In this document: positions 1-64,000 of the stretch, one piece after another
Layout of the letters: every line of letters begins with the position of its first letter
Position numbering within the stretch: position 1 is the stretch's first letter
Assembly: GCA_016179105.1 (NCBI GenBank)
Contig: JACOSB010000056.1
Span: forward strand, 1-64,000
Reading direction: 5' to 3'
Origin: Candidatus Acetothermia bacterium
Lineage (GTDB): Bacteria > Bipolaricaulota > Bipolaricaulia > RBG-16-55-9 > DRXL01
Length of the DNA stretch: 64,000 bases
The notes under the pieces: model-generated
The model's database searches: none
What the model was told of the DNA's origin: nothing
Seen by the model: the letters and a program-made list of their open reading frames with translations, nothing else
Program-made: the position numbers and the translations under genes

Positions 1-1
1 A

Positions 2-145
2 AAGGTCGTCCACCAACAGGTAGATCGTTATAATGAACTCATCCAAGAGCATGGTTCTCCTCCTCGGTCGCTGAGATGCTTGGACCAAGGTAGCGAGAAT
101 CATGCTTTCTGGGCCACTCCAAAACTCGCACATGGGGTTAACTAG
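2..145 (+). CDS. Partial reading frame at left edge, unknown
   Basis: A frame open from the window edge gives 47 residues and ends at TAG 143-145. It includes the stretch VVHQQVDRYNELIQEHG. The VDRYN part faintly recalls the C-terminal tail of rve-type integrases/transposases, but the usual following motif is absent and I cannot assign it. It points toward the truncated 3' end of the M6 protease remnant, so a mobile-element boundary between 146 and 213 is conceivable. Most of the gene, if real, lies outside the window. Confidence 0.25.
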   Translation, partial: KVVHQQVDRYNELIQEHGSPPRSLRCLDQGSENHAFWATPKLAHGVN

Positions 146-213
146 TACTCCGACAACTTTACTTGGATGGGTCAAGTTGGTTAATTTCGCTCTTGTCATC
201 GACGTTCACAACA

Positions 214-1472
214 TCACAACCCATCAATTTCAAGTAGCTGAAGTACTAGCAGCTGAATGGTGAAGGCATTGGTCTCAGTCTGAGGGATGAATTTGCCAGC
301 AACGCTGGCGCTGGTTAAGTCCTGTGGGGTGATCCAGCCTTCGAACCATTTGCTCCAGGGGTCATAATGAGGTGGCGTATCAGCCAAATTCACTGTGCTC
401 CGGTACTGGTTGGACATCGTGCTCCATGAACCGATCCCAGCAGAACTCCCATCTGTGTCGTAAAGATCTGGCAAACCAAGGGCATGGCCAAACTCATGAG
501 CGAAAAGCCCGATGGTTTGTATCTGTGTACAGCCGGAACTTGGGTTTACATCTTTGGCGTGCGTAACCTCCGACTGAATAATGTATTGGTTAACAGAAAC
601 ACCGTCTCCGGCGAATGTTCCGCCCGGCCTAGAGAAATGTGGCCACAAGTTATCGCCAGCAAAACCCGGAGGGGGATCGTCCATGTCGCAGCCATCGTGG
701 GGTCCACCGCCAGCGTAGATAATGCCAAGAATGTCCACTGTACCATCACCGTCATTGTCAAAGTTAGCAAAATTAACTGTGGAGTCTGCTAAGGTCACCG
801 CCTCTGTCACCAAACCAGCGTCTGTTCCTGGACCAATATCGTAAAAAGCCTTGGTGTGAGAGAGTAAAACATCCCACTACTGTACCATTCAACTGTAGAG
901 CACCGTATGAAATCTCGCGAAAGTAGTCGTCTAGGTCACCAGGGCCTGAGGCTCCGCCGCCGAAAAGGTTAGTCTGCATCTGGGTAGCGGTAAAATTGCA
1001 AGGTACATCCGTGAAAGCAACCATAATGAACAATATGCGGGTGTTAGCACCAGCCCAGGGTGGGGGCGCAAGAGCGTACGGCTGTCCCAGAGCCGGCGCA
1101 CCAAGGGCAGATCGTCTCTCATTAATAGCATCCTCACTGGGATGTAGATGGGGTGGAGCCGGAGGTAAGCCCTTGCTCACTATGACACCGGAGGGTATAA
1201 GCTTCCCAGAAGAATCGCGTACCGCATACTCCCAGTAACCACTCTTGGGGCTCTTAACAACAGTAAAACTATCGAGCGTTTCCCAACCATGTGCAAACTC
1301 GTCTCCCCATAACCGTATCTCGATGGCGGCACCATTTGGCTGCTTAAATTTGTTGACTATTGGGTAGGCAGGGGCTAGCTTCAACGTTAACCCCCACGTT
1401 GAATAGATGTATTCCGCATAGTGCCAGAAATGCTAAAAATATGGCCATTAATCTTAGTATAATTTCATGCAC
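214..1472 (-). pseudogene. Decayed M6-family secreted metalloprotease
   Basis: Three frames together spell one immune-inhibitor-A-like (M6) protease. A GTG start at 1470-1472, six bases after GGAG, opens a signal peptide (MAIFLAFLALCG...). A first frameshift near 1375-1380 leads to the propeptide stretch AAIEIRLWGDEF typical of the family. A second shift near 855-865, at the codons for LSH, leads to the frame carrying GPGTDAGLVTEAV and the zinc site HEFGHALGLPDLYD. The protein then stops at 214 inside the catalytic region, without the usual downstream domain. Family members cleave extracellular proteins. With two frameshifts and a truncation this copy should be inactive, unless the shifts are sequencing errors. 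Confidence 0.8.
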
Positions 1473-1698
1473 AAATTTCTCCTTTACAACAATACTGTAT
1501 CGCATAAAGTACTTGATCTCCTCTAAGGTGTAGGGGTTCTATATTTGGGTTGTATATCCCCTCTATTTTTTAATAGGTTAACTTCCCCATTTAAATGTAG
1601 TCTAGCACACTCTCGCAGCGTTTGTATGTAACGCAAATCACGCTCGATGAAGATATCACCCAAGTTGAACCCTGTATTACGTAGTAATATACTCAGAT

Positions 1699-1980
1699 GT
1701 GCACCTAGAGCCGCCGCTAGTTTGGACTCAGTCGATCGTGAATAAGCTTGTTCAAAATCATCACGCCACGCCCGAGGAGGTAGAAGAGGTCTTCTTTGAC
1801 GATTTGCCCCACTTCAAAAAATATCGAGACATCTATCATGCCTACGGACAGACGGTGCCAGGACGGTACTTGTTTGCAGTCTTCCGCCTCTTGGGTAGCG
1901 ATAAGGCCAAGCTGATTACTGCCTACGAGATGTCTGAGAAACAACGACGCTACTATCAACGTGTGAAGGGAGCAGGATAG
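1699..1980 (+). CDS. BrnT-like ribonuclease toxin
   Basis: A 93-residue protein with the layout of BrnT/DUF4258-type toxins: an acidic helix PEEVEEVFF, a central AYGQTVPGRYLFAVF strand segment and a basic C-terminal RRYYQR. BrnT toxins are RelE-fold ribonucleases that cut mRNA and are held inactive by a DNA-binding antitoxin. The start is GTG at 1699, because the overlapping ATG at 1697 runs into a stop after three codons. No strong ribosome site is visible. The stop is two bases before the next start, so the pair is one operon in toxin-antitoxin order, as in brnTA. Assignment is by pattern only. Confidence 0.65.
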   Translation: MHLEPPLVWTQSIVNKLVQNHHATPEEVEEVFFDDLPHFKKYRDIYHAYGQTVPGRYLFAVFRLLGSDKAKLITAYEMSEKQRRYYQRVKGAG

Positions 1981-1982
1981 CC

Positions 1983-2327
1983 ATGGCCAAAGCGACCGTG
2001 TCCCGACCCAAAAAGCCCAAGCTGCCGGATATGACCGGCTGGGACGATGAGCAAATCGCTGAATTTTGGGAAAAGCATGAGTCAACGGATTATCTCGATC
2101 AGATGGAGGATGTCGAATTCAAGCTGGATACTCCCGCAGATTTTAGAGTCATCTCGCTACGGATAGACCAAGAAGATGTCGAGCGTGCCAAACGACTGGC
2201 GCGGCACAAGCGGGTTCCTTACACTGTGCTGCTCAGGATGTGGATCAAGGAGAAACTGGATGAAGCCGAAGAAAATCTGCCCAAGGGAATTCCCTTGAAT
2301 CTGAAAGATCGCAACAAGGCTCGTTAA
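1983..2327 (+). CDS. CopG-like antitoxin of the BrnT-like toxin
   Basis: A 114-residue protein with an acidic middle section (EFWEKHESTDYLDQ) and a C-terminal ribbon-helix-helix-like region (FRVISLRIDQEDVERAKRLA, then VPYTVLLRMWIKEKL). This is the standard arrangement of the CopG/BrnA antitoxin family, where the EFWE.H.STDY motif precedes the RHH fold. Such antitoxins bind the toxin and repress their own operon. The gene begins two bases after the toxin stop, so translation is probably coupled. I see no palindromic operator of clear quality before 1699. Confidence 0.7.
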   Translation: MAKATVSRPKKPKLPDMTGWDDEQIAEFWEKHESTDYLDQMEDVEFKLDTPADFRVISLRIDQEDVERAKRLARHKRVPYTVLLRMWIKEKLDEAEENLPKGIPLNLKDRNKAR

Positions 2328-2438
2328 CCATCGGGCGGCTGCTGATTAATCGCACTTCAGTATCCTTCCCTCCAATCGGCGTCGCGCTCGATAGTCAAAA
2401 CCGTCTGCGGAAGCCACCGGCTTGACAGCGAATCAAAG

Positions 2439-2480
2439 TTGACCGCTCCAATGAAGTAAGATATATTACTTAAAGTAATA
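2439..2480 (+). promoter_or_regulatory. Promoter with overlapping 17-bp palindromic operator
   Basis: TTGACC (2439-2444), a 17-base spacer and TATATT (2462-2467) form a good sigma-70 promoter. A perfect palindrome, TATTACTT-A-AAGTAATA at 2464-2480, overlaps the -10 box and the start site. It lies just before the AbrB-type antitoxin gene, so autorepression by the antitoxin or the complex is the likely function (inference). Confidence 0.65.
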
Positions 2481-2507
2481 CTTATGTAAAGAAGTAAGGT
2501 GATAAAG

Positions 2508-2756
2508 ATGCTCGGCAGTAAGTTGACTTCGAAAGGACAGATGACCATCCCTAAAGAAATCCGAGATTACTTGGACCTGCAACCTGGAGATCGCGTGGTG
2601 TTCATACGCAAGGACGGAGAAGTCGTGATTCAAGGTGTCAAAGAAACCCTCCTCGATCTGCGCGGCAGTGTAAAAGCTCGCCAGCACGCTGAAGACTTTA
2701 ATAGCGTCCGCCAGCACGTCAAGCGTCGCGTTGCCCAGAAAGCTGCCCGTGAATAG
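2508..2756 (+). CDS. AbrB/SpoVT-type antitoxin (VapB-like)
   Basis: An 82-residue swapped-hairpin protein with the classic N-terminal signature SKLTSKGQMTIPKEIRDYL and LQPGDRVVF. These small DNA-binding proteins act as antitoxins and autorepressors for PIN-domain toxins. ATG 2508 is preferred over the in-frame GTG at 2499 because AAGGTG sits six bases before the ATG. The C-terminal half (residues about 45-82), rich in basic residues, is the expected toxin-binding tail. The stop overlaps the start of the PIN gene, which indicates coupled translation. Confidence 0.85.
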   Translation: MLGSKLTSKGQMTIPKEIRDYLDLQPGDRVVFIRKDGEVVIQGVKETLLDLRGSVKARQHAEDFNSVRQHVKRRVAQKAARE

Positions 2757-3159
2757 ATATTTTGTCGACACCAACATCTTCTTGCGCTTTCTCACCAACG
2801 ATCTCCCCGCACAAGCGGACGCTGTCACGCGCTTGCTCAAACGAGCGGCTGAAGGAAAAATCATCTTGCAGACGAGCGCTCTCGTCATCGCCGAGATTGT
2901 TTGGACTTTGGAGTCGTACTATGCATTATCCCGAGCAGAGGTCAAAGCAAAAATTCTGGCTATCCTCAACACGCCCGGTCTCAAAGTAGAAAATGCCCAT
3001 CTGATCGGCTGCGCCATTGTGCTCTATGCAGAAAAGAATATCGATTTCATCGATGCGTACAATGCCTGCTGGATGAAAGAGCAAGAGCTATCCCATGTCT
3101 ACACGTTCGATACGAAACACTTTTCTCGTGCTGAAGGTATCGTGCCACAAGTGCCATAA
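2749..3159 (+). CDS. PIN-domain ribonuclease toxin (VapC-like)
   Basis: PIN-domain protein of 136 residues. The first conserved acidic site is in RYFVDTNIFLRFL, the second in SALVIAEIVWTLE, and the third and fourth in NIDFIDAYNA and VYTFDTKHFSR. Together they form the metal-binding acidic cluster of VapC-type RNases. GTG 2749 overlaps the antitoxin stop by eight bases and puts the first beta strand at the very N-terminus, as usual. An upstream TTG at 2731 would add six residues. The protein cleaves RNA when freed from the AbrB-type partner encoded just upstream. Confidence 0.85.
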   Translation: MNRYFVDTNIFLRFLTNDLPAQADAVTRLLKRAAEGKIILQTSALVIAEIVWTLESYYALSRAEVKAKILAILNTPGLKVENAHLIGCAIVLYAEKNIDFIDAYNACWMKEQELSHVYTFDTKHFSRAEGIVPQVP

Positions 3160-3176
3160 TCCTTTGAGGTAGCGCA

Positions 3177-3374
3177 TCAGGCAAGGCGTCGATAGAGCTC
3201 CGCGTTCTTCTGGAGCACGCGGTTCACTGTTTGCTGGAACTCCTCATCGGGGCGAGCAAGCCATTCTTCGATGCTCAGGCGCGCTAATTCTTCTGGAGCT
3301 ATACCAAAGCGGCTTGCAACCTCGTTCAGTCGCCGGAGGCGGTCTTCAGATAGGGTGATCTTAATCGTAGTCAT
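3177..3374 (-). CDS. Orphan ribbon-helix-helix-like antitoxin
   Basis: A 65-residue protein beginning TTIKITLSEDRLRRLNEVA and continuing FGIAPEELARLSIEEWL. This matches small MetJ/Arc-type (VapB/CopG-like) antitoxins that carry an N-terminal beta strand followed by two helices. It faces the PIN toxin gene tail to tail and has no toxin gene of its own immediately downstream. It may be an orphan antitoxin left from a third module, or a free repressor. No recognisable operator was found upstream. Confidence 0.6.
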   Translation of the reverse strand: MTTIKITLSEDRLRRLNEVASRFGIAPEELARLSIEEWLARPDEEFQQTVNRVLQKNAELYRRLA

Positions 3375-3446
3375 GAGACCTCTGCCATAAGTATAGCTAC
3401 GACTGCGCTCGATTGCACCGAAGCGGATCTGAAATTATGGAAGAAA

Positions 3447-3550
3447 GGAAATTGGCTGTCCCTCGTCACAGGGGCAAAATCCCGTCTTGTTGGGCCTGTG
3501 GTGGGAAGACGGGCAAAACCCTGCTCATCCCAAGAGACAGCCCCCTTTCC
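3447..3550. repeat. MITE-like element with imperfect terminal inverted repeats
   Basis: About 104 bases bounded by GGAAATTGGCTGTC on the left and the reverse complement of GGAAAGGGGGCTGTC on the right. Inside are a perfect 8-bp stem CCCGTCTT / AAGACGGG (from 3481) and matching GGGCAAAA and GGGGCAAAA motifs. Termini of the form GGGGCTGTC occur on several IS families, so a non-autonomous transposon remnant is the simplest reading. A structured RNA is the alternative. No protein is encoded. Confidence 0.45.
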
Positions 3551-3620
3551 TTACTCCATCTCGCTGATAGCAGTGCCATCAGCGTCGCGGAGATTTATCT
3601 TCAAAGAACAATGAAACACT

Positions 3621-3953
3621 CTAGGCTCGATGCCGACGGAGAATGCCTTGGGCTTGCAGATAAGAAAGACAGCGATCCCGCTGGCGCAACCAGCGCAGGT
3701 GCCCCTCGCGCGCGTCCATCTCATCCCGGTAAGTCTCCAATTCTACAGTGCCAAACCCGGTGCCCTTCTCCAGTACGTAACAATATGATTTATAGTCCCT
3801 GCGCTTGCCCAGCGTCCGCACTTCGATCTCTTTGCCTTCTTGTTCAGCAATCTTGCCCCTCAAGATTAACTCCGGCTCGGTCTGCTTAGGCTGATTCCAA
3901 AGACTCGATCCAGGACGCTGCTGGGTTTGAAACATCGAATTGAACGCTGACAT
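3621..3953 (-). CDS. Conserved-looking hypothetical protein
   Basis: A 110-residue soluble, charged protein with no signal peptide or membrane segment. The first 30 residues are Gln/Pro/Ser-rich and probably disordered. The rest looks folded, with EIEVRTLGKRRDYKSYCYVL followed by an amphipathic C-terminal helix ending in RRHRA. I do not recognise the family. It stands alone between the MITE-like element and aconitase. A short GCTGAT/ATCAGC hairpin just past its stop (about 3562-3582) could be a weak terminator. The opposite-strand frame here looks like a shadow. Confidence 0.5.
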   Translation of the reverse strand: MSAFNSMFQTQQRPGSSLWNQPKQTEPELILRGKIAEQEGKEIEVRTLGKRRDYKSYCYVLEKGTGFGTVELETYRDEMDAREGHLRWLRQRDRCLSYLQAQGILRRHRA

Positions 3954-4085
3954 GATTAACCCCTTTCCCCTGCTTCAGCTATTTTAAGCTTAAATTTATC
4001 CATGTGCAAAAAGTATGGAAAACAGGTGAAAATTGGGTCGTTTAGGGCTGAATTTCACCCACAACGTGTATCCCCAAATCGGCGG

Positions 4086-6800
4086 TTAATGCTTGAGCAG
4101 TTGTCTCAACACCGCCTGCAAGATTCCGCCGTTGCGATAGTAGCTGATGTCGATCGGCGTATCTAAACGAGCGATCGCGTTGAACGTGACAACACTGCCG
4201 TCGGATTTCTTCGCTTTGATTGTAACTTCCTGTTTTGGCTGCTTGATCTCAGGGATGCCCTCAATATCGAAAACTTCTTGCCCCATGAGGCCAAGCGACT
4301 CTGCATTCTGACCAGCTTTGTACTGCAAGGGGAGCACGCCCATGCCTACCAAGTTGCTCCGATGGATGCGCTCAAAACTCTCGGCGAGAGCAGCCTTCAC
4401 GCCGAGCAATAACGGACCTTTGGCGGCCCAGTCTCTGGAAGACCCGGCTCCGTATTCTTTGCCCGCGAGCACGAGCAACGGAATTTTCTCGGCTTGGTAT
4501 TTGATGGACGCATCATAGATGCTCATGCGCTCGCCCGTGGGCAGATAGATCGTGTACCAACCTTCCGTTCCTGGCACCAACAGATTTTTCAGGCGGACGT
4601 TCCCGAACGTACCGCGCATCATCACTAAGTGATTGCCGCGACGCGCGCCGTAGGAGTTGAAGTCTTTCTTCTCGATCCCGCGCTCGATGAGAAATTTCCC
4701 GGCGGGGCTGTCTTTCGCGATGTCTCCGGCGGGCGAGATGTGATCGGTCGTGACGGAATCGCCGACCATCGCGAGCACGCGAGCGCCCTTGATGTCTCTC
4801 AATGGCGACGGAGTCATCGTCAGCCCCTCGAAGTACGGAGGCTCTTGGATGTACGTTGATTTCGAACTCCAATTAAAAAGCTCGCCTTCTACTCCAGAGA
4901 TCGCGTTCCAGGTCGGGTTGCCATCGAAGACATTTCCATAAGACTTCTTGAACATCTCGGGCTGAACGGATTGTGCGATCGTATCGGCGATCTCCTTTTG
5001 CGTCGGCCAGATCTCTTTGAGATAGACGGGTTTTCCGTTCTGGTCCAGGCCCAGAGGCTCGTTGGCGAGATCAACGTCGACACGGCCCGCGAGGGCGTAG
5101 GCGACTACTAATGGAGGAGAAGCCAAGAAGTTCGCTTTCACCAAGGGATGCACGCGGCCCTCAAAGTTTCGGTTGCCGGAGAGCACGGCCGCTGCGACCA
5201 AGTTGTTCTCGGTCACGGCTTTGGCGACGTTTTCAGGGAGCGGGCCGCTGTTCCCAATGCACGTCGTGCAGCCATAACCGACCAAGTGAAAACCGAGTTG
5301 TTCGAGATAGCTCATTAAGCTGGCTTTCTGCAGATACTCCGTGACGACTTTCGATCCGGGTGCTAAGCTCGTCTTCACATAGGGCTTTACTTTGAGACCT
5401 CGCTCGACGGCTTTTTTCGCGAGCAAGCCCGCACCCACCATCACCGAAGGATTGGAGGTGTTGGTGCACGATGTAATCGCGGCGATGACCACGACGCCAT
5501 GGCCGACCGAAAGAGTGCCGCTCCCGTTGGCAGAGACTTGTGCTGTCTTACCTGCATCATCACCCGTGAGTCCATAGCCACGGTCTTTGACGGGCGCAGT
5601 GAGTAATTTCTGAAAATCGCGCTTGACATCCCCGAGTCTAATTTTGTCTTGAGGGCGTTTTGGGCCAGCCACGCTCGGTTCGACGTCTTCGAGTTTGAGC
5701 GAGAGCGTGTCGGTGAAAACGGGGTCGGAGGTTTCGTCTGTTCGGAAAAGCCCTTGCTCTTTAGCATAGCGCTCGACGAGTTGGACTTCAGCTTCTGTAC
5801 GTCCCGTGCGTCTCATATATCTGAGCGTCTCTTCGTCGATCGGGAAGAAGCCGATCGTCGCGCCGTACTCGGGGGACATGTTCGCGATCGTCGCGCGGTC
5901 GGGCAGCGACAGTTGGCTGAGGCCGCTCCCATAAAATTCGACGAACTTATCGACGACGCCCTTCTGACGCAGCATCTGAGTGACGGTAAGAACTAAGTCT
6001 GTCGCTGTGACTCCATCGCGTAGCTGCCCGGTGAGTTTGAAGCCAATCACTTGCGGAGTCAACATATACATGGGCTGACCGAGCATCGACGCTTCGGCCT
6101 CGATCCCGCCGACGCCCCAGCCGACAACACCCAGACCGTTGATCATCGTCGTGTGCGAGTCCGTGCCGACGAGCGTGTCGGGCAACGCTACCGAATCTTT
6201 GCCTTCGGAGCGAGTCAAAACAACCTTCGCCAAGAACTCTAAGTTGACTTGGTGCACAATGCCGGTCGCCGGGGGTACGACCCTAAAATTCTGGAATGCG
6301 TTCTGACCCCAGCGCAAGAACTCATAGCGCTCTCGGTTGCGCTCAAACTCGATCTCGGCGTTCTTTTCGAGCGCCAAGCGCGAGCCGAAATAATCAACTT
6401 GGACAGAGTGGTCGACCACGAGATCGACGGGAATGAGGGGATTGATCTTCTTCGGATCGCCGCCCAGCCTTTTGACAGCTGAGCGCATGGCTGCTAAATC
6501 GACAACGGCGGGGACGCCCGTAAAATCCTGCAACAGCACACGCGCCGGCTTGAACGGAAGTTCTTTGGTCGGCATCGCTTTCGCGTCCCAGTTCGCGAGC
6601 GCGACCACGTCATTTTCGGTGATCTCTTGCCCATTGCACTGGCGAAGAACCGACTCGAGCATCACTTTCATCGAAAAGGGCAGTTGCGAGATTTTCCCGA
6701 TCCCGGATTTTTCCAAAAAACTTAGACGATAGAGAACGGCTCTGCCACTGCCGGTCTCGAACGCATCACGAGCCCCGGCCAGATTTTTAGAATTACTCAT
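4086..6800 (-). CDS. acnA: Aconitate hydratase A
   Basis: Full-length 904-residue aconitase of the AcnA/IRP1 type, which converts citrate to isocitrate in the cytoplasmic citric acid cycle. The three Fe-S ligands are present: Cys445 in [12 protein letters not shown], and Cys511 and Cys514 in [12 protein letters not shown]. The N-terminal ...[18 protein letters not shown] and [17 protein letters not shown] motifs and the C-terminal swivel-domain motif [16 protein letters not shown] are intact. It is transcribed from its own promoter (6834-6862), divergently from the XRE-cupin regulator. No other citric acid cycle gene is adjacent. Assignment is secure from motif order and length. Confidence 0.97.
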
Positions 6801-6833
6801 AGATCACTGCTCCATAGAATTTTGCGTAAGTTG

Positions 6834-6862
6834 AGTATAATTGGCTGCTCCGGATGTTGCAA
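6834..6862 (-). promoter_or_regulatory. acnA promoter
   Basis: Read on the minus strand: TTGCAA (6857-6862), a 17-base spacer and TATACT (6834-6839), 33 bases before the acnA ATG. A GGAG ribosome site lies between them. The spacing is ideal for the primary sigma factor. Confidence 0.6.
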
Positions 6863-6923
6863 TCTTGACGCGCTTTAGTCAAGCCGCATAGGCTGTACGC
6901 ATCGAACATCGCTGTGCACTTCC

Positions 6924-6993
6924 TTTCAAATTATGGTAGAATTATTCTACTATAGGAGAAGGAGAAAGTCAAGAATTTTTCTACTATGGTAGA
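6924..6993 (+). promoter_or_regulatory. Operator/promoter of the XRE-cupin gene (GTAGAA palindromes)
   Basis: A perfect palindrome GTAGAAT-T-ATTCTAC lies at 6936-6950. A second pair of half-sites, TCTAC...GTAGA (6980-6993), spans the ATG of the downstream gene at 6986. A possible promoter TTTCAA (6924-6929), 18 bases, TACTAT (6948-6953) contains the first palindrome. The arrangement suggests that the encoded XRE protein represses itself. The same half-sites recur at 62609-62648. Confidence 0.6.
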
Positions 6994-7561
6994 TAAAGCG
7001 ATTAAAGAACAGTTAGGAAAGACCATTCAAGAGCTGCGACGACGCCAGAAACTGACTCTGGAAGAGTTGGCCGATCGCTCCAACGTCAGCCGAGCCATGC
7101 TTTCTAAGATTGAGCGCCACGAGAAAAACCCTACGGTTGCTGTGGCATTGAAGATTGCCAAAGCGCTCGGCGTGAGTCTCTTCGAGCTTTTGGGGGAGAT
7201 AGAAGAGCGTCAGTCCGTCGTTGTTATTCCCAGGGATCGTCGGCTAGTCGTGAAAGACCCCGACACTGGATTCGAGCGTCAATTGCTCTCTCCAACGTTT
7301 GAGGGGGGCAGCGTGGAGTTCATGCGCCATTTGATTCCTCCGGGGTCTAGCTCCGGAGACTTGCCGGCGTCACATCAGAGGGGCATGGAAAAATACATTG
7401 TCGTCGAAAGGGGCAAGTTGCGCGTCGTGATCGGCACGCAAGCGTATCTTCTCGCAGAGGGAGATGCTATGTACTATAAGGCCGACGTAGCGCACCGTTA
7501 TGAGAACGCCGGCAAGGGCGTATGCAGCTATTACATTGTCGTGAGTCGTGCGCGGCGCTAG
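6986..7561 (+). CDS. XRE-family regulator with C-terminal cupin sensor
   Basis: A 191-residue cytoplasmic transcription factor. Residues about 9-65 are a lambda-repressor-type helix-turn-helix (LEELADRSNVSRAMLSKIER) and residues about 110-185 are a cupin barrel (SSGDLPASHQRGMEKYIVVE...YYKADVAHRYENAG). In this family (SutR/PuuR-like) the cupin binds a small ligand that is often unknown, and the HTH controls the regulator itself or neighbouring genes. The ATG overlaps an operator-like inverted repeat, and the nearest purine-rich ribosome site is about 20 bases upstream, so translation may be inefficient or controlled. It is divergent from acnA. The ligand cannot be told from sequence. Confidence 0.85.
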   Translation: MVDKAIKEQLGKTIQELRRRQKLTLEELADRSNVSRAMLSKIERHEKNPTVAVALKIAKALGVSLFELLGEIEERQSVVVIPRDRRLVVKDPDTGFERQLLSPTFEGGSVEFMRHLIPPGSSSGDLPASHQRGMEKYIVVERGKLRVVIGTQAYLLAEGDAMYYKADVAHRYENAGKGVCSYYIVVSRARR

Positions 7562-7630
7562 ACTGCGGTTCACTCATTACTTGAGCCGATCCTCAAATTC
7601 TATTGTGGCCGCTCCGTGAGATTTCTAGTA

Positions 7631-7639
7631 TGTTAAGAT
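7631..7639 (+). promoter_or_regulatory. Extended -10 promoter element
   Basis: TGTTAAGAT fits an extended -10 (TGn followed by TAAGAT) 38 bases before the ATG at 7677. No good -35 box lies at the right distance. The AAGGAGG ribosome site follows at about 7664. Confidence 0.4.
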
Positions 7640-7676
7640 GCTGGCTCGGGGCATTGAAAACTGCAAGGAGGATTCC

Positions 7677-9428
7677 ATGCCAGTTTCAACTCAAGAGCCA
7701 TCATCTCGTCGAACCATTCCCTCAGGGATGACAAGAACGAGTCGTGTCGGATTGTGCGCCTGTGTGATTGCTCTCTTAGCCTGGAGTCTTCCTAACATCA
7801 ATTAGGCTCAGCGCTCTATCATCCCTCTGCAAGTGTTCGGGACAGATTTTACGTTCCAGCAAATCGCCTCAGGCTTGTCTTCCCCCGTTGCTATTACCAA
7901 CGCCAAGGACGGATCGGGCCGGCTCTTCATAACCCTAAAAGCCGGTAAAGTTGTGATCTACGACGGCACCCAAGTCTTGCCCACCGCCTTTTTGGACATC
8001 ACCTCGCTCGTGTTGTGTTGCGACCCCACGACCGATGCGGAGCAAGGCTTGCTCAGCGTCGCGTTCCATCCCAATTACGCGAGCAATGGTTTTTTCTATG
8101 TCGACTACACCCGCAAACCCGACGGCGCGACCGTCATCGCGCGCTACTCACGCTCTTCCAATAACCCCAATCTCGCTGACCCTAACTCGGCTCTGGTCTT
8201 ACTCACGATCCCTCAGCCGTTCAGCAATCACAACGGTGGTCAGCTGCAGTTTGGACCCGACGGTTACCTATACATCGGTATGGGCGACGGCGGTTCCGGC
8301 GGCGACCCTCAGAACAACGGCCAGGGCCTCAACACGCTTTTAGGAAAAATTTTGCGCCTCGATGTCAACAGCGGCTCTCCCTACGCCATCCCATCCACAA
8401 ACCCGTTCGCGAACGATGGAGACCCAATCAATACGAGAGATGAGATCTGGGCCTATGGTCTCAGAAATCCTTGGCGGTTTGGCTTTGACCGTCTGACGGG
8501 CGATCTCTTCATCGCGGACGTCGGCCAGAACAGTTGGGAGGAAGTAGACTTCCAGCCCGCCAGCAGCACCGGGGGGCAAAATTATGGCTGGCGCATCATG
8601 GAAGGAACTCACTGTTTTAATCCCTCCATCGGCTGCAATATGACCGGGCTGACCTTGCCGATCCTCGAGTATGGCCACGTGAGCGGGAACTGTTCTATCA
8701 CCGGTGGTTATCGCTACCGTGGCAGCCGCATCCCTGAACTGTACGGCCTTTATCTCTATGGGGATTTTTGCAGCGGGCGCATCTGGGGAGCCACGTTCAA
8801 CGGCAGCACCTGGACGACGGCCGAGCTCATGGATACAGCCTATCTCATCAGCACCTTCGGCGAAGACGAATCGGGCGAAATCTATTTTGCGGCTTATTCG
8901 TCGACTAACGGGACGGTCTATCGCATCATCCGAGTCACAACGGCAGCGCTCTTCACGGTGCATCGTTCCTCGGGCAACGTCTATGCCGATGGCGCGTACT
9001 TCTGCGGAAAGATCTCGGCTTGCTTCAACTCAAGCGTCGGAGCAGACATCGCCGAGCGGATCAACTCACTCGAACTCCTAGAGCCCGGTGATGTGATTGA
9101 GATTGACCCCGAGCACTCTGGCTATTTCCGCAAGAGTCGCGGGACTCCCTTAGTTGTCGGCGTCGTCTCGACTCATGCCGGGTTGACGATGGCTAATCGA
9201 GCTGCGCAAACAGATGTGAGGCCATCCATCGCGCTCATCGGGCGTGTGCCGGTGAAAACAATCACGGAGAATGGCCCTATAAAGTTAGGAGATCTGCTCA
9301 CACCCTCGAACAAGCCGGGCTATGCGATGCGCTGTCACTCGCCGTGCGTGACTCCTATTTTGGGGAAAGCCTTGGGGGCGCTCAGCGCTCGTGAGGGATG
9401 GGTAATGATGCTCGTGATGAGGCCGTGA
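7677..9428 (+). pseudogene. Secreted sugar dehydrogenase-like protein with in-frame amber codon
   Basis: ATG 7677 follows AAGGAGG and opens a signal peptide (VGLCACVIALLAWSLPNIN). It is interrupted by TAG at 7803-7805, codon 43, in exactly the frame of the remaining 531+ residues. The body (7833 on) is a glucose/sorbosone dehydrogenase-type six-bladed propeller (GLLSVAFHPNY, SNHNGGQLQFGPDGYLYIGM, YGLRNPWRFGFD), a family that uses PQQ. From about 8950 a different C-terminal domain follows (ADIAERINSLELLEPGDVIE, KLGDLLTPSNKPGYAMRC), of the kind found in tail or adhesin-like proteins. Either the gene is silenced, the amber is read through, or a leaderless product starts later. A sequencing error is also possible. 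Confidence 0.75.
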
Positions 9429-9591
9429 GATTGGAATTTCTAACATAACCACAGAGCGCGCAGAGATCGTAGAGAAAGTCAAAACAAAAAATTTTTAGAA
9501 TTTCTCTGTGTTCTCCATGATCTCTGTGGTAAAATCCCATAGCTCAAAATCGTGGCGCAAGATAGTCAGCAAAAGCATGATGAGGCCGTGA
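9415..9591. repeat. Palindromic CTCTGTG element bounded by 14-bp direct repeats
   Basis: TGATGAGGCCGTGA occurs at 9415-9428, where it forms the last codons and stop of the dehydrogenase gene, and again exactly at 9578-9591. Between them is an inverted repeat with arms ACCACAGAG (9448) and CTCTGTGGT (to 9530), joined by an A/T-rich loop and followed by GCTCAAAATCGTGGC. The direct repeats could be a target-site duplication. A related copy lies at 10354-10531. Confidence 0.65.
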
Positions 9592-9607
9592 ATTTAAACC
9601 GCAGTCT

Positions 9608-10042
9608 TCAGGGAATGAAAACTTTTGGAGCGATCCTGGGCCATACGCGACGAAAATCGTCGGCATTGAGCGTCAGCAGTCGATCCACCTGAGCCTTTTC
9701 TGCCGCGCGTGTGATGAGGGCATCGTAAGTGGCGCCACCACTGATTTGGTTCTTCGCGAGAGTCTGCAAAACAGCTCGATAATCGGCTTTGGATAAAGTG
9801 ATGATCTCGAAATCTGAGAAAAGATTTTCCTGGATCAAGCGCCACGCTGTCTCTGGCAATATGCGTGGCCGGACGGGCAGCGAGGTTAAGACCGCATACA
9901 ACTCAGCCAGGCTATGTGCCGCAATCATGCCCTCTATCTCTGTGCGTTTAGCACGTTGCACCCAAGGTAACGCTTGTACATGGTTGGGATGGCTTTCCAC
10001 GAGCGCAGCCACTAGCACGGATGTGTCCAACAGGACTTTCAT
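9608..10042 (-). CDS. PIN-domain ribonuclease toxin (VapC-like)
   Basis: A 144-residue PIN protein. Conserved acidic positions are in KVLLDTSVLVAAL, AHSLAELYAVL, GATYDALITR and LLTLNADDFRRV. This is the standard VapC order, giving a metal-dependent RNase that cuts specific RNAs. It starts inside the end of the AbrB-type gene (ATGA overlap, 10039-10042), so the two are translationally coupled. It is only distantly similar to the PIN toxin at 2749, so the two pairs are separate acquisitions rather than a recent duplication. Confidence 0.88.
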   Translation of the reverse strand: MKVLLDTSVLVAALVESHPNHVQALPWVQRAKRTEIEGMIAAHSLAELYAVLTSLPVRPRILPETAWRLIQENLFSDFEIITLSKADYRAVLQTLAKNQISGGATYDALITRAAEKAQVDRLLTLNADDFRRVWPRIAPKVFIP

Positions 10043-10314
10043 GGAGCGAGGTGCTTTGCTAACTGTTTGAGGCGCTTCGAGCGCAGCTTCATCTCTATCC
10101 GCGTCAGATCTTGACAGAGCTCGACCTGCGCCACGAGAACCCCACCTTTTTGTACCAACGTTGGTATTTCTGGAACAGGGCAGAGCACTATTTCATCTTT
10201 CCTCTGCACAATCTTGAGAGCAGTTCCTGGTGACAACCCCAGCTTTCCCCGAATCTTTTTGGGAATCAAAACTCGCCCAAACTGGTCAATCTTCGTCGTT
10301 TGCAGTACCGACAT
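10039..10314 (-). CDS. AbrB-type antitoxin (VapB-like)
   Basis: A 91-residue antitoxin with the swapped-hairpin N-terminus QTTKIDQFGRVLIPKKIR and LSPGTALKIVQR. The C-terminal part is basic and helical, with LRSKRLKQLAKHL as the expected toxin-binding segment. It overlaps the PIN toxin by four bases. The start ATG lies only five bases from an inverted repeat (10319-10345), so the transcript may have almost no leader. Confidence 0.85.
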   Translation of the reverse strand: MSVLQTTKIDQFGRVLIPKKIRGKLGLSPGTALKIVQRKDEIVLCPVPEIPTLVQKGGVLVAQVELCQDLTRIEMKLRSKRLKQLAKHLAP

Positions 10315-10318
10315 AGTA

Positions 10319-10345
10319 TTGCCATTTTATTGTGAAAATTGGCAA
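10319..10345 (-). promoter_or_regulatory. Inverted-repeat operator of the second AbrB/PIN module
   Basis: Arms TTGCCA-TTTT and AAAA-TTGGCAA face each other across six bases immediately upstream of the antitoxin start. The location fits an autorepression site. It differs from the operator at 2464, so the two AbrB proteins probably recognise different DNA. Confidence 0.5.
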
Positions 10346-10353
10346 ATATCTAC

Positions 10354-10531
10354 ATGAGGCTGTGATGTGGAAACCGCCAAGACGCCAAGGTCGCCAAGAA
10401 TTTAATTGATAGAATTAACCACAGAGCACACAAAGAGCACAGAGAAAACAAAAATTAAAGAAATCTCTGTGTGCTCTGTGATCTCTGTGGTAAAATACCG
10501 TGGCTCAAAATCGTGGCACTGGGTAATCAGC
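10354..10531. repeat. Compound dispersed repeat (GCCAAG unit plus CTCTGTG palindrome)
   Basis: It starts with ATGAGGCTGTGA (10354-10365), a variant of the direct repeat at 9417 and 9580. Next comes a GCCAAG unit (10371-10403: AACCGCCAAGACGCCAAGG...), then a CTCTGTG palindrome (10417-10496) followed by GCTCAAAATCGTGGC. The GCCAAG unit reappears inverted at 25460-25488 and in part at 61315-61337. The right end overlaps the last codons of the BTAD gene and supplies its stop. Confidence 0.65.
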
Positions 10532-11362
10532 GAATTGCATCTGAGGGAGCGCCAATATCCCATTTCCCTGATGCGAAACGCTTCGGTGAAGAATCTGCTC
10601 ATAAAATTTTTGAGTAATGTCTGAGGGCTCTTGAGCAAGGCTGTGCTGTAGATGCTCGCGGCATTGCTCAAAGGCTTTTAGTGCTTCCGTTTGGTTACCT
10701 TCGAGGTAGTGATAGAACATTAGCTGCCGGTAGCAATCCTCGCGATCGGGTGCGGTACACAGGGCCCTGCGGCAGCAACCGATGGCCATCTCATAGTGCC
10801 CTAGATGGGCATAGCAGTCAGCCAAGTGCGAGAGCGCAATGAGATAAGCTTCGCGCCAACGCTCGCGCGGAGCGATGGCCCATTCTTCGTAGCGATCTTC
10901 GGCCAAGTAATCACCTTGATAGAGCTGGTCTGCTGCTTCATAGTTTCGGATAGCGTGTGTCCAGCGGCCATGGCGTTCTAGCTCGAAAGCTTTCTTGCAG
11001 TGCTCGGCGAACTCTTCTAGGTCTATCCAGCAGTGGGCGTCAGGATTGAAGTAGTAGCCTCCATGCGTAGTGAGGATGAATTGAGAGTGTTCTCTTCGTT
11101 CCAAGGTTGGTTCCAGGATGCGGCGGAGCTCGCAGACCCGGACCCGGATATCGAGCGCGGCTTTATCGGGATCTAAATCAGGGAAGAGATCGGAGATGAA
11201 TTCTTCATGGGTATAGACTCTGCCTCGCTCGGAGAAGAGCAGTTTGAGAATGCTCTTGGACTTCTCGGCGTGCCAGGTATCGGAGGAGATCAACTCTCCG
11301 TCGCGCCAGAGTTGGAACCGGCCCAGCAAATGAACTCGCAAAAGATAAATACTTTTTTTCAT
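10505..11362 (-). CDS. BTAD-domain (SARP-like) transcriptional activator
   Basis: A 285-residue regulator starting at the ATG of MKKSIYLLRVHLLGRF; an upstream TTG would add 21 unlikely residues. Residues 8-95 are an OmpR-like winged helix (KSILKLLFSERGRVYTHEEF, RVRVCELRRILEP). Residues about 110-265 are a bacterial transcriptional activator domain of TPR-like helices (HLADCYAHLGHYEMAIGCCR). Such proteins activate nearby accessory or secretion genes. It lies next to the three-gene secreted operon, now separated from it by an IS3 element, and is divergent from it. The last codons come from repeat DNA, so the C-terminus may be altered. Confidence 0.85.
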   Translation of the reverse strand: MKKSIYLLRVHLLGRFQLWRDGELISSDTWHAEKSKSILKLLFSERGRVYTHEEFISDLFPDLDPDKAALDIRVRVCELRRILEPTLERREHSQFILTTHGGYYFNPDAHCWIDLEEFAEHCKKAFELERHGRWTHAIRNYEAADQLYQGDYLAEDRYEEWAIAPRERWREAYLIALSHLADCYAHLGHYEMAIGCCRRALCTAPDREDCYRQLMFYHYLEGNQTEALKAFEQCREHLQHSLAQEPSDITQKFYEQILHRSVSHQGNGILALPQMQFADYPVPRF

Positions 11363-11723
11363 AATGCCCACTTTTTTTTCCAAGCAAGGGAAATCCATTC
11401 TAGACCTGATTCCCGAAAATGTCAAGTTTCGATTTTTGAGATGGGGAGTGCGATTGGTGATATCGACTATGGCTTAAAACGAATAAATGCTGTTTCTATG
11501 AAGGTTTTCAGGGTTAACAAAATCGTAACATGTCGCGAGTACAATTGCACTGATAGGGAGTAAATGTTACAAGGGTGCTAGTTTATTAAAAACCAACGCA
11601 TGGAAAGCCGTACGCAAAAATTGTGGAGACGTTGGGCTAAATATAATTGACCCCGAAAACTGGACCACGGGCTAAGGTGGAAAAACTGGATAAGATACAC
11701 CGAGTTCGTGGAGGATCAAGGAG

Positions 11724-12014
11724 ATGAAAAAGCCACGCAATCACTACAGTGCTGCGTTCAAGTTTCAAGTGGCCCTAGCCGCAGCCAAAGCAGACCAGAC
11801 GATCAATGAATTGGCCAGTGCCCACGGGGTGCATCCGAACCAAGTGAGCCAGTGGAAGCGACAGTTGTTGGAAGAAGGAGCCACCGTATTCGAGCGGAGA
11901 ACCGAGCGTCAGCAACGCGAGCAAGAAGCGCAAGAGATAGACCTATACGAACAGATCGGGCGACTGAAGATGGAGCTGGAGTGGCTGAAAAAAAAAGCTG
12001 CCCGACTCCCTTGA
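11724..12014 (+). CDS. IS3-family transposase OrfA
   Basis: A 96-residue protein with the helix-turn-helix typical of IS3 OrfA (AFKFQVALAAAKADQTINEL, VHPNQVSQWKRQLLE), followed by a leucine-zipper-like helix (EIDLYEQIGRLKMELEWLKK). It binds the element ends. Its last codons contain a run of nine A followed by G (about 11988-11997), a -1 slippage site. Shifting there joins OrfA to the OrfB frame through KKLPDSLEVK and produces the active OrfAB transposase. An AAGGAG ribosome site precedes the ATG. Confidence 0.92.
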   Translation: MKKPRNHYSAAFKFQVALAAAKADQTINELASAHGVHPNQVSQWKRQLLEEGATVFERRTERQQREQEAQEIDLYEQIGRLKMELEWLKKKAARLP

Positions 12015-12015
12015 G

Positions 12016-12882
12016 GTGAAACGGACCATGATCGAGCTGAACCGTCCCCAGATCAGTGTGCGGCGCCAGTGCGAATTGGTCGGGCTGAACCGCTCCACGC
12101 TCTATTACGCACCCGCGACCGAAACACCGTTCAATTTGGAACTGATGCGGCGGATCGATCAGCAATACACCAAAACGCCCTTTTACGGCTGGCCGCGCAT
12201 GACGGCGCAATTGCAGCGGCAAGGCTATGAGATCAATCACAAGCGAGTGCAGCGCTTGATGCAACAGATGGGCCTGCAAGCGATCTATCCCAAGCCTCGC
12301 ACTAGCCAAAAGGGAGCGGAAGTGACGATCTATCCCTATCTATTGAAGGATCTGGAGATCGTGCGATCAAACCAGGTCTGGAGCGCGGACATTACCTATG
12401 TGCCGATGGTCGGCGGGTTCATGTACCTGGTGGCGATCTTGGATTGGTTCAGTCGCTATGTGCTGGCCTGGCAACTATCCAACACGTTAGAAGGCTACTT
12501 TTGTGTGAAGACGCTGGAGCAGGCCTTGCGTACAGAGCAACCGGAGATTTTCAACACTGACCAAGGAGTGCAGTTCACCGCGCGATCGTTTACCTCGACA
12601 TTAGAGGTAGCTGGAGTGCGCATCAGTATGGATGGGCGAGGGCGGGTGTTTGACAATATCTTTGTGGAACGGTTATGGCGAACGGTCAAGTATGAGGATA
12701 TTTATCTGAACGACTATGCGAGCGTGCCGGCTCTGCAAGCCGGGCTACACCAGTATTTCACCTTTTACAACCAGGAACGGTTGCACCAGAGCTTGGGTTA
12801 CCGGACTCCCGCGGAGGTGCATTTTGACGGGGCGGAAGCCGGAGCAAAAGTCCACCTTAATTTTCGTAATTCGTGGTCTTGA
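12016..12882 (+). CDS. IS3-family transposase OrfB (DDE integrase domain)
   Basis: A 288-residue catalytic subunit made mainly by frameshift from orfA. The HTH_21 region (TPFYGWPRMTAQLQRQGYEI) precedes an rve DDE core. The first Asp is in WSADITYVPMVGG, the second in FNTDQGVQFTA, and the Glu in NIFVERLWRTVKYE. The C-terminal signature YNQERLHQSLGYRTPAEV is complete. All catalytic residues are present, so the element may still move. The internal start GTG at 12016 is weak, which is usual for IS3 OrfB. Confidence 0.93.
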   Translation: MKRTMIELNRPQISVRRQCELVGLNRSTLYYAPATETPFNLELMRRIDQQYTKTPFYGWPRMTAQLQRQGYEINHKRVQRLMQQMGLQAIYPKPRTSQKGAEVTIYPYLLKDLEIVRSNQVWSADITYVPMVGGFMYLVAILDWFSRYVLAWQLSNTLEGYFCVKTLEQALRTEQPEIFNTDQGVQFTARSFTSTLEVAGVRISMDGRGRVFDNIFVERLWRTVKYEDIYLNDYASVPALQAGLHQYFTFYNQERLHQSLGYRTPAEVHFDGAEAGAKVHLNFRNSWS

Positions 12883-12916
12883 CTTTGGGGTCAACCATAA
12901 AACCTGGGAGGTCAAT

Positions 12917-15900
12917 ATGAATGGCAGTTTACTCAAGAGGAAGAAAGGTTTGAGTGGCTGCAGCACCAACTCGAGAGTTATCAATCCATCGATTCGCATT
13001 TTCCTAGCGTTCATCCTAATCCTTTGCACATCTGCTGGCATTAGCTTTGCCTTTAGCTTCGCAGGAGGAAAAACTTCGAAGGGAGACACGTGCCTTCCTG
13101 CTAATGAAATAGTACGTTGGGCGAATAATGGGGGCAGTCGGGAAAAGGGGGCAACTAATTCGTTACTGAGTGTGGCTTTACCTGACAAGAGCGTTCAATC
13201 TGACAGCTATAAGCAACGTGGGTTAGCCGGAGGAATTGAAATTTCAGTCGATACTAATTTTTGGGAGCAGCTCCAAATGGCTTTCCCAACAGTGCCAGGT
13301 GAGGAGAAACCAACACCACAACAACTGAGACAAGCAATGCTTGGAGCGCTGCAAGACTGGGAAACAGCTTCAGAGGGAGTATTACGCTTCTATTTCGTAG
13401 ATGATAAAATTCTAGCGAAAAAGGATTATTCATCCGATGGGATAGGACGACCAAATGGTGCAGAAGTTGATCTCTTCACCCTATCTCCACTAGGTGACCC
13501 AAATATTAAAATCCCTGAAGGCGCGAATGCTGTTACGCGTCTCTGCGCTTGGAGCAATTGTCAAGGTACAGGAGAGAATCGACCGCTAGCCACCAATGGG
13601 GAGAGGCAACCTGGAGAAGCTATTGTATCCGCTGACATCTTTTTCCGGACTGATAAGAAGAACTACACTTTATTAGAGACTGGGGGGACAGACCTTATTG
13701 CTGTCTTCAAGCATGAAATCGGCCACGCCTTAGGTTTGGGCCATACGGATGAATGTATGAACTCTAAGAATAAACAGGGAGTGGTAACCGTCTTGAAGAA
13801 TGCGAAAATTGACAGTAGTTTTAAACCTTGTGATATTGACAAAAAAAAGGACTTGTATAAGCAACTCAAAGCGCGCGATCCCGATTCATCTGCGCACGTT
13901 ATGAACTCCATGTCGACTCGAACTATAACTGAAGATGACCGAGATGCGATACGTTTTCTATATCCTAAGTGTCCTGCTACTCTAGAGTTATCAGAGCCGA
14001 TTAGAAATAGAACAGGGGTGTCAGAACCCATCAATAATCAAGGTAGAGTTATGTTGACGACCCTCTCCCCATTGCCAGAAAATATTATAACTAGCTACGC
14101 TGCCAACAAGGTTAGCACAGGGGCGGGGACAGGAATTGTTGGGCCACCATCTGCCTTTTCACTCCCCGTTAGTCTGTTTTCTCTGGAGACGACAAGTGCA
14201 CTATTAGATCTGCCAGTAAAAGTGACACGGCTGAGTATTGTAGATGAATCTGCATTGATAGACATTAAACTTACCTCTTCACTAAGGAGGCTAAATATTC
14301 CGGGACTGAACTTCACTTCTGTGTTTGGCGATGAACCTCTTCTTTCAGATCCTCCTCCCAATAATACGTCAGACGCGGACACCGAATTTTCTGTGAAGTA
14401 CATCTACCCTAGTCGCCTAGATATCGGTGGTGACATGGGTCCAGAAGGAAAACCTTTCAAAGGTTCAATTTGCGTTCCTTTTGCTAACATTCTGAAACCC
14501 ACTAGTAACATGCGTTTTCATTGCAAGCCGGAGCAGGTTGAAATTCGATTAGGCGTTGATGGGTCTTTCACATTCAGTCTCGATTATAAGAAAGGTGACT
14601 TTCTTCTAGGAGGGCTGTCTCTCCCGGAAGTAGACCTCTTCGGGACAGGTATCAAAATCTTCGCCTCCAATGTAGCTGTGGACGTATCACAGTCTAGTAA
14701 TATCTGGGAAGAAATTAGGAATAATCTCTCAGATGTTGAGACCGTAGCATTCGATACTGAGTTTGCGAAACTCAAGAAGGCTTATGGAGACGGCTTAGAT
14801 GACCCAGCCTGGAAAGGTGTTTATATTCAGCAAGCCTCAGTCAACCTAAAAGATTTCATCGGCCTAGATTTTCCAGGGGTAGATCTGAAGGCACATCATC
14901 TGATCATTGACAACAATGGCTTCACTGGAGTCCTGAGCCTTCCTGCAGCTCAGATCGCCAACAATGAGACGGATAGGCAGATTAGCATCGGTGGCTTCAG
15001 TGTGACTCTTGCGGACATCAAGAGTAAACCAGCCATAGAAGTGATTTTCGTGCGAAATACCTTCAACGGTGCCTTTATACGAGGTAAGCTAGAACTTCCA
15101 TTTAGTGGCTCTCAGTCAATACCTATTGAATTCAGTTTTGACATGGATGGCAACTGGTCTGCTCAAGTAGACCCTGATACGGTCCTGAAGATCTGCTTCC
15201 CTAAATGTGAAGCCGAGCATATTCGCTTGTACTTACAAAAACTCCGTTTGGGTACGAAGTCAGAGGTGAATCCAGAAACGGGGAAAAAGCCCGTAGTGCT
15301 GCAAATCGATGGTAAAGTCAGCATTGAGGGCATCAAGATCGGAGGCAAAGATCTCTTCCCGGACCCGCTCACCTGTGGAAGCAAGCCGGAAGTCAAGGGT
15401 AATTCCGACTTTGAACAGTGTGGGTTAGTTAACTTCTCCGGCCTAGAAATCACCTTTAGTTCTCCTGGCAAGCTAGGCACTTCCCAGGGAGTTGGTGGCT
15501 GGCTAGATCTACAAAAGGCAGGATTGGTTGATTTCGGCGACTTCCCCTTCTGCATTCAAAAGATTGGCTTGGGCTGGGATCCGAGTGGTGAAAAATGGTT
15601 CGGTTTAGGTGGTTACTTCAATATTGGAGAGGATTTTGGTGTTGAGGCTACAGTCAACGAGGTCCGTTTCCGTTGGGACAAGCTGGGTGATCCTGGATTA
15701 AAGCTCGAAGTCATCGACATTGCCATTAAAGCCCATTGGAAAGACATCGTTGATATGAACGGCAGTATCAGGTGGGATCAAAATGAGTTCCGTGGACAGA
15801 TTCAGGCCGGCATCGACCCACCGGGCATCGCTGTTGGGGTCACTCTGATCATCGGCCATAGAGAAGTAAATGGTCGGCCTTATCGATTCTGGTATTTTGA

Positions 15901-18589
15901 TGGCGATCTGGAATTACCCGAGGGCATTCCTCTGACTATAGGCCTCTCAATTTACGGTTTCAAAGGAGGGCTGGGGTATAATGTAAGACCCGAGTTGGTT
16001 GATAAAAAGCCAGAAGGCCATCCTGACGGCGTTTTCGATGATGTGGTCTGGAAAGACGAAAAAACAGATAAGTATGTCTTCACTGTCGGGCTTACATTGG
16101 GCGATAATGCTGACGGGACAACTTTTATCACTGATTTGGCATTCTTAATCGACCCATCTGGTCCAGTTCTGATTTTGCAAGGCAAGGGGTGGATTATGAC
16201 TCCTCGGCTGGAACGGTTCTCCGAGCCATCAACCCTGGATGCCATCATCAGCTATGACGGCAGCAAGCAGGCCTTCTTGGTAGCAATTACAGGAATCTAC
16301 TCTGTCAAAGATCCCCAAATAAAGGATGGAGTTACGGTTGCGGATCTCCATGGGACCTTTGAGATTTTGGAAGCCCCTGGGGAGTGGCATATCTATTTCG
16401 GGCGGCGGGACCCTAAGGAGAAACAGAATGCGGTAGTGGCATTGCCAGATGTGTTCGGCGATAAAATTAAGGCCAGCGGCTATTTCATGATGGGGTCAAA
16501 GGTGCTCTTTCCTCCTGAGATGCCCGGCCCGCTCTCCCCAGGCATCTTATTTGGGGCCTTCCTGAGAATTGACGATATAGACAAGGATTTCGGCATCGGT
16601 CATGTCTCTTTCAGAGCATATGCGGGTGGAGAACTAGTTGTCGGACCTAATCCTAAAGACTTTTGGATTGCCTTGGCTTTGGGAGGGCATCTCAGTCTTG
16701 AGATTGCCGGAGTCGGGCTTACCGTCGGTTTGGATGCCACTATAGATGGTATGTTCCCCAAACCTCAATTTGCGAGGGCCAGCATTCATGTTCAAATTAG
16801 CTTATTCTTATTTGATATTGACAAGACGGTGTTACTTTGTTTTATTGGGGACGAGAACTGTGAAGACTCAAGACATCCAGATTTCAGTAATCCGTTAGAG
16901 TCCGTCGAGTTGAATTTCCCGATCAAGAATTTGCGCGCGGGCATAAAGCAGCCGAAGGGCCTGGTTCTCACGCAGCATGAGCCATTTGCCGATAAGATCA
17001 CTTCTCGACACCCTGAACTACCAAAACAGGCCGACGGCTCCACCGCCACGGTCATGGAACCGATCTCTCTTAACCCGCGATTCGCGCTTAACTTCCAGCG
17101 CGCTATAGACGGACGCAGTGAATTCAATGCACTTGGCGATATCCAAGCCAATGAAGGAGCTACCAAGCGCGAGGACAAGGCCGGGGAATGGATCGCGTGG
17201 TATCGACTGAAGGATGTCAAGCTTCACACAACACACATCATCGGAATACCTGATCGATTGGGGCCCTCAATTGACTCCCGCTGCGGAGTTCTGGATAATC
17301 CTCCATTAACACTGGTCGGACATTGGGGCCGTCTTCTTCAACTAAATGACGAAAACGAATTAGTCAATAGTGAGCCAACAGTGAATGGGCCGAGAGATGC
17401 GGGAGACATACAGACTATTCAAGAGCAGAGACGTCAGACCCTCTTCTTCAACGTGGCTGCTAAGTCGGATGACAAAGATATCCGATCTGATTTCAGTTCA
17501 GACTCCAGTTTGAAAAATATTCCCAGACCTTTCCAGCCTAGGGCACTTGAGCCTGACAAGCTGTATCAGGTTAGAGTGACGAACCGCTGGGAGTGGCAGA
17601 AAAATAATGGAACTTCTCCTGGCAATGGCAGCGATGAGCTCGTCTTTTGTTTCAGGACGGGCCCTCCGCCAGACGATTTGAGTTCATATGTTGCCTGGAC
17701 ACAGCCGGCTGATCAAGCAGCGAATGCCTTCTTGGATGAGCCGATCTGGGTGGTCTTCAATACCGCCGGGATGGAATCGGTCTATGCAAATCCATCTCAA
17801 CCCAGCGGTCGATTCCCAGTTATTGAGCTCTATAACCAAGACAATCAACTCATCGCCAGTAAGGTAACACCTCTAAGCGAATCACTGCTGGATGGACAAA
17901 TCCTGGGGTGCGTAGAAGGTTTACCCGCAGTCACTGCGAGCTTGTTTGGCCAACTACAAAAGCAATGTCGATCCCCACTGCAACCTCGGAGCCGTTACTT
18001 TGTCTGGCTCGCCCAAACGGTTAGATTCGGTGACTTAACAGTCTCTGTGCCCGTCTTCAAGTTTCAGTTCAGTACCTCGGCTTTCGCTAATTTCTCCAAC
18101 CTAATGGAAGCTTCAAGGCTTGGTGGACAAGGAGTGGAGGCGCTCGAGGTTCAGACTGCTAGTGGAACAACCTCGCTCCCAACGATCAACCCAGAAGAGT
18201 TCAGGCCCATACTCCCGGTACCCGAGCCAACAGGTCAGTACATCGTAGTTAAGAGTGCTGAACCGATCTTCTTGGGAACCACACCAAAAGATACCGCTAC
18301 GGGTGCTACGCGGAAAGTGACCTTCCTGCTCTGCCAAGGGCGAATTCACACCCGAGGGGATTGCGTTACGCAGATCAGCGTGGATAGGCTCTCCCCGGAT
18401 CAGGAGACGACGAACCTCTTTGTCCCCAAGAGTCCATTGACACCTAACCAAGAATACACGCTGCTTTTTGAGTACGAGGCTGGTGTGCTCAAGGATAGGA
18501 TTCCCAGCTTGGATTTTGCTAGCGAATCCGATCTTGCGCCGTTCGTAGTTAAACAGACAGTCGGACTCGTGTTTAAAGTGAAGCCTTAG
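12917..18589 (+). CDS. Giant secreted protein with matrixin-like protease domain
   Basis: The start is ATG 12917 after GGGAGG; the frame runs on upstream into the IS3 element but that part is not expected to be used. The 1890-residue product has a signal/anchor helix (residues about 28-48). A zincin domain follows with HEIGHALGLGH (ligands His266, His270, His276, catalytic Glu267) and a Met-turn near Met329 (SAHVMNSM). About 1200 residues of beta-rich, Gly-rich, non-identical modules come next (KGGLGYN, GGHLSLEIAGVGLTVG). The C-terminal region (about 1600-1890) looks like bacterial Ig/Big-type domains. The beta-rich part resembles in texture the DUF6603-type proteins linked to contractile injection loci, but this is uncertain. 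It is first in an operon with 18609 and 21443. Role: probably surface or secreted protease/adhesin. Confidence 0.7.
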   Translation: MNGSLLKRKKGLSGCSTNSRVINPSIRIFLAFILILCTSAGISFAFSFAGGKTSKGDTCLPANEIVRWANNGGSREKGATNSLLSVALPDKSVQSDSYKQRGLAGGIEISVDTNFWEQLQMAFPTVPGEEKPTPQQLRQAMLGALQDWETASEGVLRFYFVDDKILAKKDYSSDGIGRPNGAEVDLFTLSPLGDPNIKIPEGANAVTRLCAWSNCQGTGENRPLATNGERQPGEAIVSADIFFRTDKKNYTLLETGGTDLIAVFKHEIGHALGLGHTDECMNSKNKQGVVTVLKNAKIDSSFKPCDIDKKKDLYKQLKARDPDSSAHVMNSMSTRTITEDDRDAIRFLYPKCPATLELSEPIRNRTGVSEPINNQGRVMLTTLSPLPENIITSYAANKVSTGAGTGIVGPPSAFSLPVSLFSLETTSALLDLPVKVTRLSIVDESALIDIKLTSSLRRLNIPGLNFTSVFGDEPLLSDPPPNNTSDADTEFSVKYIYPSRLDIGGDMGPEGKPFKGSICVPFANILKPTSNMRFHCKPEQVEIRLGVDGSFTFSLDYKKGDFLLGGLSLPEVDLFGTGIKIFASNVAVDVSQSSNIWEEIRNNLSDVETVAFDTEFAKLKKAYGDGLDDPAWKGVYIQQASVNLKDFIGLDFPGVDLKAHHLIIDNNGFTGVLSLPAAQIANNETDRQISIGGFSVTLADIKSKPAIEVIFVRNTFNGAFIRGKLELPFSGSQSIPIEFSFDMDGNWSAQVDPDTVLKICFPKCEAEHIRLYLQKLRLGTKSEVNPETGKKPVVLQIDGKVSIEGIKIGGKDLFPDPLTCGSKPEVKGNSDFEQCGLVNFSGLEITFSSPGKLGTSQGVGGWLDLQKAGLVDFGDFPFCIQKIGLGWDPSGEKWFGLGGYFNIGEDFGVEATVNEVRFRWDKLGDPGLKLEVIDIAIKAHWKDIVDMNGSIRWDQNEFRGQIQAGIDPPGIAVGVTLIIGHREVNGRPYRFWYFDGDLELPEGIPLTIGLSIYGFKGGLGYNVRPELVDKKPEGHPDGVFDDVVWKDEKTDKYVFTVGLTLGDNADGTTFITDLAFLIDPSGPVLILQGKGWIMTPRLERFSEPSTLDAIISYDGSKQAFLVAITGIYSVKDPQIKDGVTVADLHGTFEILEAPGEWHIYFGRRDPKEKQNAVVALPDVFGDKIKASGYFMMGSKVLFPPEMPGPLSPGILFGAFLRIDDIDKDFGIGHVSFRAYAGGELVVGPNPKDFWIALALGGHLSLEIAGVGLTVGLDATIDGMFPKPQFARASIHVQISLFLFDIDKTVLLCFIGDENCEDSRHPDFSNPLESVELNFPIKNLRAGIKQPKGLVLTQHEPFADKITSRHPELPKQADGSTATVMEPISLNPRFALNFQRAIDGRSEFNALGDIQANEGATKREDKAGEWIAWYRLKDVKLHTTHIIGIPDRLGPSIDSRCGVLDNPPLTLVGHWGRLLQLNDENELVNSEPTVNGPRDAGDIQTIQEQRRQTLFFNVAAKSDDKDIRSDFSSDSSLKNIPRPFQPRALEPDKLYQVRVTNRWEWQKNNGTSPGNGSDELVFCFRTGPPPDDLSSYVAWTQPADQAANAFLDEPIWVVFNTAGMESVYANPSQPSGRFPVIELYNQDNQLIASKVTPLSESLLDGQILGCVEGLPAVTASLFGQLQKQCRSPLQPRSRYFVWLAQTVRFGDLTVSVPVFKFQFSTSAFANFSNLMEASRLGGQGVEALEVQTASGTTSLPTINPEEFRPILPVPEPTGQYIVVKSAEPIFLGTTPKDTATGATRKVTFLLCQGRIHTRGDCVTQISVDRLSPDQETTNLFVPKSPLTPNQEYTLLFEYEAGVLKDRIPSLDFASESDLAPFVVKQTVGLVFKVKP

Positions 18590-18608
18590 AAGAAAGAGCT
18601 GAACGATT

Positions 18609-21446
18609 ATGAAAAGACAACTCGGTGTAATCGCACTTTCCTTGATGACGCTTCTGGGCATGTACTCGACAAACAACGCTCTAATGGGTACCTCATCATT
18701 GATTCATCAGCTTGAACTAATGGCACTACCCGGTACGAATCAAATCGCCTTGCGCTGGGTCTTCATACCGGGAGCAGCCCCATTCAACCAATTCCCCGAA
18801 AAATTCCGCTTGCTCAAACGAGAGCGCGGCAACACCACCTGGGAAGAGATCACACCTTTATCACCTTTCGCTTTTACACTACCCAAAGAGGTGCTGTTCG
18901 TTTTAGATCAACTGGAAGTGGAAGATCGTCTTAAGGCGCTTGAAGGACGTCCTTTGAATGCCGAGCAGAAATTACGCCTCCGAAACATGTTGGCTTTCAC
19001 GCACGATATTTTCTGCTTGATTGAAGCTAGCTTAAGCAATCGTAGTCTACAATCTTGTCAAATTAAATCCAAAGGGGAAATAGAGATCAAGAGTACTGAT
19101 GATGGACGCAAAATCGCGACCGAATTGTTGCTCCTAGCATCATTTGATCCCTTAATGGCTGAAGTACTGGGGCTGTATTTCACAGATATAGCCATCAGTG
19201 CGGGAAAGATTTATGAGTACCAAGTTGAGGGGCTTTGGACCGGCTTTACAGAGCGTTCTACTGTTGTCGTGGTGCCTACGTCTCAAGCACCCATACTTCC
19301 ACGCCCCACAGGATTGACCCTTACACAGAAAAACGAGATTGAATTTAAGGAAGCAAAAGTCACTTTTTATAACGATCCGACTGAGTCCAAGCGTACACCG
19401 AAACCAATCCCACTATCCACGCCGGCTGTGCAAGTCAGTTGGGAGGGCTGTCCAACACCAAGAGACATCCCGTCGTTAGTGCCGATAGGTTACCACATCT
19501 ATCGCTCGGAAACTGCGCTTGGAGGCTATCAGCGAGTCAATGTCTTCCGAAACCGAGTAAAAGAGGAACAGGCGTTTCCTATCATAGCGCCAAAGAATTG
19601 TCAAAAACCCGAGTTTCTCGATACGGACGCTAATCTAGTTCCTTTGAAGACCTACTATTATAAATTGGGATCGATCGATTGGTTCGGTCGAGAGACCGTC
19701 ATGCGTGATGAAGATGCTGTGGCGATCACGTTACAGAAAATCCCCGTGGACAGACTCGTACCTCCGACCGCTGTATGCATCACAACTCCTGGCATCTTCA
19801 CAGAACCTGCCATGGGCGACTGCTTGCCGAAGACGGAGCGCCAACCCGATGGGACACTGAAGATGGTAACTGCTCAGCAGGCTCCACGCACGGATGAATT
19901 GAGAGTGCGGGTGCGGTGGGAGTGGACTCAACGGCAGCAAGAGGTTATCGAGCCCAATCAATTCAAGATCAAATGCTCCCGCAGCCCCTTCGTGCAGGAT
20001 AACGCTGATTGTCCTGATTCGGGACTGATGGAGCAATTTGTCGCCGTCAGCCTCTCAGGCTGCAGTTCAGCTCCTTCATCATCATCAGCCTGCCGACAGA
20101 CAATACCAGCCAGTGTTGACAATCCTGAAGCCAAGTGGATTTACTATTCCAAAGAACTCACGCTGACCCGCAAGAATCAGGATCCGATCACCCGTTACTA
20201 CTTTCGGGTTTCTACACTCAAAACCGGGAAACCTGAGAGCGATCCTTCTGGTGCAGCCATTGCCCAGGTGGTAGATAACACGCCGCCGGACGTGGCCTGC
20301 ACAGATGCTTTTACAGGACCCCGAGGTCCAACCCAGATCGATCCCACCCCGGACTGGGAGGGTAAACTCAATGTGCGTATTACCTGGCAGAGCCCACCAG
20401 GGCCCAATAACAATGATATACTCGGTTACTTCATCTATCGCGCAGCTGACCCTGATCCGACTAGGCCAGATATCGATACCTATGCGCGCCTAAATAAGGA
20501 GCTTATTCCGGGCAATGTGTACGTCGACAAACTGGAAGCCCGAGCTCGCAATTCCTTCTACTACAGGTTGAAAGCCATCGATAAAGCTGGGAATATTAGC
20601 GGCGATGGCTCTTCGGGGCTTTCGTGTGTAAGCGCACCAATTCGCTTGCCGACAGCTCCCGCAGCCCCTGTGATATTGGGTGTTAGTGGCGGCAATCTGA
20701 GCATCTCGATCACATGGCCTCCAGTCGCCGAAGATGACGGACGTGAGCCAGACCTCAACGAGCCAGGAGGTTACTTCGTGGGCTATCATGTCTATCGAGG
20801 TGCAAGTGCAGAAGAAGTGATGAAGTCCACCAGCCCGTTATCTTCCCCACGTCCTGATAACATTATCACCAGAGCTATGGCAGGAATAATTGACCCGAAG
20901 TTCAGCATCACTCTTAACGAGAAGGGTTATATCGTGTATACAGACAAAACTGTAACAGATCCAGATAAGACATTTTTCTACGTCGTTGAAGCCGTTAAGA
21001 AATCCAGGCTTACTCCGCGGGATCTGCCATCGCGATCGAAGCCACTAGCTGGACGAGCTTATGACATCACTCCCCCTGCAGCGCCTGAGAATTTACAATT
21101 GGCGCTGAATGGCGAAGGTACCGTACTGACCTGGACCTGGAAAGCCACTGACTACCTGGATGTAGATTCGGTTGGTTTCTGGCGACGCCAGAACGATGAA
21201 TCTTCACGAATGATCCTGCCTCTTTTGAGATTAGAGAGGGCTGCGGATCACAGCGTACTCAAGGATGTAGCGGGTGTCTACAAGCTCGAGTGCAAGCTCA
21301 GCGCTGATCAACAAACAGCCAGTTGCACCTTTATTGACCGGAAGGTCGAGCGTGGGATGGGTATTACATACGCTTACAAGATTCAGGCTTACGACCGCAA
21401 GGGCAACTCCATCTTCAGCGGTGAGGTCTCCAAGCAGGTACCATGA
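18609..21446 (+). CDS. Secreted fibronectin type III-like repeat protein
   Basis: A 945-residue exported protein with an N-terminal signal sequence (LGVIALSLMTLLGMYSTNNA). A helical insert (about 90-160) is followed by at least five fibronectin-III-like modules. These are recognised by recurring strand signatures such as VSWEGCPTP..GYHIYRSE, KTYYYKLGSIDWFGRE, RITWQSPPG..LGYFIYRA, FYYRLKAIDKAGNIS and YKIQAYDRKGNS. No catalytic motif is visible. It follows the giant gene by 19 bases and overlaps the vWA gene by four (ATGA), so the three are cotranscribed. A scaffold or binding role with its neighbours is likely but inferred. Confidence 0.75.
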   Translation: MKRQLGVIALSLMTLLGMYSTNNALMGTSSLIHQLELMALPGTNQIALRWVFIPGAAPFNQFPEKFRLLKRERGNTTWEEITPLSPFAFTLPKEVLFVLDQLEVEDRLKALEGRPLNAEQKLRLRNMLAFTHDIFCLIEASLSNRSLQSCQIKSKGEIEIKSTDDGRKIATELLLLASFDPLMAEVLGLYFTDIAISAGKIYEYQVEGLWTGFTERSTVVVVPTSQAPILPRPTGLTLTQKNEIEFKEAKVTFYNDPTESKRTPKPIPLSTPAVQVSWEGCPTPRDIPSLVPIGYHIYRSETALGGYQRVNVFRNRVKEEQAFPIIAPKNCQKPEFLDTDANLVPLKTYYYKLGSIDWFGRETVMRDEDAVAITLQKIPVDRLVPPTAVCITTPGIFTEPAMGDCLPKTERQPDGTLKMVTAQQAPRTDELRVRVRWEWTQRQQEVIEPNQFKIKCSRSPFVQDNADCPDSGLMEQFVAVSLSGCSSAPSSSSACRQTIPASVDNPEAKWIYYSKELTLTRKNQDPITRYYFRVSTLKTGKPESDPSGAAIAQVVDNTPPDVACTDAFTGPRGPTQIDPTPDWEGKLNVRITWQSPPGPNNNDILGYFIYRAADPDPTRPDIDTYARLNKELIPGNVYVDKLEARARNSFYYRLKAIDKAGNISGDGSSGLSCVSAPIRLPTAPAAPVILGVSGGNLSISITWPPVAEDDGREPDLNEPGGYFVGYHVYRGASAEEVMKSTSPLSSPRPDNIITRAMAGIIDPKFSITLNEKGYIVYTDKTVTDPDKTFFYVVEAVKKSRLTPRDLPSRSKPLAGRAYDITPPAAPENLQLALNGEGTVLTWTWKATDYLDVDSVGFWRRQNDESSRMILPLLRLERAADHSVLKDVAGVYKLECKLSADQQTASCTFIDRKVERGMGITYAYKIQAYDRKGNSIFSGEVSKQVP

Positions 21447-22771
21447 GTCTACGTCGGAGATTGAAAATACTAGCTATAACAGCTGCTTCGAGTCTTATTT
21501 TGGCACATGGAGCAAGCATCAGCTCTGTTGCGCAAACGCCATCCCAAGGAGCGAAAACCTTCTTCTGTGGCGTGCATGCAGGAGCCAATGTCGCCATTTT
21601 CATACTGCGCCAAACTGTCGTGAGATCAGCAATCTCCGGGAAGCTAGCAACCTTCTTTGATCCGCCAACGGTGAAAATCCTGGAATTAAGCTTTGCTGGG
21701 ACTGCCGTGAGGATTGGGGATCAATCGACCGGTGAACTGGCATTCTCTATCGAAGGTCCAGCCACTGGTCATTTCGAAGCAGATACTACAATTATGGAAA
21801 TTGATTTCAAGCTGGCACTGACATTGACTAATTTCCCTAGCCTTCTTCCATCCAAGTTCAATGTCAAGTTCCGTGGCAAGCTGGATCTTCGCACGAAGGC
21901 AGTATTGGGCAATATTACCGGAACGGTACCTATAGGCACTCCAGTCTTGGGCGAGGCTGAGCTGATCATGCCCATTTACTGTACCCCTGGCCCTCCTCGT
22001 CCTGTCGATGCGTTCTTTCTGGTGGACTTGTCCGGAAGCTACAGCAATAAGCTTGCGGCCTTCAAGAATCATGCACGCCGTATTGTGAACGACTTAACCT
22101 CACTGGGAGTCAATGCTCGTTTTGGGTTAGGCACATTCGTTGCATATAAGGACTTCGGAGCATCCGGCATCTGCCCTGACTGTCCTTATAGCCGTATCCA
22201 GGATCTGACTTCAGATCAGGCACTTATCCTTTCAAAGATTAATGGCCTATCAACGATAGGAAGAGAGGGAGAGCAATTAGAGACGCAGTTGACTGCTCTT
22301 TTTCAAGCCGCAACAGGTGCTGGACAACCTGAACAAGGTATACCGGCCGGATTGAGCGCCAGCTTTAGGGTAGGCATCAGTGCCCTACATATTGTCATTC
22401 TTTATACAGATGAAGCATTCACGCTTAAGGGTCAATTTAGAGGAGCCAATGATGCTCCCAATAATTTCCCTGGGCCTGACTTCCCTGAAGTACTTTCAGC
22501 TCTCAATAGTAGCGCCGAAGGAATTAAGGTTATTGGCATTCTTGGCAGAGAACCCGACCGCCCTGATATCACAGCCCTGGGCTTAGCAGATTTGCAAACG
22601 GTAGCCCTTGGCACATCTACATTTGCTCCTACCGATGGGGTCGATTGTGATGGAGATGGGTTAGTCGCGCCATCATCTGATGATCTTGCTGGTGGTATGG
22701 CTTGGGTTTGCTTCCTCTCACCCTCAGGAGCAGGCGTTGCGCAAGCTATCATCGCAGCCGCCTTGCCATAA
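21443..22771 (+). CDS. Secreted von Willebrand A / integrin-beta-like protein
   Basis: A 442-residue exported protein. The signal peptide is about residues 1-30 (ILAITAASSLILAHGASISS) and a beta domain covers about 35-180. A vWA domain from about 188 has an intact MIDAS core DLSGS (Asp195-Ser199) within VDAFFLVDLSGSYSN. The following ARFGLGTFVAYKDFG and cysteine-bearing CPDCPY loop resemble integrin beta chains. A second metal-contact strand is in ALHIVILYTDEAF. Such domains bind protein ligands through a divalent metal. Translationally coupled to the FnIII gene. It is last in the operon, with no clear terminator before the IS remnant. Confidence 0.8.
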   Translation: MSLRRRLKILAITAASSLILAHGASISSVAQTPSQGAKTFFCGVHAGANVAIFILRQTVVRSAISGKLATFFDPPTVKILELSFAGTAVRIGDQSTGELAFSIEGPATGHFEADTTIMEIDFKLALTLTNFPSLLPSKFNVKFRGKLDLRTKAVLGNITGTVPIGTPVLGEAELIMPIYCTPGPPRPVDAFFLVDLSGSYSNKLAAFKNHARRIVNDLTSLGVNARFGLGTFVAYKDFGASGICPDCPYSRIQDLTSDQALILSKINGLSTIGREGEQLETQLTALFQAATGAGQPEQGIPAGLSASFRVGISALHIVILYTDEAFTLKGQFRGANDAPNNFPGPDFPEVLSALNSSAEGIKVIGILGREPDRPDITALGLADLQTVALGTSTFAPTDGVDCDGDGLVAPSSDDLAGGMAWVCFLSPSGAGVAQAIIAAALP

Positions 22772-22828
22772 GCAACCGCTTTCATATTTTTGTAACCTTA
22801 TCTGCAGGGGAGCAAAAAACTTAGTAGT

Positions 22829-22962
22829 CAATCCGCTCTGATGTGTTGGTTCTGAAAGTCTGGATATCAGGTGCGAACCGTTGCAACCAGGTCCTGATTG
22901 AGCATTTTGGCCCGCGCCTGCAGGAGCAGATGTGCGCCTTCGGGGGGTGAGCCATTTGCTGC
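22829..22962 (-). pseudogene. Probable transposase C-terminal remnant; rest of gap empty
   Basis: On the minus strand a frame reads SPPEGAHLLLQARAKMLNQD, then after an in-frame stop YPDFQ. This recalls the C-terminal tail of ISKra4-like transposases. It is short and disrupted, so it is a relic at best. The rest of the 22772-23155 gap holds the higBA promoter region and nothing else I can recognise. Confidence 0.35.
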
Positions 22963-23062
22963 GTCATGGTATGGGCTTGCTCACCCGATCCCCGGCTATG
23001 TTCTGAGGTTGAAACATCCCCTCTTTAGATCTTCTTCCGCAATATCTGAAAAGTGAGATAGA

Positions 23063-23107
23063 GTGTTCAGAACACGTCTTGCTCAAACAGCAAAAATGCC
23101 ATATTAT
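23063..23107 (+). promoter_or_regulatory. higBA promoter with adjacent palindrome
   Basis: TTGCTC (23079-23084), a 17-base spacer and TATTAT (23102-23107) form a promoter for the TA pair. The perfect palindrome GTGTTC-A-GAACAC (23063-23075) lies just upstream of the -35 box and is a candidate HigA operator. Confidence 0.55.
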
Positions 23108-23155
23108 TTATGCTGTGCCTTGGCCAATTGCTTTCTATGAGGATGAGAAAGGATC

Positions 23156-23464
23156 ATGTCCCGTACAAGAATTCCTGGACTCATTCCCGTCAATCATCGG
23201 GCCAAGGTGAGGCAAAGAGTAGGGATGTTAGCGGAGTTGGGACCCACTCTCCCTTTTCCCTACTCCAGCCAGGTAGAAGGAGGATTGCGTGAGCTACGGG
23301 CAAAATATGGACATGCGCAGTATCGGGTGCTGTACTATGGCGACAGAAACAGAGCGTTTGTCCTGCTTCATGCATTCCTCAAAAAGACAGAAGAGAGCCC
23401 AGAGCAAGAGAGAATCTTGGCTTTGCAGCGTCTGAGGGCAGATCAACAGAATAAGGGAGCTTAA
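23156..23464 (+). CDS. higB: HigB-type toxin (Gp49/RelE superfamily)
   Basis: A 102-residue toxin of the phage-derived Gp49-like group. The family signature GGLRELRAKYGHAQYRVLYY, then RAFVLLHAFLKKTEESPEQE, is complete. These RelE-fold proteins cut mRNA on the ribosome. The N-terminal 35 residues are a little longer than average. An AAAGGA ribosome site precedes the ATG. The gene is followed after 12 bases by the XRE-type antitoxin, the toxin-first order characteristic of higBA. Confidence 0.88.
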   Translation: MSRTRIPGLIPVNHRAKVRQRVGMLAELGPTLPFPYSSQVEGGLRELRAKYGHAQYRVLYYGDRNRAFVLLHAFLKKTEESPEQERILALQRLRADQQNKGA

Positions 23465-23476
23465 GGAGGTAAAACA

Positions 23477-23812
23477 ATGCCCAAAACCAAATCATCAAGC
23501 CGTGCGATGAAGTCTGCAATGGTGACGCAGAAGCAAGTGAACCGATACGAAGAGTACATGAAAAAACAGTTCGAGAACTCCGAATTTCGTAAAGTCTATG
23601 AAGAAGGACTCGAAGCACTGCGAGTGGGAGTTAAAGTCGCCCAACTTCGAGAGAAACATGGACTAACTCAGACACAGCTCGCGGCTATGTTGCATACCAG
23701 TCCATCCGTCATCTCGCGGATCGAAAACGGTGAAAATGTAGAACTGAAGACTCTACAAAAGATTGCTCAGGCGCTGAATGCCAAGCTCAAAATAGAGCTC
23801 GTGCCAGCTTAA
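23477..23812 (+). CDS. higA: HigA-type XRE antitoxin
   Basis: A 111-residue antitoxin. The N-terminal extension (residues 1-55) is basic and helical. Residues about 56-108 form a helix-turn-helix (LREKHGLTQTQLAAMLHTSP, VISRIENGENVELKTLQKIA). It neutralises HigB and represses the operon. AAGGAGG lies eight bases before the ATG. The tail LNAKLKIELVPA is the dimerising strand typical of the family. Confidence 0.9.
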   Translation: MPKTKSSSRAMKSAMVTQKQVNRYEEYMKKQFENSEFRKVYEEGLEALRVGVKVAQLREKHGLTQTQLAAMLHTSPSVISRIENGENVELKTLQKIAQALNAKLKIELVPA

Positions 23813-23833
23813 GCTAAACGGTTGCTTGTTTGA

Positions 23834-23980
23834 TTTAAGAGAGACAGCCGCTGGCTCGAGAAGCATGACGAGCGGCTGGTCAAGCAGTACGGCGATCAGT
23901 CTATGGCCGTGATTCAGTGGGCAGAAGCGCACACTCCTCCGCCCGCTTCACGACTTCAGAGACCTGAATGCCACTCTTGA
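23834..23980 (+). pseudogene. Small gene remnant, DUF5678-like
   Basis: The open frame has no start codon and reads DSRWLEKHDERLVKQYGDQS then MAVIQW. This resembles the core of small DUF5678 proteins (WLE.H..ELV..Y...W.AV). After that it runs into DNA that on the other strand encodes the end of the Bax1-like gene. The two reading frames collide at about 23900-23920, marking a recombination junction in which both genes were cut. Confidence 0.4.
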
Positions 23981-24722
23981 AAAAGAATACGGGCAAAAAG
24001 TCAGCCATCCGCACCCCGTACCGGCGCGTGAGATGGAAGAGGCTCGCCGGCCCATCCAGCTTCACTTCGTACCCCGGCGCGAGCGGCCGGATCTCATGCA
24101 TGAGGCGAAAGAGTTTGATGTACCCGAAGATCGTGTTGAAATGGTCGAAGATGCGGACGGTCAGCTCGCTCGCGTCATACAAGAGCGCCTGCGCTAACGC
24201 TAAATTGTATCGCTGCAAGAGCCAGGGAGGGTCGGTGACTCGATGCCGACGATCGGTCGCGAACTGAGCCATGACGTGGTTTTCCGCGAGGTCAGTATAC
24301 ATGCTCTCTTCGACAGCTTCGGGGGCGAGCCCCAGCTTCTGGGCAACCGCGTCATAAATCTCCTCAGCTTGGGTCCGGTGTATCAGCGAGAGCCGCTGGA
24401 CAATCGGGTAGCGTTGATTGGCGAGGGCGAAGATCTCTTCACGAGCCTGCGAAGGATCTAGAGAAGACTTGATCACAAAAGTACATTCGTCCTCGAGGAG
24501 CTTGGCCAAGCCTCTGATAATTTTGTAGTCAGTATCGCCCGCAGTCAGCTGCTCCAGCACTTTTTCTAACTCTTTGCGTCGTTTGCCCCGATGCTCTTGA
24601 TAGAGCTGAATCAGCCGCTGGGCCAGCTCTAGATATTTTTCGTCAGTTTCATCGATGAAGGCGGGAGTGATACGATCCGAGTGCGGGGAAAGTCTGCGGC
24701 GGCCGAGGTCAGCAGTGAGCAT
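23901..24722 (-). pseudogene. Truncated Bax1-like (DUF790) nuclease
   Basis: The 273 residues match the N-terminal and central part of DUF790/Bax1 proteins (MLTADLGRRR, then HRTQAEEIYDAVAQKLGL, MYTDLAENH, LLQRYNLALAQALLYDASEL, GPASLFHLTRRYGVRMADFL). Bax1 is the partner nuclease of the XPB helicase. Family members are usually about 400 residues or longer, and the C-terminal catalytic part is missing here. It is replaced by a short tail read from the antisense of another remnant. It begins two bases after the helicase remnant's stop. Judged non-functional as a nuclease. Confidence 0.8.
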
Positions 24723-24724
24723 AG

Positions 24725-25376
24725 TCAGCGGCTCTCGCCGGTAGCGCCCCGTCTTCGCTCAGAGACATAGCACTCCACTGTGTCCTTGGCGATCACTTCG
24801 TAGAGGCGCGCCAGTTTGTCATCTGGGGTCTTACGTAAAATGCGACCCAACCGTTGGACATACTCTCGTTGACTGGCCGTACCGCTCAAGATGATCCCCA
24901 CGTTCGCTTCGGGGACGTCGATGCCCTCATCTAATACATGAGAAGTTACGAGCATCGCGTATTCGCCCGTCCGGAATTTTTGCAAGACGGCGGTGCGCTC
25001 TTTGGTCTTGGTCTGATGGGTGATCGCCGGGATCAAAAATTTTTGCGAGATCTGATAAGCGAACTCGTTGTTGGCTGTGAAAATCAAGACGCGGGATCGA
25101 GTCTCGGCTACAAAATGCTGCTTGAGCAGGTGATCCAGGGCGAGCAACTTTCTCTGCCAAGGTGGGGACGACCACGAGCGTGCTGACTTGAGTCGATGCG
25201 ATGGCCCGCAAAGCTAAATACGTTTTCCCCGCGCCGGTGGGCAAGACGATCGTGCCTTTGCGTCCCTGCTGGAGCCAAGCAGAGAGTGCTTCTACTTGAT
25301 AGGGACGGGGCTCGATCTCCAGCGCGCTGTGGAGTTTTAGCCGACGGAAAGCGCGGGCACCGTCTTCTGCTTCCAT
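24725..25376 (-). pseudogene. Internally deleted, frameshifted XPB-type helicase
   Basis: Two frames make up one SF2 helicase of the XPB/Ssl2 type. The first (25376 to about 25150) holds RPYQVEALSAWLQQ, the Walker A motif VLPTGAGKTYLALRAIA and VVVPT. The second (25147 to 24725) holds VLIFTANNEFAYQISQK, VTSHVLDEGIDVPEANVGII and REYVQRLGRILR (motifs IV-VI). The segment between them, with the DEAD/DEVH box and motif III (about 200 residues), is missing and the frame changes at the join near 25150. XPB unwinds DNA for repair together with Bax1. Here both partners are broken. Confidence 0.85.
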
Positions 25377-25421
25377 GATGTCAAAGCCGGGTTCCCAGCG
25401 ATATCACAGAGATTTTTTCAC

Positions 25422-25524
25422 TGTAAGGGCGAGGTAACCTCACCCCTACACGAATGATTTTCTTGGCGACCTTGGCATCTTGGCGGTTGGATTGGTTTTC
25501 TCCGTGCTCTCTGTGTATTCTTAG
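25422..25524. repeat. Cluster of three dispersed repeat units
   Basis: 25422-25450 is a GTAAGGGC...CACCCCTAC palindrome. 25460-25488 is an inverted copy of the GCCAAG unit seen at 10371. 25500-25524 is half of a CTCTGTG element (GCTCTCTGTGTATTC). The cluster lies between the helicase remnant and the next gene and points to repeated insertion. Confidence 0.6.
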
Positions 25525-25529
25525 GCATT

Positions 25530-26093
25530 CTAAACAAAATCGACGATGAAGTCCAAATAACCGGTAGGCCCTTCGAGGGAATGATGCAGCTTCACCGAGC
25601 GTAGCACATATTTGAGACAACTGAGCACTGCTCCTTGGTTGTATTCCACGGTGCTCAGAGTGAACTGCAAATATTGTTGAATCCGCCGGCGCAGGCCGCC
25701 TGCATAGGGCGTCGCCGGATCGCGCAGCAGCCCCTGAAGCACCTGGATGACATCGCGGTCTGTGAGCTGCGGCTGCTCCCGGTAATAGGCACTGATGGCC
25801 GATTCGATGCTCATCAATAATGAGTAGTATTCTTCTTCCTGGCCGGCGACATCTACCTTCGTCTTCGCGCCGACCAAGAGCTCACGTAAGTCTCGCAGCT
25901 CATGCTCAAACCCCGGTCCCTCCAGAGTCTGCATATGGAGAACAGTCTTTCCTTGGCGCTCGCTAAAGCTCAACGCGAGCTGGATGGTTTCCTCTTCCAC
26001 AGACTTCCTGCGTAGGGGCAGCCACGCCCCTCGCTTTGTCGGGGCGTAGGAAAGCGCTTCCAGTTTCGTCTTGAGCTCTGCGTCTACGGGCAT
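25530..26093 (-). CDS. Conserved-looking hypothetical protein, repeat inside frame
   Basis: A 187-residue soluble, mostly helical protein. The C-terminal half has a distinctive set of motifs: QLTDRDVIQVLQGLLRDP, LKYVLRSVKLHH and GPTGYLDFIVDFV. I do not recognise a named family. A GTAGGGGC palindrome (26011-26034) lies inside the reading frame and encodes RGAWLPLRR near residues 20-28, so it must have been inserted in frame or the true start is downstream. It is upstream of, and in the same direction as, the XPB/Bax1 remnants, so it may once have belonged to that repair cluster. Confidence 0.6.
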   Translation of the reverse strand: MPVDAELKTKLEALSYAPTKRGAWLPLRRKSVEEETIQLALSFSERQGKTVLHMQTLEGPGFEHELRDLRELLVGAKTKVDVAGQEEEYYSLLMSIESAISAYYREQPQLTDRDVIQVLQGLLRDPATPYAGGLRRRIQQYLQFTLSTVEYNQGAVLSCLKYVLRSVKLHHSLEGPTGYLDFIVDFV

Positions 26094-26202
26094 GGTTTTT
26101 CCCTTATGCTGCGGCGGACCCTTGCCCTGGATCAGCCAGCGTATCTACGATACGTGGTCGGTGCTCCGGGAGCAAGCCAAAACCAAGATGAAACAGCTCT
26201 GC

Positions 26203-28941
26203 TCAAAACGCCTCGCTGCCCACACCAGCATAGAGGACCGGACTAGACGCACCTATCCCGTACGCAAGACCGAGGCGCACATTTATGGGAACAGCATAGC
26301 CAACGACGAAAGAGAAGTTGAGCTCGCCGCCCACGCTGATCTTCCACGGAGCTGATATTAACTTGGCACCCGCTGCGCCCACATCAGCAAACAACGCGCC
26401 GTGCACATCGTCAACAAAGAAAGGCCAAAGCCCGATGCCACGCTCGATCGAGAGAATTGGGAAACGATATTCTGCCTTGCCGATGAACGCTTGCGCCCCA
26501 GAAAACTCGCCGAGCTTAAAACCTCTGAGCGCAAATCTGCCTTCCTCACCTCCGATCTCGAAAGCGGTTACTTTATCGCTCAATCCCAGGGCAGAGCGAA
26601 CTGAGATCGAGTGCGCCGCTTCCAATGGCAATCGAAGCACATCTCGGAATTCTAGTGTCAGTTGGTTGTGCCAGTAAACATCCCCGGTGCTCGTCGCGGT
26701 CGCGGCTCCGAGAAAAATTTTCCATTCGTTCTGCCACAAGTCAAACCCGGAGCGATGCGCCCAACTTAATTCAGAACCCACGCGATGTGTGATCCGATCG
26801 ACCTCAGACCGATGATAAGCGAAGGTTAAACCGATTTGATTTTGCAATGAGTTCACAAACGGCAGCACGATCGACGCACTCTGGAAAGATTCTTGCAAAG
26901 GCTTACCCAGCTCGCGCAAATTTTTCTCTAACTCAAATGAGAGTATCGGAAGCGTCTGATGGTTTTGATAACTGAAATGATAGAAGGGCAAGAGCGCCTT
27001 CCAGTCAAAGCCAAAGCTAAATGCGTACTGATGCTGGAGCAGCGCGTCTTGCCCAAAGGTCCAAAAGCCAAATTGAGTTTGGTTCATCACGGGCAACCAG
27101 AATTTTGGTGAGAGTGAAAGCCTTGCGTCATAGGGATGAATTGGATAACTCGTCTGCGGAAAGCCGTTCCATGAGGGGAATGTGTCTTTTACGTTCTCGG
27201 CGGGTTTCCATGACTCCGAATCATAGGCCATCGTGTGTACGCCGTATCCGTCGGCGCCATACTCGACGAAAGCGATCGTTTTGCCATCGGGCGAGACGTT
27301 GGGCTGAAACGCTCCCGTGAGCACATTGGACACGCGCTGCAGCGTCTCATCCGAGACTTGATACGCATAAAGATTGTACACGCCACTACGATCAGAACTG
27401 AAAAGAACGAAGTTCCCATCGCGCGACCACGTGGGGTCCAGATCAACGAACTTGTCGAGCGTGAGCGCGGTAAGCTCCCCACCGTTGCTGCTCATCAAAT
27501 AAATATCTTGATAGCCGCCGCGTCGCCAGATCGAGAGCGCGATCTGTTGACCATCGGGCGAGATCGCGAACGAATGGATGAAGTAGTCATTGAGCCCAAA
27601 CTCTTTGAGCGGAACGATGTGGTTCGTGCGTCGGTCCAAGATCGCGAGCATCGGTCCGTCATCGCCCCACCGATATTTTCCCAGCAAGATGCGTTGCCCA
27701 TCGGGAAAGAACTCCGCCTTGTAGACGCGCTCTCCGCGGGTGAGTCTCGTCTCTTGCTTCATTGAAATATCATACAGATAGAGATCGCCCATCAAGACCG
27801 TCTTTTCATTGGATTTGTATTTCTCCAGATCAATCTTGGTGTACAGAATTTGTGTTCCGTCGGGTGACCAACTCGCGTTGCTTCCTCGCGCGAGCCTCGG
27901 ATGATCGCTTTGCCCATCTGAAGAGACGGTGCGCAAACCGCCCACGCGCGATGCATCGCGATGTGCATACATAATTTGCTTCCCATCAGGAGACCACCGA
28001 GGCTGATCGCTCCAATAGCCAAGCTTTGTGAGAAGCTGACTCGATGTGACACCTTCAGTTCGGATATTTTCGATCTGCTCAGGAAATTGCTCGGCGCACC
28101 ATTTCTGAAAGTTTTGATAAATCTCATTGACTGAAAGCCTAGTGATGCGCTTCAAGGTTTTTTCGAGATCAATTAACGCAAATAAATCACTCCCAAGCTG
28201 TTGGTCAATCTTCTTAATAGTCTCATTCCCGAAGCGCTCTTCTAAATAGCGCACGAACCAGGGCCCGATGTCGTGCCAGAGCATCGACGGCAGCATCCAT
28301 TCACGGCGCGAATATAGAGAAACCATTTGATCCAAACGAGGAAATTTTTTCTCAAGGGCCATCGTGCGTAAATACATCGCATCTCGAGCATTGTTCGCGC
28401 GAGACTCTCCCAAATGTTTATATTTTTCGTATGCTGCAATGCCTTCGACAAAAATCTGTGGCTTCCAGTTGGGCATGACCATGCGCCCAAAGATATTGCG
28501 TAGAGCTGCCGTGCTCCCATGAACTCCGTCAATGTCTACGATATAAGTATATTCGTGAAAGATGGCCATCTGCATCCAGCTCGCTAAGCGCGGGTTGGCC
28601 CAATCAGCTATATTTGCCGAAGAAACGTAGAGAACGATCTTGTTGCTTATCGGATCAGCATAACTATTAGCGAAATCGGTCGCATCGGCGATTACTATCT
28701 CAGTCTTATCGGGAGGAGCGTAGCCGAACTCGGCGCTCAAAGTTTTATAAGAATCTTCAGCTTCGACGGCTGCTTCTTGCGCCAGGCCGTCGAGCCCTTC
28801 GTGAAAATTTATGCGAAAGTGCGGCGTCTCGATTGTTTGCCATTTGAGGGTTGGATCGAGCTCGACTTGAGGTTGCGCAAACGTATCAAAAGACAAAATG
28901 CTTGCGATTAATAGCCAACCTAAAAACAGAAGACGAATCAT
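26203..28941 (-). CDS. Gluzincin-like / TolB propeller / beta-barrel protein, inactive paralogue
   Basis: A 912-residue envelope protein in three parts. After the signal peptide (LFLGWLLIASILSFDTFA), residues about 30-290 form a gluzincin-type peptidase domain. Its zinc motif reads HEYTY (His129, Glu130, Tyr133), so the second His ligand is lost, although the downstream Glu166 in FVEGIAAYEKY remains. Residues about 315-600 are a TolB/WD40-like propeller with repeated WSPDGKQI, PDGQRILL and SPDGKTIAF strands. Residues about 640-912 are a surface-antigen-like barrel (ALRGFKLGEF, EYRFPILSIERGIGLWPFFV) ending in Phe, as for BamA-folded outer-membrane proteins. Paralogue of the gene at 30306. Probably binds rather than cuts. 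Confidence 0.8.
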   Translation of the reverse strand: MIRLLFLGWLLIASILSFDTFAQPQVELDPTLKWQTIETPHFRINFHEGLDGLAQEAAVEAEDSYKTLSAEFGYAPPDKTEIVIADATDFANSYADPISNKIVLYVSSANIADWANPRLASWMQMAIFHEYTYIVDIDGVHGSTAALRNIFGRMVMPNWKPQIFVEGIAAYEKYKHLGESRANNARDAMYLRTMALEKKFPRLDQMVSLYSRREWMLPSMLWHDIGPWFVRYLEERFGNETIKKIDQQLGSDLFALIDLEKTLKRITRLSVNEIYQNFQKWCAEQFPEQIENIRTEGVTSSQLLTKLGYWSDQPRWSPDGKQIMYAHRDASRVGGLRTVSSDGQSDHPRLARGSNASWSPDGTQILYTKIDLEKYKSNEKTVLMGDLYLYDISMKQETRLTRGERVYKAEFFPDGQRILLGKYRWGDDGPMLAILDRRTNHIVPLKEFGLNDYFIHSFAISPDGQQIALSIWRRGGYQDIYLMSSNGGELTALTLDKFVDLDPTWSRDGNFVLFSSDRSGVYNLYAYQVSDETLQRVSNVLTGAFQPNVSPDGKTIAFVEYGADGYGVHTMAYDSESWKPAENVKDTFPSWNGFPQTSYPIHPYDARLSLSPKFWLPVMNQTQFGFWTFGQDALLQHQYAFSFGFDWKALLPFYHFSYQNHQTLPILSFELEKNLRELGKPLQESFQSASIVLPFVNSLQNQIGLTFAYHRSEVDRITHRVGSELSWAHRSGFDLWQNEWKIFLGAATATSTGDVYWHNQLTLEFRDVLRLPLEAAHSISVRSALGLSDKVTAFEIGGEEGRFALRGFKLGEFSGAQAFIGKAEYRFPILSIERGIGLWPFFVDDVHGALFADVGAAGAKLISAPWKISVGGELNFSFVVGYAVPINVRLGLAYGIGASSPVLYAGVGSEAF

Positions 28942-28959
28942 CAGGGCTCCCTAAGCTTT

Positions 28960-29075
28960 CGCGCAGCGGCTAAAGCCGCGCGCTGGGCATGGCGAAGCCC
29001 GCCTACGCGGACTGGTTGAAGCCTCCATAGGGAGGCTTTGTAATTTCCAGCCGGTGGCTTCAGCCACTCGGCTAC
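28960..29075. repeat. Hairpin-rich intergenic repeat
   Basis: Three successive inverted repeats: CAGCGGCTAAAGCCGCG, AAGCCTCCATAGGGAGGCTT and CGGTGGCTTCAGCCACTCGG. The middle one is a strong hairpin and could terminate transcription of the hydrolase gene from the right. No gene is present in this 270-base gap. Confidence 0.55.
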
Positions 29076-29213
29076 TTAAAAATCGGTTACCCATAATTTC
29101 AGTCAAAACGATTAGTCACTTAGTGATATTTAGTATTCTCGATAACCTCTCATCACGCACAGCATTGTAGCGCCTGAGGCCGGGGGCTAGTCAAGCTCTT
29201 TGCCCGGGGATCA

Positions 29214-30191
29214 TCACTCTTTTGTCATCAAGTCAATCAACGTTGAATACACGCTCTCCTTCAGGTCTTTCAATCGCTCCGGCGTGATGAAGTCGTGATT
29301 GAGCTGAAGCGTTTGTTCAAATTGATACGTTTGCACTGGCGAGTGACCGTATTTCTTCCATAGATTGACGAACTTATTCACTTCATCGTTGTTGATCGCG
29401 TTATCGTTCGCATTCGTGATGACCAGAATATGAGCCGCAGAGGGAATTGCTTTACGTGCTTGGGTTTGTACGACTAAGCCCAAACGCAAGATCTCACCGG
29501 CTGCGCGTGTGGAGTACCGCGGATACGAGTAAAGAGAAACACCCGGATTTTGCTCGCGGGTCTTCGGGTTCCACCACTCAAAAGAATTCGGCGCCGTCAG
29601 CAACCAATGCGTCATGGCCGTGGTGAGCGGGCTGGGTATATAGCTAACCCCGACGAAGGGAGCCATCGCCACGGCCAACTCCACATCAGAGCGATACTGC
29701 GCTAGCCATAATGCCATGGTCCCCCCGCCCGAGAGCCCGGCGACCGTCACGCGTTCGCCCAACCCACGAGCTAGGTCCATCATCTCGTTGGCAAACGTGA
29801 CCATCTCTTCAGCGGTGGTTTTCTCCAGTTCTACCGAGAGCCTGTCGCGTGGGCCATGATGCGGAAGCCGTGGAATCAAGACATTGTAGCCGCGCTCATA
29901 AAATTTTTCGCCCAGTTGCCTAAACTGTTCTGGGCAACTGGTGTAACCATGCAGAAAGACGATCACGTGCTTCGCGCGCTGGCCGTGAGTGAGCAATTTC
30001 GTGAAGCAGACGGGGTTGAGGTCTCCGCGAGCTTGCTCTTGGGTTTGAATGTTTTGAATGCGAGCGAGCGCTTCTTCATAGCTGCTCACCGGAGCGGGAG
30101 CCGTTGAGTTGACGGGCTTGACCGGTGCCAAAAAAAAGAAGCCGACGAGCGACATCACAATGGCCAAACCGATCGAGAAGGCGTTCATCAT
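29214..30191 (-). CDS. Membrane-anchored alpha/beta hydrolase
   Basis: Protein of about 325 residues with an N-terminal membrane helix (FSIGLAIVMSLVGFFFLAPV) and an esterase/lipase fold. The oxyanion strand VIVFLHGYTSCPEQF, nucleophile GLSGGGTMALW (Ser), acid in ITNANDNAINNDE and catalytic His in LQLNHDFITPE are in order. It probably hydrolyses a carboxylic ester or lysolipid at the periplasmic face of the inner membrane. Two tandem ATG codons (30191, 30188) follow an AAGAGAG ribosome site; the longer upstream frame is unlikely. The substrate is unknown. Confidence 0.82.
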   Translation of the reverse strand: MMNAFSIGLAIVMSLVGFFFLAPVKPVNSTAPAPVSSYEEALARIQNIQTQEQARGDLNPVCFTKLLTHGQRAKHVIVFLHGYTSCPEQFRQLGEKFYERGYNVLIPRLPHHGPRDRLSVELEKTTAEEMVTFANEMMDLARGLGERVTVAGLSGGGTMALWLAQYRSDVELAVAMAPFVGVSYIPSPLTTAMTHWLLTAPNSFEWWNPKTREQNPGVSLYSYPRYSTRAAGEILRLGLVVQTQARKAIPSAAHILVITNANDNAINNDEVNKFVNLWKKYGHSPVQTYQFEQTLQLNHDFITPERLKDLKESVYSTLIDLMTKE

Positions 30192-30239
30192 TTCTCTCTT
30201 GAGGGGATCATACCCTGCGAGCGGCACCCATCACAAGGA

Positions 30240-30267
30240 GTAGGGGCGGTTCGCGAACCGCCCCTAC
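30240..30267. repeat. 28-bp perfect palindrome, GTAGGGGC family
   Basis: Arms GTAGGGGCGGTTCG and CGAACCGCCCCTAC form a perfect palindrome between two convergently spaced genes on the same strand. It is the best-preserved member of the dispersed family in this window. Confidence 0.85.
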
Positions 30268-30305
30268 GAGCGTCACCTATGTCTAGACTCAGAATCCAGA
30301 TTTCT

Positions 30306-33110
30306 CTAGAACGAAGTCCCGATGTCAGCATAGACCATCGGTGCTTTCTCACCCAGCCCTTGCGCGATGCCCAGTCGAAAGGCCATTTGATTGAAGTAAC
30401 CCAACACAGTCGTCAAGCGCAGCTCAGCGCCGAAGCTGGTCTTCGTTTGACTCAGGTCGAGTTTATCTCCCGCCAAGCCCGCATCGACAAACACCCGTGC
30501 GAATAAGTCATCGAGGAAGATCGGCCAGGTGCCAACGCCTTTGTTGATGTCCAGCAAACGGAAGCGATATTCAAGGCTCGACGCGAGCGCGTACTGCCCC
30601 AAGATCGAGCCCGGCTTAAAGCCACGGAGCAAGAAAGAGCCACTGCTCCCTCCGAGAGAGTACGCGGCTTTCCACTCGCTCATATCTGTCGCGACATCGC
30701 TCCAGCCCACCGCCAGCTTGAACGCAAGGAAGTGGATATCCCCAGTCGGAAGCCTAAAGATATCGCGCCAATCGACGGTGAGCTTGCGCTCAGGCTTCTC
30801 TTGGCCCAAGATCGTCGTCATCGAGCCGGAGATATTTACGTTGAGAATGTCGCGGAAGAGGTCGGCTCCTGTAATAGTCGAGTACGAGTAGCTTGCCGAC
30901 CATGTCTCGGAGTCCTTGGTCTCGGTCACAGTCTCGTCCTTCTCTTTACCCGGTTTCTCAATCACGCGATGGTCTTTTCGATAGCCGATGTTCGCAAATT
31001 GGTTCGTGATGACTCCGAGCTTCAAAGGTACTCCTACCGAGATTCCCTGGTGCTGGCTCATCGCACTCTGCCCCACGCTGATCTCGATATTGAGTGGGAG
31101 CATCGAGTTACTGTAGTTCAGATCGTAGAACGGCTGCTTATGCTTAAAGTCATAGCCAGCCGCGAGCGCGTAGCTGTGCTGTCCGGTCACGTCCTGCCCG
31201 AGCGTAAAGAAACCGATCGAGTCCATGTCGCCAATCGGCACCCAGAAGGTGGGCAAGAGCGAGAGAATCGGATTGTAGCCGTGAATCGGGTAGTCGGTCT
31301 TAGGAAAGCCGTCCCATGCCGGAATTGTCTCTTTGTTCAGCTGCACGGTCTTCCAGTGGCTCGGATCGAAGTTCATCTTGAAGATGTCGTATCCCTCGCC
31401 GCTGTAGCCGGTGTAGACAATTTGTTTTCCATCGGGCGAGACGTCGGGGTCGTACGCGCCCGTGAGCGTGTTCGTGATTTTCGCAAAGGTGCTATCGGCG
31501 ATTTTATAGGCGTAGAGATTCGAGGCGCCCCCGCGATCCGAACTAAAGAGCACATACGCTCCGTCGGGAGACCACGTGGGGTCCAAGTCGACGTCTTTGT
31601 CCTGCGTGACCGGTGTTAAATCTCCGCCGCCCGCGGGCATTAAATAAATATCTTGATAGCCGCCACGTCGCCAGGCCGAGAGCGCCAGTTGTTTCCCATC
31701 GGGAGAAACTTCGAACGAGTAGACGAGAATATCGTTGGTCGGGAACTCTTTCACGGTTTCTATTTTCTTCGTCGCCAGGTCCATCACGGCGATCGCGGTG
31801 CTGCCGTCACGCCCGATGTGCTTGGCAAAATACAGCTTCTGCCCGTCGGGCGAGTATTGGGAAAAATACGCGCGCTGACCGTAGGTGAGTCGCTGCTCTT
31901 TCTTCTTGGTCAGATCATACTCGTAGAGATCGCCCCACACGTAGAACGGTCCGTTGAAGTCCAATTTCTGATAGACGATCTTCTCTTCTTTGGGATGATA
32001 GGCCGGATACTGCATGAACCCGAGGCCCGGGATGATCTCCTGGTCGTGCTGTCCATCGGCATCCATGCGGCGGAAGCCATTACGGCTAGGGTTGGCCGCG
32101 CGATAGAGAATCTCTTTCCCATCGCCGGACCACGCGGGAGAGTTGGTCTGCCAGCCGTAGGTCGTCAGGCGCGTGCCCTCGACCACACCTTCTTTCTTGA
32201 TTTGCTCAAGCTGAGCCTCAAACTGAGCGCGCAGCCAGACATGATAGCCGTCCATGATTTCAGAAAGATTCTTGCCCGTAGCTTTTTTGAGGACTTTCCC
32301 GAAGTCAGCGCCCAGACCGAAGAAGAGCGTCAAGACGCTGTTCCAGAGCTGGCTTGAATTGACGTCGTCGATCTTCTTCATCGTGTCCTTGCCAAAAGTC
32401 TCTTCAAGGTAACGCAAGAACCACGATGCCAAGTTATAGTAGAGCAAGTTAGAAGAAGGCCAGCGGTCGCGGGTATAGCTGGTGATCATGTCGTCGTAGC
32501 TGGGCAAGCGATTCTCCGCTACCAATGTGCGCATGATCATCTCGGTGCGCGCATCATTCAGACGAGACTCGCCCAAGTTCTTGTACTTCTCGTACACCGC
32601 CAGTCCCTCAATAAACGAGACGGGCTTGGCTTGCGGGAGAATAATTCTCCCAAAAATTTTACGGAGAATCGCGTTGATGCCCTGCGCTTCGTCCAAATCA
32701 AAGATGTGAAGCAATTCATGGAAGACAACGACCTTCATCCATGATTCGAGTTTTACGTTGGCCCACTCGGCCAAGCGCGATCCGACCGTCAAGAGATTGA
32801 TCGTGTTATGCGGGAAGGGGTTGGCCGAGCCATTGGAAATATCTATCTCATCATATATGATGATGTTGATCTTGCCCTCGGGAGCTCTGCCGAGTTCTTT
32901 CTTGATGAGCTCATAAGACTCTTCGGCGTACTTAGCCGCTTCTTGGGATAATCCCTCCAAGCCCTGGTGATACGTCACGCTAAAGTGCGGCGTTTCGATC
33001 GTCTTCCACTGGAAGCCCACATCAAAATAGGGCAAGAACTGCGCTGAGCTGGACCAGCTCAGCGCGAGCACAAACGCCAGTGCAATGAAAACTGAGAAGC
33101 GAATACGCAT
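30306..33110 (-). CDS. Gluzincin-like / TolB propeller / beta-barrel outer-membrane protease
   Basis: A 934-residue envelope protein with the same three-part plan as the gene at 26203 but an intact active site: HELLH (His131, Glu132, His135) and the downstream Glu168 in SFIEGLAVYEKY. A signal peptide (ALAFVLALSWSSSAQF) precedes it. The propeller (about 315-600) has repeats PAWSGDGKEI, SPDGQKLYF and PDVSPDGKQIVY. The barrel (about 650-934) includes LLRGFKPGSILGQYALASSL and ends in ...YADIGTSF, with the C-terminal Phe that directs Bam-dependent insertion. It probably exposes or secretes a metallopeptidase at the outer membrane. Good Shine-Dalgarno AGGAGG precedes ATG 33110. Confidence 0.85.
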   Translation of the reverse strand: MRIRFSVFIALAFVLALSWSSSAQFLPYFDVGFQWKTIETPHFSVTYHQGLEGLSQEAAKYAEESYELIKKELGRAPEGKINIIIYDEIDISNGSANPFPHNTINLLTVGSRLAEWANVKLESWMKVVVFHELLHIFDLDEAQGINAILRKIFGRIILPQAKPVSFIEGLAVYEKYKNLGESRLNDARTEMIMRTLVAENRLPSYDDMITSYTRDRWPSSNLLYYNLASWFLRYLEETFGKDTMKKIDDVNSSQLWNSVLTLFFGLGADFGKVLKKATGKNLSEIMDGYHVWLRAQFEAQLEQIKKEGVVEGTRLTTYGWQTNSPAWSGDGKEILYRAANPSRNGFRRMDADGQHDQEIIPGLGFMQYPAYHPKEEKIVYQKLDFNGPFYVWGDLYEYDLTKKKEQRLTYGQRAYFSQYSPDGQKLYFAKHIGRDGSTAIAVMDLATKKIETVKEFPTNDILVYSFEVSPDGKQLALSAWRRGGYQDIYLMPAGGGDLTPVTQDKDVDLDPTWSPDGAYVLFSSDRGGASNLYAYKIADSTFAKITNTLTGAYDPDVSPDGKQIVYTGYSGEGYDIFKMNFDPSHWKTVQLNKETIPAWDGFPKTDYPIHGYNPILSLLPTFWVPIGDMDSIGFFTLGQDVTGQHSYALAAGYDFKHKQPFYDLNYSNSMLPLNIEISVGQSAMSQHQGISVGVPLKLGVITNQFANIGYRKDHRVIEKPGKEKDETVTETKDSETWSASYSYSTITGADLFRDILNVNISGSMTTILGQEKPERKLTVDWRDIFRLPTGDIHFLAFKLAVGWSDVATDMSEWKAAYSLGGSSGSFLLRGFKPGSILGQYALASSLEYRFRLLDINKGVGTWPIFLDDLFARVFVDAGLAGDKLDLSQTKTSFGAELRLTTVLGYFNQMAFRLGIAQGLGEKAPMVYADIGTSF

Positions 33111-33132
33111 TCATATCCTCCTCTTGTATCCC

Positions 33133-33158
33133 AAACAAGGGGCTTAAGCCCCTTGTTT
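33133..33158 (-). terminator. Perfect 26-bp palindrome after the barrel protein gene
   Basis: Arms AAACAAGGGGCTT and AAGCCCCTTGTTT lie between two genes on the minus strand. The hairpin could terminate or attenuate readthrough from 33177 into 30306. The T tract after it is short, so termination may be partial. Confidence 0.45.
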
Positions 33159-33176
33159 CCAGGTTTTGAAACAATC

Positions 33177-34139
33177 CTAAAAACCAACCTTGAAAGTGTA
33201 CTTCCCGTCTCGGTCGAAGATAATTTTAGCTTGCACGGTGAACCATGCTGTCGGCACTACGATGCCAACGCCCCATCCCAAGCGATTTTCGCTCACCGGG
33301 TCCTTGCCCGTTTCTGCATGCGTCGAGTTTAAGCCCTCAACAAAGAGAACGCCCTGAATGGGCAATTCATCTAGCCAGGGAACTCCTTCGGGGAGAACCG
33401 CGGGCTTGGGCAAGTTTGTGAAAATCAAGAGGAGCAAGAAGCGCCGTTCGACGGAAAATCTCCAGAAGCGCTCGCCCTTGAGCGTCTCGGTGGAGCCGAT
33501 CATGCCGTTCACGAACTGAAAATTCTCAAGACCTGCGTCGTTCGTAAGCCGACCGGTGTTCACCGAGAAAGTGAATTGTCCTATGCTCAACGAGATATAG
33601 TATTGCGACGATAGGAAGATCTTTTTAATGCTCTCCTTGTCGATCGGCCAGAACGCTCCATAAAGCGAATTCGTGGAGTACGTCAAACGGATATTCTGAT
33701 ACAAATTAATCGTTCGGCCAGAGCTGAAGTGCAGATAGCCGACCTTGGGAGCCGTTCCCGTTTTTTGCCAAAGAGCTCCTTTAAACAAAGAGACTTGCCC
33801 GCCCTGCGTGTTGAAGCCGAGCTTGATCCCCATCTCTCCTTCGCGCCCTAGTACCGCATCGCTCGGCCAGTCGACGTGCGAGACCCACAGAGAGCCGATC
33901 TGCAAGCCGATCTTGTGCCGAATCTTGTGGCTGTCGAGCCCGTAAGCGATGCCCCCGAATGGCTTCCAAATCCCGAGTCCTGCCAGGTCAAACCCGTAGC
34001 CACCCTCAAGCCCCAGCAGCGTTCCGTCGATGCTGTTCGAGCTGAAGACCGGTTGTACATCCGGCTGTGCCTGCGCTTGAACACCGAAGAAAATCCCCAT
34101 TGCTCCTAACAGCAGAACCGCGATGAGATTTTTCATCAT
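33177..34139 (-). CDS. Outer-membrane beta-barrel protein of unknown function
   Basis: A 320-residue exported protein. The signal peptide is IAVLLLGAMGIFFGVQAQAQ. Alternating hydrophobic strands follow (KIGLQIGSLWVSHVDW, GEMGIKLGFNT, QYYISLSIGQFTFSVNTGRL, WGVGIVVPTAWFTVQAKII) and the protein ends in TFKVGF with a terminal Phe. No known barrel family is evident. It is immediately upstream of, and codirectional with, the two protease-propeller-barrel genes, so it may be exported or assembled with them. An interrupted hydrophobic loop (RRFLLLLIFTNL, about 230) is unusual for a barrel. Confidence 0.7.
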   Translation of the reverse strand: MMKNLIAVLLLGAMGIFFGVQAQAQPDVQPVFSSNSIDGTLLGLEGGYGFDLAGLGIWKPFGGIAYGLDSHKIRHKIGLQIGSLWVSHVDWPSDAVLGREGEMGIKLGFNTQGGQVSLFKGALWQKTGTAPKVGYLHFSSGRTINLYQNIRLTYSTNSLYGAFWPIDKESIKKIFLSSQYYISLSIGQFTFSVNTGRLTNDAGLENFQFVNGMIGSTETLKGERFWRFSVERRFLLLLIFTNLPKPAVLPEGVPWLDELPIQGVLFVEGLNSTHAETGKDPVSENRLGWGVGIVVPTAWFTVQAKIIFDRDGKYTFKVGF

Positions 34140-34240
34140 CTCATTCCTCCTCAGCCTTTTGTATAAATCGTACTCCCCAAAAGTGAAATGTTGACGGTGC
34201 TACATCTTCTCATTAGAGCCAAAAGTCTCTGTTATCTCTT

Positions 34241-36196
34241 TCACCTCCCACCACCTCCGACATACTTGTCATACCATGCGGCGATACGTTTGTGCAAGTC
34301 GAGCCAATGGTTTTTTTCGGAAATCCCGTGTCCTTCGCGCGGATAAATGACAAGCTCCGTCTCGATTCCATGATCGCACAGCGCTCGATAGAATTGATAC
34401 GATTGTTCGGACGGAACATCCCGATCGAGTTCGCCGTGTAAAATCAGAGTGGGCGTTTTCACGTTTTTTATGTAGTGAATGCCCGAGAATTTTTCATAGA
34501 CTCCATTGCGTTCATAAGGGCTCGCGTCATAGTGAGTCTCATCCCACGCCTGAAGATGGCTGTTGCCATGAAAGCTCAACCAATTGGCAATGCCCGCGCC
34601 CATCACGGCGGCTTTGTATCTATTGGTCTGCGTGACGGTCCAGCAGGTCATGAAGCCGCCATAGCTCCAGCCGCCGAAGCCTAAGCGTTTGGGGTCAGCA
34701 ATGCCTTTGTCAATGAGAAAATCTACGCCGGAGTCAATGTCTTCAAAATCCTTGCCGCCCATATCGCCGACGTTCGCTTCGGCAAACTTTAGACCGAAGC
34801 CTGTGCTGCCGCGGAAATTTGGCAAAAAGACGGCATAGCCCTTAGTGGCGAGCAGTTGGCCCCAATAAGTAATCAAGAATCCATTGGGGACCAGTGAGGT
34901 TGGTCCGCCGTGGGAACAGACAATCATCGGATAACGTTTGCCCTTCTGATAACCAGCGGGCTTGATGAGCACTCCAGAAATTTCCCAACCGTCGCGGCTC
35001 TTCCAGGAGATAATTTCCTGCTCACCCGGTTCAAATTCCTTCAGATTGGGCACAGCATCCGTAAGCTTCTTCCAGTTCAGTTTTGAATTTTCTAGCTCTG
35101 CGCACCAGACGTTGCGCGCGTCAGTCGGAGCTGAGCGCGCGACGGCAATTTTCTTCTGATGCTCGGAGAGCGAAAACTTGGGCCAAAAATTTTCCATCAG
35201 TGCGACCGGCTCGCGCCAGAGTGTTCTTACTTTGCCAACTTTGGGGTCGAGTTCTCCAAAAGCAGCTTCGCCTTGTTCATAGCCGCAAACCAAGAGTGCA
35301 CGGCCATTCTTGGTCCATTCGGCCCAGCCAATGCCTCCGGGATAGGCGGGTGAAATATCTTTGGGCTCGCCGCCATCGGCATTGACGAGAAAGACATTGC
35401 CCTGATTGGCACCGCGATCGCTCAGCACGGAAGAGAGAAATGCGATCTGCTTTTGATCGGGTGACCATCTCGGTAGAGCAATCTGGCGTTTTTTTGGTTT
35501 GAAGACCGTTTTCGGAGTTCCACCTGTGGCAGAGACGCGCGCGAGTCGGCTGTGATACCATGACCATTCGTAGGGATGGTCCGAGATTATTAACGCGAAC
35601 TCACTGCCATCGGGAGCCCACTCGAATTCCCAGACTTGAGCGTCAGTGCGTGTCACTTGTTGAAGTTTTTTTGTAGCGAGTTCGAGCGTCCACAGTCGCG
35701 TGAACTTGTGCACTTTCTCGAACTCGATCGGGTCGTCTTTCTCTTCTTTTTTCTTTTTCTCTTCGTCTGTTTCCGGGTCGCGCATCAGGAATGCCAAATA
35801 TCTCCCGTCCGGCGACCACTGAATCGTATCTTTGCTGCGAGACGTATCGATCTCACCTTTGACATCAGTGATCTGGAGGGCTTCGCCGCCTTCAAGACTC
35901 ATGAGATAAATTTGCAGTTTCCCGTCTTCGACGCGATCGGACAGAAACGCCAGATATTGCCCGTCGGGGGACCAGCGCGGGTGAAAATCCGCACGAGGGC
36001 CGTTTGTCAATTGACGTAAGTTCTTGCCGTCAGCATCGACGAGCCAAATATTCTGTTTGGCTAATTTTGTTTTCTCGCGCATGAGCGAGCTGCTGACATA
36101 AGCAATTCTCTTGCCAGTCGGGTCAATCTGTGCGTCAGAGATCCAGGGGAATTGGAGAACATCTTCGGGAGTCAAGCGTTTTTGCGCGCGTGGCAT
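34241..36196 (-). CDS. S9 prolyl oligopeptidase-family acylaminoacyl-peptidase
   Basis: A 651-residue serine peptidase. ATG 36194-36196 is chosen because GGAGG lies six bases upstream; an upstream in-frame start adds 37 unlikely residues. The N-terminal seven-bladed propeller has TolB-like strands (WSPDGRYLAFL, WAPDGSEFAL). The catalytic alpha/beta-hydrolase domain has Ser511 in GFGGWSYGGFM, an Asp in LHGELDRDVPSEQS and a His in REGHGISEKNHW. No signal peptide is seen, so it is cytoplasmic and removes residues from short or acylated peptides. It follows two exported proteases and may complete peptide utilisation. Confidence 0.93.
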   Translation of the reverse strand: MPRAQKRLTPEDVLQFPWISDAQIDPTGKRIAYVSSSLMREKTKLAKQNIWLVDADGKNLRQLTNGPRADFHPRWSPDGQYLAFLSDRVEDGKLQIYLMSLEGGEALQITDVKGEIDTSRSKDTIQWSPDGRYLAFLMRDPETDEEKKKKEEKDDPIEFEKVHKFTRLWTLELATKKLQQVTRTDAQVWEFEWAPDGSEFALIISDHPYEWSWYHSRLARVSATGGTPKTVFKPKKRQIALPRWSPDQKQIAFLSSVLSDRGANQGNVFLVNADGGEPKDISPAYPGGIGWAEWTKNGRALLVCGYEQGEAAFGELDPKVGKVRTLWREPVALMENFWPKFSLSEHQKKIAVARSAPTDARNVWCAELENSKLNWKKLTDAVPNLKEFEPGEQEIISWKSRDGWEISGVLIKPAGYQKGKRYPMIVCSHGGPTSLVPNGFLITYWGQLLATKGYAVFLPNFRGSTGFGLKFAEANVGDMGGKDFEDIDSGVDFLIDKGIADPKRLGFGGWSYGGFMTCWTVTQTNRYKAAVMGAGIANWLSFHGNSHLQAWDETHYDASPYERNGVYEKFSGIHYIKNVKTPTLILHGELDRDVPSEQSYQFYRALCDHGIETELVIYPREGHGISEKNHWLDLHKRIAAWYDKYVGGGGR

Positions 36197-36266
36197 CGTC
36201 AGCCTCCGTAGGTGTTTTATGTGAATGGATTCTAGCATAGTTTGAGGAGGAAGAACACGTGAGTGA

Positions 36267-37661
36267 CTACTTTGCTTGCTTTGCCACCTCGCGCGCGGCC
36301 ATCTCATCCAAATACGCTTTGTCCTCGACGTGCAAGAGATAGGGATTGAAAAGCTGCGTCACGCAGAAAACCGACAAAAATGTGCCCAGCACGGCCATCA
36401 CCATCCCCGGGTTAAACACACCGCCAACCCAACCCGCGAGTGCTGTACTCAAGGGCCAGGTGCACTGTGCGATCACCCGTCGCACAGAGAAAACTCGCCC
36501 TTGCAGCTCGCGAGGCACTTGCGTCTGCCAGATCGCTTGCGAATGCACATTCAGAATCGGCGTCATCGCGCTCACGAAGAAGACCATCCCGGCTGCGAAA
36601 TAAAGCTGCGATGAAAACCCAAACAAAATCTGTCCGATGCCCGAGATGATCATCGGCACCAAGACTCCGTAAACCCTTCTCGCCTTGAGCCCGCCCCACG
36701 TACTAATGAACAGACCGCCCACGACACCGCCGATGCTAAAGACTGAACTCAGCAACGCCAGCGCCGTCTCGAATGTGAAATTGCGCGCTGCCCAGTCTAT
36801 GACCAAATTGAACTTGACAATCAACGGCTGAAAAACTCCAATCGGCGCGCCGACAAAGTTAGCGACCGTAAACGTGCCGAGCAGCCAGAGCAAGGGCCGG
36901 CGGTGCCAGATGTAGAGCGCTCCTTCTTTGACGTCAGCCCAGATGCTCTTCTTCGGCTTGCTCCCGTCAGCGCTCAGATCGGTTCGCGAAGGCGAGGGAA
37001 TGTAGAGAAAAATCAGAACAGCAGACGCAAAGAAAAAAGTAACCGCGTCAATCGTGATCGCGAGTGGAGTCCCGTCATTCAGCTGGCCAAGCCAATCCCC
37101 CAGCCCACCGGGAACAAGACCTTGGCGCGCGAGCGCGGGCAACGCGATCAGTCCAGCCGCGATCGCCGGGGACAATATGCTCGAAAGAGACCAGATTGTT
37201 TGCATCATCCCGTTGGCTCTAGGCAAAAGCCTTTCGGGCACGAGCATCGCGTACGATGTGTCAAATGCTGCTGCATGAAACGCTCCCAACGCGGCCGCAA
37301 CCAGTGTAAGAATGAGCAATAGCCAAAATTGAAGCGTGTGCGTTACGATCAGCGCAGCCAGCACGAGACTCAGACAGCCGCTGGCAAAATCTGTGACTAT
37401 CATTGTGCGTTTGCGATCGTGACGGTCAGCCCACGCTCCCGCGAGCGGCGCGATGAAGACTGTCGGCAGCGCAAATACCAGACTGACCCACGAGAGTGCG
37501 AAAGCCAATTCAACTTTTTGTTCTGGATGTGGATAAAGCACCTGGGTGAGCCAGATCGTGAGCGAAAAAAACGTAAGCGCGCTCCCAAAAACAGAGATGG
37601 ACTGCGTGGCCCAGACGATGAGAAACGTGCGAAACCCGTGCGGAGGCGGTTGATAGGACAA
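36267..37661 (-). CDS. MFS exporter (MFS_3 / EntS-like)
   Basis: A 464-residue inner-membrane protein with about twelve hydrophobic helices. The loop 2-3 signature GAWADRHDRKRTMIVTD is the MFS motif A region, and the fold is that of the EntS/MefA-type drug and siderophore exporters (MFS_3). A central hydrophilic loop near residues 225-240 separates the two halves. The C-terminal tail is long and charged (KAYLDEMAAREVAKQ). It stands alone upstream of the S9 gene. The substrate is unknown. Confidence 0.85.
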   Translation of the reverse strand: MSYQPPPHGFRTFLIVWATQSISVFGSALTFFSLTIWLTQVLYPHPEQKVELAFALSWVSLVFALPTVFIAPLAGAWADRHDRKRTMIVTDFASGCLSLVLAALIVTHTLQFWLLLILTLVAAALGAFHAAAFDTSYAMLVPERLLPRANGMMQTIWSLSSILSPAIAAGLIALPALARQGLVPGGLGDWLGQLNDGTPLAITIDAVTFFFASAVLIFLYIPSPSRTDLSADGSKPKKSIWADVKEGALYIWHRRPLLWLLGTFTVANFVGAPIGVFQPLIVKFNLVIDWAARNFTFETALALLSSVFSIGGVVGGLFISTWGGLKARRVYGVLVPMIISGIGQILFGFSSQLYFAAGMVFFVSAMTPILNVHSQAIWQTQVPRELQGRVFSVRRVIAQCTWPLSTALAGWVGGVFNPGMVMAVLGTFLSVFCVTQLFNPYLLHVEDKAYLDEMAAREVAKQAK

Positions 37662-37691
37662 AAATAAACTCCCTCAAAGACAGAGATTCTT

Positions 37692-37719
37692 GTAGGAACG
37701 CACGGCCATGCGTCCCTAC
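37692..37719. repeat. GTAGG palindrome, dispersed family
   Basis: Arms GTAGGAACGCA and TGCGTCCCTAC, near-perfect, lie between the MFS gene and the LolA-like gene. Confidence 0.65.
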
Positions 37720-37728
37720 CGGGATAAT

Positions 37729-38517
37729 TTACTTGCAGAACGTGTTTGGATCAAACGCCACATCGGGCAGCACTTCAGTCTTAATATCGCTCAAATCGAA
37801 CATCGTCTTTTGATTCTTGAATAGAAGATCTTCAACGACGGCTTGGCTCACATAGCGGTCATCTTTGAATGTGTCATACTTGAGATAGGTGACGCGCTTG
37901 ATCGGCGTCTCCGGGTCGAGCCCAAAGAGATCGGTACGTTGGGGATCTAATGTCTTCTTATCAACCCAGAGAATCACGTTCTGATACGAAGTCTTTGGGC
38001 TCTTGGCGGCGAGCACGAGTTTGATCGTATCTTTGCCGTTCAATTTTTCTTCAGTTCTCTGTTTGACATTGTACTTGCCCTCAAATTCAATTCCGGCGGC
38101 TTCACCGACTGAGGCATCGCCGAAGAGTTTTTGCTGACCCGAGATTTTTAACGCTTCGTCCTTGCACGGCACTTCTTTTCCTGGTGTCTTCAGGCTGGAC
38201 TGCCAAAAATAAATATCATCGCCGGAGACTAAATAGTAAGTACCTTTGAGCGAGTCCGGCGCTGTGAACGAGATGCGCTGGCGAAAATCTCCTGAGAATT
38301 TTTTGTTCTCAGCCAATAAGAAGGCCTCGCTCTTGGTCGTGCTGCGCGTCGACTCATCAAATTTTTCAGAGACTATATGAATTTTGAACGAGTGCGAGTC
38401 GGCTTTGATGAACCGAGCCTCGTCCGCTTGTTTCAGAATTTCTTCGTTCGTTTGGCCTAAAACCGTGACGACTCCAGCGAGCAATGAGAGTGATAAGATC
38501 ATTCTTAGTCTTGGCAT
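37729..38517 (-). CDS. Outer-membrane lipoprotein-sorting protein (LolA/LolB-like)
   Basis: A 262-residue periplasmic protein starting at ATG 38515-38517 after AGGAG. It has a signal peptide (RMILSLSLLAGVVTVLGQ) and the half-barrel fold of the COG2834/DUF4292 group, seen in SGDFRQRISFTAPDSLKGTYYL, GDDIYFWQ and NVILWVDKKTLDPQRTDLF. Homologues carry lipoproteins or a hydrophobic ligand across the periplasm. The gene lies 19 bases downstream of an FtsX/LolC-type permease, a common pairing. It may deliver a substrate extracted by the permease. Confidence 0.85.
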   Translation of the reverse strand: MPRLRMILSLSLLAGVVTVLGQTNEEILKQADEARFIKADSHSFKIHIVSEKFDESTRSTTKSEAFLLAENKKFSGDFRQRISFTAPDSLKGTYYLVSGDDIYFWQSSLKTPGKEVPCKDEALKISGQQKLFGDASVGEAAGIEFEGKYNVKQRTEEKLNGKDTIKLVLAAKSPKTSYQNVILWVDKKTLDPQRTDLFGLDPETPIKRVTYLKYDTFKDDRYVSQAVVEDLLFKNQKTMFDLSDIKTEVLPDVAFDPNTFCK

Positions 38518-38536
38518 ATAGAGCTCCTTGGCCTGA

Positions 38537-39742
38537 TTATACATGTCTCAAGGCCTCGACGATGTTCGTGCGGGCCGCACGCAGTGCCGGAAAGATCGTT
38601 GAGATCAGCGTCGAAATAAACGTCGTGATAAACGGGACGACGCACGTCGAGGGCGCGAGCCAGATTTCGACAGCGACCGTGAGCGAGAACCCCGGAGGAC
38701 TGTAAAGAATTTTTGCTCCGTTGATGATCCAGCCACCGACCACCCCTAAGCCGAGTCCCAACACAGCCCCGACCAACCCTAAACAAACGCTCTCGGCAAA
38801 AAAGATCGTAAAGACTTGCCAGCGCTTCGTGCCCAGGGCGCGCACGGTGCCGATCTCGCGCATTCTCTCAAAAAAGCTCATCGTCATCACTTCCAAAATA
38901 CTAAAAAATACGAGCGTGAAGATCGCAGCATTCATAAAACCGAACATCACGTTCCAGAAGGCGCGCACTTGATGATAGAAGGTCGAGAGGTCGCTCCAGG
39001 TCTTGACGATAAAATCTGACTTGCTGTCAACGATCGCTCTTTTCAATTGTTCGCCCACCCGATCGGTCGCTTCCATCGATCTTAGCTTAATGATCACTTT
39101 CTCGACGCCCTCGGTGTTGAGAAGTTTCTGCACGAACGCGAGGGGCAAAAACGCGAGATGCGCGTCTTGTTCGGGCTGAGGACCTTTGAAGAAGCCGACG
39201 ATCTCAAGACGCCCCGTGTTCACAGAACCCTCCACGGTTTGGGCCATGACGACCAGCGGGTCTCCTACTTTGACGTTGAGCATCTGCGCCATCTGCTCGC
39301 CGATAAATACTTTGGCCAAATCGCCCTTCTGTAGGCCACGCCCTTCTTGGACGCTAAACCCAATAATCTGATTCTCGGGCTCGACGCCGATCCCGATGAA
39401 GGTCGTGTTTCGCTGGTTATTGCCGATAAGCCCTTCCATCGCGAGCGTCTCGGTATACGAGTCCAAGTCCGGCTGCGCCGACGAGAGCGTTTGCCCGATT
39501 TGTTTAAGTTCTTCGGGGGTGATGAGATAGCGATAGCCGGTGAGGTCGCCGCGCCAGTAGCGCTCGTGCGCGATCTGCAAGTGCCCATAGGTCGCAGCTG
39601 AGAGTTCTTTTAGGCGTACATAGCCCGCGTCGATGTAACCCTCCACGATGAAGAGCGCCGCCGTCCCAATCGCAATCAAAAAGAGACTGAGCGTCGTGCG
39701 CCGACGATTACGGAAGACATTTCTCAGAGCGATCTTGAACAT
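38537..39742 (-). CDS. FtsX/LolC/MacB-type ABC transporter permease
   Basis: A 401-residue inner-membrane permease. One helix lies near residues 15-35 (TTLSLFLIAIGTAALFI), followed by a large periplasmic MacB_PCD domain (about 40-265). Three C-terminal helices follow (FMNAAIFTLVFFSILEVMTM, VCLGLVGAVLGLGLGVVGGW, VVPFITTFISTLISTIF). The coupling-helix motif ERMREIGTVRALGTKRWQVF is classic for FtsX-family proteins. It would need a LolD/MacB-like ATPase, which is not encoded in the window. It is cotranscribed with the LolA-like protein. Suggested role: extracting a lipoprotein or lipid from the inner membrane. Confidence 0.9.
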   Translation of the reverse strand: MFKIALRNVFRNRRRTTLSLFLIAIGTAALFIVEGYIDAGYVRLKELSAATYGHLQIAHERYWRGDLTGYRYLITPEELKQIGQTLSSAQPDLDSYTETLAMEGLIGNNQRNTTFIGIGVEPENQIIGFSVQEGRGLQKGDLAKVFIGEQMAQMLNVKVGDPLVVMAQTVEGSVNTGRLEIVGFFKGPQPEQDAHLAFLPLAFVQKLLNTEGVEKVIIKLRSMEATDRVGEQLKRAIVDSKSDFIVKTWSDLSTFYHQVRAFWNVMFGFMNAAIFTLVFFSILEVMTMSFFERMREIGTVRALGTKRWQVFTIFFAESVCLGLVGAVLGLGLGVVGGWIINGAKILYSPPGFSLTVAVEIWLAPSTCVVPFITTFISTLISTIFPALRAARTNIVEALRHV

Positions 39743-39833
39743 CTTTCCATCTCTCGTTTCAAAGACATTGCCCTAATTTTACTGAATGAAAAAAGTCCTC
39801 TGACATGACTTAGGTCATCTAGCATTTAGACAA

Positions 39834-39900
39834 GCATAGGGGCGGGGTAACCCCGCCCCTATGCAGAAATGTCAGTGCACAGGCGACTCGCCGAGTCGCC
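39834..39900. repeat. Two adjacent palindromes of the dispersed family
   Basis: 39834-39864 has arms GCATAGGGGCGGGG and CCCCGCCCCTATGC. 39882-39900 is GGCGACTCGCCGAGTCGCC. Both lie between the hydrolase remnant and the permease operon, and either could act as a transcription barrier. Confidence 0.65.
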
Positions 39901-39916
39901 GCTACGATGAAAAAAT

Positions 39917-40688
39917 CTAGAACGAGAGCAAGAAGCGCTTGAACCAAGCAAACATATCCTGCGTGGCGCGCGCCTCTTGTAAGAGTTCCATGCCGTAATC
40001 GAAATTCAATTCGGCGATGTAGACGTTGACTTGCTTCGGGTCATCCGTCTGTTCGGCAAAAAACTGGGCTCCGTTCTTATCGATGGGGTCGGTCATGAAG
40101 AGCACCCGTCGCGGCGCGAACTTGAACGGATAGACCGGCTGGAGATGAGAGAACCGAATGGAGACTGCGACGGCCGCCTTGAGCTCGGGATAGATGCCCA
40201 TCGAAGCCCACCAGACTGTATTGGCGCTAAAGCCAATCCCGGCGATGCCGATGCGTTGAGGGTCGATTTCAGACTGTGCCATGAGAAATTTGAGCGCTCC
40301 CCCGATGTCTTTGACCAAATCAAGCCGGTACTGAAGATCATCCTGGGGGACCCGATAGTTGCTGGTGCTCTCGCCCTGCCCGCGCACATCGTAGGCCAAC
40401 ACGGCGTATCCTTGCTGATAGAAGACACCCATGAATGAAGCCCATTGCTTGCGATCTCCTCCGATCTCCTCCGCGCTCGTGGACGAAAATGATCGCGGGA
40501 TGTTTGGCCTGTCCGTTCTCAGGAACCCCGTAGGTGCCCTTCAAGAACACGTTGTCTTCCGCAGCGAACTCAACTTCTTTGACCGTCGCGTTGGAGCTGA
40601 CGACTTGGCTGAGGAGTGAACTGGACGAGCCGACCAGACCGAGCAAGACGACCAAAAACAAAACGACCGACCGCAGAACTAGGCGCAT
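39917..40688 (-). pseudogene. Secreted alpha/beta hydrolase broken by a 10-bp duplication
   Basis: The gene starts at ATG 40686-40688 after AAGGAGG, with a signal peptide (SVVLFLVVLLGLVGSSSSLL) and a dienelactone-hydrolase-like fold (PAIIFVHERGGD). The frame is lost at a tandem repeat of GATCTCCTCC (40454-40463 and 40464-40473). Deleting one copy restores HERGGDRKQWASFMGVFYQQ and joins perfectly to the second frame, which holds YAVLAYDVRGQGES, the nucleophile region RIGIAGIGFSAN, the acid (FMTDPIDKNG) and the rest of the domain. The allele is therefore a frameshift mutant, or phase-variable if slippage is reversible. Confidence 0.88.
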
Positions 40689-40758
40689 TGTGTCCTCCTT
40701 ATATCCCGCGTCGGTCACTGGGTTTACTCTAGCTCAAAATTTTCAGTTTGTCAAATGA

Positions 40759-40790
40759 AAAAGCCCCCTCGGCTCTCACCGAAGGGGCTT
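40759..40790 (-). terminator. Rho-independent terminator of rpoD
   Basis: Read on the minus strand, AAGCCCCTTCGG, a six-base loop and CCGAGGGGGCTT are followed by a T tract. It lies 19 bases after the rpoD stop. The stem is about twelve pairs. Confidence 0.85.
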
Positions 40791-40808
40791 GCCGATCTCG
40801 TTCTCAAA

Positions 40809-41795
<987 letters not shown>

Positions 41796-41981
41796 GGGTT
41801 ATCGACGCTCCTTCATCCCAGGCAGTTCTCCGCAACAATATACGTTCCAGGAAATACTACGTTTCAACCGATGCAGCCGCATTATGATATTTCACACCTC
41901 TCCCCTCTTCTTCACTAAAGAAAAGGACCCTGTTGCCAGGGCCAGAGGCAAGCTAGAACGACATCACTGCATCATAAAAGA

Positions 41982-42010
41982 ATCGTAGCACAAAAATCCG
42001 GAAAAGTCAA
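41982..42010 (-). promoter_or_regulatory. rpoD promoter
   Basis: On the minus strand: TTGACT (42005-42010), a 17-base spacer and TACGAT (41982-41987). The leader to the rpoD ATG is about 180 bases and includes a small CCCTG/CAGGG hairpin near 41930. It lies back to back with the promoter at 42019-42048. Confidence 0.6.
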
Positions 42011-42018
42011 TAGGAGCC

Positions 42019-42048
42019 TTGATTTTTTACGACCAGATCAGCTAGAAT
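42019..42048 (+). promoter_or_regulatory. Promoter of the small Cys/His protein-comEA pair
   Basis: TTGATT (42019-42024), an 18-base spacer and TAGAAT (42043-42048). Transcription would begin near 42055, which favours ATG 42070 as the start of the next gene over the in-frame TTG at 42052. The rpoD promoter lies eight bases away in the other direction. Confidence 0.55.
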
Positions 42049-42069
42049 GGTTTGGTGATCCAGACTACT

Positions 42070-42582
42070 ATGCCGAAAAACCTCTTCCAATGGTATGCGA
42101 CCATACATTATAGCACCTGCGAAGCCTGTTTACGACGCCACGGAGATATTTTCGAGCGAGATTCGGACATGCCTCCTCTTCACAAAGAGTGTCGTTGCCA
42201 TATTTTAGAGATTGATTCATCAGAATCGGAATACTATCGGGAGAAGAGCGAGCGTATGAGAGAAAAAGCATTGTCTGAATTGGACCGGCGTCGGTCCTGG
42301 AAGGAGGCCGTCACCTTGGTGGCCACAGATTTCGCTCGATCGGAAGAATTGTTTAGACAGACTTTCCAGATCGACGTCTATCTCGAAGAAATCGAGCAGC
42401 TGTGTATCGCTCAGCAAGAGTGGCTGGCCGCACATGCGGAGCAACGCACGGGCTTGAGTAAGCTCTTTGTGCGTGCCTATCGCATTAAATTTAATTTAGA
42501 CAAGTACCAAACGCTCGCTCAGGGCATGAGAGTTACTCAAGAACAGCATGGGATTGAGCGCATTCGCAAGCTTTTCGCATGA
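42070..42582 (+). CDS. Small protein with gpF-like Cys/His motif
   Basis: A 170-residue soluble protein. Residues near 15-50 contain STCEACLRRHGDIF and PPLHKECRCHIL. The spacing C-x2-C-x3-H, then PPLH..CRC, is like the metal-binding tail of phage Mu gpF-type minor head proteins. The rest is helical (EKSERMREKALSELDRRRSW, FVRAYRIKFNLDKYQTLAQG). No phage genes are nearby. It overlaps comEA by four bases (ATGA), so the two are translated together. Function unknown; a link to DNA uptake is only suggested by the neighbour. Confidence 0.6.
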   Translation: MPKNLFQWYATIHYSTCEACLRRHGDIFERDSDMPPLHKECRCHILEIDSSESEYYREKSERMREKALSELDRRRSWKEAVTLVATDFARSEELFRQTFQIDVYLEEIEQLCIAQQEWLAAHAEQRTGLSKLFVRAYRIKFNLDKYQTLAQGMRVTQEQHGIERIRKLFA

Positions 42583-42920
42583 GACTCAAACACACGGATT
42601 GGACAATCTTAACAATTTTTCTGACAGCCGCGCTCTCGTGGTCGGTCATCCAGATGGCTTCGCCGCCGTCACTCAGGGTGAAAATCTGGCAGCCGCCCAT
42701 CGTGAAAATCTCTAATTCGCTTGAGTCCATCGGTCTGAATTCTGCGACCTATGAAGAACTGCTCGCGGTGCCGGGCATCGGTCCTGTCTTGGCGCAGCGG
42801 ATCTTAGACTATCGCAAAGAGCATGGGTCGTTTAAGACGATTGAAGAACTGAATAATATTAAAGGCATCGGGCCGAAGACGCTGGAAAAACTGAAACCCT
42901 ATTTGCGCATCAATCCTTAA
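42579..42920 (+). CDS. comEA: ComEA-like helix-hairpin-helix DNA-uptake protein
   Basis: A 113-residue protein with an N-terminal membrane anchor (WTILTIFLTAALSWSVIQMA), a linker and a tandem helix-hairpin-helix (NSATYEELLAVPGIGPVLAQ, ILDYRKEHGSFKTIEELNNI, KGIGPKTLEKLKPYL). ComEA binds incoming double-stranded DNA in the periplasm during natural transformation. The HhH motif is typical in spacing and sequence. No other com gene is in the window. Cotranslated with the Cys/His protein upstream. Confidence 0.85.
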   Translation: MRLKHTDWTILTIFLTAALSWSVIQMASPPSLRVKIWQPPIVKISNSLESIGLNSATYEELLAVPGIGPVLAQRILDYRKEHGSFKTIEELNNIKGIGPKTLEKLKPYLRINP

Positions 42921-42921
42921 T

Positions 42922-42948
42922 GTAGGACGGTTTGCGAACCGCCCCTAC
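42922..42948. repeat. GTAGG palindrome, dispersed family
   Basis: Arms GTAGGACGGTTTG and CGAACCGCCCCTAC, almost the same as the copy at 30240, sit at the convergent ends of comEA and pit. Confidence 0.75.
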
Positions 42949-42951
42949 GGG

Positions 42952-43968
42952 TTAAGATTCCTTAAAGAAGAGCAACAATAACTTACAAATTCCCCAAGCC
43001 AAAAGCGCACACGCGGGCAATGTCAAAATCCAAGCCAAGACAATTCGACGTCCCACTCCCCAGCGCACCGCCGAGAGTCTTTTCGAAGCTCCCACGCCCA
43101 TCACGGCGGAGCTAATCACATGCGTCGTGCTGATCGGCAGGCCCAGACTAGAATTGGCGATGATCACAGTCGCGGCTGTCGCTTCGGCCGCAAAGCCGTG
43201 AATCGGTCTAAGTTGCGTAAGACCGAGCCCCAAAGTTTTGACAATGCGCCAGCCGCCGACGGCCGTCCCCAAGCCCATCGCCGTCGCCGCGCTCAGAATC
43301 ACCCACCACGGTACATGAGCATCCGCCGGCAAGACTTGTGCACCAATCAGAGCCATCGTCATGATGCCCATCGTCTTCTGCGCATCGTTGCTCCCGTGGC
43401 TGAGCGCCATGTACATCGCCGAGAAAATCTGCAGATTCTTAAAAATCCCGCTCACACGCGCTGGTCGCGTTTTGTGAAAAATCCAGTAAAGCAAGGTAAT
43501 GAACAAAAACGCCGCCAAAAAACCAACGACGGGCGAGAGCACAAGCGCCATCAGAATCTTTGCGATCCCATCCCAGATCACGGCCCCAAAACCTCCGACG
43601 GCCATTGCCGATCCTACGATGCCCGCGAGAATCGCATGACTTGAGCTCGTCGGCAAGCCAAAGTACCACGTGATAAGATCCCAGATGATGGCCGAGAGAA
43701 GCCCGGAGAGCACTATTACTTGATTGATGACTTCGGAGATGCCCGAGGGATCGACGAGCCCCTTCGCGACGAATTTTGCGACCGCCGTGCTCGTGAACGC
43801 TCCGATGAGATTGAACGCGGCGGCCATCAGCACGGCCGTGTGGGGGGCGAGCACGCGCGTCGAGACCGAAGTCGCGATCGCGTTGGCCGCGTCGTGGAAA
43901 CCGTTGATAAAGTCAAAGATGATCGCCAGGGCGATGACCAGGGCTAACAAAACGAGCGTTTCGGTCAT
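42952..43968 (-). CDS. pit: Low-affinity inorganic phosphate transporter (PiT)
   Basis: A 338-residue inner-membrane transporter of the PiT family. The duplicated family signature appears as FDFINGFHDAANAIATSVST near the N-terminus and MALSHGSNDAQKTMGIM in the middle. About ten hydrophobic helices are present (LVLLALVIALAIIFDF, LVLSPVVGFLAAFLFITLLY, ILTLPACALLAWGICKLLLL). It imports metal-phosphate with protons. It lies three bases after the DUF47 gene, the usual operon partner. Confidence 0.93.
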   Translation of the reverse strand: MTETLVLLALVIALAIIFDFINGFHDAANAIATSVSTRVLAPHTAVLMAAAFNLIGAFTSTAVAKFVAKGLVDPSGISEVINQVIVLSGLLSAIIWDLITWYFGLPTSSSHAILAGIVGSAMAVGGFGAVIWDGIAKILMALVLSPVVGFLAAFLFITLLYWIFHKTRPARVSGIFKNLQIFSAMYMALSHGSNDAQKTMGIMTMALIGAQVLPADAHVPWWVILSAATAMGLGTAVGGWRIVKTLGLGLTQLRPIHGFAAEATAATVIIANSSLGLPISTTHVISSAVMGVGASKRLSAVRWGVGRRIVLAWILTLPACALLAWGICKLLLLFFKES

Positions 43969-43971
43969 AGC

Positions 43972-44595
43972 TTAAGTGTGCTTGAGGACGACGCTTTCTA
44001 GAATATCGGCCACGTCTTCGCAGCAGTCGGTCGCGTCCTCCAAAAACTCATAAATCTCTTTCCACTTGATGACTTCGATCGGATTTTTTTCGTTCTCAAA
44101 GAGCCCAGCGATCGCATCACGATTAGCGCGGTCAGCCTCATTCTCCAGGCGGTCGACCTCCACGCAGTATTTATCGATAATTTCGCTGCTCATGTTTTCC
44201 AATGCCGCAATGCCTTTGGCAATCTCTTCGGTAGACTTTTCCAGAATCTCGGCCATTTTTTGAGCAGCCGGTGTCGACTTTTGAATCTTAAAAATCACAA
44301 TGCGATCAGCGACGGCTTCTACCAAATCCAAGACATCGTCAATGGCGCTCGCTAATTGATGGATGTCTTCGCGGTCGATCGGAGTGATAAACGTTTGATC
44401 TAATTTCTTGATGATGTTGTGCGTGATCGTGTCTCCATCGTGCTCGATCTTTTTGATTTGCTTCGCCCGCTCAGCTAGGTTTTGCCCATCAGAAAGCATA
44501 TGGCGCAACTCAGCGGCGCCCTTGCGAAGATTTTCCGCTGCTTGGTTGCACAGGTCGAAAAATTGACCGTCTTTGGGAAATAATTTATTGAACAG
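43972..44595 (-). CDS. PhoU-like DUF47 protein with non-canonical start
   Basis: A 207-residue helical-bundle protein (EHDGDTITHNIIKKLDQTFI, PIDREDIHQLASAIDDVLDL). These PhoU-related proteins regulate or couple to PiT transporters. The frame continues upstream of the first ATG at 44508 with FNKLFPKDGQFFDLCNQA, which is the conserved N-terminus of the family. No ATG, GTG or TTG precedes that stretch. CTG at 44593-44595, six bases after GGGAGG, or ATT at 44599-44601 must therefore be the initiator. The 207-residue length then matches the family. It precedes pit by three bases. Confidence 0.88.
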   Translation of the reverse strand: MFNKLFPKDGQFFDLCNQAAENLRKGAAELRHMLSDGQNLAERAKQIKKIEHDGDTITHNIIKKLDQTFITPIDREDIHQLASAIDDVLDLVEAVADRIVIFKIQKSTPAAQKMAEILEKSTEEIAKGIAALENMSSEIIDKYCVEVDRLENEADRANRDAIAGLFENEKNPIEVIKWKEIYEFLEDATDCCEDVADILESVVLKHT

Positions 44596-44649
44596 AAAAA
44601 TCCCTCCCGCCGCTCGGCATTATAGCGGGCAGAGCCTTTTCAAAGCAAT

Positions 44650-44679
44650 TTGGCTGTGCGCTCACCCGAAGTGTATACT
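44650..44679 (+). promoter_or_regulatory. Promoter of the EF-G-like gene
   Basis: TTGGCT (44650-44655), an 18-base spacer and TATACT (44674-44679). CTAGGAG follows as the ribosome site before ATG 44709. Confidence 0.5.
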
Positions 44680-44708
44680 GGATCGAAAAACTTCATCCTA
44701 GGAGTGAT

Positions 44709-46706
44709 ATGGCTATGGAGGTACGCACGATCTGTCTCGGAGGACATGCCGGCTCGGGCAAGACCACGCTCGCCGAAGCGTTGATGAAGAAGGGCGGCGT
44801 CGACTGTAAATTTGATACGTCTCCCGAAGCCAAGGCCAAAGGGCATTCGATCGACTTGGGTGTCGGCACGATGACCCAGGGCGATCGCGCTCTCCAAGTA
44901 TTAGATACTCCCGGTTTTGCTGAATTTATTGAAGAAGTTTGTAAAGGGCTACGCGTCGCGGACTTGGCGATCTTAGTAGTGAACGCCGAAAAAGGCGTCG
45001 AAGTCCAGACTGAAAAAGTGTGGGATTTGATGCGTCGCTCTGGCAAGCCTGCGCTCGTTCTTATCAATAAAATGGACTTGCCCAACGCCAATTGGTCCAA
45101 GTCGCTCGACTCGATTCGCGAAAAATTAGAGGGAAAATTTGTGCTGCTCGAACATCCGATCCGCGAGGGCGAGAAATTCATCGGCGTGATTGATTTAATC
45201 GACAGAAAAGCGAGTTATTTCGATAAGCGCAAGGCCGATATTCCTCCATCTTTGGCCGAGACGGTCAAAGAAGAGCGCGATACGCTCATGGAAGCGCTCG
45301 CCGACGCCAACGAAGAATTGATGGTGCATTTCTTAGATGGCAAAGAGATTCCACCCGACGAAGCGCGCGGCGCATTCAGAATGGGCATCGAACAGGAAAC
45401 GTTCACGCCCGTGATTTTCTCTTCTATTCCTCAGAATGCAGGCATCGATCTGCTCTTAGAAATCATTCAGACAGAAACTCCTTCGTTCGAAGAGTTGAAA
45501 CTGCAAGAGCACACGCCCGGCGCGCTCGTCTTCGGCATTACTTCTGACCAGTATCTTGGCAAGCTCGCGTTCGTGAAGATTTACGGCGGGACAATCAGTG
45601 AAGGCGATAGCTTACATAACGTCTCACGCAAGACCAAAGAAAAAGTGAAAGAGATTTTGCGCTTCCACGGGGACAAGACCGAAAAAATCGCCAAAGCCGG
45701 TCCCGGCGAGATCGTCGCGCTCACAAAACTCAATGATATTCACCTGGGCGATACGCTCGCGACGAGCGAAAATGCAACGTCCTTCAAGATGGTCGAGTTC
45801 CCCAAGCCTATCTACTCCCGCGCGCTCCAACCCGAGACCCAACACGACGAAGAGAAAATGAGCACGGCTCTGAAAGAACTCGTCTCGACCAAAGCAACCG
45901 TGACTTACACACGAGATGAAGTCACGCACGAAGAGATTCTCTCAGGATTGGGCGATGTTCAGTTAGCCATCTTTGCTGAAAGATTGAAAAGCCGTTACGG
46001 CGTCTCGGTCAAGATGAACCGTCCGAAGGTCCCGTACAAAGAAACCGTGCAAATGAAAGCACAGGGTCAGTACAAACATAAGAAACAGACAGGCGGCCGC
46101 GGCCAGTATGGCGAAGTGCATTTGCGTGTTGAACCCAGAGAGCGTGGCTCCGGCTTTGAGTTCGTCGACGAAGTGAAGGGCGGCGTCATTCCGCACCAAT
46201 TCATTCCCGCGGTCGAGAAGGGCGTCGTTGAATCACTGCCCGACGGCGTTGTCGCGAAGTATCCGATGACCGACATTCGCGCGGCCGCCTTCTACGGCAG
46301 CTATCACGATGTCGACTCTTCTGAAATTGCGTTCAAGATCGCGGCGTCGCAAGCATTCAAGCTCGCCCTCCAGGCCGCGCATCCCGTGCTCTTAGAGCCC
46401 GTGATGAAGCTCTTGATTTGGACTCCCTCGGATTTCACGGGCGATATTATCAGCAGTCTGAACGGCAAACGCGGGCGCATCCACGGCATGGGCACGAACG
46501 AAGACCTCAAAATGGAGGAGATCGATGCCGAAGCGCCGCTCGCCGAAGTCTTGGACTATGCGCTCGAACTCAAGTCGATCACGCAAGGCCGCGCGACCTT
46601 CCAGATGGAATTCTTGCGCTATCAACCCGTCTCGAACGAGAAGCTGACTGAGGATTTGCTCAAACGCGAAGGCCGGCAAGTGCTCAAGCACGCTGCAGCC
46701 GCGTAA
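44709..46706 (+). CDS. EF-G-like translational GTPase (paralogue)
   Basis: A 665-residue GTPase with EF-G domain order. G domain: P-loop GHAGSGKT (residues 12-19), DTPG (66-69), NKMD (120-123). Domain II: GTISEGDSLHNVSRKTKEKV. Domain IV: VPYKETVQ, GGRGQYGEVHLRVEPRERGS, FVDEVKGGVIPHQFIPAVEK. Domain V: RGRIHGMGT. The canonical RGITI switch is missing and the protein is shorter than ribosomal EF-G, as in the EF-G2/EF-G-like group whose role in translocation or recycling is poorly known. It has its own promoter. Whether a canonical fusA exists elsewhere cannot be seen here. Confidence 0.9.
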   Translation: MAMEVRTICLGGHAGSGKTTLAEALMKKGGVDCKFDTSPEAKAKGHSIDLGVGTMTQGDRALQVLDTPGFAEFIEEVCKGLRVADLAILVVNAEKGVEVQTEKVWDLMRRSGKPALVLINKMDLPNANWSKSLDSIREKLEGKFVLLEHPIREGEKFIGVIDLIDRKASYFDKRKADIPPSLAETVKEERDTLMEALADANEELMVHFLDGKEIPPDEARGAFRMGIEQETFTPVIFSSIPQNAGIDLLLEIIQTETPSFEELKLQEHTPGALVFGITSDQYLGKLAFVKIYGGTISEGDSLHNVSRKTKEKVKEILRFHGDKTEKIAKAGPGEIVALTKLNDIHLGDTLATSENATSFKMVEFPKPIYSRALQPETQHDEEKMSTALKELVSTKATVTYTRDEVTHEEILSGLGDVQLAIFAERLKSRYGVSVKMNRPKVPYKETVQMKAQGQYKHKKQTGGRGQYGEVHLRVEPRERGSGFEFVDEVKGGVIPHQFIPAVEKGVVESLPDGVVAKYPMTDIRAAAFYGSYHDVDSSEIAFKIAASQAFKLALQAAHPVLLEPVMKLLIWTPSDFTGDIISSLNGKRGRIHGMGTNEDLKMEEIDAEAPLAEVLDYALELKSITQGRATFQMEFLRYQPVSNEKLTEDLLKREGRQVLKHAAAA

Positions 46707-46720
46707 TTGAATCTGCGCTC

Positions 46721-46748
46721 GTAGGGGCGACGCACGCATCGCGCCTAC
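46721..46748. repeat. GTAGGGGC palindrome, imperfect
   Basis: Arms GTAGGGGCGACGCA and TGCATCGCGCCTAC-type complement lie between the EF-G-like gene and the YjbQ gene, with a few mismatches. Confidence 0.6.
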
Positions 46749-46763
46749 GAAAGATTTAGGAGA

Positions 46764-47156
46764 ATGAAAAAACTCATCATCAAGACTCGTGCCAGGCAAG
46801 AGCTGGTCGACATCACCGAGCGCGTCGAGCGCACCCTGCGCGAGATGAGCCTTGCCGACGGAGTCTGCACGCTCTACGTCCCGCACACGACCGCGGCGAT
46901 TACGATTAACGAGAACGCGGACCCGAGCGTCAAAGAAGATATTTTAGATGCGCTCGCGCGGCTCGTGCCACAGAGCCCTCATTACAAGCACGCGGAGGGC
47001 AACGCGCACGCGCACATTCGCGCCAGTTTCATCGGGCACTCCGTCCAAGTGATTGTCGAGAATGGAAAGTTACTGTTGGGGACGTGGCAAGGAATTTTCT
47101 TTTGTGAATTTGATGGTCCGCGCGAGCGCGAGGTGTGGGTAACCTCTTCTTGTTGA
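46764..47156 (+). CDS. YjbQ/UPF0047 family protein
   Basis: A 130-residue protein of the YjbQ family, recognised by VCTLYVPHTTAAITINENAD, HAHIRASFIGHSVQVIVENG and LLLGTWQGIFFCEFDGPRER. Members have weak thiamine-phosphate synthase activity in vitro; the physiological role is uncertain. AGGAG lies seven bases before the ATG. Conserved His residues (HTT, HAH, GH) suggest a metal or phosphate site. It is separated from the EF-G-like gene by a palindrome, so cotranscription is doubtful. Confidence 0.9.
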   Translation: MKKLIIKTRARQELVDITERVERTLREMSLADGVCTLYVPHTTAAITINENADPSVKEDILDALARLVPQSPHYKHAEGNAHAHIRASFIGHSVQVIVENGKLLLGTWQGIFFCEFDGPREREVWVTSSC

Positions 47157-47262
47157 AAGATGTGCTTGAGACGTGAGTCATTAGGCCCAACACGCCTTGC
47201 GCTGGGAAAGAACGTACTACTTTCTGATACCATAGTAAATCCAGCTTCGGACGAACTTAGAT

Positions 47263-48639
47263 TCACGACTTTGCCGTTGTCGGTCGCGCCTGCAACGCTT
47301 GCAACTGCGCACCCAGACGCACTGAGTAAGTCTGAATCGAATGCTCAGACATACTTCGTAATTCCATGGGTAATGCTCTCAGTGATTGCTGACATCGCTC
47401 GCGCGCCCGCGAGAGAGGCTCTCTCGGATTGAGTCTCCGACCGTTCTTCATTACCGGCTGCAAGAGTGAAACAGCACTCGGAGCAGGAGCGGGCTCATCT
47501 GCTAGTGCGAGCAGGTCGTATTCCATTTGCTTTGACTGATCGAAGACGCGCCAAGCTTGCTTGCGCCCCGGTAACGTCACTTTTCCAGCACTCAGCTTGA
47601 TTCTGTACCCACGCTCGTCTTCCACGAGCTTATAGACCCCACCCAACGCCGGCGCATCATAAGAAGTTCCAAGCTCCGTGCCCACGCCGAACGAATCCAC
47701 GCGTGCACCTTTCTCCAAAAGCTTCTCGATTTTGTGTTCGTTCAGGTCCCCGCTGAGCAAAATTTTAATCTCTGGAAATCCATTTTCGTCCAATATCTTG
47801 CGCACGTGCTGGCTCAAGATGAAAAGATCACCGCTGTCGATGCGTGCACCCAGCACTTTTTGCCCTCGCGCAGCACACTCGCGCGCGACCGTCACGGCGT
47901 TACGCGCGCCCCCGAGTGTGTCATAGGTGTCAATCAATAAGACTGTGTTGTTGGGAAAATCGCTCGCGAACGTGCGGAACGCACTCAGCTCGTCCTCAAA
48001 GGACATCACGTACGAATGCGCCATCGTGCCGTAGACGGGAATCCCATAAGTTTGCCCTGCGACTACATTCGAAGTTCCAACGCAGCCCGCGAGGTAGGCC
48101 GAGCGTGCGGCTTTCAGCGCCGCATCGATACCCTGATCTCGGCGCGGTGACATATCGATCACAGACCGACCTTGCGCGGCCAGCACGATGCGCGCCGCCT
48201 TGCTCGCGACCATCGTCTGAAAATTGATTTGATTGAGCAAGAAAGTCTCGATGATTTGCGCTTCGATGCGCGGGGCTCGGACTTCTAAGAGGGGTTCCGG
48301 CGGGAAGACGATCTCTCCCTCGGGTACGGCCCAGATGTCTCCCGCGAAGCGAAAATTTTTCAGATAGTCCAAAAATTTCTCGCTGAAGAGTTTTAAGCTT
48401 TTCAAATACTCGAGCGCTTCGGGGGTGAATCGCAAGTTTTCTAAATAATCGAGCACGGACTCTAGGCCGGCGTAGATGAGAAAAGAGCGATTGGGCGGCA
48501 GTTCTCTCACGAAGAGCGAGAAGGTCGCAGACCCGTTGAGCCCATGATTCCAGTAACTATCAGCCATCGTCAGCTCATACAGATCGACGAACAGACAGAG
48601 ATTTTCTGGAGTAACCCAAGGCGGCTTTTCGGATGCCAT
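47263..48639 (-). CDS. pncB: Nicotinate phosphoribosyltransferase
   Basis: A 458-residue enzyme that joins nicotinate and PRPP to form nicotinate mononucleotide for NAD salvage. Family motifs are complete: LCLFVDLYELTMADSYWNHG at the N-terminus, VIDMSPRRDQGIDAALKAAR, TNVVAGQTYGIPVYGTMAHS-type sequence (here TSNVVAGQTYG..GTMAHSYV), LLIDTYDTLGGARNAV, GARIDSGDLF and VDSFGVGTEL. The His in MAHS is the autophosphorylated residue in this family. The gene stands alone between two others and ends in a Gln/Ala-rich tail. No other NAD gene is in the window. Confidence 0.95.
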   Translation of the reverse strand: MASEKPPWVTPENLCLFVDLYELTMADSYWNHGLNGSATFSLFVRELPPNRSFLIYAGLESVLDYLENLRFTPEALEYLKSLKLFSEKFLDYLKNFRFAGDIWAVPEGEIVFPPEPLLEVRAPRIEAQIIETFLLNQINFQTMVASKAARIVLAAQGRSVIDMSPRRDQGIDAALKAARSAYLAGCVGTSNVVAGQTYGIPVYGTMAHSYVMSFEDELSAFRTFASDFPNNTVLLIDTYDTLGGARNAVTVARECAARGQKVLGARIDSGDLFILSQHVRKILDENGFPEIKILLSGDLNEHKIEKLLEKGARVDSFGVGTELGTSYDAPALGGVYKLVEDERGYRIKLSAGKVTLPGRKQAWRVFDQSKQMEYDLLALADEPAPAPSAVSLLQPVMKNGRRLNPREPLSRARERCQQSLRALPMELRSMSEHSIQTYSVRLGAQLQALQARPTTAKS

Positions 48640-48741
48640 AACGAAGGTATGCTAACGGCGCGAACGAACGATGTCAACTGCCTGAAATACAGAGGGGAAT
48701 CTTGTATTCGCCCTGTTTGTGAGGCGTTTGGGAAGCGCTTC

Positions 48742-49512
48742 TTAAGGCCCGTACAGAGCGGCGACGCCGGCCTTGTCGCCCGCGCCCAGGCTGCGTTTTA
48801 GCGTCTCGCCCGGTTGCGCCGACGGGTACATCGTCAAGGCTCTGTCTTTGCGCGAACCGGTATGGCCCAAGCCTAACGCATGCCCGATCTCGTGTGTAGC
48901 AATGTCTTGGATATCGATTGTCTTCCCTTGCACCGTCGGACAAATATCAGCTCCCAGAATTCCCCACGATTCACTCGCATCGAAGAGAATGGAGAAACTG
49001 ACCATTTGAGTTCCTTGGTAAGTAAACGAGGTCTGCGCCAGCGCCCTGCCGGGGCCGTCGATCGTTCCCCAACTGACGATGTTTGAGGAATTCTCATCCT
49101 CTCTGAAGCTGAGCGAAGTGACCGCAGCGCTCCAGGTCGCAAAGGCTTGACGGATCGCGTTTTTCCAGGCCTGGTTGGTCACTGATGAGTCCAATCGGTA
49201 GGTGACCGGCATCTCCTGCCAGTGCACCCCTCCCGCATACAGTTTGTACGCCTTAGACTCTGCGCAGGGACCGTTATTTCTCACTCGTGCCAATGGAGTA
49301 GTTTCAGGAGATGTTTCATGCCAATCTGTGAAGGTCGCTGTTCGTAAACCTGTGACGGGATTTTCAATGTCGGTGACGTCCATGAAATGATTCGATTCTG
49401 ACTGGGGAGAGAATGTCGCCGTCGTGCAACCTCCTGCCAGAAAGTCAAGCAGCGCAAGTAATCCCAGCACGAATGGGAATTTTGTGCGAGTGTAAAAATG
49501 GCGTGTGTTCAA
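48742..49512 (-). CDS. Small matrixin-like metalloprotease, probable lipoprotein
   Basis: A 256-residue exported zinc protease. The N-terminus FVLGLLALLDFLAGGC ends in a near-lipobox before Cys, so it is probably a lipoprotein, though the consensus is imperfect. The matrixin-type catalytic domain has VTYRLDSSV, AFATWSAAV, ATHEIGHALGLGHTGS (three His ligands and catalytic Glu) and the Met-turn ALTMYPS. The terminal AGVAALYGP is typical of M10 peptidases. It shares the HEIGHALGLGH core with the giant protein at 12917 and has no propeptide cysteine switch that I can identify. Confidence 0.85.
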   Translation of the reverse strand: MNTRHFYTRTKFPFVLGLLALLDFLAGGCTTATFSPQSESNHFMDVTDIENPVTGLRTATFTDWHETSPETTPLARVRNNGPCAESKAYKLYAGGVHWQEMPVTYRLDSSVTNQAWKNAIRQAFATWSAAVTSLSFREDENSSNIVSWGTIDGPGRALAQTSFTYQGTQMVSFSILFDASESWGILGADICPTVQGKTIDIQDIATHEIGHALGLGHTGSRKDRALTMYPSAQPGETLKRSLGAGDKAGVAALYGP

Positions 49513-49719
49513 CTACAATCCTCCTTGTGTTTTGCGAATCTCAGTTTACCCCCTGTTGAGTGAAAAAACTATGAAGAAAAAGTGACCAAATGGTGAATTT
49601 TTCTCATCAAGCGTAATGGGTATTACCCTCAGACTGAGCCGTGCACATTGCTTGTTCAGGCTCTCGTCGGCTATCATGCTCACATCTCCAGAGTGTTTAG
49701 CATCAGGCAGGGAGGTTTC

Positions 49720-50538
49720 ATGCTACCCACAGGTACACTCAAAGACCGCGTTGCAATCGTGACCGGCGGCGGGACAGGACTGGGCAAAGCGATGGCTCTT
49801 GAATTTGCTCGTCTTGCCGCCAAGGTCGTCGTCGCCAGTCGCAAATTAGAAAATCTGGAACAGACCGTGAAAGAGATCAAAGCCCAAGGCGGGGACGCAC
49901 TGGCTGTTCAACTCGACGTGCGCGAGCCCGCTCAGGTCGATCAGATGGTCTCAAAAACCAAAGAAAAATTCGGCAAGATCGATATTTTGGTCAACAACGC
50001 GGCGGGCAATTTTATCTGCCGTGCCGAAGATCTTTCAGTGAACGGCTGGCGCGCGGTCGTCGGCATTGTCTTGGATGGAACGTTCTATTGCTCAAGGGCG
50101 GTCGGCAAAGAGATGATCGCGCAGGGGACGGGCGGCAATATCTTGAGTATTTTGGCGACGTATGCCTGGACCGGCGGCCCAGGGACGATTCACTCAGCTT
50201 CTGCGAAAGCCGGGGTGCTCGCGATGACTAAGACGCTCGCCGTCGAGTGGGCCAAATATAAGATCAGGGTGAACGCGATCACCCCCGGCCCCATCGACAC
50301 CCAAGGTGCCGGCCAAGCTCTGTTGGGCAGCGCCGAAGCGTATAAAATTGTCGAAGACTCGGTTCCCCTCAAGAGATTTGGGCAGTCGATCGAGGTCGCA
50401 CGGGCGGCCTCTTATCTTGTTTCTGACTACAGCAGCTTTATCACCGGCGAAGCGCTGGTGATCGACGGTGGGCAATGGCTCGGCCAGGGGCACTATGTCG
50501 GAGAGCTCGAGCGCATGATGAGGGGAGGGAGCCAATGA
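49720..50538 (+). CDS. SDR oxidoreductase, 2,4-dienoyl-CoA reductase-like
   Basis: A 272-residue short-chain dehydrogenase. ATG 49720 follows GGAGG by four bases; an in-frame start 72 bases upstream is less likely. The Rossmann motif is VTGGGTGLGKAMALEF, with NNAAGNF. The active-site region reads SILATYAWTGGPGTIHSASA then KAGV. Here the catalytic Tyr lies further upstream of Lys, as in dienoyl-CoA reductases, and INAITPGPI-type sequence follows. It probably reduces 2,4-dienoyl-CoA or a related unsaturated acyl-CoA with NADPH. Overlap by four bases with an enoyl-CoA hydratase supports a fatty-acid degradation pair. Confidence 0.88.
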   Translation: MLPTGTLKDRVAIVTGGGTGLGKAMALEFARLAAKVVVASRKLENLEQTVKEIKAQGGDALAVQLDVREPAQVDQMVSKTKEKFGKIDILVNNAAGNFICRAEDLSVNGWRAVVGIVLDGTFYCSRAVGKEMIAQGTGGNILSILATYAWTGGPGTIHSASAKAGVLAMTKTLAVEWAKYKIRVNAITPGPIDTQGAGQALLGSAEAYKIVEDSVPLKRFGQSIEVARAASYLVSDYSSFITGEALVIDGGQWLGQGHYVGELERMMRGGSQ

Positions 50539-51329
50539 ATTTTCAAACCGTGCAGTACAGCGTCAAAGAGAGCGTTGCTACAGTCACAATGAGCCGCCCG
50601 GAGAAATACAACGCTTGTAATGGGCAGATGCTGCGCGAATTACAAGCAGCGATCCACGAGGCCCGAAAAGATAAGAGCGTGCGGGCCGTGATCCTAACTG
50701 GGGCTGGCAAGGCGTTTTGTTCTGGTGCAGATTTGGCCGACTTGGGCGACGATTTTGATTTGCGAAACCCGTTCGACATTCGCCGCTGGCTGAACGATCT
50801 CTTTCATCCCATAATTCTCGGCATTCAAGAGATGGAAAAGCCCTGGATCGCGTCGGTGAACGGCCCGGCTGTGGGCGCCGGCTGCCAGCTTGCGCTCGCG
50901 TGCGATCTAGTTTTAATGGCGGAAGAAGCTTATCTCTGCGAAATCTTCAACAAACGTGGGCTCGTCGTCGACTTGGGTGGAACTTACTTTTTGCCGCGAA
51001 TCATCGGCCCCCACAAAGCGAAAGAATTGGCTTTCTTTGGTGAGAAGATTGCGGGGAAACAGTGCGTCGAGCTGGGGCTCGCGAATCGATCTGTGCCGTT
51101 AAACCAGCTTGCCAGCATAACATCAGAATGGTCGCAGAAGCTCGCCCAGGGAGCGACGAGAGCCATTGGGCTAACCAAACTGGGCATCAATCGAGGGATC
51201 CAAAAGAGCCTGGAGGAAACTCTCATTTACGAAGCGCAGGCCCAAGGATTGGTCGCCAATACCGAAGACGTGCTCGAGGGCGTGCGGGCGTTCTTGGAAA
51301 AGCGCGAGCCGCGATTCACGGGGAAATAA
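50535..51329 (+). CDS. Enoyl-CoA hydratase/isomerase
   Basis: A 264-residue crotonase-fold protein starting at ATG 50535, overlapping the SDR stop. It has the CoA/oxyanion-hole motifs VILTGAGKAFCSGADLADLG and VNGPAVGAGCQLALACDLVL, then CEIFNKRGLVVDLGGTYFLP. The second catalytic position, usually Glu of the hydratases, seems to be Asp/Gly in VVDLGG, so it may act as an isomerase or on another substrate. Coupled with the dienoyl-CoA-reductase-like gene, it points to breakdown of unsaturated or branched acyl-CoAs. Confidence 0.9.
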   Translation: MNFQTVQYSVKESVATVTMSRPEKYNACNGQMLRELQAAIHEARKDKSVRAVILTGAGKAFCSGADLADLGDDFDLRNPFDIRRWLNDLFHPIILGIQEMEKPWIASVNGPAVGAGCQLALACDLVLMAEEAYLCEIFNKRGLVVDLGGTYFLPRIIGPHKAKELAFFGEKIAGKQCVELGLANRSVPLNQLASITSEWSQKLAQGATRAIGLTKLGINRGIQKSLEETLIYEAQAQGLVANTEDVLEGVRAFLEKREPRFTGK

Positions 51330-51641
51330 TTTCTCGTAGGGGCGCAGCGTGCTGCGCCCCTACGGCAGTTGCGTAATCGAAAAATCCCTGATATATTCGT
51401 GGAGCGCTGCTCGGAGGAAGGAGGGGGCACGATGCCCCACGATCCTAAGCGCTCTTCCCCATCCCGTATTATTTTGACGCCGTCAGAGAGCGAGGGTCAT
51501 CTGTTATACTCTGGCTCATGGGCCCTACGCTCAAACCCTGCAGACCCCGCCATCTGTGTAAGCCCGATTACTGTACGGGCGCGCGTTTCGGATTAGTCTT
51601 AAGCTACTCACAAGAACTCAAAAAATGAAGGAGGCCGCTGG
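51330..51641. repeat. 312-base intergenic region with palindrome at 51336-51363
   Basis: The only structured item at its left end is a perfect GTAGGGGCGCAGC / GCTGCGCCCCTAC palindrome (51336-51363). A short GGGGCAC/GTGCCCC-type hairpin lies near 51424-51436. The rest holds the promoter of the next gene and no recognisable coding sequence. Confidence 0.6.
51502..51510 (+). promoter_or_regulatory. Extended -10 promoter for the secreted pair
   Basis: TGTTATACT is an extended -10 element. TTGACG at 51474-51479 is too far away (25 bases) to be a normal -35. The leader to ATG 51642 is about 125 bases and ends in AAGGAGG. Confidence 0.45.
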
Positions 51642-53429
51642 ATGCGGTATTTTCTAGGATTCATCGGATGTGTTCTGTTGTCTGGATTCGTCTTCTATGC
51701 CGACGACCAAACGCTCGTCACCCACCGAGTCGATGCCCCTGCACTCCAAAAAATGTCGGGAGCTGCACTGGTGTTCACGGCTCAAGCGCAAGCACCGGAT
51801 GTTCAAGCGCTCCAACGAGAAATCCCGGTCAAGGGCAGCTGTGCCGGAAAATTTAACGTCAAGATCCAAGATAGCAATGTCGAGCTCTGTCCGACTCAGT
51901 ATAAAATCGACGTTCCTGAGGAAGCTGAAGATATGCTGATCGAGCTAGAGAAGGGCGGCAAGTTCGACATGTCTTTTGCGATTGCCCCCAACGACCCAGT
52001 GGGCACATCGGGCAAGAATTTTTTTATCTTTACTCGCCGCGGTAAAGATATCTTTAACTCGGAACTCGGTGTGATCGACCGCGATGGCGGGCTAGAGACC
52101 GGCCCCTGGTACATCGCCATTCTCAATTACGAAGAGAAAGCGCGTGATTATTCAGTCATCGCAAGCCCCGACCCGGTCGTGCTCAAGTCTGGCGAAGCCT
52201 ATAATGGTTCAATTCTGGATAACACTATTGGCGGCCGCAGCAACGGTCGCGGCGGCCTGCTCGGCTTCGTCGACTATAAAATTTCCGTTCCCCAGGGCAC
52301 GACCTCTTTTAAAGCAAACCTGCATAATAACTCTTCCGGCAGCATTAATTTGTACATTCGCTTCGATAAACCCGTCGATCTCAATCGAGATGGCGACGTG
52401 CTCGCCGATTACATCGGTGAAAGACCGGGCAAGGATGTTAGTCTCACTGTTACGGATAAATCCAATCCTCCGCTGAAAGCAGGAAATTACTACCTTAAAG
52501 TGGCCAACTTCGACAACCAACGCCAGTTATTTGTGCTCACGGCCACAGCGGGTGCAGACACAACCCAACCACCGCCCGCCATCAAAGTCCAGCCGAGCAC
52601 GCTCAGCTTTAACGCCGAAGCCGGCGGCCGCAATCCCGCCTCTCAGCAAATTCAGATTACCAATGGCGGCGGCGGAACCCTCAATTGGAAAGCAACAGTC
52701 GATCAGCCTTGGGTTTCTGTAGACCCGGCGAGCGGCACCGCGCCCTCGAACGTCAATGTGAATGTCAATATCGCTGGGCTCGCGGCGGGTACACAAAAAG
52801 CCAAGGTCACCATTGCGGCTGATGGGGCCAACAACAGCCCTCAAACCGTGGATGTGACCCTGACGCTCACGCAGCCGCAACCCCAGACGCCGCCGACGCT
52901 TCAAGTGAAGCCTCAGTCGCTCACCTTCAACGCGACAGTCAATGGGTCTAACCCCGCCGGACAGACTTTAGAGATCACCAACAGCGGCGGTGGGACGCTC
53001 AATTGGACCGCCGTCGCCGATGTGCCCTGGATTAGTCTGAGCGCTAACAGCGGCGCCGCTCCCGCGACGGTGACTGTCAATGTGAATATCGCGGGTCTCG
53101 CTGTCGGCACGCAGCAGGGCCGGATTATTGTCTCTGCGCAGGGCGCGGGCAGTAGCCCGCAATTGATCTCGGTCACGCTCAACATCGCGCCACCGACGTC
53201 AACCGCTGGGCAAGTCTTCGCGATTCGGTTCGTTCGTATCGAATTCCCCACGCCCGAAAAGTGGGACAGATCCGTCAAAGACGGTTGCGTCGTATACAAA
53301 AATATCTCGAACGGACCGGCGACCGTGAAGTTCACGCTGAACAACGGAGATGCGCTCAGCGTCGACATCCCCGCCGGCAAAGAAGTGATCGTCTGCGGCA
53401 CCATCGCTCATATCGATACACGCCCCTAG
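51642..53429 (+). CDS. Secreted BACON-like repeat protein with shared C-terminal domain
   Basis: A 595-residue exported protein. The signal peptide is FLGFIGCVLLSGFVFYADDQ. Residues 60-310 contain beta-rich modules reminiscent of bacterial pre-peptidase C-terminal domains (YDFRI-like AGNYYLKVANFDNQ). Two BACON-like Ig repeats follow: about 313-405 (SQQIQITNGGGGTLNWKATV) and 421-515 (GQTLEITNSGGGTLNWTAVA). The final 73 residues (523-595) match the end of the next protein: KDGCVVYKNISNGPATV, then PAGKEVIVCGTIAHIDTRP. That unit looks like a sorting or attachment domain. No enzyme motif is visible. Confidence 0.78.
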   Translation: MRYFLGFIGCVLLSGFVFYADDQTLVTHRVDAPALQKMSGAALVFTAQAQAPDVQALQREIPVKGSCAGKFNVKIQDSNVELCPTQYKIDVPEEAEDMLIELEKGGKFDMSFAIAPNDPVGTSGKNFFIFTRRGKDIFNSELGVIDRDGGLETGPWYIAILNYEEKARDYSVIASPDPVVLKSGEAYNGSILDNTIGGRSNGRGGLLGFVDYKISVPQGTTSFKANLHNNSSGSINLYIRFDKPVDLNRDGDVLADYIGERPGKDVSLTVTDKSNPPLKAGNYYLKVANFDNQRQLFVLTATAGADTTQPPPAIKVQPSTLSFNAEAGGRNPASQQIQITNGGGGTLNWKATVDQPWVSVDPASGTAPSNVNVNVNIAGLAAGTQKAKVTIAADGANNSPQTVDVTLTLTQPQPQTPPTLQVKPQSLTFNATVNGSNPAGQTLEITNSGGGTLNWTAVADVPWISLSANSGAAPATVTVNVNIAGLAVGTQQGRIIVSAQGAGSSPQLISVTLNIAPPTSTAGQVFAIRFVRIEFPTPEKWDRSVKDGCVVYKNISNGPATVKFTLNNGDALSVDIPAGKEVIVCGTIAHIDTRP

Positions 53430-53444
53430 AGAGGAGAAATTTTT

Positions 53445-56168
53445 ATGAATGCACCCACGCGCGCGTGCCTCAAGTTGCTCACACTCGCATTTATTTTCGT
53501 GGGAGTGAGCGCTCTCACTGTACTTGCTCAGCCTTTGGCTCCTACGGCTTTCGATACCCCAGAGAGCACGAAGCTCCAACGTCAGCTGTCCGTCTTGGCT
53601 GGCGCCGATCGAAGCCATCTCGACTTAGAATCGATGCTTGTGCCCGGTACCGAGCCCGCAGAACTGGAGCGTCACATGGTACGCGCCGTTTTTGAAGTTA
53701 AGAGTGCGAATGGGCTTGCTAAGATTCGCCGTGCGATCGAGGCCGCCGGCGGCTCCTACGAGACGGGACACGACAACGTCATGCAAGCCCTCGTGCCCAT
53801 CGCGTCCGTTGAAAATCTGTCGAAGTTGGACGAGATCGATTACACGCGCTTACCCCAAACCCCTGTATTTTTCGTGCAATCCGAGGGTCTTAGCTCGATG
53901 GGCGTTGACGCCTGGAGCAAAGCAGGCGTCGACGGCAAGGGCGTGAAAGTCGCGATCTTGGATGCAGGCTTTAAGGGATACAAAGATTTGTTGGGGACGG
54001 AGCTTCCGCCCGCAGAGCGAGTGATCACGAAATCTTTTCGTAGAGATGGAGATATCGAAGCCGATCAAGAGCACGGCGCCGCCGTCGCTGAGATTGTGTA
54101 TGACATCGCCCCCGGCGCGACGTTCTATTTAGTGAATATCAACACGGATGTCGAATTTTTCAACGCCGTCGATTATTTGATCGCGGAGAAAGTGAACGTC
54201 GTGAATACGTCCTTCGGGTTCCAGACCGGCTGCCCGCAAGAGAACCGCGGGTTAATAGAACCGGCGCTCGAGAAGGCGCGCAAGGCCGGAATCTTCTGGG
54301 CGGCTTCGGCGGGCAATGCCGGGCGCGGCCATTGGGTGGGCGACTGGAATGACCCGGATAAGAATAATTTGCTCAACTTCACCGACAGCGACGAGAGCCA
54401 GTCGCTGCGCGTCCAGCAGGACGACGTCTTGATTCTTGTCTTGAGTTGGGATGATCCCTGCGGGACTTCTCAGAACGACTATGATATTTCAGTGCGTGAC
54501 GGAGACGGCAAAGAATTAGCGCGCAGCGGGCGCGTCGAGCGCGGCTGGCCCTTAAAGTCCGTCGCCTACCGCGCGACTTTCAACGGCACCGTGCATGTTT
54601 TCATCAAACGCAACAAAGGGACTGCGATCAATATAATCGATCTGTGGTCGCGCGATGACTTAGAATATCGCGTCCCGGCGGGCAGCGTCAGCGTCTCGGA
54701 GCCCTCGATCTCGGCCAACGTGATGACCGCTGGCGCTATCGATTTTTCGAACGATCGACTGCGCAGCTACAGCTCGCGCGGCCCCACCAAGAGCGGTCGC
54801 ATCAAGCCCGATATTTCCGGCCCAGACGGAGTTTCTACCGTCACGTTTGGGCCCGAATCCTCACGCGACGGCGGCTTTTTTGGGACGTCGGCCTCTTCGC
54901 CGCACCTCGCGGGCGCGGGCGTGCTGGTGAAAGCCCAGAATCCCGATCTGAACCCGGCGCAGATCCAAGGCTTCTTGGAAAATCGCGCCGTCGATTTGGG
55001 CGAGCCGGGCAAAGACGGCGCGTTTGGCGCGGGCCGACTCTCTCTCGGCGACCCTAATGAAAAACCTAAGCCGAACGCGGCCCCGAAGGCCGACGCCGGA
55101 CCTGACCAGAACGCGAAAGCCGGGGACACCGTCCAGCTGGATGCGAGTAAATCTTCAGACCCCGACGGAGACAAACTACGCTACGTCTGGAGCTTCGTCA
55201 AGCGACCCGCCAACGGTTATGTCCGTCTCTCGGACCCGGCGAGCCCCAAGCCGACCTTTGTGCCCGACGTCGCGGGCGAGTATGTGCTTGAATTGACCGT
55301 CGAAGACGGCAAGGGCGATAGCTCAAGAGCCACAGTCAAGGTCACAGCCACAGGGTCTATCAACCGCGCTCCCCAAGCGAACGCCGGAACCGACCAGACG
55401 GTCAAGGCCGGCGACACCGTGACACTCGACGCGAGCAAGTCCAGCGACCCCGACGGAGATTCACTGAAATTCAGTTGGGCCTTCGTCTCGCGTCCCAACG
55501 GCAGCCAAGCAAAAATTGCCGACCCGAATGCCGCTAAGACGAACTTTGTGGCCGATCTCGCGGGCACGTATGTTGTCGAGCTGACGGTCGACGACAGCAA
55601 GGGTGGCACCTCCAAGGCGCAAATAAAAATCACGGCGACGGCCGCCAATCGCGCGCCGCAGGCCAATGCAGGCACGGATCAAACTGTAAAAGTCGGAGCA
55701 ACGGTCGCGCTCGACGCGAGCAAGTCCAGCGACCCCGATGGAGATTCGCTGAAATTCAGTTGGGCCTTCCTCTCTCGCCCTAACGGCAGCCAAACCAAGA
55801 TCGCTGACCCGAACGCAGCCAAGACGAACTTTGCGGCTGATGTGGCGGGCACCTATGTTGTTGAGTTGACCGTGGACGACAGCAAGGGTGGCACCTCCAA
55901 GGCTCAAGTCAAAGTGACCGCTCAGGCTGATCAACAACCAACGACGGGTCAGGTGCTCGTACTCGCGTTCAATAAATTAGAATTCGTGGACCCCAGCGCG
56001 TGGGACCGCGCGCTCAAGAACGGCTGCGTCGTCTACACCAACAAATCGAACGGACCGGCGAAGATCCGCGTGACGACGGTAGACAGCCAAGTCTTAGAGT
56101 TTGACATCGCCGCGGGCAAGGAAGTCGTCGTCTGCGGAGAGGCTGTGCATATCGATACACGACCATAG
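53445..56168 (+). CDS. Secreted subtilase with three PKD-like repeats and shared C-terminal domain
   Basis: A 907-residue S8 serine protease. The signal peptide is LLTLAFIFVGVSALTVLAQ and a propeptide runs to about residue 150. The catalytic triad is Asp173 (VAILDAGF), His210 (DQEHGAAVAEI) and Ser482 (GTSASSPHLAGAGVL), with Asn291 (ASAGN) for the oxyanion hole. A beta insert of about 100 residues sits between His and Ser. Three PKD-type domains (about 545-826) follow, the last two nearly identical. Residues 835-907 are the same C-terminal domain as in the preceding gene (KNGCVVYTNKSNGP, EVVVCGEAVHIDTRP). It is 15 bases downstream of that gene and probably cotranscribed. Confidence 0.9.
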   Translation: MNAPTRACLKLLTLAFIFVGVSALTVLAQPLAPTAFDTPESTKLQRQLSVLAGADRSHLDLESMLVPGTEPAELERHMVRAVFEVKSANGLAKIRRAIEAAGGSYETGHDNVMQALVPIASVENLSKLDEIDYTRLPQTPVFFVQSEGLSSMGVDAWSKAGVDGKGVKVAILDAGFKGYKDLLGTELPPAERVITKSFRRDGDIEADQEHGAAVAEIVYDIAPGATFYLVNINTDVEFFNAVDYLIAEKVNVVNTSFGFQTGCPQENRGLIEPALEKARKAGIFWAASAGNAGRGHWVGDWNDPDKNNLLNFTDSDESQSLRVQQDDVLILVLSWDDPCGTSQNDYDISVRDGDGKELARSGRVERGWPLKSVAYRATFNGTVHVFIKRNKGTAINIIDLWSRDDLEYRVPAGSVSVSEPSISANVMTAGAIDFSNDRLRSYSSRGPTKSGRIKPDISGPDGVSTVTFGPESSRDGGFFGTSASSPHLAGAGVLVKAQNPDLNPAQIQGFLENRAVDLGEPGKDGAFGAGRLSLGDPNEKPKPNAAPKADAGPDQNAKAGDTVQLDASKSSDPDGDKLRYVWSFVKRPANGYVRLSDPASPKPTFVPDVAGEYVLELTVEDGKGDSSRATVKVTATGSINRAPQANAGTDQTVKAGDTVTLDASKSSDPDGDSLKFSWAFVSRPNGSQAKIADPNAAKTNFVADLAGTYVVELTVDDSKGGTSKAQIKITATAANRAPQANAGTDQTVKVGATVALDASKSSDPDGDSLKFSWAFLSRPNGSQTKIADPNAAKTNFAADVAGTYVVELTVDDSKGGTSKAQVKVTAQADQQPTTGQVLVLAFNKLEFVDPSAWDRALKNGCVVYTNKSNGPAKIRVTTVDSQVLEFDIAAGKEVVVCGEAVHIDTRP

Positions 56169-56197
56169 GCGTTATTGGGCAACGTTGTTGTCGTGAA

Positions 56198-56226
56198 AAA
56201 GTGCGGCTCGTTTACGGGCCGCACTT
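56198..56226 (+). terminator. Rho-independent terminator of the secreted pair
   Basis: AAAGTGCGGC and GCCGCACTTT form a ten-pair stem with a ten-base loop, followed by CGTTTTC, 29 bases after the subtilase stop. Confidence 0.8.
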
Positions 56227-56307
56227 TCGTTTTCATCTTGAGGAATCACCAAGAATCTTTGGGACGTTGTCAGAAGCAACATATGCGTAGGTTCTGAGAT
56301 TCAATAC

Positions 56308-56562
56308 CTAATCAGGAAGACGATCTGTCAGCCTGTCCCATTCCTTCAATATATCTTTCGCTTCAAGCTGGAGATGGCTTAAGCTCGCATAGAGCTTGCC
56401 TTCGAACGTGTCACGCTCGTCGCCCTCAGGCAAGTTACGCAACTGGGTGAGCAGCTCTAACACTTGAGTACATTCTTCCCTGAGCTCACCGAATGAGCGC
56501 TCCAAGAAATCGTTCGTTGGTTGTAGCGTCGTCCCGACTGTTGTAACTATTGCCTTCTTCAC
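56308..56562 (-). CDS. Small helical hypothetical protein
   Basis: An 84-residue protein from GTG 56560-56562, overlapping the upstream gene's stop by four bases (GTGA). It is mostly one long amphipathic helix pair (DFLERSFGELREECTQVLEL, LQLEAKDILKEWDRLTDRLP). An upstream start would extend it into a frame that does not look coding. Together with the next gene it forms a tiny two-gene unit. I do not recognise the family. A regulatory or TA-like pair is possible but unproven. Confidence 0.5.
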   Translation of the reverse strand: MKKAIVTTVGTTLQPTNDFLERSFGELREECTQVLELLTQLRNLPEGDERDTFEGKLYASLSHLQLEAKDILKEWDRLTDRLPD

Positions 56563-56771
56563 TTCTTTTCTCCTTTGCCAGGTAGTTTGGCCTTCAAGCG
56601 AGCGATTTGCTTTTCCCATACAGTTATATCTTTTGCCCACTTTCGTAAAAGCTGCCGATCTGGAGCAGATTCCATGCGCTCATGAGCAATTTTAGCACGA
56701 TGTAGAGTGATTTGCTCTTCCAGTCCTGCGACGCGTTTACGTAGCTTTTTGTTGCGGCCCACGTGAGTCAC
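56559..56771 (-). CDS. Small coiled-coil hypothetical protein
   Basis: A 70-residue, very basic, helical protein with heptad-like spacing (RNKKLRKRVAGLEEQITLHR, WAKDITVWEKQIARLKAKLP). Coiled coil is likely. It is upstream of, and translationally coupled to, the 84-residue protein. The start overlaps no other gene. No function is evident. Confidence 0.5.
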   Translation of the reverse strand: MTHVGRNKKLRKRVAGLEEQITLHRAKIAHERMESAPDRQLLRKWAKDITVWEKQIARLKAKLPGKGEKK

Positions 56772-56853
56772 TGAGTTTGATTATATCATAAAGCGCTTGC
56801 TCTTTATGTTCTCTTTCCCTATAATCTCCAAAAGCGAGCCGGGAGGCGAGAAC

Positions 56854-58305
56854 TTGAAGCTCGCGCTTACTTTCGACGACGTATTGCTGGTCCCCCGCCA
56901 CTCCAAAGTCCTGCCCCATGAGGTCGATGTCCGCACGCGCTTGACCAGAAACATCGCGCTAAACATCCCGATCATAAGCGCCGCGATGGATACCGTCACC
57001 GAGGCAGCGCTGGCCATCGCCATGGCCAAGGAGGGTGGGGTCGGTGTTGTTCACCGGAATCTTAATCCCCAAGCCCAAGCCGATGAAGTGCGCAAAGTCA
57101 AGCGCTACGAGTCCGGCGTCATCAAAGACCCCTGGACGCTTAGCAAGGACGATCCCGTAGGCAAGGCTATGAAACTCATGGCCGAGCATCGCATCTCGGG
57201 TGTGCCCATTGTCAACCCACACACCCAAGAGCTGGTCGGCTTGATCACCCAGCGAGACCTTCAATTCCAAGAAGGTCTCGATGAGCCGATCGCGTCTGCG
57301 ATGACTCCCAAAGAAAAACTCATCACCGGCACGCCGGATATTTCGCTTAGCGATGCGAAGAAGCTCTTGCATCGACACAGAATTGAAAAGCTACCGTTGG
57401 TCGATGAGAAATTCAGACTGCGCGGGCTCATCACGATCAAAGATATCATCAAAGCTGAGAAATATCCGAACGCGTGCAAGGACGCGCGCGGACGCTTAGT
57501 GGTTGGCGCCGCCACGAGCACGCAGATGGACATGGCTCGTGAAGAGTTTTTGTTAGAAGCCGAAGTCGATTTTTTAGTCGTGGACACAGCGCATGGGCAC
57601 AGCCAACGTGTCTTGGACAAAGTGAAAGCGCTCAAAAAGCGCTACAAAGTCGATGTCATTGCGGGTAACGTCGCGACCGCGCAAGCGACCGAAGCGCTGA
57701 TTGACGCCGGTGTGGACGCGATCAAAGTGGGCATCGGCGGCGGCTCGATCTGCACGACGCGCGTTGTGACGGGCATCGGTGTCCCTCAATTGACAGCCGT
57801 TTTGGAGTGTGCCAAGGCCGCGGCCAAACACAAGATTCCCATCATCGCCGACGGTGGCATTCGCTACTCGGGCGACATGGCGAAGGCACTCGCGGCCGGA
57901 GCAAACGTCGTGATGCTCGGAAGTCTCTTGGCTGGGACCGAAGAGTCGCCGGGCGAAATGTTCACGCTCAAAGGAGAGTCATATAAAACGTACCGGGGCA
58001 TGGGTTCGGTCGGCGCGATGAAAGAGGGTTCGAGAGACCGCTATTTCTGGGACAACTCACAAGAGCCGATCGCCGAGGGCATCGAAGGCCAAGTGCGCTA
58101 CAAGGGCAAAGTAGCTGATGTTCTCTATCAACTCGTCGGCGGTCTGAAAGCGTCGATGGGTTATTGCGGTGCACCCACGATTCCTGTGCTGCAAGAGACA
58201 GCCGAGTTCATCCAGGTCACGCGCGCAGCTCTTATTGAATCACATCCGCACGACGTGCAGATCACCAAAGAAGCGCCCAATTATCGGTTTAGCGATGAAG
58301 CCTGA
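56854..58305 (+). CDS. guaB: IMP dehydrogenase
   Basis: A 483-residue IMPDH, the NAD-dependent conversion of IMP to XMP at the branch to GTP. The start is TTG 56854, seven bases after GGGAGG; the longer frame upstream has no ribosome site and would add a foreign N-terminus. Motifs: [15 protein letters not shown], two CBS domains (about 95-210), and the flap and active-site loop [17 protein letters not shown] with catalytic Cys300. Later [20 protein letters not shown] and the [10 protein letters not shown] loop are complete. The dgkA-like gene overlaps its last codons. Confidence 0.95.
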
Positions 58306-58849
58306 AGAGAGCCCGCCTCCCGCTCCCTTCTCAGAGCAAAGGGGGGAACTCCCCTTTCCGAGCCGCAGAAAAACAGAGGGTAAGGTCCATTCAGATTTTG
58401 CCAACAAAAATCCTATCGAGAGCAGCCTGCGCGCGCTCGGCGGTCTCTCGGAATACGCGCGCCGCTCGCGACGCAATTGGCTCTACCAAGTGTTTATCTC
58501 GATCGCCGTTGTGGGGGTTGCACTCTGGACGGGTTTAGATGCGGTGCGTTTGGCTCTGGTGATTCTGAGCATCGCGCTCGTCTTAGCCATAGAAATTCTG
58601 AACACAGCCCTCGAAGTCTTGCTCAACTGGCTCCAGCCGGAGTATCATGCGATAGCCAAAACCGTGAAAGACCTGGCGGCGGGTGCCGTCTTAGTGACTT
58701 CATTCGGAGCTATAGGCGCAGGATTTCTCTTATTCTGGACTCCCGTCGTCGGGCTCACTTATGAGCACATCGTGCTAAAAATGATCGGGAGCGTTCTGAT
58801 TATACTCTTGAGCGTATTGGCTTGGGCCAGCGGGCGAGCAAAGAGATAA
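58295..58849 (+). CDS. DgkA-like undecaprenol/diacylglycerol kinase
   Basis: A 184-residue protein starting at ATG 58295, inside the last codons of guaB (11-base overlap). A hydrophilic, Pro/Ser-rich N-terminal 60 residues are followed by three membrane helices. Family motifs are EILNTALEVLLNWLQPEYHA (catalytic Glu) and VKDLAAGAVLVTSFGAIGAG. DgkA proteins phosphorylate diacylglycerol or undecaprenol at the inner membrane, recycling the lipid carrier for cell-wall synthesis. The extra N-terminus is longer than the usual form of about 120 residues. Confidence 0.88.
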   Translation: MKPEESPPPAPFSEQRGELPFPSRRKTEGKVHSDFANKNPIESSLRALGGLSEYARRSRRNWLYQVFISIAVVGVALWTGLDAVRLALVILSIALVLAIEILNTALEVLLNWLQPEYHAIAKTVKDLAAGAVLVTSFGAIGAGFLLFWTPVVGLTYEHIVLKMIGSVLIILLSVLAWASGRAKR

Positions 58850-58852
58850 AAA

Positions 58853-60010
58853 ATGCAAAACACAGCAGAGGTTGTGATCATCGGCGGGGGCGTGAGCGGG
58901 ACGAGCCTCGCGTACTATCTCGCGGCCAAGGGCATCCAAGAGATCGTGCTCTTGGAGCGAGAGAACATCGCCGCCGGCTCGACGGGAAAGTCCGCCGGAA
59001 TTATCACTCACTATTTTCCCGATCCCTTCATGACCGATTTAGACCTGAAAGCCGGAGAGATTTTAAGAAATTTTCAGGCGCAGGTCGGCGCTCCCATCGA
59101 TTTCACGAAATCAGATTATCTCTATCTTCTGCCACATACTGACATCTTGCACTTTAAGAAAGCAGTCGCGCTCTACAAACAGAAGGGGATCCCGGTCGAA
59201 GAGCTGTCGATGAATGAAATAGAACGCCTGAACCCGGCGTTCACGTCCGAGGGAGTTGGGATCGCGGCATTCGTGCGAGATGCGGGCTACGCCGATGCGC
59301 ACAGCGTCGCGATGGGTTATGCGCAAGCGGCCGAACAGGAGGGCGTCAAAATTTTTCGGGGGCTGGGAGCTGTGGGCCTCAAGACGCGTAACGGGAAAGT
59401 GCGCGCCGTCATCACAGCCAAGGGCGAGATCGAGACGAATATCATCGTCAACGCGGCCGGCCCGTGGGCCAAAGCCGTGGGGCTGATGGCCGGCATCGAG
59501 TTGCCCATAAAACTCTTAAGACACCAGGCGATGCTCTTCCGGCCTCCTTTTCAAATCCAGTTTCAGGCGAGCGATTTAGTCCAAAAAGTCTATTTCCGGC
59601 CCGAGACTGGAGGCTATATGCTGGTCGGTGGCGGGGAAGAAGATGACGAACTGACTGAGAACCCAGATTTTTTTAATCGCGGCGCGGACACAGATTTGGT
59701 TGCAGACTTGGGCGCGCGCATGACCACTCGCATCCCTGCGTTCGCGGAGTCCGAGTATATCACGGGCTGGTCCGGGCTTTTGGATTGCACGCCCGATTGG
59801 CATCCTCTTTTGGGCAAGATGCCCGGCTTCGAAAAATTTTATATTGCTTGTGGTTTCTCCGGGCACGGGTTCCATCTGGCTCCCATGACCGGGACGCTCT
59901 TGGCGGAGCTGATCGTCGACGGCAAGTACAAGACAGCGGATGCCACAGCCTTGAGTGTCGAGCGCTTTCACACGGGTCCCATCTTTCGGCGATCTTTCTT
60001 GGATACGTAA
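58853..60010 (+). CDS. FAD-dependent oxidoreductase (DAO family)
   Basis: A 385-residue flavoenzyme with the dinucleotide-binding motif VVIIGGGVSGTSLAYYLAAK at residues 7-26. ENIAAGSTGKSAGIITHYFP follows, typical of glycine/sarcosine oxidase-type amine oxidases, with a C-terminal GWSGLLDCTPDWHPLLGKMP and YIACGFSGHGFHLAPMTGTL that close the FAD site. It oxidises an amine or amino acid, probably N-methylated glycine or a related compound; the substrate is not determinable. It begins three bases after the dgkA-like stop, so it belongs to the guaB-dgkA transcript. Confidence 0.92.
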   Translation: MQNTAEVVIIGGGVSGTSLAYYLAAKGIQEIVLLERENIAAGSTGKSAGIITHYFPDPFMTDLDLKAGEILRNFQAQVGAPIDFTKSDYLYLLPHTDILHFKKAVALYKQKGIPVEELSMNEIERLNPAFTSEGVGIAAFVRDAGYADAHSVAMGYAQAAEQEGVKIFRGLGAVGLKTRNGKVRAVITAKGEIETNIIVNAAGPWAKAVGLMAGIELPIKLLRHQAMLFRPPFQIQFQASDLVQKVYFRPETGGYMLVGGGEEDDELTENPDFFNRGADTDLVADLGARMTTRIPAFAESEYITGWSGLLDCTPDWHPLLGKMPGFEKFYIACGFSGHGFHLAPMTGTLLAELIVDGKYKTADATALSVERFHTGPIFRRSFLDT

Positions 60011-60012
60011 TG

Positions 60013-60076
60013 CCCTCACCCTCGTTCCCTCTCCCGCTCAACAGGAGAGGGAGGCTCGCAGAGCCGGGGGAGGGCC
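60013..60076. repeat. G/C-rich palindromic repeat
   Basis: Outer arms GCCCTC...GGAGGGC and inner arms CCCTCTCCC...GGAGAGGG around a seven-base loop. This is another dispersed intergenic repeat type, located just after the oxidoreductase gene. Confidence 0.6.
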
Positions 60077-60086
60077 TAGAGCGCTG

Positions 60087-60095
60087 TGCTATAAT
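60087..60095 (+). promoter_or_regulatory. Extended -10 promoter immediately before the zinc-ribbon gene
   Basis: TGCTATAAT is a consensus extended -10. Transcription should start around 60101-60103, only a few bases before ATG 60105, so the message is probably leaderless. Confidence 0.6.
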
Positions 60096-60104
60096 TGCAT
60101 TGCG

Positions 60105-60275
60105 ATGAAGAAGCCGAAGCCCAAGCGTGCTGCCAAGAAAAAGCTCGTACAGCCTGGCGAGCCGCTGCCACGAACGGATCCCGAGCGTTGCCCGGTCTGC
60201 GACAAACCGTTCGTCTTCATCGTGGGCTGTCACAAAATCTGCGCATGCGGCTACATGGAAGGATGTGGTGATTAG
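60105..60275 (+). CDS. Small zinc-ribbon protein
   Basis: A 56-residue protein. A basic N-terminus (KKPKPKRAAKKKL) is followed by a zinc-ribbon (ERCPVCDKPF then CHKICACGYMEGC). It resembles small nucleic-acid-binding zinc ribbons. ATG 60105 is chosen because a promoter -10 lies nine bases upstream, and the longer frame starts before that promoter. It ends one base before the deoC start, so the two are cotranscribed from a likely leaderless message. Function is inferred only from the Cys pattern. Confidence 0.6.
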   Translation: MKKPKPKRAAKKKLVQPGEPLPRTDPERCPVCDKPFVFIVGCHKICACGYMEGCGD

Positions 60276-60276
60276 T

Positions 60277-60948
60277 ATGAAGCGTGCGGAACTCGCTGTA
60301 ATGATCGATCACACCAAACTCGGACCCGATGTCTCGAAAGAACAGATTCACCAGCTGTGCACCGAGGCAAAACGCTTTCAATTTATCTCGGTCTGTCTCA
60401 ATCCGTGTTATGTCGCTTTCGCCCAAGAAGAGTTGCGCGGAAGTTCCGTCAGAGTCTGTACCGTGATAGGATTTCCCCACGGCGCAAACGTGACTCCGAT
60501 CAAAGTCGCGGAAGCGGAGCAAGCGCTCAAAGAGGGAACCGACGAACTGGATATGGTCATCAATATCCCGGCGCTTAAGGCCAACGAAACCCAATGTGTA
60601 CAGAGTGAGATTGAGGCGATTTGCCGAGTTGCTAAGCAAGGTCCGAAGCGGGCTCTTGTCAAAGTGATCATCGAGACGTGTCTTCTCAATGACGAGCAGA
60701 AGCGCTTGGCGTGCACCCTTTCGAAAAACGCGGGTGCGGACTTCGTCAAAACCTCGACGGGATTCTCGACCTCCGGTGCGACCCTAGAAGACGTAAAACT
60801 AATGCGTGCGGCCGTGGGCCCGAAGATGGGTGTGAAGGCGTCGGGAGGGATTCGCGATCTCGCGACAGCGTTAAAAATGATCGAGGCTGGGGCGACACGC
60901 ATCGGCACTAGCTCTGGGGTCAAGATGATCGAAGAGATTCCGATGTAG
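60277..60948 (+). CDS. deoC: Deoxyribose-phosphate aldolase
   Basis: A 223-residue class I aldolase that cleaves 2-deoxyribose 5-phosphate to acetaldehyde and glyceraldehyde 3-phosphate in nucleoside catabolism. Motifs: MIDHTKLGPDVSKEQI (first strand), SVCLNPCYVAFAQEEL, VCTVIGFPHGANVTPIK, and the Schiff-base lysine in GADFVKTSTGF, followed by GVKASGGIRDLATALKMIEA. The start is ATG 60277, one base after the zinc-ribbon stop. The enzyme is of typical length and all catalytic positions look intact. Confidence 0.94.
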   Translation: MKRAELAVMIDHTKLGPDVSKEQIHQLCTEAKRFQFISVCLNPCYVAFAQEELRGSSVRVCTVIGFPHGANVTPIKVAEAEQALKEGTDELDMVINIPALKANETQCVQSEIEAICRVAKQGPKRALVKVIIETCLLNDEQKRLACTLSKNAGADFVKTSTGFSTSGATLEDVKLMRAAVGPKMGVKASGGIRDLATALKMIEAGATRIGTSSGVKMIEEIPM

Positions 60949-61131
60949 GTAAATAATGAACGATGGGGAAACACAAGAGATGTTGAGTATACAGGAAAAT
61001 TCTTCGCGGCTTATGCGCTCTTGCGAGAAGCCGAACGCAATAACGACGAAGATGCTTTTGACTCGGCTTGCGGACAGATGACGACAGCTCTCTTCATACT
61101 CAAAGACAAAGCTAAGCATGCTCATGACTGA
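60949..61131 (+). pseudogene. Start-less small gene remnant after deoC
   Basis: The frame opened by the deoC stop stays open to TGA 61129-61131 and reads WGNTRDVEYTGKFFAAYALL then REAERNNDEDAF. It is acidic, helical and well formed, yet contains no ATG, GTG or TTG near its beginning. An ATG at 60956 is out of frame by one base, so a small deletion is likely. It is a plausible remnant of a 55-60-residue conserved protein. Confidence 0.4.
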
Positions 61132-61283
61132 GTTATCGAGATGTCATTCTCAACTAAAACTCATCTCTGTGCATTAATTCGATCTCACCCTTTAATTACG
61201 AGCGATCTGTGTTATTGGATTTCTTGGTTTTTCGCGAACTGCCTCTACGGTGGCCAATAGCGGTCTGTGTCGTTGGGTTTTTT

Positions 61284-61337
61284 CTAGGGGCGAAGTCACC
61301 TCGACCCTACAATATTTCTTGGTGCGCTTGGCGGTTA
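61284..61337. repeat. Degenerate palindrome plus partial GCCAAG unit
   Basis: 61284-61310 has arms CTAGGGGCGA and TCGACCCTAC. 61315-61337 is a diverged inverted copy of the GCCAAG unit (TTTCTTGGTGCGCTTGGCGG). Another degraded palindrome lies near 61229-61250. The surrounding 61132-61341 gap holds no gene that I can support. Confidence 0.5.
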
Positions 61338-61341
61338 ACTC

Positions 61342-61737
61342 TTACCGAATCCCGGTATCGATCTCTATATCCAATCGGATCGTCTTTCCTGAACTGACAT
61401 CGATCTCACGCGGAACTTCTTGACTGCGATCCATGCCCACTTTATTGATGTCCACCGTGTAGCGACCCGGCCGCAGCGCTACCCAGTAATCCCCGCTCGA
61501 GCTAATCTGAACTCTTGCAACAATTCCCCGAGCTTGATAGATGAAGATCTCGCGAGCAGCGTACGCTTCGGGGGGGACCGGGCAAGGGACTCCCTCACGT
61601 TCTACCGGGCAGATAGGGCCGATCGTCACGTGGCCTTCCAGATAGCCATAGATGTCCGTGTTGTAGTCGACAGGAGCACATCCAGCAACAACTCCGAGCG
61701 CGACAAACCCTAGGATCGAGGTCAGTAGCTTTCTCAT
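61342..61737 (-). CDS. Lipoprotein with carboxypeptidase-regulatory-like domain
   Basis: A 131-residue lipoprotein from ATG 61735-61737. The signal peptide LLTSILGFVALGVVAGC ends in a lipobox (VAGC). The mature part is one beta-sandwich: GHVTIGPICPVEREGVPCPV, SGDYWVALRPGRYTVDI and the terminal DIEIDTGIR. This is the pattern of small secreted proteins with a GP.CPV..G.PCP motif. No enzyme motif is seen, and surface binding is plausible. The upstream in-frame start would place a charged segment before the signal peptide. Confidence 0.78.
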   Translation of the reverse strand: MRKLLTSILGFVALGVVAGCAPVDYNTDIYGYLEGHVTIGPICPVEREGVPCPVPPEAYAAREIFIYQARGIVARVQISSSGDYWVALRPGRYTVDINKVGMDRSQEVPREIDVSSGKTIRLDIEIDTGIR

Positions 61738-61801
61738 ACTATTCCCCTTGCTCTCCTTTGCTCGCATAAACTTTATCAAGGAGTGATGGAAGATGTCAAT
61801 C

Positions 61802-61826
61802 GCGGGGCGACCCATGTGTCGTCCCT
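61802..61826. repeat. GCGGGGCGAC palindrome, degenerate
   Basis: Arms GCGGGGCGACCC and TGTCGTCCCT form a diverged copy of the dispersed palindrome upstream of the lipoprotein gene. Confidence 0.45.
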
Positions 61827-61886
61827 AAGTTTTTCAGTTTGCCTTCTCACATCAAAAAGCTTATGCTGATGTGAGGAGACCCACGC

Positions 61887-62531
61887 ATGCCTCAGTACTA
61901 TATCGAGTCCGATGGTCAGGTCTTTCTCGTCGAAGAAGAAGATCGATTCTGTTTTCCCCACACGCTCGACGGCCTCCATTTCCCCATCGAGATCAAGCAC
62001 AAGATGGTCATCGAGAACCAAGAAATTTTCTTCTGCAAGCCCAAGCTGCAAAAACACCCCGAAGACTGGTGGCACAAAGACAAAATCCCCGGAGTCGACC
62101 GCGTCGATCCCCTGGTGCGCTTGGCCGTGAACGCGTCTCTTCCGAGAGTCACAGCGAAAGCGATTGTCGTGAAAGATGGAAAAATCTTGATGGTCAAGCC
62201 CAAGCGCGGGTTTAACCTCGGGCGCTGGGCTCTGCCCGGGGGGTTCGTCGGCTACGGCGAACCGCCCGATGAAGCCGTCGCTCGCGAAGTCGAAGAAGAG
62301 ACGGGAGTTGCCTGCCAAGTCAAAGAGTTTTTGGGAGTGGAATCTACGCTCGGGAGCAAGACCAGCTTTCACTGGCACACGTTCTTCTTCTCAGCAAGTC
62401 TTGCGGGCGAAAATTTTAAGCCCGCCTCCGACGAGATCGAGTCCGTCGGCTGGCTCGACCTAAAAACAGCCCTCGATAGCCTCGGCCTCTACTCTAAGAT
62501 AAGAGAAAAACTAAAGGCCCTCTATGGATAG
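61887..62531 (+). CDS. Nudix hydrolase
   Basis: A 214-residue protein. The N-terminal 85 residues (YYIESDGQVFLVEEEDRFCF) form an extra domain of unknown role. The Nudix box from about residue 115 reads GGFVGYGEPPDEAVAREVEE then ETG, with all four metal-binding Glu positions. It hydrolyses a nucleoside diphosphate linked to another moiety; the substrate cannot be told. A Trp-His pair in DWWHKDKIPGVDRVDPLVRL marks a conserved linker. The gene is monocistronic. Confidence 0.9.
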   Translation: MPQYYIESDGQVFLVEEEDRFCFPHTLDGLHFPIEIKHKMVIENQEIFFCKPKLQKHPEDWWHKDKIPGVDRVDPLVRLAVNASLPRVTAKAIVVKDGKILMVKPKRGFNLGRWALPGGFVGYGEPPDEAVAREVEEETGVACQVKEFLGVESTLGSKTSFHWHTFFFSASLAGENFKPASDEIESVGWLDLKTALDSLGLYSKIREKLKALYG

Positions 62532-62597
62532 TTTTACCCGCCGAATTAACAAAAAACTATCTTCCCCAGAGTGTTTTTTGATTTTTTCGTCCCCCTC

Positions 62598-62648
62598 TTG
62601 ACAAATGGGTAGAAAAAGTATATTATTCTACTTGGATAACTTTTCTAC
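62598..62648 (+). promoter_or_regulatory. Strong promoter with three GTAGAA/TTCTAC half-sites
   Basis: TTGACA (62598-62603), a 17-base spacer and TATTAT (62621-62626) form a near-consensus promoter. GTAGAA (62609-62614) lies in the spacer, TTCTAC (62626-62631) overlaps the -10 edge, and another TTCTAC (62643-62648) lies in the leader. These are the same half-sites as at 6936-6950. Confidence 0.75.
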
Positions 62649-62664
62649 CTAGTCAGGAGCGGAC

Positions 62665-63042
62665 ATGATGAAGGACATCGAGACCTATAAAACGATAAAA
62701 GTCCCACTGTGGGTCTATGCCAATGCGAAGGAAGCCGAACTCGTGATCTTGCGCAAAGGGTTAGAACGCATCCCCTGGGAAATTTTAGAGCCTCAGAACT
62801 GCCCGCTCTGCAAGAATGAGTTACACCCACACCCGCAAGAAGAACAGAAAGAGCAAGAAGAGTTAAAGCACGATTATCTGCGTTGCGGTCATTGCGGTTA
62901 CATCCAGCCCCGTTTTGGAGAAACCGGCGAGCCCTCGCTCGGCGAGGCCATCGGCATCGGGCTGGTCTATCTATTGAACAAATTATTCAGTAACGGAGGG
63001 AGCTCCGCACAGAGGGAGATGGGGACCGGCCAGGCCAATTGA
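62665..63042 (+). CDS. RHH-like protein with zinc-ribbon
   Basis: A 125-residue protein. Residues about 8-38 resemble a ribbon-helix-helix (YKTIKVPLWVYANAKEAELV). A zinc-ribbon follows (QNCPLCKNEL and LRCGHCGYIQPRFGET), separated by a Glu-rich, His-rich linker (ELHPHPQEEQKEQEELKHDY). The C-terminus has a short hydrophobic helix (GIGLVYLLNKLF). AGGAG lies before ATG 62665. The promoter carries XRE-cupin-type half-sites, so it may be regulated by the protein at 6986. A DNA-binding or metal-sensing role is inferred. Confidence 0.6.
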   Translation: MMKDIETYKTIKVPLWVYANAKEAELVILRKGLERIPWEILEPQNCPLCKNELHPHPQEEQKEQEELKHDYLRCGHCGYIQPRFGETGEPSLGEAIGIGLVYLLNKLFSNGGSSAQREMGTGQAN

Positions 63043-63117
63043 AGTGGTGAGAGAGGGCACAGGAGCTCCTTCAAGTACACTGCTCCTTGGTCTGCATCCG
63101 GTCCCCATTGTTTTTCT
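63019..63117 (+). terminator. Long-armed inverted repeat with T tract
   Basis: ATGGGGACCGG at 63019-63029, inside the last codons of the preceding gene, pairs with CCGGTCCCCAT at 63098-63108. A TGTTTTTC tail follows. An inner AGGAGC...GCTCCT stem sits between the arms. It may terminate transcription or be a small structured RNA. Confidence 0.5.
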
Positions 63118-63168
63118 ATTATATCAAGTTCAGACTGGGTCTGTATTTTCTCCGCAAAAATCTCTCGG

Positions 63169-64000
63169 TTAGCGCATCAGAACGGTCTTTTTGAGCTCAC
63201 GCTGGATAATCTTTCCGTCACGGTCGCGCTCAGTTACTGTGTAGAAGTAGACTCCGTTGACGAGTCGATTCTCTTCGCTGAGATCACTCGGCGTCCACGA
63301 GTTATCTGTCTCTTGGTGCAAGACCAAGCGTCCGTAGACGTCAAAGACTTCGACCGTGAACGATCGAGCAGATTTTTCGTCAAGCGCTAAGCTCAAGAGT
63401 CGGGTCGCGAGCTTTTCTCCCGAAGGTCTGCGCGGCCCTATGCCCTTGATCAGCACATCCAACGTGCGTGTCGTCCCATCGTCAAGACGGACTGCGAATT
63501 GCCAACGGCCCGCGCCGATGGCTTGAGTATCACTATTGTAAAAATAGAAAGCTGAGTTACCGCTGTAGAGGAATGTCTCTCCCTCGAAGGGAGCCTTGGG
63601 CGGTGCTTGCTGATAATTCTCATCGATCGGCTTGCCCTTAGCGTCCGCGGCTCGATACCATAACGTTGCTATGACGTTTTTGAGGGGTTTTCTCTGCCCG
63701 TCGAGTATCTGAAATCTTATTTGGAATGTCTTATTCAGGCTCACGGCATTCATACGATTAGCCTTGAGCGGGGACTGGAAGGCAAAGTTATAAGAGACTT
63801 TGTACGGCACGGTCAGCGAGGCTGAGTTTCCCGCACCATCAGTCGCATTCAGATGGAATTCTCGGATGCCCAGGGTATTCGTATCGATGAGACTGCCCTT
63901 GGCAGCCGAGGCATTGATGTTCGCGATGCCGGACCAGTCGTCAATCGCCGTCCAATCGGCGACGATTTTCTGGCTGATCGCGTAGATGGTCCCGGACTCT
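63169..64000 (-). CDS. Partial secreted protein with FlgD-like C-terminal sorting domain
   Basis: The frame stays open past the right edge, so only the C-terminal 277 codons are visible and the GTG at 63808-63810 is not a real start. The visible part begins with bacterial Ig-like sequence (NTLGIREFHLNATDGAGNSA) and a beta domain (FRFQILDGQ-like). It ends with FTVEVFDVYGRLVLHQETDN and NGVYFYTVTERDRDGKIIQR, then LKKTVLMR. This is the hallmark of FlgD-like/type-IX-like C-terminal domains that direct secretion or surface attachment. It differs from the C-terminal domain of the genes at 51642 and 53445, so two sorting signals may operate in this organism. Confidence 0.7.
   Translation of the reverse strand, partial: ESGTIYAISQKIVADWTAIDDWSGIANINASAAKGSLIDTNTLGIREFHLNATDGAGNSASLTVPYKVSYNFAFQSPLKANRMNAVSLNKTFQIRFQILDGQRKPLKNVIATLWYRAADAKGKPIDENYQQAPPKAPFEGETFLYSGNSAFYFYNSDTQAIGAGRWQFAVRLDDGTTRTLDVLIKGIGPRRPSGEKLATRLLSLALDEKSARSFTVEVFDVYGRLVLHQETDNSWTPSDLSEENRLVNGVYFYTVTERDRDGKIIQRELKKTVLMR

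Follow-up and report, generated by a model that had tools for sequence, protein, structure and literature searches.

A matrixin–DUF6603 chimera heads a three-gene operon for apparently exported proteins in a Candidatus Acetothermia genome

Introduction

DUF6603 (PF20248) is a protein family for which we know of no described function, and our literature search found no paper naming it. Its members, such as Streptomyces longwoodensis WP_331724248.1 and Mycetohabitans endofungorum WP_212667342.1, are giant proteins whose genes form runs with other very large ones. Here we describe a giant gene of the same habit in a Candidatus Acetothermia bacterium, found within a window of 64,000 nucleotides (the whole stretch of DNA analysed), whose product has a homologous beta-rich core of ~470-500 residues. 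The Pfam HMM itself misses this core, the giant carries a matrixin and a signal peptide that none of 12 other DUF6603 proteins sampled has, and its gene neighbours are different.

The matrixin part shares the HEXXHXXGXXH motif, the Met-turn and the overall domain with bacterial matrixins (M10, PF00413), but whereas the lone matrixins of the phylum are frames of 360-495 aa, it forms only a small N-terminal part of 1890 aa. Two further genes follow the giant gene, the second of which encodes a protein with a vWA domain like that of integrin beta-6 and beta-3 (PF00362). As a gene arrangement, the locus is comparable to a four-gene operon with DUF6603 that occurs in Streptomyces, Nocardia, Rhizobium and haloarchaea, in which the DUF6603 gene likewise lies inside a same-strand run of giant genes, but the three other families of that operon are unrelated to the gene 2 and gene 3 proteins, as profile comparison detected no homology between them. 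We conclude that the architecture is real and unusual; it adds a variant to a family not yet characterised and does not amount to a machine of a new kind.

Results and discussion

Layout of the operon

Three intact genes lie in one same-strand run at 12917-18589, 18609-21446 and 21443-22771, with spacings of 19 and -4 nt. The coordinates, lengths (1890 aa for the first product) and spacings given in the first-pass annotation of this DNA all proved correct when the sequence was read again. At ~48% GC, a frame of 1890+ codons is not a product of chance. The -4 overlap together with the 19-nt gap suggests that the three genes are co-transcribed, and all three products, the giant, the FnIII-like protein and the vWA protein, begin with a signal-peptide-like segment. 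No terminator-like site was found between 22600 and 23500, and reading the three proteins by eye revealed no anchor (sortase motif, C-terminal TM or SLH). The features of the operon are as follows.

12917..18589, + strand: gene 1, giant of 1890 aa, chimera (signal peptide, matrixin, DUF6603, C-terminal region that looks Ig-like)
12917..13054, + strand: N-terminus of the giant, resembling a signal peptide; its hydrophobic core starts at residue 28
13214..13984, + strand: matrixin domain of the giant, residues 100-356
14741..16804, + strand: region collinear with the Mycetohabitans DUF6603 domain-containing protein (tblastn), residues 609-1296
15443..16924, + strand: divergent DUF6603 domain proper (hhalign), residues ~843-1336
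17699..18106, + strand: C-terminal conserved block 'PADQAANAFLDEPIWVVF...FKFQFSTSAFANF', residues 1595-1730, common to this DUF6603 branch
18609..21446, + strand: gene 2, apparently exported tandem FnIII-like protein, 945 aa
21443..22771, + strand: gene 3, 442 aa, apparently exported vWA protein of integrin-beta type with DLSGS at residues 195-199
21629..21988, + strand: N-terminal beta domain of the vWA protein, residues 63-182, one paralogue (G000:C100:30797-31168)

The giant joins a matrixin to a divergent DUF6603 core

The N-terminal hydrophobicity of the giant, 2.61 over 15 residues, was the highest among 13 DUF6603 proteins, the others reaching at most 1.65, and neither a zincin motif nor an obvious signal peptide was present in the 12 other members sampled. 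The intact zincin site HEIGHALGLGH that had been noted earlier was confirmed at residues 266-276 (13712-13744), with a Met-turn, HVMNSM, downstream at residues 327-332 (by reading), and the domain, which is complete, scored above the curated PF00413 cut-off (25.8 bits against 24). Over ~250 residues it resembles lone secreted matrixins in four genomes of the phylum, with E values of 1e-14 to 1e-21.

Behind the matrixin part, residues 609-1296 matched a Mycetohabitans plasmid protein annotated as DUF6603 (~24% identity, E 7e-22) in a tblastn search of 7.3 Gb of plasmids. Relatives chained outward from this protein were found in Azospirillum oryzae, A. thermophilum, Paracoccus aminophilus and Rhizobium tropici, and together with the giant and the Mycetohabitans protein they form one family, with leave-one-out HMM E values of 1e-26 to 1e-62 (1e-31 for the giant itself). 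The assignment of the giant's beta modules to DUF6603, which the first-pass annotation had put forward for checking, failed by the direct route and held by a more sensitive one. The PF20248 HMM gave no match to the giant at E<=1, nor did it match the family of the giant and its relatives at cut-off; one true DUF6603 member scored 395 bits with it. In contrast, profile-profile comparison of the giant's family with seven proteins annotated as DUF6603, taken from Streptomyces, Nocardia, Rhizobium and haloarchaea, returned a probability of 99.1% and an E value of 1.8e-18 over 469 columns. On the basis of this result, a divergent DUF6603 domain is placed at residues ~843-1336, and the core belongs to a divergent branch of the DUF6603 superfamily, not being a PF20248 member by cut-off. 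The earlier view that the giant is something other than an ordinary cell-wall or S-layer protein holds. The C-terminal block is shared most clearly with Mycetohabitans and looks Ig-like.

Because its matrixin part matches lone matrixins of the phylum and its DUF6603 part was found in no other of the 100 phylum genomes searched, the giant is a chimera of a lineage-type matrixin and a DUF6603 part. It is the first handle seen here on the use of the DUF6603 core, which in this variant comes with an identifiable catalytic domain and an export signal.

The FnIII-like and vWA proteins

The description of the gene 2 product as a tandem FnIII-like protein stands through its similarity to other FnIII proteins, but in a weaker form than claimed: its fn3 (PF00041) score was 18 bits, below the curated cut-off of 25, and the similarity is generic. 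The protein resembles the FnIII partner encoded beside the Mycetohabitans DUF6603 gene. Its candidacy as a specific DUF6603 partner was rejected as unproven, an unrelated Salinibacter FnIII surface protein scoring as well or better against the single-partner model. An N-terminal LRW motif of four other partners was likewise not significant in gene 2, 97 of 1000 shuffles being as good.

The gene 3 product carries, as first described, an integrin-beta-like vWA domain with an intact DLSGS metal site, and it scored 28.1 bits with Integrin_beta (PF00362), above the cut-off of 24.8. The later acidic motifs REGEQLE and TDE follow in the order expected of integrin beta (by eye), although the alignment is confident over only ~50 residues, and unlike in integrin beta, the vWA domain is preceded by an unnamed beta domain with a paralogue in the same genome. 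Metal-dependent ligand binding is predicted for the vWA domain. The surroundings of the paralogue (L016 6300-7424) encode other secreted proteases and beta proteins.

Conservation of the trio and its proposed working

Conserved synteny of the three genes, to which the first-pass annotation had looked as support for a multi-protein system, was found neither among 100 genomes of the phylum nor at the DUF6603 loci read. None of the giant, gene 2 and gene 3 occurred complete elsewhere in the 100 genomes, the sole additional match to genes 2 and 3 being the same-genome paralogue of the N-terminal beta domain, and no relatives were found in the other genome contigs and viral contigs scanned. The matrixin domain occurs on its own, without DUF6603, elsewhere in the phylum. 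Since the trio is not conserved and the matrixin stands alone, a pattern that the annotation itself had named as counting against a system, the idea of a three-part system is weakened.

Our preferred reading, held tentatively and with a little less than even confidence, is that the locus encodes a horizontally acquired set acting together: a DUF6603 scaffold that is secreted and carries its own protease, along with an FnIII-like partner and a vWA protein of integrin-beta type. The giant would be exported by Sec, its DUF6603 core would form a long beta-rich scaffold, and the matrixin-type zinc protease in front of the core would cut protein. The FnIII-like protein of gene 2 would bind or dock to the scaffold, or extend it, and the vWA protein of gene 3 would bind a ligand via a divalent metal ion. 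Probably located at the cell surface or outside the cell, the three together would grip a protein or surface as their target and cut it, and the purpose might be adhesion, foraging on extracellular protein or matrix remodelling. Contact or joint action of the three proteins is proposed from their layout, shared composition and shared export, and the activity of the protease, its substrate and the location of the complex are likewise predictions from sequence.

Alternatively, the three may be co-transcribed secreted proteins that work independently: one a protease trailing a long C-terminal extension, one an FnIII protein of a generic kind, and one an adhesin built on a vWA domain. This is consistent with the lack of any homologue of the trio as a unit and with the generic FnIII similarity. 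It is also in line with the absence of relatives of the vWA protein among the tested neighbours of 13 DUF6603 proteins, and with the genome encoding other secreted matrixins and beta-domain proteins separately. However, the 4-nt overlap, the common low GC3 (see below) and the apparent export of all three proteins point away from independence, as does the habit of DUF6603 genes of sitting in giant-gene runs, and we regard independent action as somewhat unlikely.

Origin of the operon and its upstream region

The GC3 of the three genes is 0.43-0.52, compared to 0.648 ± 0.042 for 16 other genes of the window, and the operon looks foreign because all three are low. The simplest reading of the composition and of the chimeric giant would be that the operon arrived by transfer and was joined to a matrixin of the kind found in the lineage; alternatively, the two parts could have been fused already in the donor. 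Two features lie upstream of the giant gene.

10505-11362, - strand: BTAD/SARP-type regulator, divergent from the operon
11642-12899, + strand: IS3-type insertion element, orfA and orfB, inverted repeats TATRRTTGACCCC, 3-bp AAA target duplication

The ends of the IS3-type element were set by comparison with other copies in the same genome, and AAA is present on both flanks. Its right end lies 17 nt before the ATG of the giant, with a Shine-Dalgarno-like GGGAGG kept between the element and the start codon. No sigma-70-like promoter was found on the + strand ahead of the giant, and neither an outward promoter nor an IS-derived hybrid promoter was found. Given this lack of an outward promoter and the element only 17 nt from the start codon, the operon may be poorly expressed in this strain. 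A stronger version, in which the operon was transferred in, later lost the link to its promoter when the element inserted and is now silent, would account for the position of the insertion, its AAA duplication, the missing outward promoter and the low GC3. We consider it unlikely, however, as the frames of all three genes are unbroken over 9.8 kb with their motifs preserved, the GGGAGG is retained, and read-through from the transposase is possible.

Other copies of the element in the genome are full, partial or end copies, 83-91% identical, and several lie at contig ends; the element likely breaks the assembly.

The BTAD activator reported upstream of the operon is a real gene, but it is encoded on the opposite strand, and the IS3-type element, which the first-pass annotation passed over, intervenes. 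At least 41 BTAD genes were counted in this 3.7 Mb genome, compared to 0-7 in nearly all relatives; a single other genome of the order, of 4.1 Mb, has 28. Because of this number and the insertion in between, the regulator's putative tie to the operon is weak.

DUF6603 gene clusters elsewhere

DUF6603 genes elsewhere, on plasmids of bacteria and haloarchaea, are grouped on one strand with other very large genes, and the members of such runs often overlap by 1-4 nt. As the search space comprised plasmid records and one phylum, the spread seen here is a lower bound and plasmid-biased. Three families of neighbours repeatedly accompany DUF6603 in the classical branch, across Streptomyces, Nocardia, Rhizobium and haloarchaea; most of the neighbours scanned have no Pfam name, and one has an FG-GAP match. 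This run of DUF6603 and three other large families, shared between bacteria and haloarchaea with pairwise E values down to 1e-95, is one for which we found no paper. It was seen on plasmids of Streptomyces, Salinigranum, Rhizobium and Nocardia (loci L034, L037, L038, L040, L041 and L042), and a partial run was seen in Halalkalicoccus and Halobellus (L039 and L043). These gene sets look like an undescribed system, and because bacteria and haloarchaea share them as a conserved group of giant genes, the family can be put to the test in hosts that grow in culture.

The hydrolases encoded near other DUF6603 genes differ from locus to locus (PLD-like, PG-binding, S8 peptidase and PhoD-like), and some of the loci have mobile-element neighbours. 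Both observations would suit a delivery or conflict system, in which the DUF6603 core is a carrier and the hydrolase an exchangeable payload against competitors or hosts. Nevertheless, no secretion or contractile-injection gene was recognised when the ORFs of the window were read, or in the feature lists of the DUF6603 loci, PADLOC and PHROGs gave no match for the three operon proteins or for two other DUF6603 giants scanned, and the giant has a Sec-type signal of its own. Such a delivery system is thus improbable, and the suggestion of injection in the first-pass annotation finds no support. A broader proposal is that DUF6603 is the hallmark of a multi-protein system of giants, undescribed so far, that moves horizontally, is spread over bacteria and haloarchaea and works through an exchangeable hydrolase. 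At the present locus the system would be secreted, with a matrixin fused to the DUF6603 scaffold and an integrin-like vWA protein for targeting. We regard this proposal as doubtful.

Sequence properties of the DUF6603 core

Two-faced (amphipathic) beta periodicity was pronounced in the core of the giant (z 5.4 against shuffles in a hydrophobic-moment test) and in all DUF6603 members tested (z 4.2 to 7.0), but it is not diagnostic, because a tandem-Ig control and the N-terminal domain of the vWA protein reach similar z. Runs of alternating hydrophobic residues showed no excess in the core (13 against 13.1 by chance), and no internal repeats were detected in it. A profile search found no sequence relative of the core in the PDB, and single-sequence AlphaFold2 models had pLDDT values of 33.5 for the core and 31.0 for the vWA protein, too low for fold comparison. 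That the core forms a hydrophobic groove (lipid-carrying, AsmA/VPS13-like) or a barrel instead of a plain scaffold is very improbable, since the periodicity that suits it recurs in those controls and neither the PDB search nor the models provide a fold to compare.

Other genes in the window

Just 3' of the operon, at 23157-23812 (+), lies a toxin-antitoxin-like pair, RelE/HigB-like plus helix-turn-helix (by reading), followed by a helicase-like gene at 23901-25376 (-) that is split into overlapping frames (24927-25376, 24725-25147 and 23901-24722) and is perhaps broken. A second stand-alone secreted matrixin is encoded at 48742-49512 (-); it scored 71 bits with PF00413 and is not close to the giant's domain. 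A zinc protease-like gene at 214-1384 (-), with HEFGH and M6-like by eye, is split over two overlapping frames, which suggests a frameshift or an assembly error. A glucose/sorbosone dehydrogenase (7833-9428, +) has a C-terminal extension of ~170 residues of unnamed type. Finally, two related exported proteins at 26203-28941 and 30306-33110 (-) each have a PD40-type propeller, confirmed by Pfam in the first, and an apparent C-terminal outer-membrane barrel (by eye).

Follow-up and report, generated by a model that had tools for sequence, protein, structure and literature searches.

Two neighbouring genes for exported proteins in the window, i.e. the 64,000-nucleotide stretch of a Candidatus Acetothermia bacterium contig analysed here, end in the same module, which, judged by its sequence, is a new, lineage-restricted domain family outside every family tested. 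We assign a probability of roughly 50% to the reading that this module is a folded, lineage-specific C-terminal accessory for binding or retention, carried by secreted proteases and by a partner protein encoded on the same transcript.

The first gene (51642..53429, plus strand) encodes an exported protein of 595 amino acids with a signal-like N-terminal segment, a PPC-like region and two BACON_2 domains ahead of the C-terminal module. In the Pfam comparison BACON_2 reached 65.4 bits; the PPC match (22.1 bits, residues 212-288) is below the cut-off and lies outside the tail. The second gene (53445..56168, plus strand) codes for an exported S8 subtilase of 907 amino acids, in which an N-terminal prodomain-like region, the peptidase domain with the active-site motif GTSASSPH (Peptidase_S8, 99.1 bits) and three PKD domains (PKD_4, 127.8 bits) are likewise accompanied by the C-terminal module. 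Both module copies lie on the plus strand, comprise 73 amino acids with two cysteines and directly precede the stop codon (copy 1: 53208..53426, stop 53427-53429, profile E-value 7e-30; copy 2: 55947..56165, stop 56166-56168, profile E-value 1.3e-32). A BLASTP comparison of the two whole proteins revealed one strong segment, namely the C-termini (105 bits, E-value 2e-27), and the ungapped alignment of the last 77 residues contains 41 identical columns (53%), including W23, C31, C67 and HIDTRP. The shared C-terminal domain on two adjacent secreted proteins, proposed in an earlier note, is thereby borne out, and all residues quoted there (W-D-R, GCVVY..SNGP, AGKEV.VCG...HIDTRP and two matched cysteines) are present. 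The coordinates given for copy 1 hold, while copy 2 starts at 55947 and not at 55948, which is one base out of frame. That the remainder of the two proteins is unrelated also applies at the level of families, with PPC and two BACON_2 domains in one protein and an S8 peptidase with three PKD domains in the other. The end motif HIDTRP closes both window copies, but across the family it is looser, with H/Y-[IVL]-D/E in most copies, and does not necessarily form the last residues.

The stop codon of the first gene and the ATG of the second are separated by 15 bases, and a sequence resembling a ribosome binding site (GAGGAGA, 53432..53438, plus strand) is located in this gap ahead of the second ATG. 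A consensus match to an intrinsic terminator, a hairpin of 13 pairs (56198..56227, plus strand), lies 3' of the subtilase gene and closes the two-gene unit. Nine terminator-like sites were found compared to 6.4 expected, and this hairpin has the longest stem among those listed. The short gap, the ribosome site between the genes and the terminator-like hairpin behind them suggest that both genes probably form one transcription unit. The next large gene downstream on the same strand is an open reading frame at 56797..58305, which was named guaB (IMP dehydrogenase) from reading its sequence and not from a family search. In Fraserbacteria RBG_16_55_9, guaB directly follows an orthologue of the BACON protein (L082/L039), which carries the same module and sits at the same guaB locus in a genome of another family. 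In G011 the gene is located downstream of a module-bearing subtilase (L045), and its place behind genes with the module is conserved in G016 and G011. Since the BACON orthologue and the subtilase are each found upstream of guaB, the locus and the presence of the module on each of the two proteins probably date far back in the order, and the pair would later have been split by loss. Elsewhere in the window, a lipoprotein-like open reading frame (48742-49512, minus strand) bears the matrixin-type zinc-protease motif HEIGHALGLGH.

Profile searches detected 35 copies of the module, distributed over 32 proteins from 16 genomes, and these genomes all belong to one order of Bipolaricaulota (Fraserbacterales-like). 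Among 60 relatives, including the own genome, a two-row profile matched 16, every one of them from this order and none from elsewhere in the class. Within the order, families f1, f3, f4 and f5 have the module and f2 is without it. A 26-row profile, which was run over 100 genomes of the phylum, added one remote solo protein (E-value 4.7e-7), the sole match in the class at E ≤ 0.001 outside the order. This secreted protein of 115 amino acids (L078, 1447-1794, G073) stems from another family and is without the first cysteine; close relatives of it were not found in the phylum. Named records with the module are metagenome-assembled genomes (MAGs) of Candidatus Fraserbacteria, Acetothermia and Bipolaricaulota. 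A search of genome contigs returned seven true matches, all in Bipolaricaulota or in a MAG placed in the same order. An eighth match (L087, Anaerolineales) was rejected, as it runs antisense to an ornithine-carbamoyltransferase-like gene, and a search of 400 genomes of the phylum around it, conducted without a positive control, gave no match. Viral contigs contained no module. When the solo proteins were left out of the profile, it still recovered them (E-values 7e-16 to 1e-19) as well as the remote protein (8e-8), and the best of 4000 shuffled sequences in the control for this profile reached 0.025. Given that the two-row profile matches relatives down to 1e-30 and that held-out solo proteins are recovered far above the shuffles, a likeness by chance is excluded at the sequence level. 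No Pfam or NCBIfam family corresponds to the module, and the matches of the module and its members, including those to PHROGs, were at chance level only. The best PDB sequence compared to the module profile had an E-value of 1.5, and we found no literature linking the module or the order to a C-terminal sorting domain.

Twenty of the 32 carriers are S8 subtilases of one subfamily. The others are two PPC-BACON proteins, one PPC-PPC-PKD protein, one He_PIG-like protein (235 amino acids), two PKD proteins truncated by contig ends and six solo proteins of about 112 amino acids, which consist of a signal-like N-terminus and the module and nothing else. The multidomain carriers have signal-like N-termini as well. 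The module is the last domain in all cases, present once or as two copies in tandem, with 0-32 further residues behind it, and it is internal solely as the first copy of such a pair. Its reuse at the C-terminus of exported proteins of different type, as proposed earlier, therefore applies to S8 subtilases and to the PPC-BACON, PPC-PPC-PKD and He_PIG-like proteins. A restriction to the two window genes or an internal position in cytoplasmic proteins, the findings named in advance as speaking against the proposal, was not observed, as the module has further carriers and was not found in a cytoplasmic protein. In G001 (L059, 4564-5774), the solo protein adjoins a gene that reads like a glutaminyl-peptide cyclotransferase; the neighbour in G002 differs.

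The own genome (3.7 Mb, 166 contigs) contains one further module site, on C81, where a tandem module pair ends a paralogous subtilase gene. A frameshift at about 6940-7070 of L005 (G000 C81) parts the S8-PKD-BACON portion from the tandem modules, which reflects either a disrupted gene or a mistake in the assembly. This genome encodes about twelve S8 peptidases. One of them, on C47 (L102, 1288-3840, G000), ends in a domain similar to FlgD_ig and Por_Secre_tail, below the curated cut-offs.

The earlier note interpreted the shared C-terminus as a signal for sorting or surface attachment. A transporter or transpeptidase dedicated to this signal would then cleave the module or attach the protein to the surface, following a T9SS-, sortase- or exosortase-like logic. 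This would be in line with the fact that the module ends all multidomain carriers and occurs on exported proteins that are unrelated in other respects, and with the size and all-beta fold of the module, which resemble those of T9SS C-terminal domains (about 75 residues, all beta). Like the module, the T9SS sorting domains Por_Secre_tail (PF18962) and CHU_C (PF13585) form the C-terminus of diverse exported proteins; in contrast to them, the module has two invariant cysteines, few copies per genome and solo forms, and neither profile matched any of 26 members at E ≤ 10. If the module were a sorting signal in the strict sense, each genome should contain a large number of unrelated carriers as well as a dedicated enzyme, and free-standing copies should be absent. 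However, each genome holds just one to five module copies, and instead of the genome-wide set of unrelated carriers that had been expected, the own genome offers one further carrier, the tandem pair. The six solo proteins leave nothing to sort, and up to 32 residues (L041) extend beyond the module. The tails consist of the folded-domain sequence HIDTRP or of short polar extensions; they contain no hydrophobic or transmembrane segment and no basic tail, and thus do not show the combination of an LPXTG-type motif, a hydrophobic segment and a basic tail. The sortase-like gene that had been expected to co-occur was not detected either: in the own genome (93% complete) neither sortase (PF04203; three of 14 controls positive) nor exosortase (PF09721; one control positive) was matched at an E-value of 0.01. 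Secretin gave no match in this genome, and SprA (PF14349) gave none there or in the control genomes. The subtilase-dominated carriers, the solo proteins, the low copy number, the trailing residues and the missing sortase and exosortase matches argue against a classical sorting signal, which we regard as quite unlikely. As such, the proposed signal is not upheld, with 20 of 32 carriers in one subtilase subfamily and solo forms besides; surface attachment through a folded binding module is possible.

In the tree of catalytic domains, the module-bearing subtilases form one clade (support 100/100) when set against two further subtilases from the own genome, and the GTS active-site motif is present in all members of this S8 clade. 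Two clade members do without the module, namely the C125 subtilase of the own genome, which ends in a BACON domain, and the C85 subtilase, which sits on a long branch. The first copies of the tandem pairs cluster across genomes with moderate support in the tree of modules, and some second copies do so more weakly. Because of this clustering, the module was probably doubled early. The tree of the module alone does not show whether the two window copies are nearest relatives. Altogether, the module seems to have been mostly inherited with its hosts and not spread over many protein types.

The share of one S8 subfamily among the carriers could also indicate that the module regulates or stabilises the subtilase, within one molecule or between molecules, in the manner of a foldase-type tail or of a C-terminal prodomain that is cleaved off; the solo proteins would then act in trans. 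Control in trans is made plausible by separate prodomain-like, lipoprotein-like proteins beside several subtilase genes of the order. Such a role does not readily account for the module on carriers that have no protease part (BACON, PPC-PKD, He_PIG), nor for G003 (91% complete), in which a solo protein is present and a module-bearing subtilase absent. Furthermore, Ig-like linkers in variable number separate the module from the catalytic domain. We therefore consider a regulatory function rather unlikely. The small lipoprotein-like proteins, which resemble the N-terminal prodomain of the subtilases, are encoded at L005 3724-4158, L038 6090-6476 and L037 6558-7040, and further ones at L036 5593-6117, L046 2773-3225 and L100 5722-6216. 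In L005, the one case compared, the protein matches the neighbouring subtilase with an E-value of 4e-13. Encoded by genes of their own, these proteins may act as inhibitors or chaperones of the subtilase subfamily.

All 34 aligned module copies contain exactly two cysteines in the same columns, 33-37 residues apart, and 32 of them share a tryptophan. The invariance of the cysteine pair in an exported domain makes a disulfide likely. An AlphaFold model of copy 2, built with nine sequences, predicts seven strands in an all-beta fold with high confidence (pLDDT 93.5, pTM 0.80). Foldseek retrieved no match from the PDB with an E-value under 0.1. The top VIA-align neighbour was the SI3 insert of the RNA polymerase beta-prime subunit, a sandwich-barrel hybrid motif, with a Z-score of 5.1, which is below the level needed to set true relatedness apart from a commonly occurring arrangement (rmsd 3.5, 68 of 77 residues). 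NCBIfam gave a weak beta-prime match as well (E-value 0.02). With 6% identity and an unrelated context, the modelled module and the SI3 insert would at most share a fold. A strict substrate- or carbohydrate-binding module that aids the breakdown of a particular polymer would fit the PKD, BACON and Fn3-like linkers, the tandem copies and the solo secreted forms, all of which are typical of binding modules. However, no carbohydrate-binding module family was matched and the fold matches to sugar-active enzymes were weak and partial, so this narrower function appears fairly improbable.

The C-terminal position, the confident fold, the cysteine pair, the tandem and solo forms, the restriction to one order and the long-standing link to the S8 subfamily and the guaB locus all point to the broader reading as a binding or retention accessory, which is also the default guess for such modules. 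Following Sec-type export, the module would fold as an autonomous domain outside the cytoplasm and, probably locked by a disulfide, act as a non-catalytic binding or retention unit. The protease and its PPC-BACON partner would thus be held at a common extracellular place or ligand, for which a cell envelope polymer, a substrate or a partner protein are candidates. Similar to the PPC domain (PF04151) and other C-terminal protease accessories, the module is a non-catalytic beta domain on secreted proteases and other exported proteins; it differs from PPC by the lack of a sequence match to the PPC profile, by its conserved cysteine pair and by its limitation to one order. The accessory reading is weakened by the weak fold matches, by the C125 subtilase that manages without the module and by the fact that our searches found no homologous domain of known function, ligand or receptor. 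Its main rivals are that the module regulates the subtilase or that it is a genuine address tag. Such a tag would belong to an unrecognised placement system in the Fraserbacterales-type order of Bipolaricaulota and, solo copies included, would anchor exported proteases and Ig-like proteins at an envelope receptor common to them, which we consider a long shot.

The first closed genome of the phylum was hard to call mono- or diderm, and the envelope type is unsettled (PMC6092417). With the module, a phylum of which hardly any members are in culture gains a well-defined domain family; the secreted subtilase subfamily that carries it is named, and a profile is ready for the annotation of exported proteins there. 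If it were indeed a docking tag, it would offer a way into how envelopes of uncertain type display proteins (PMC6092417).
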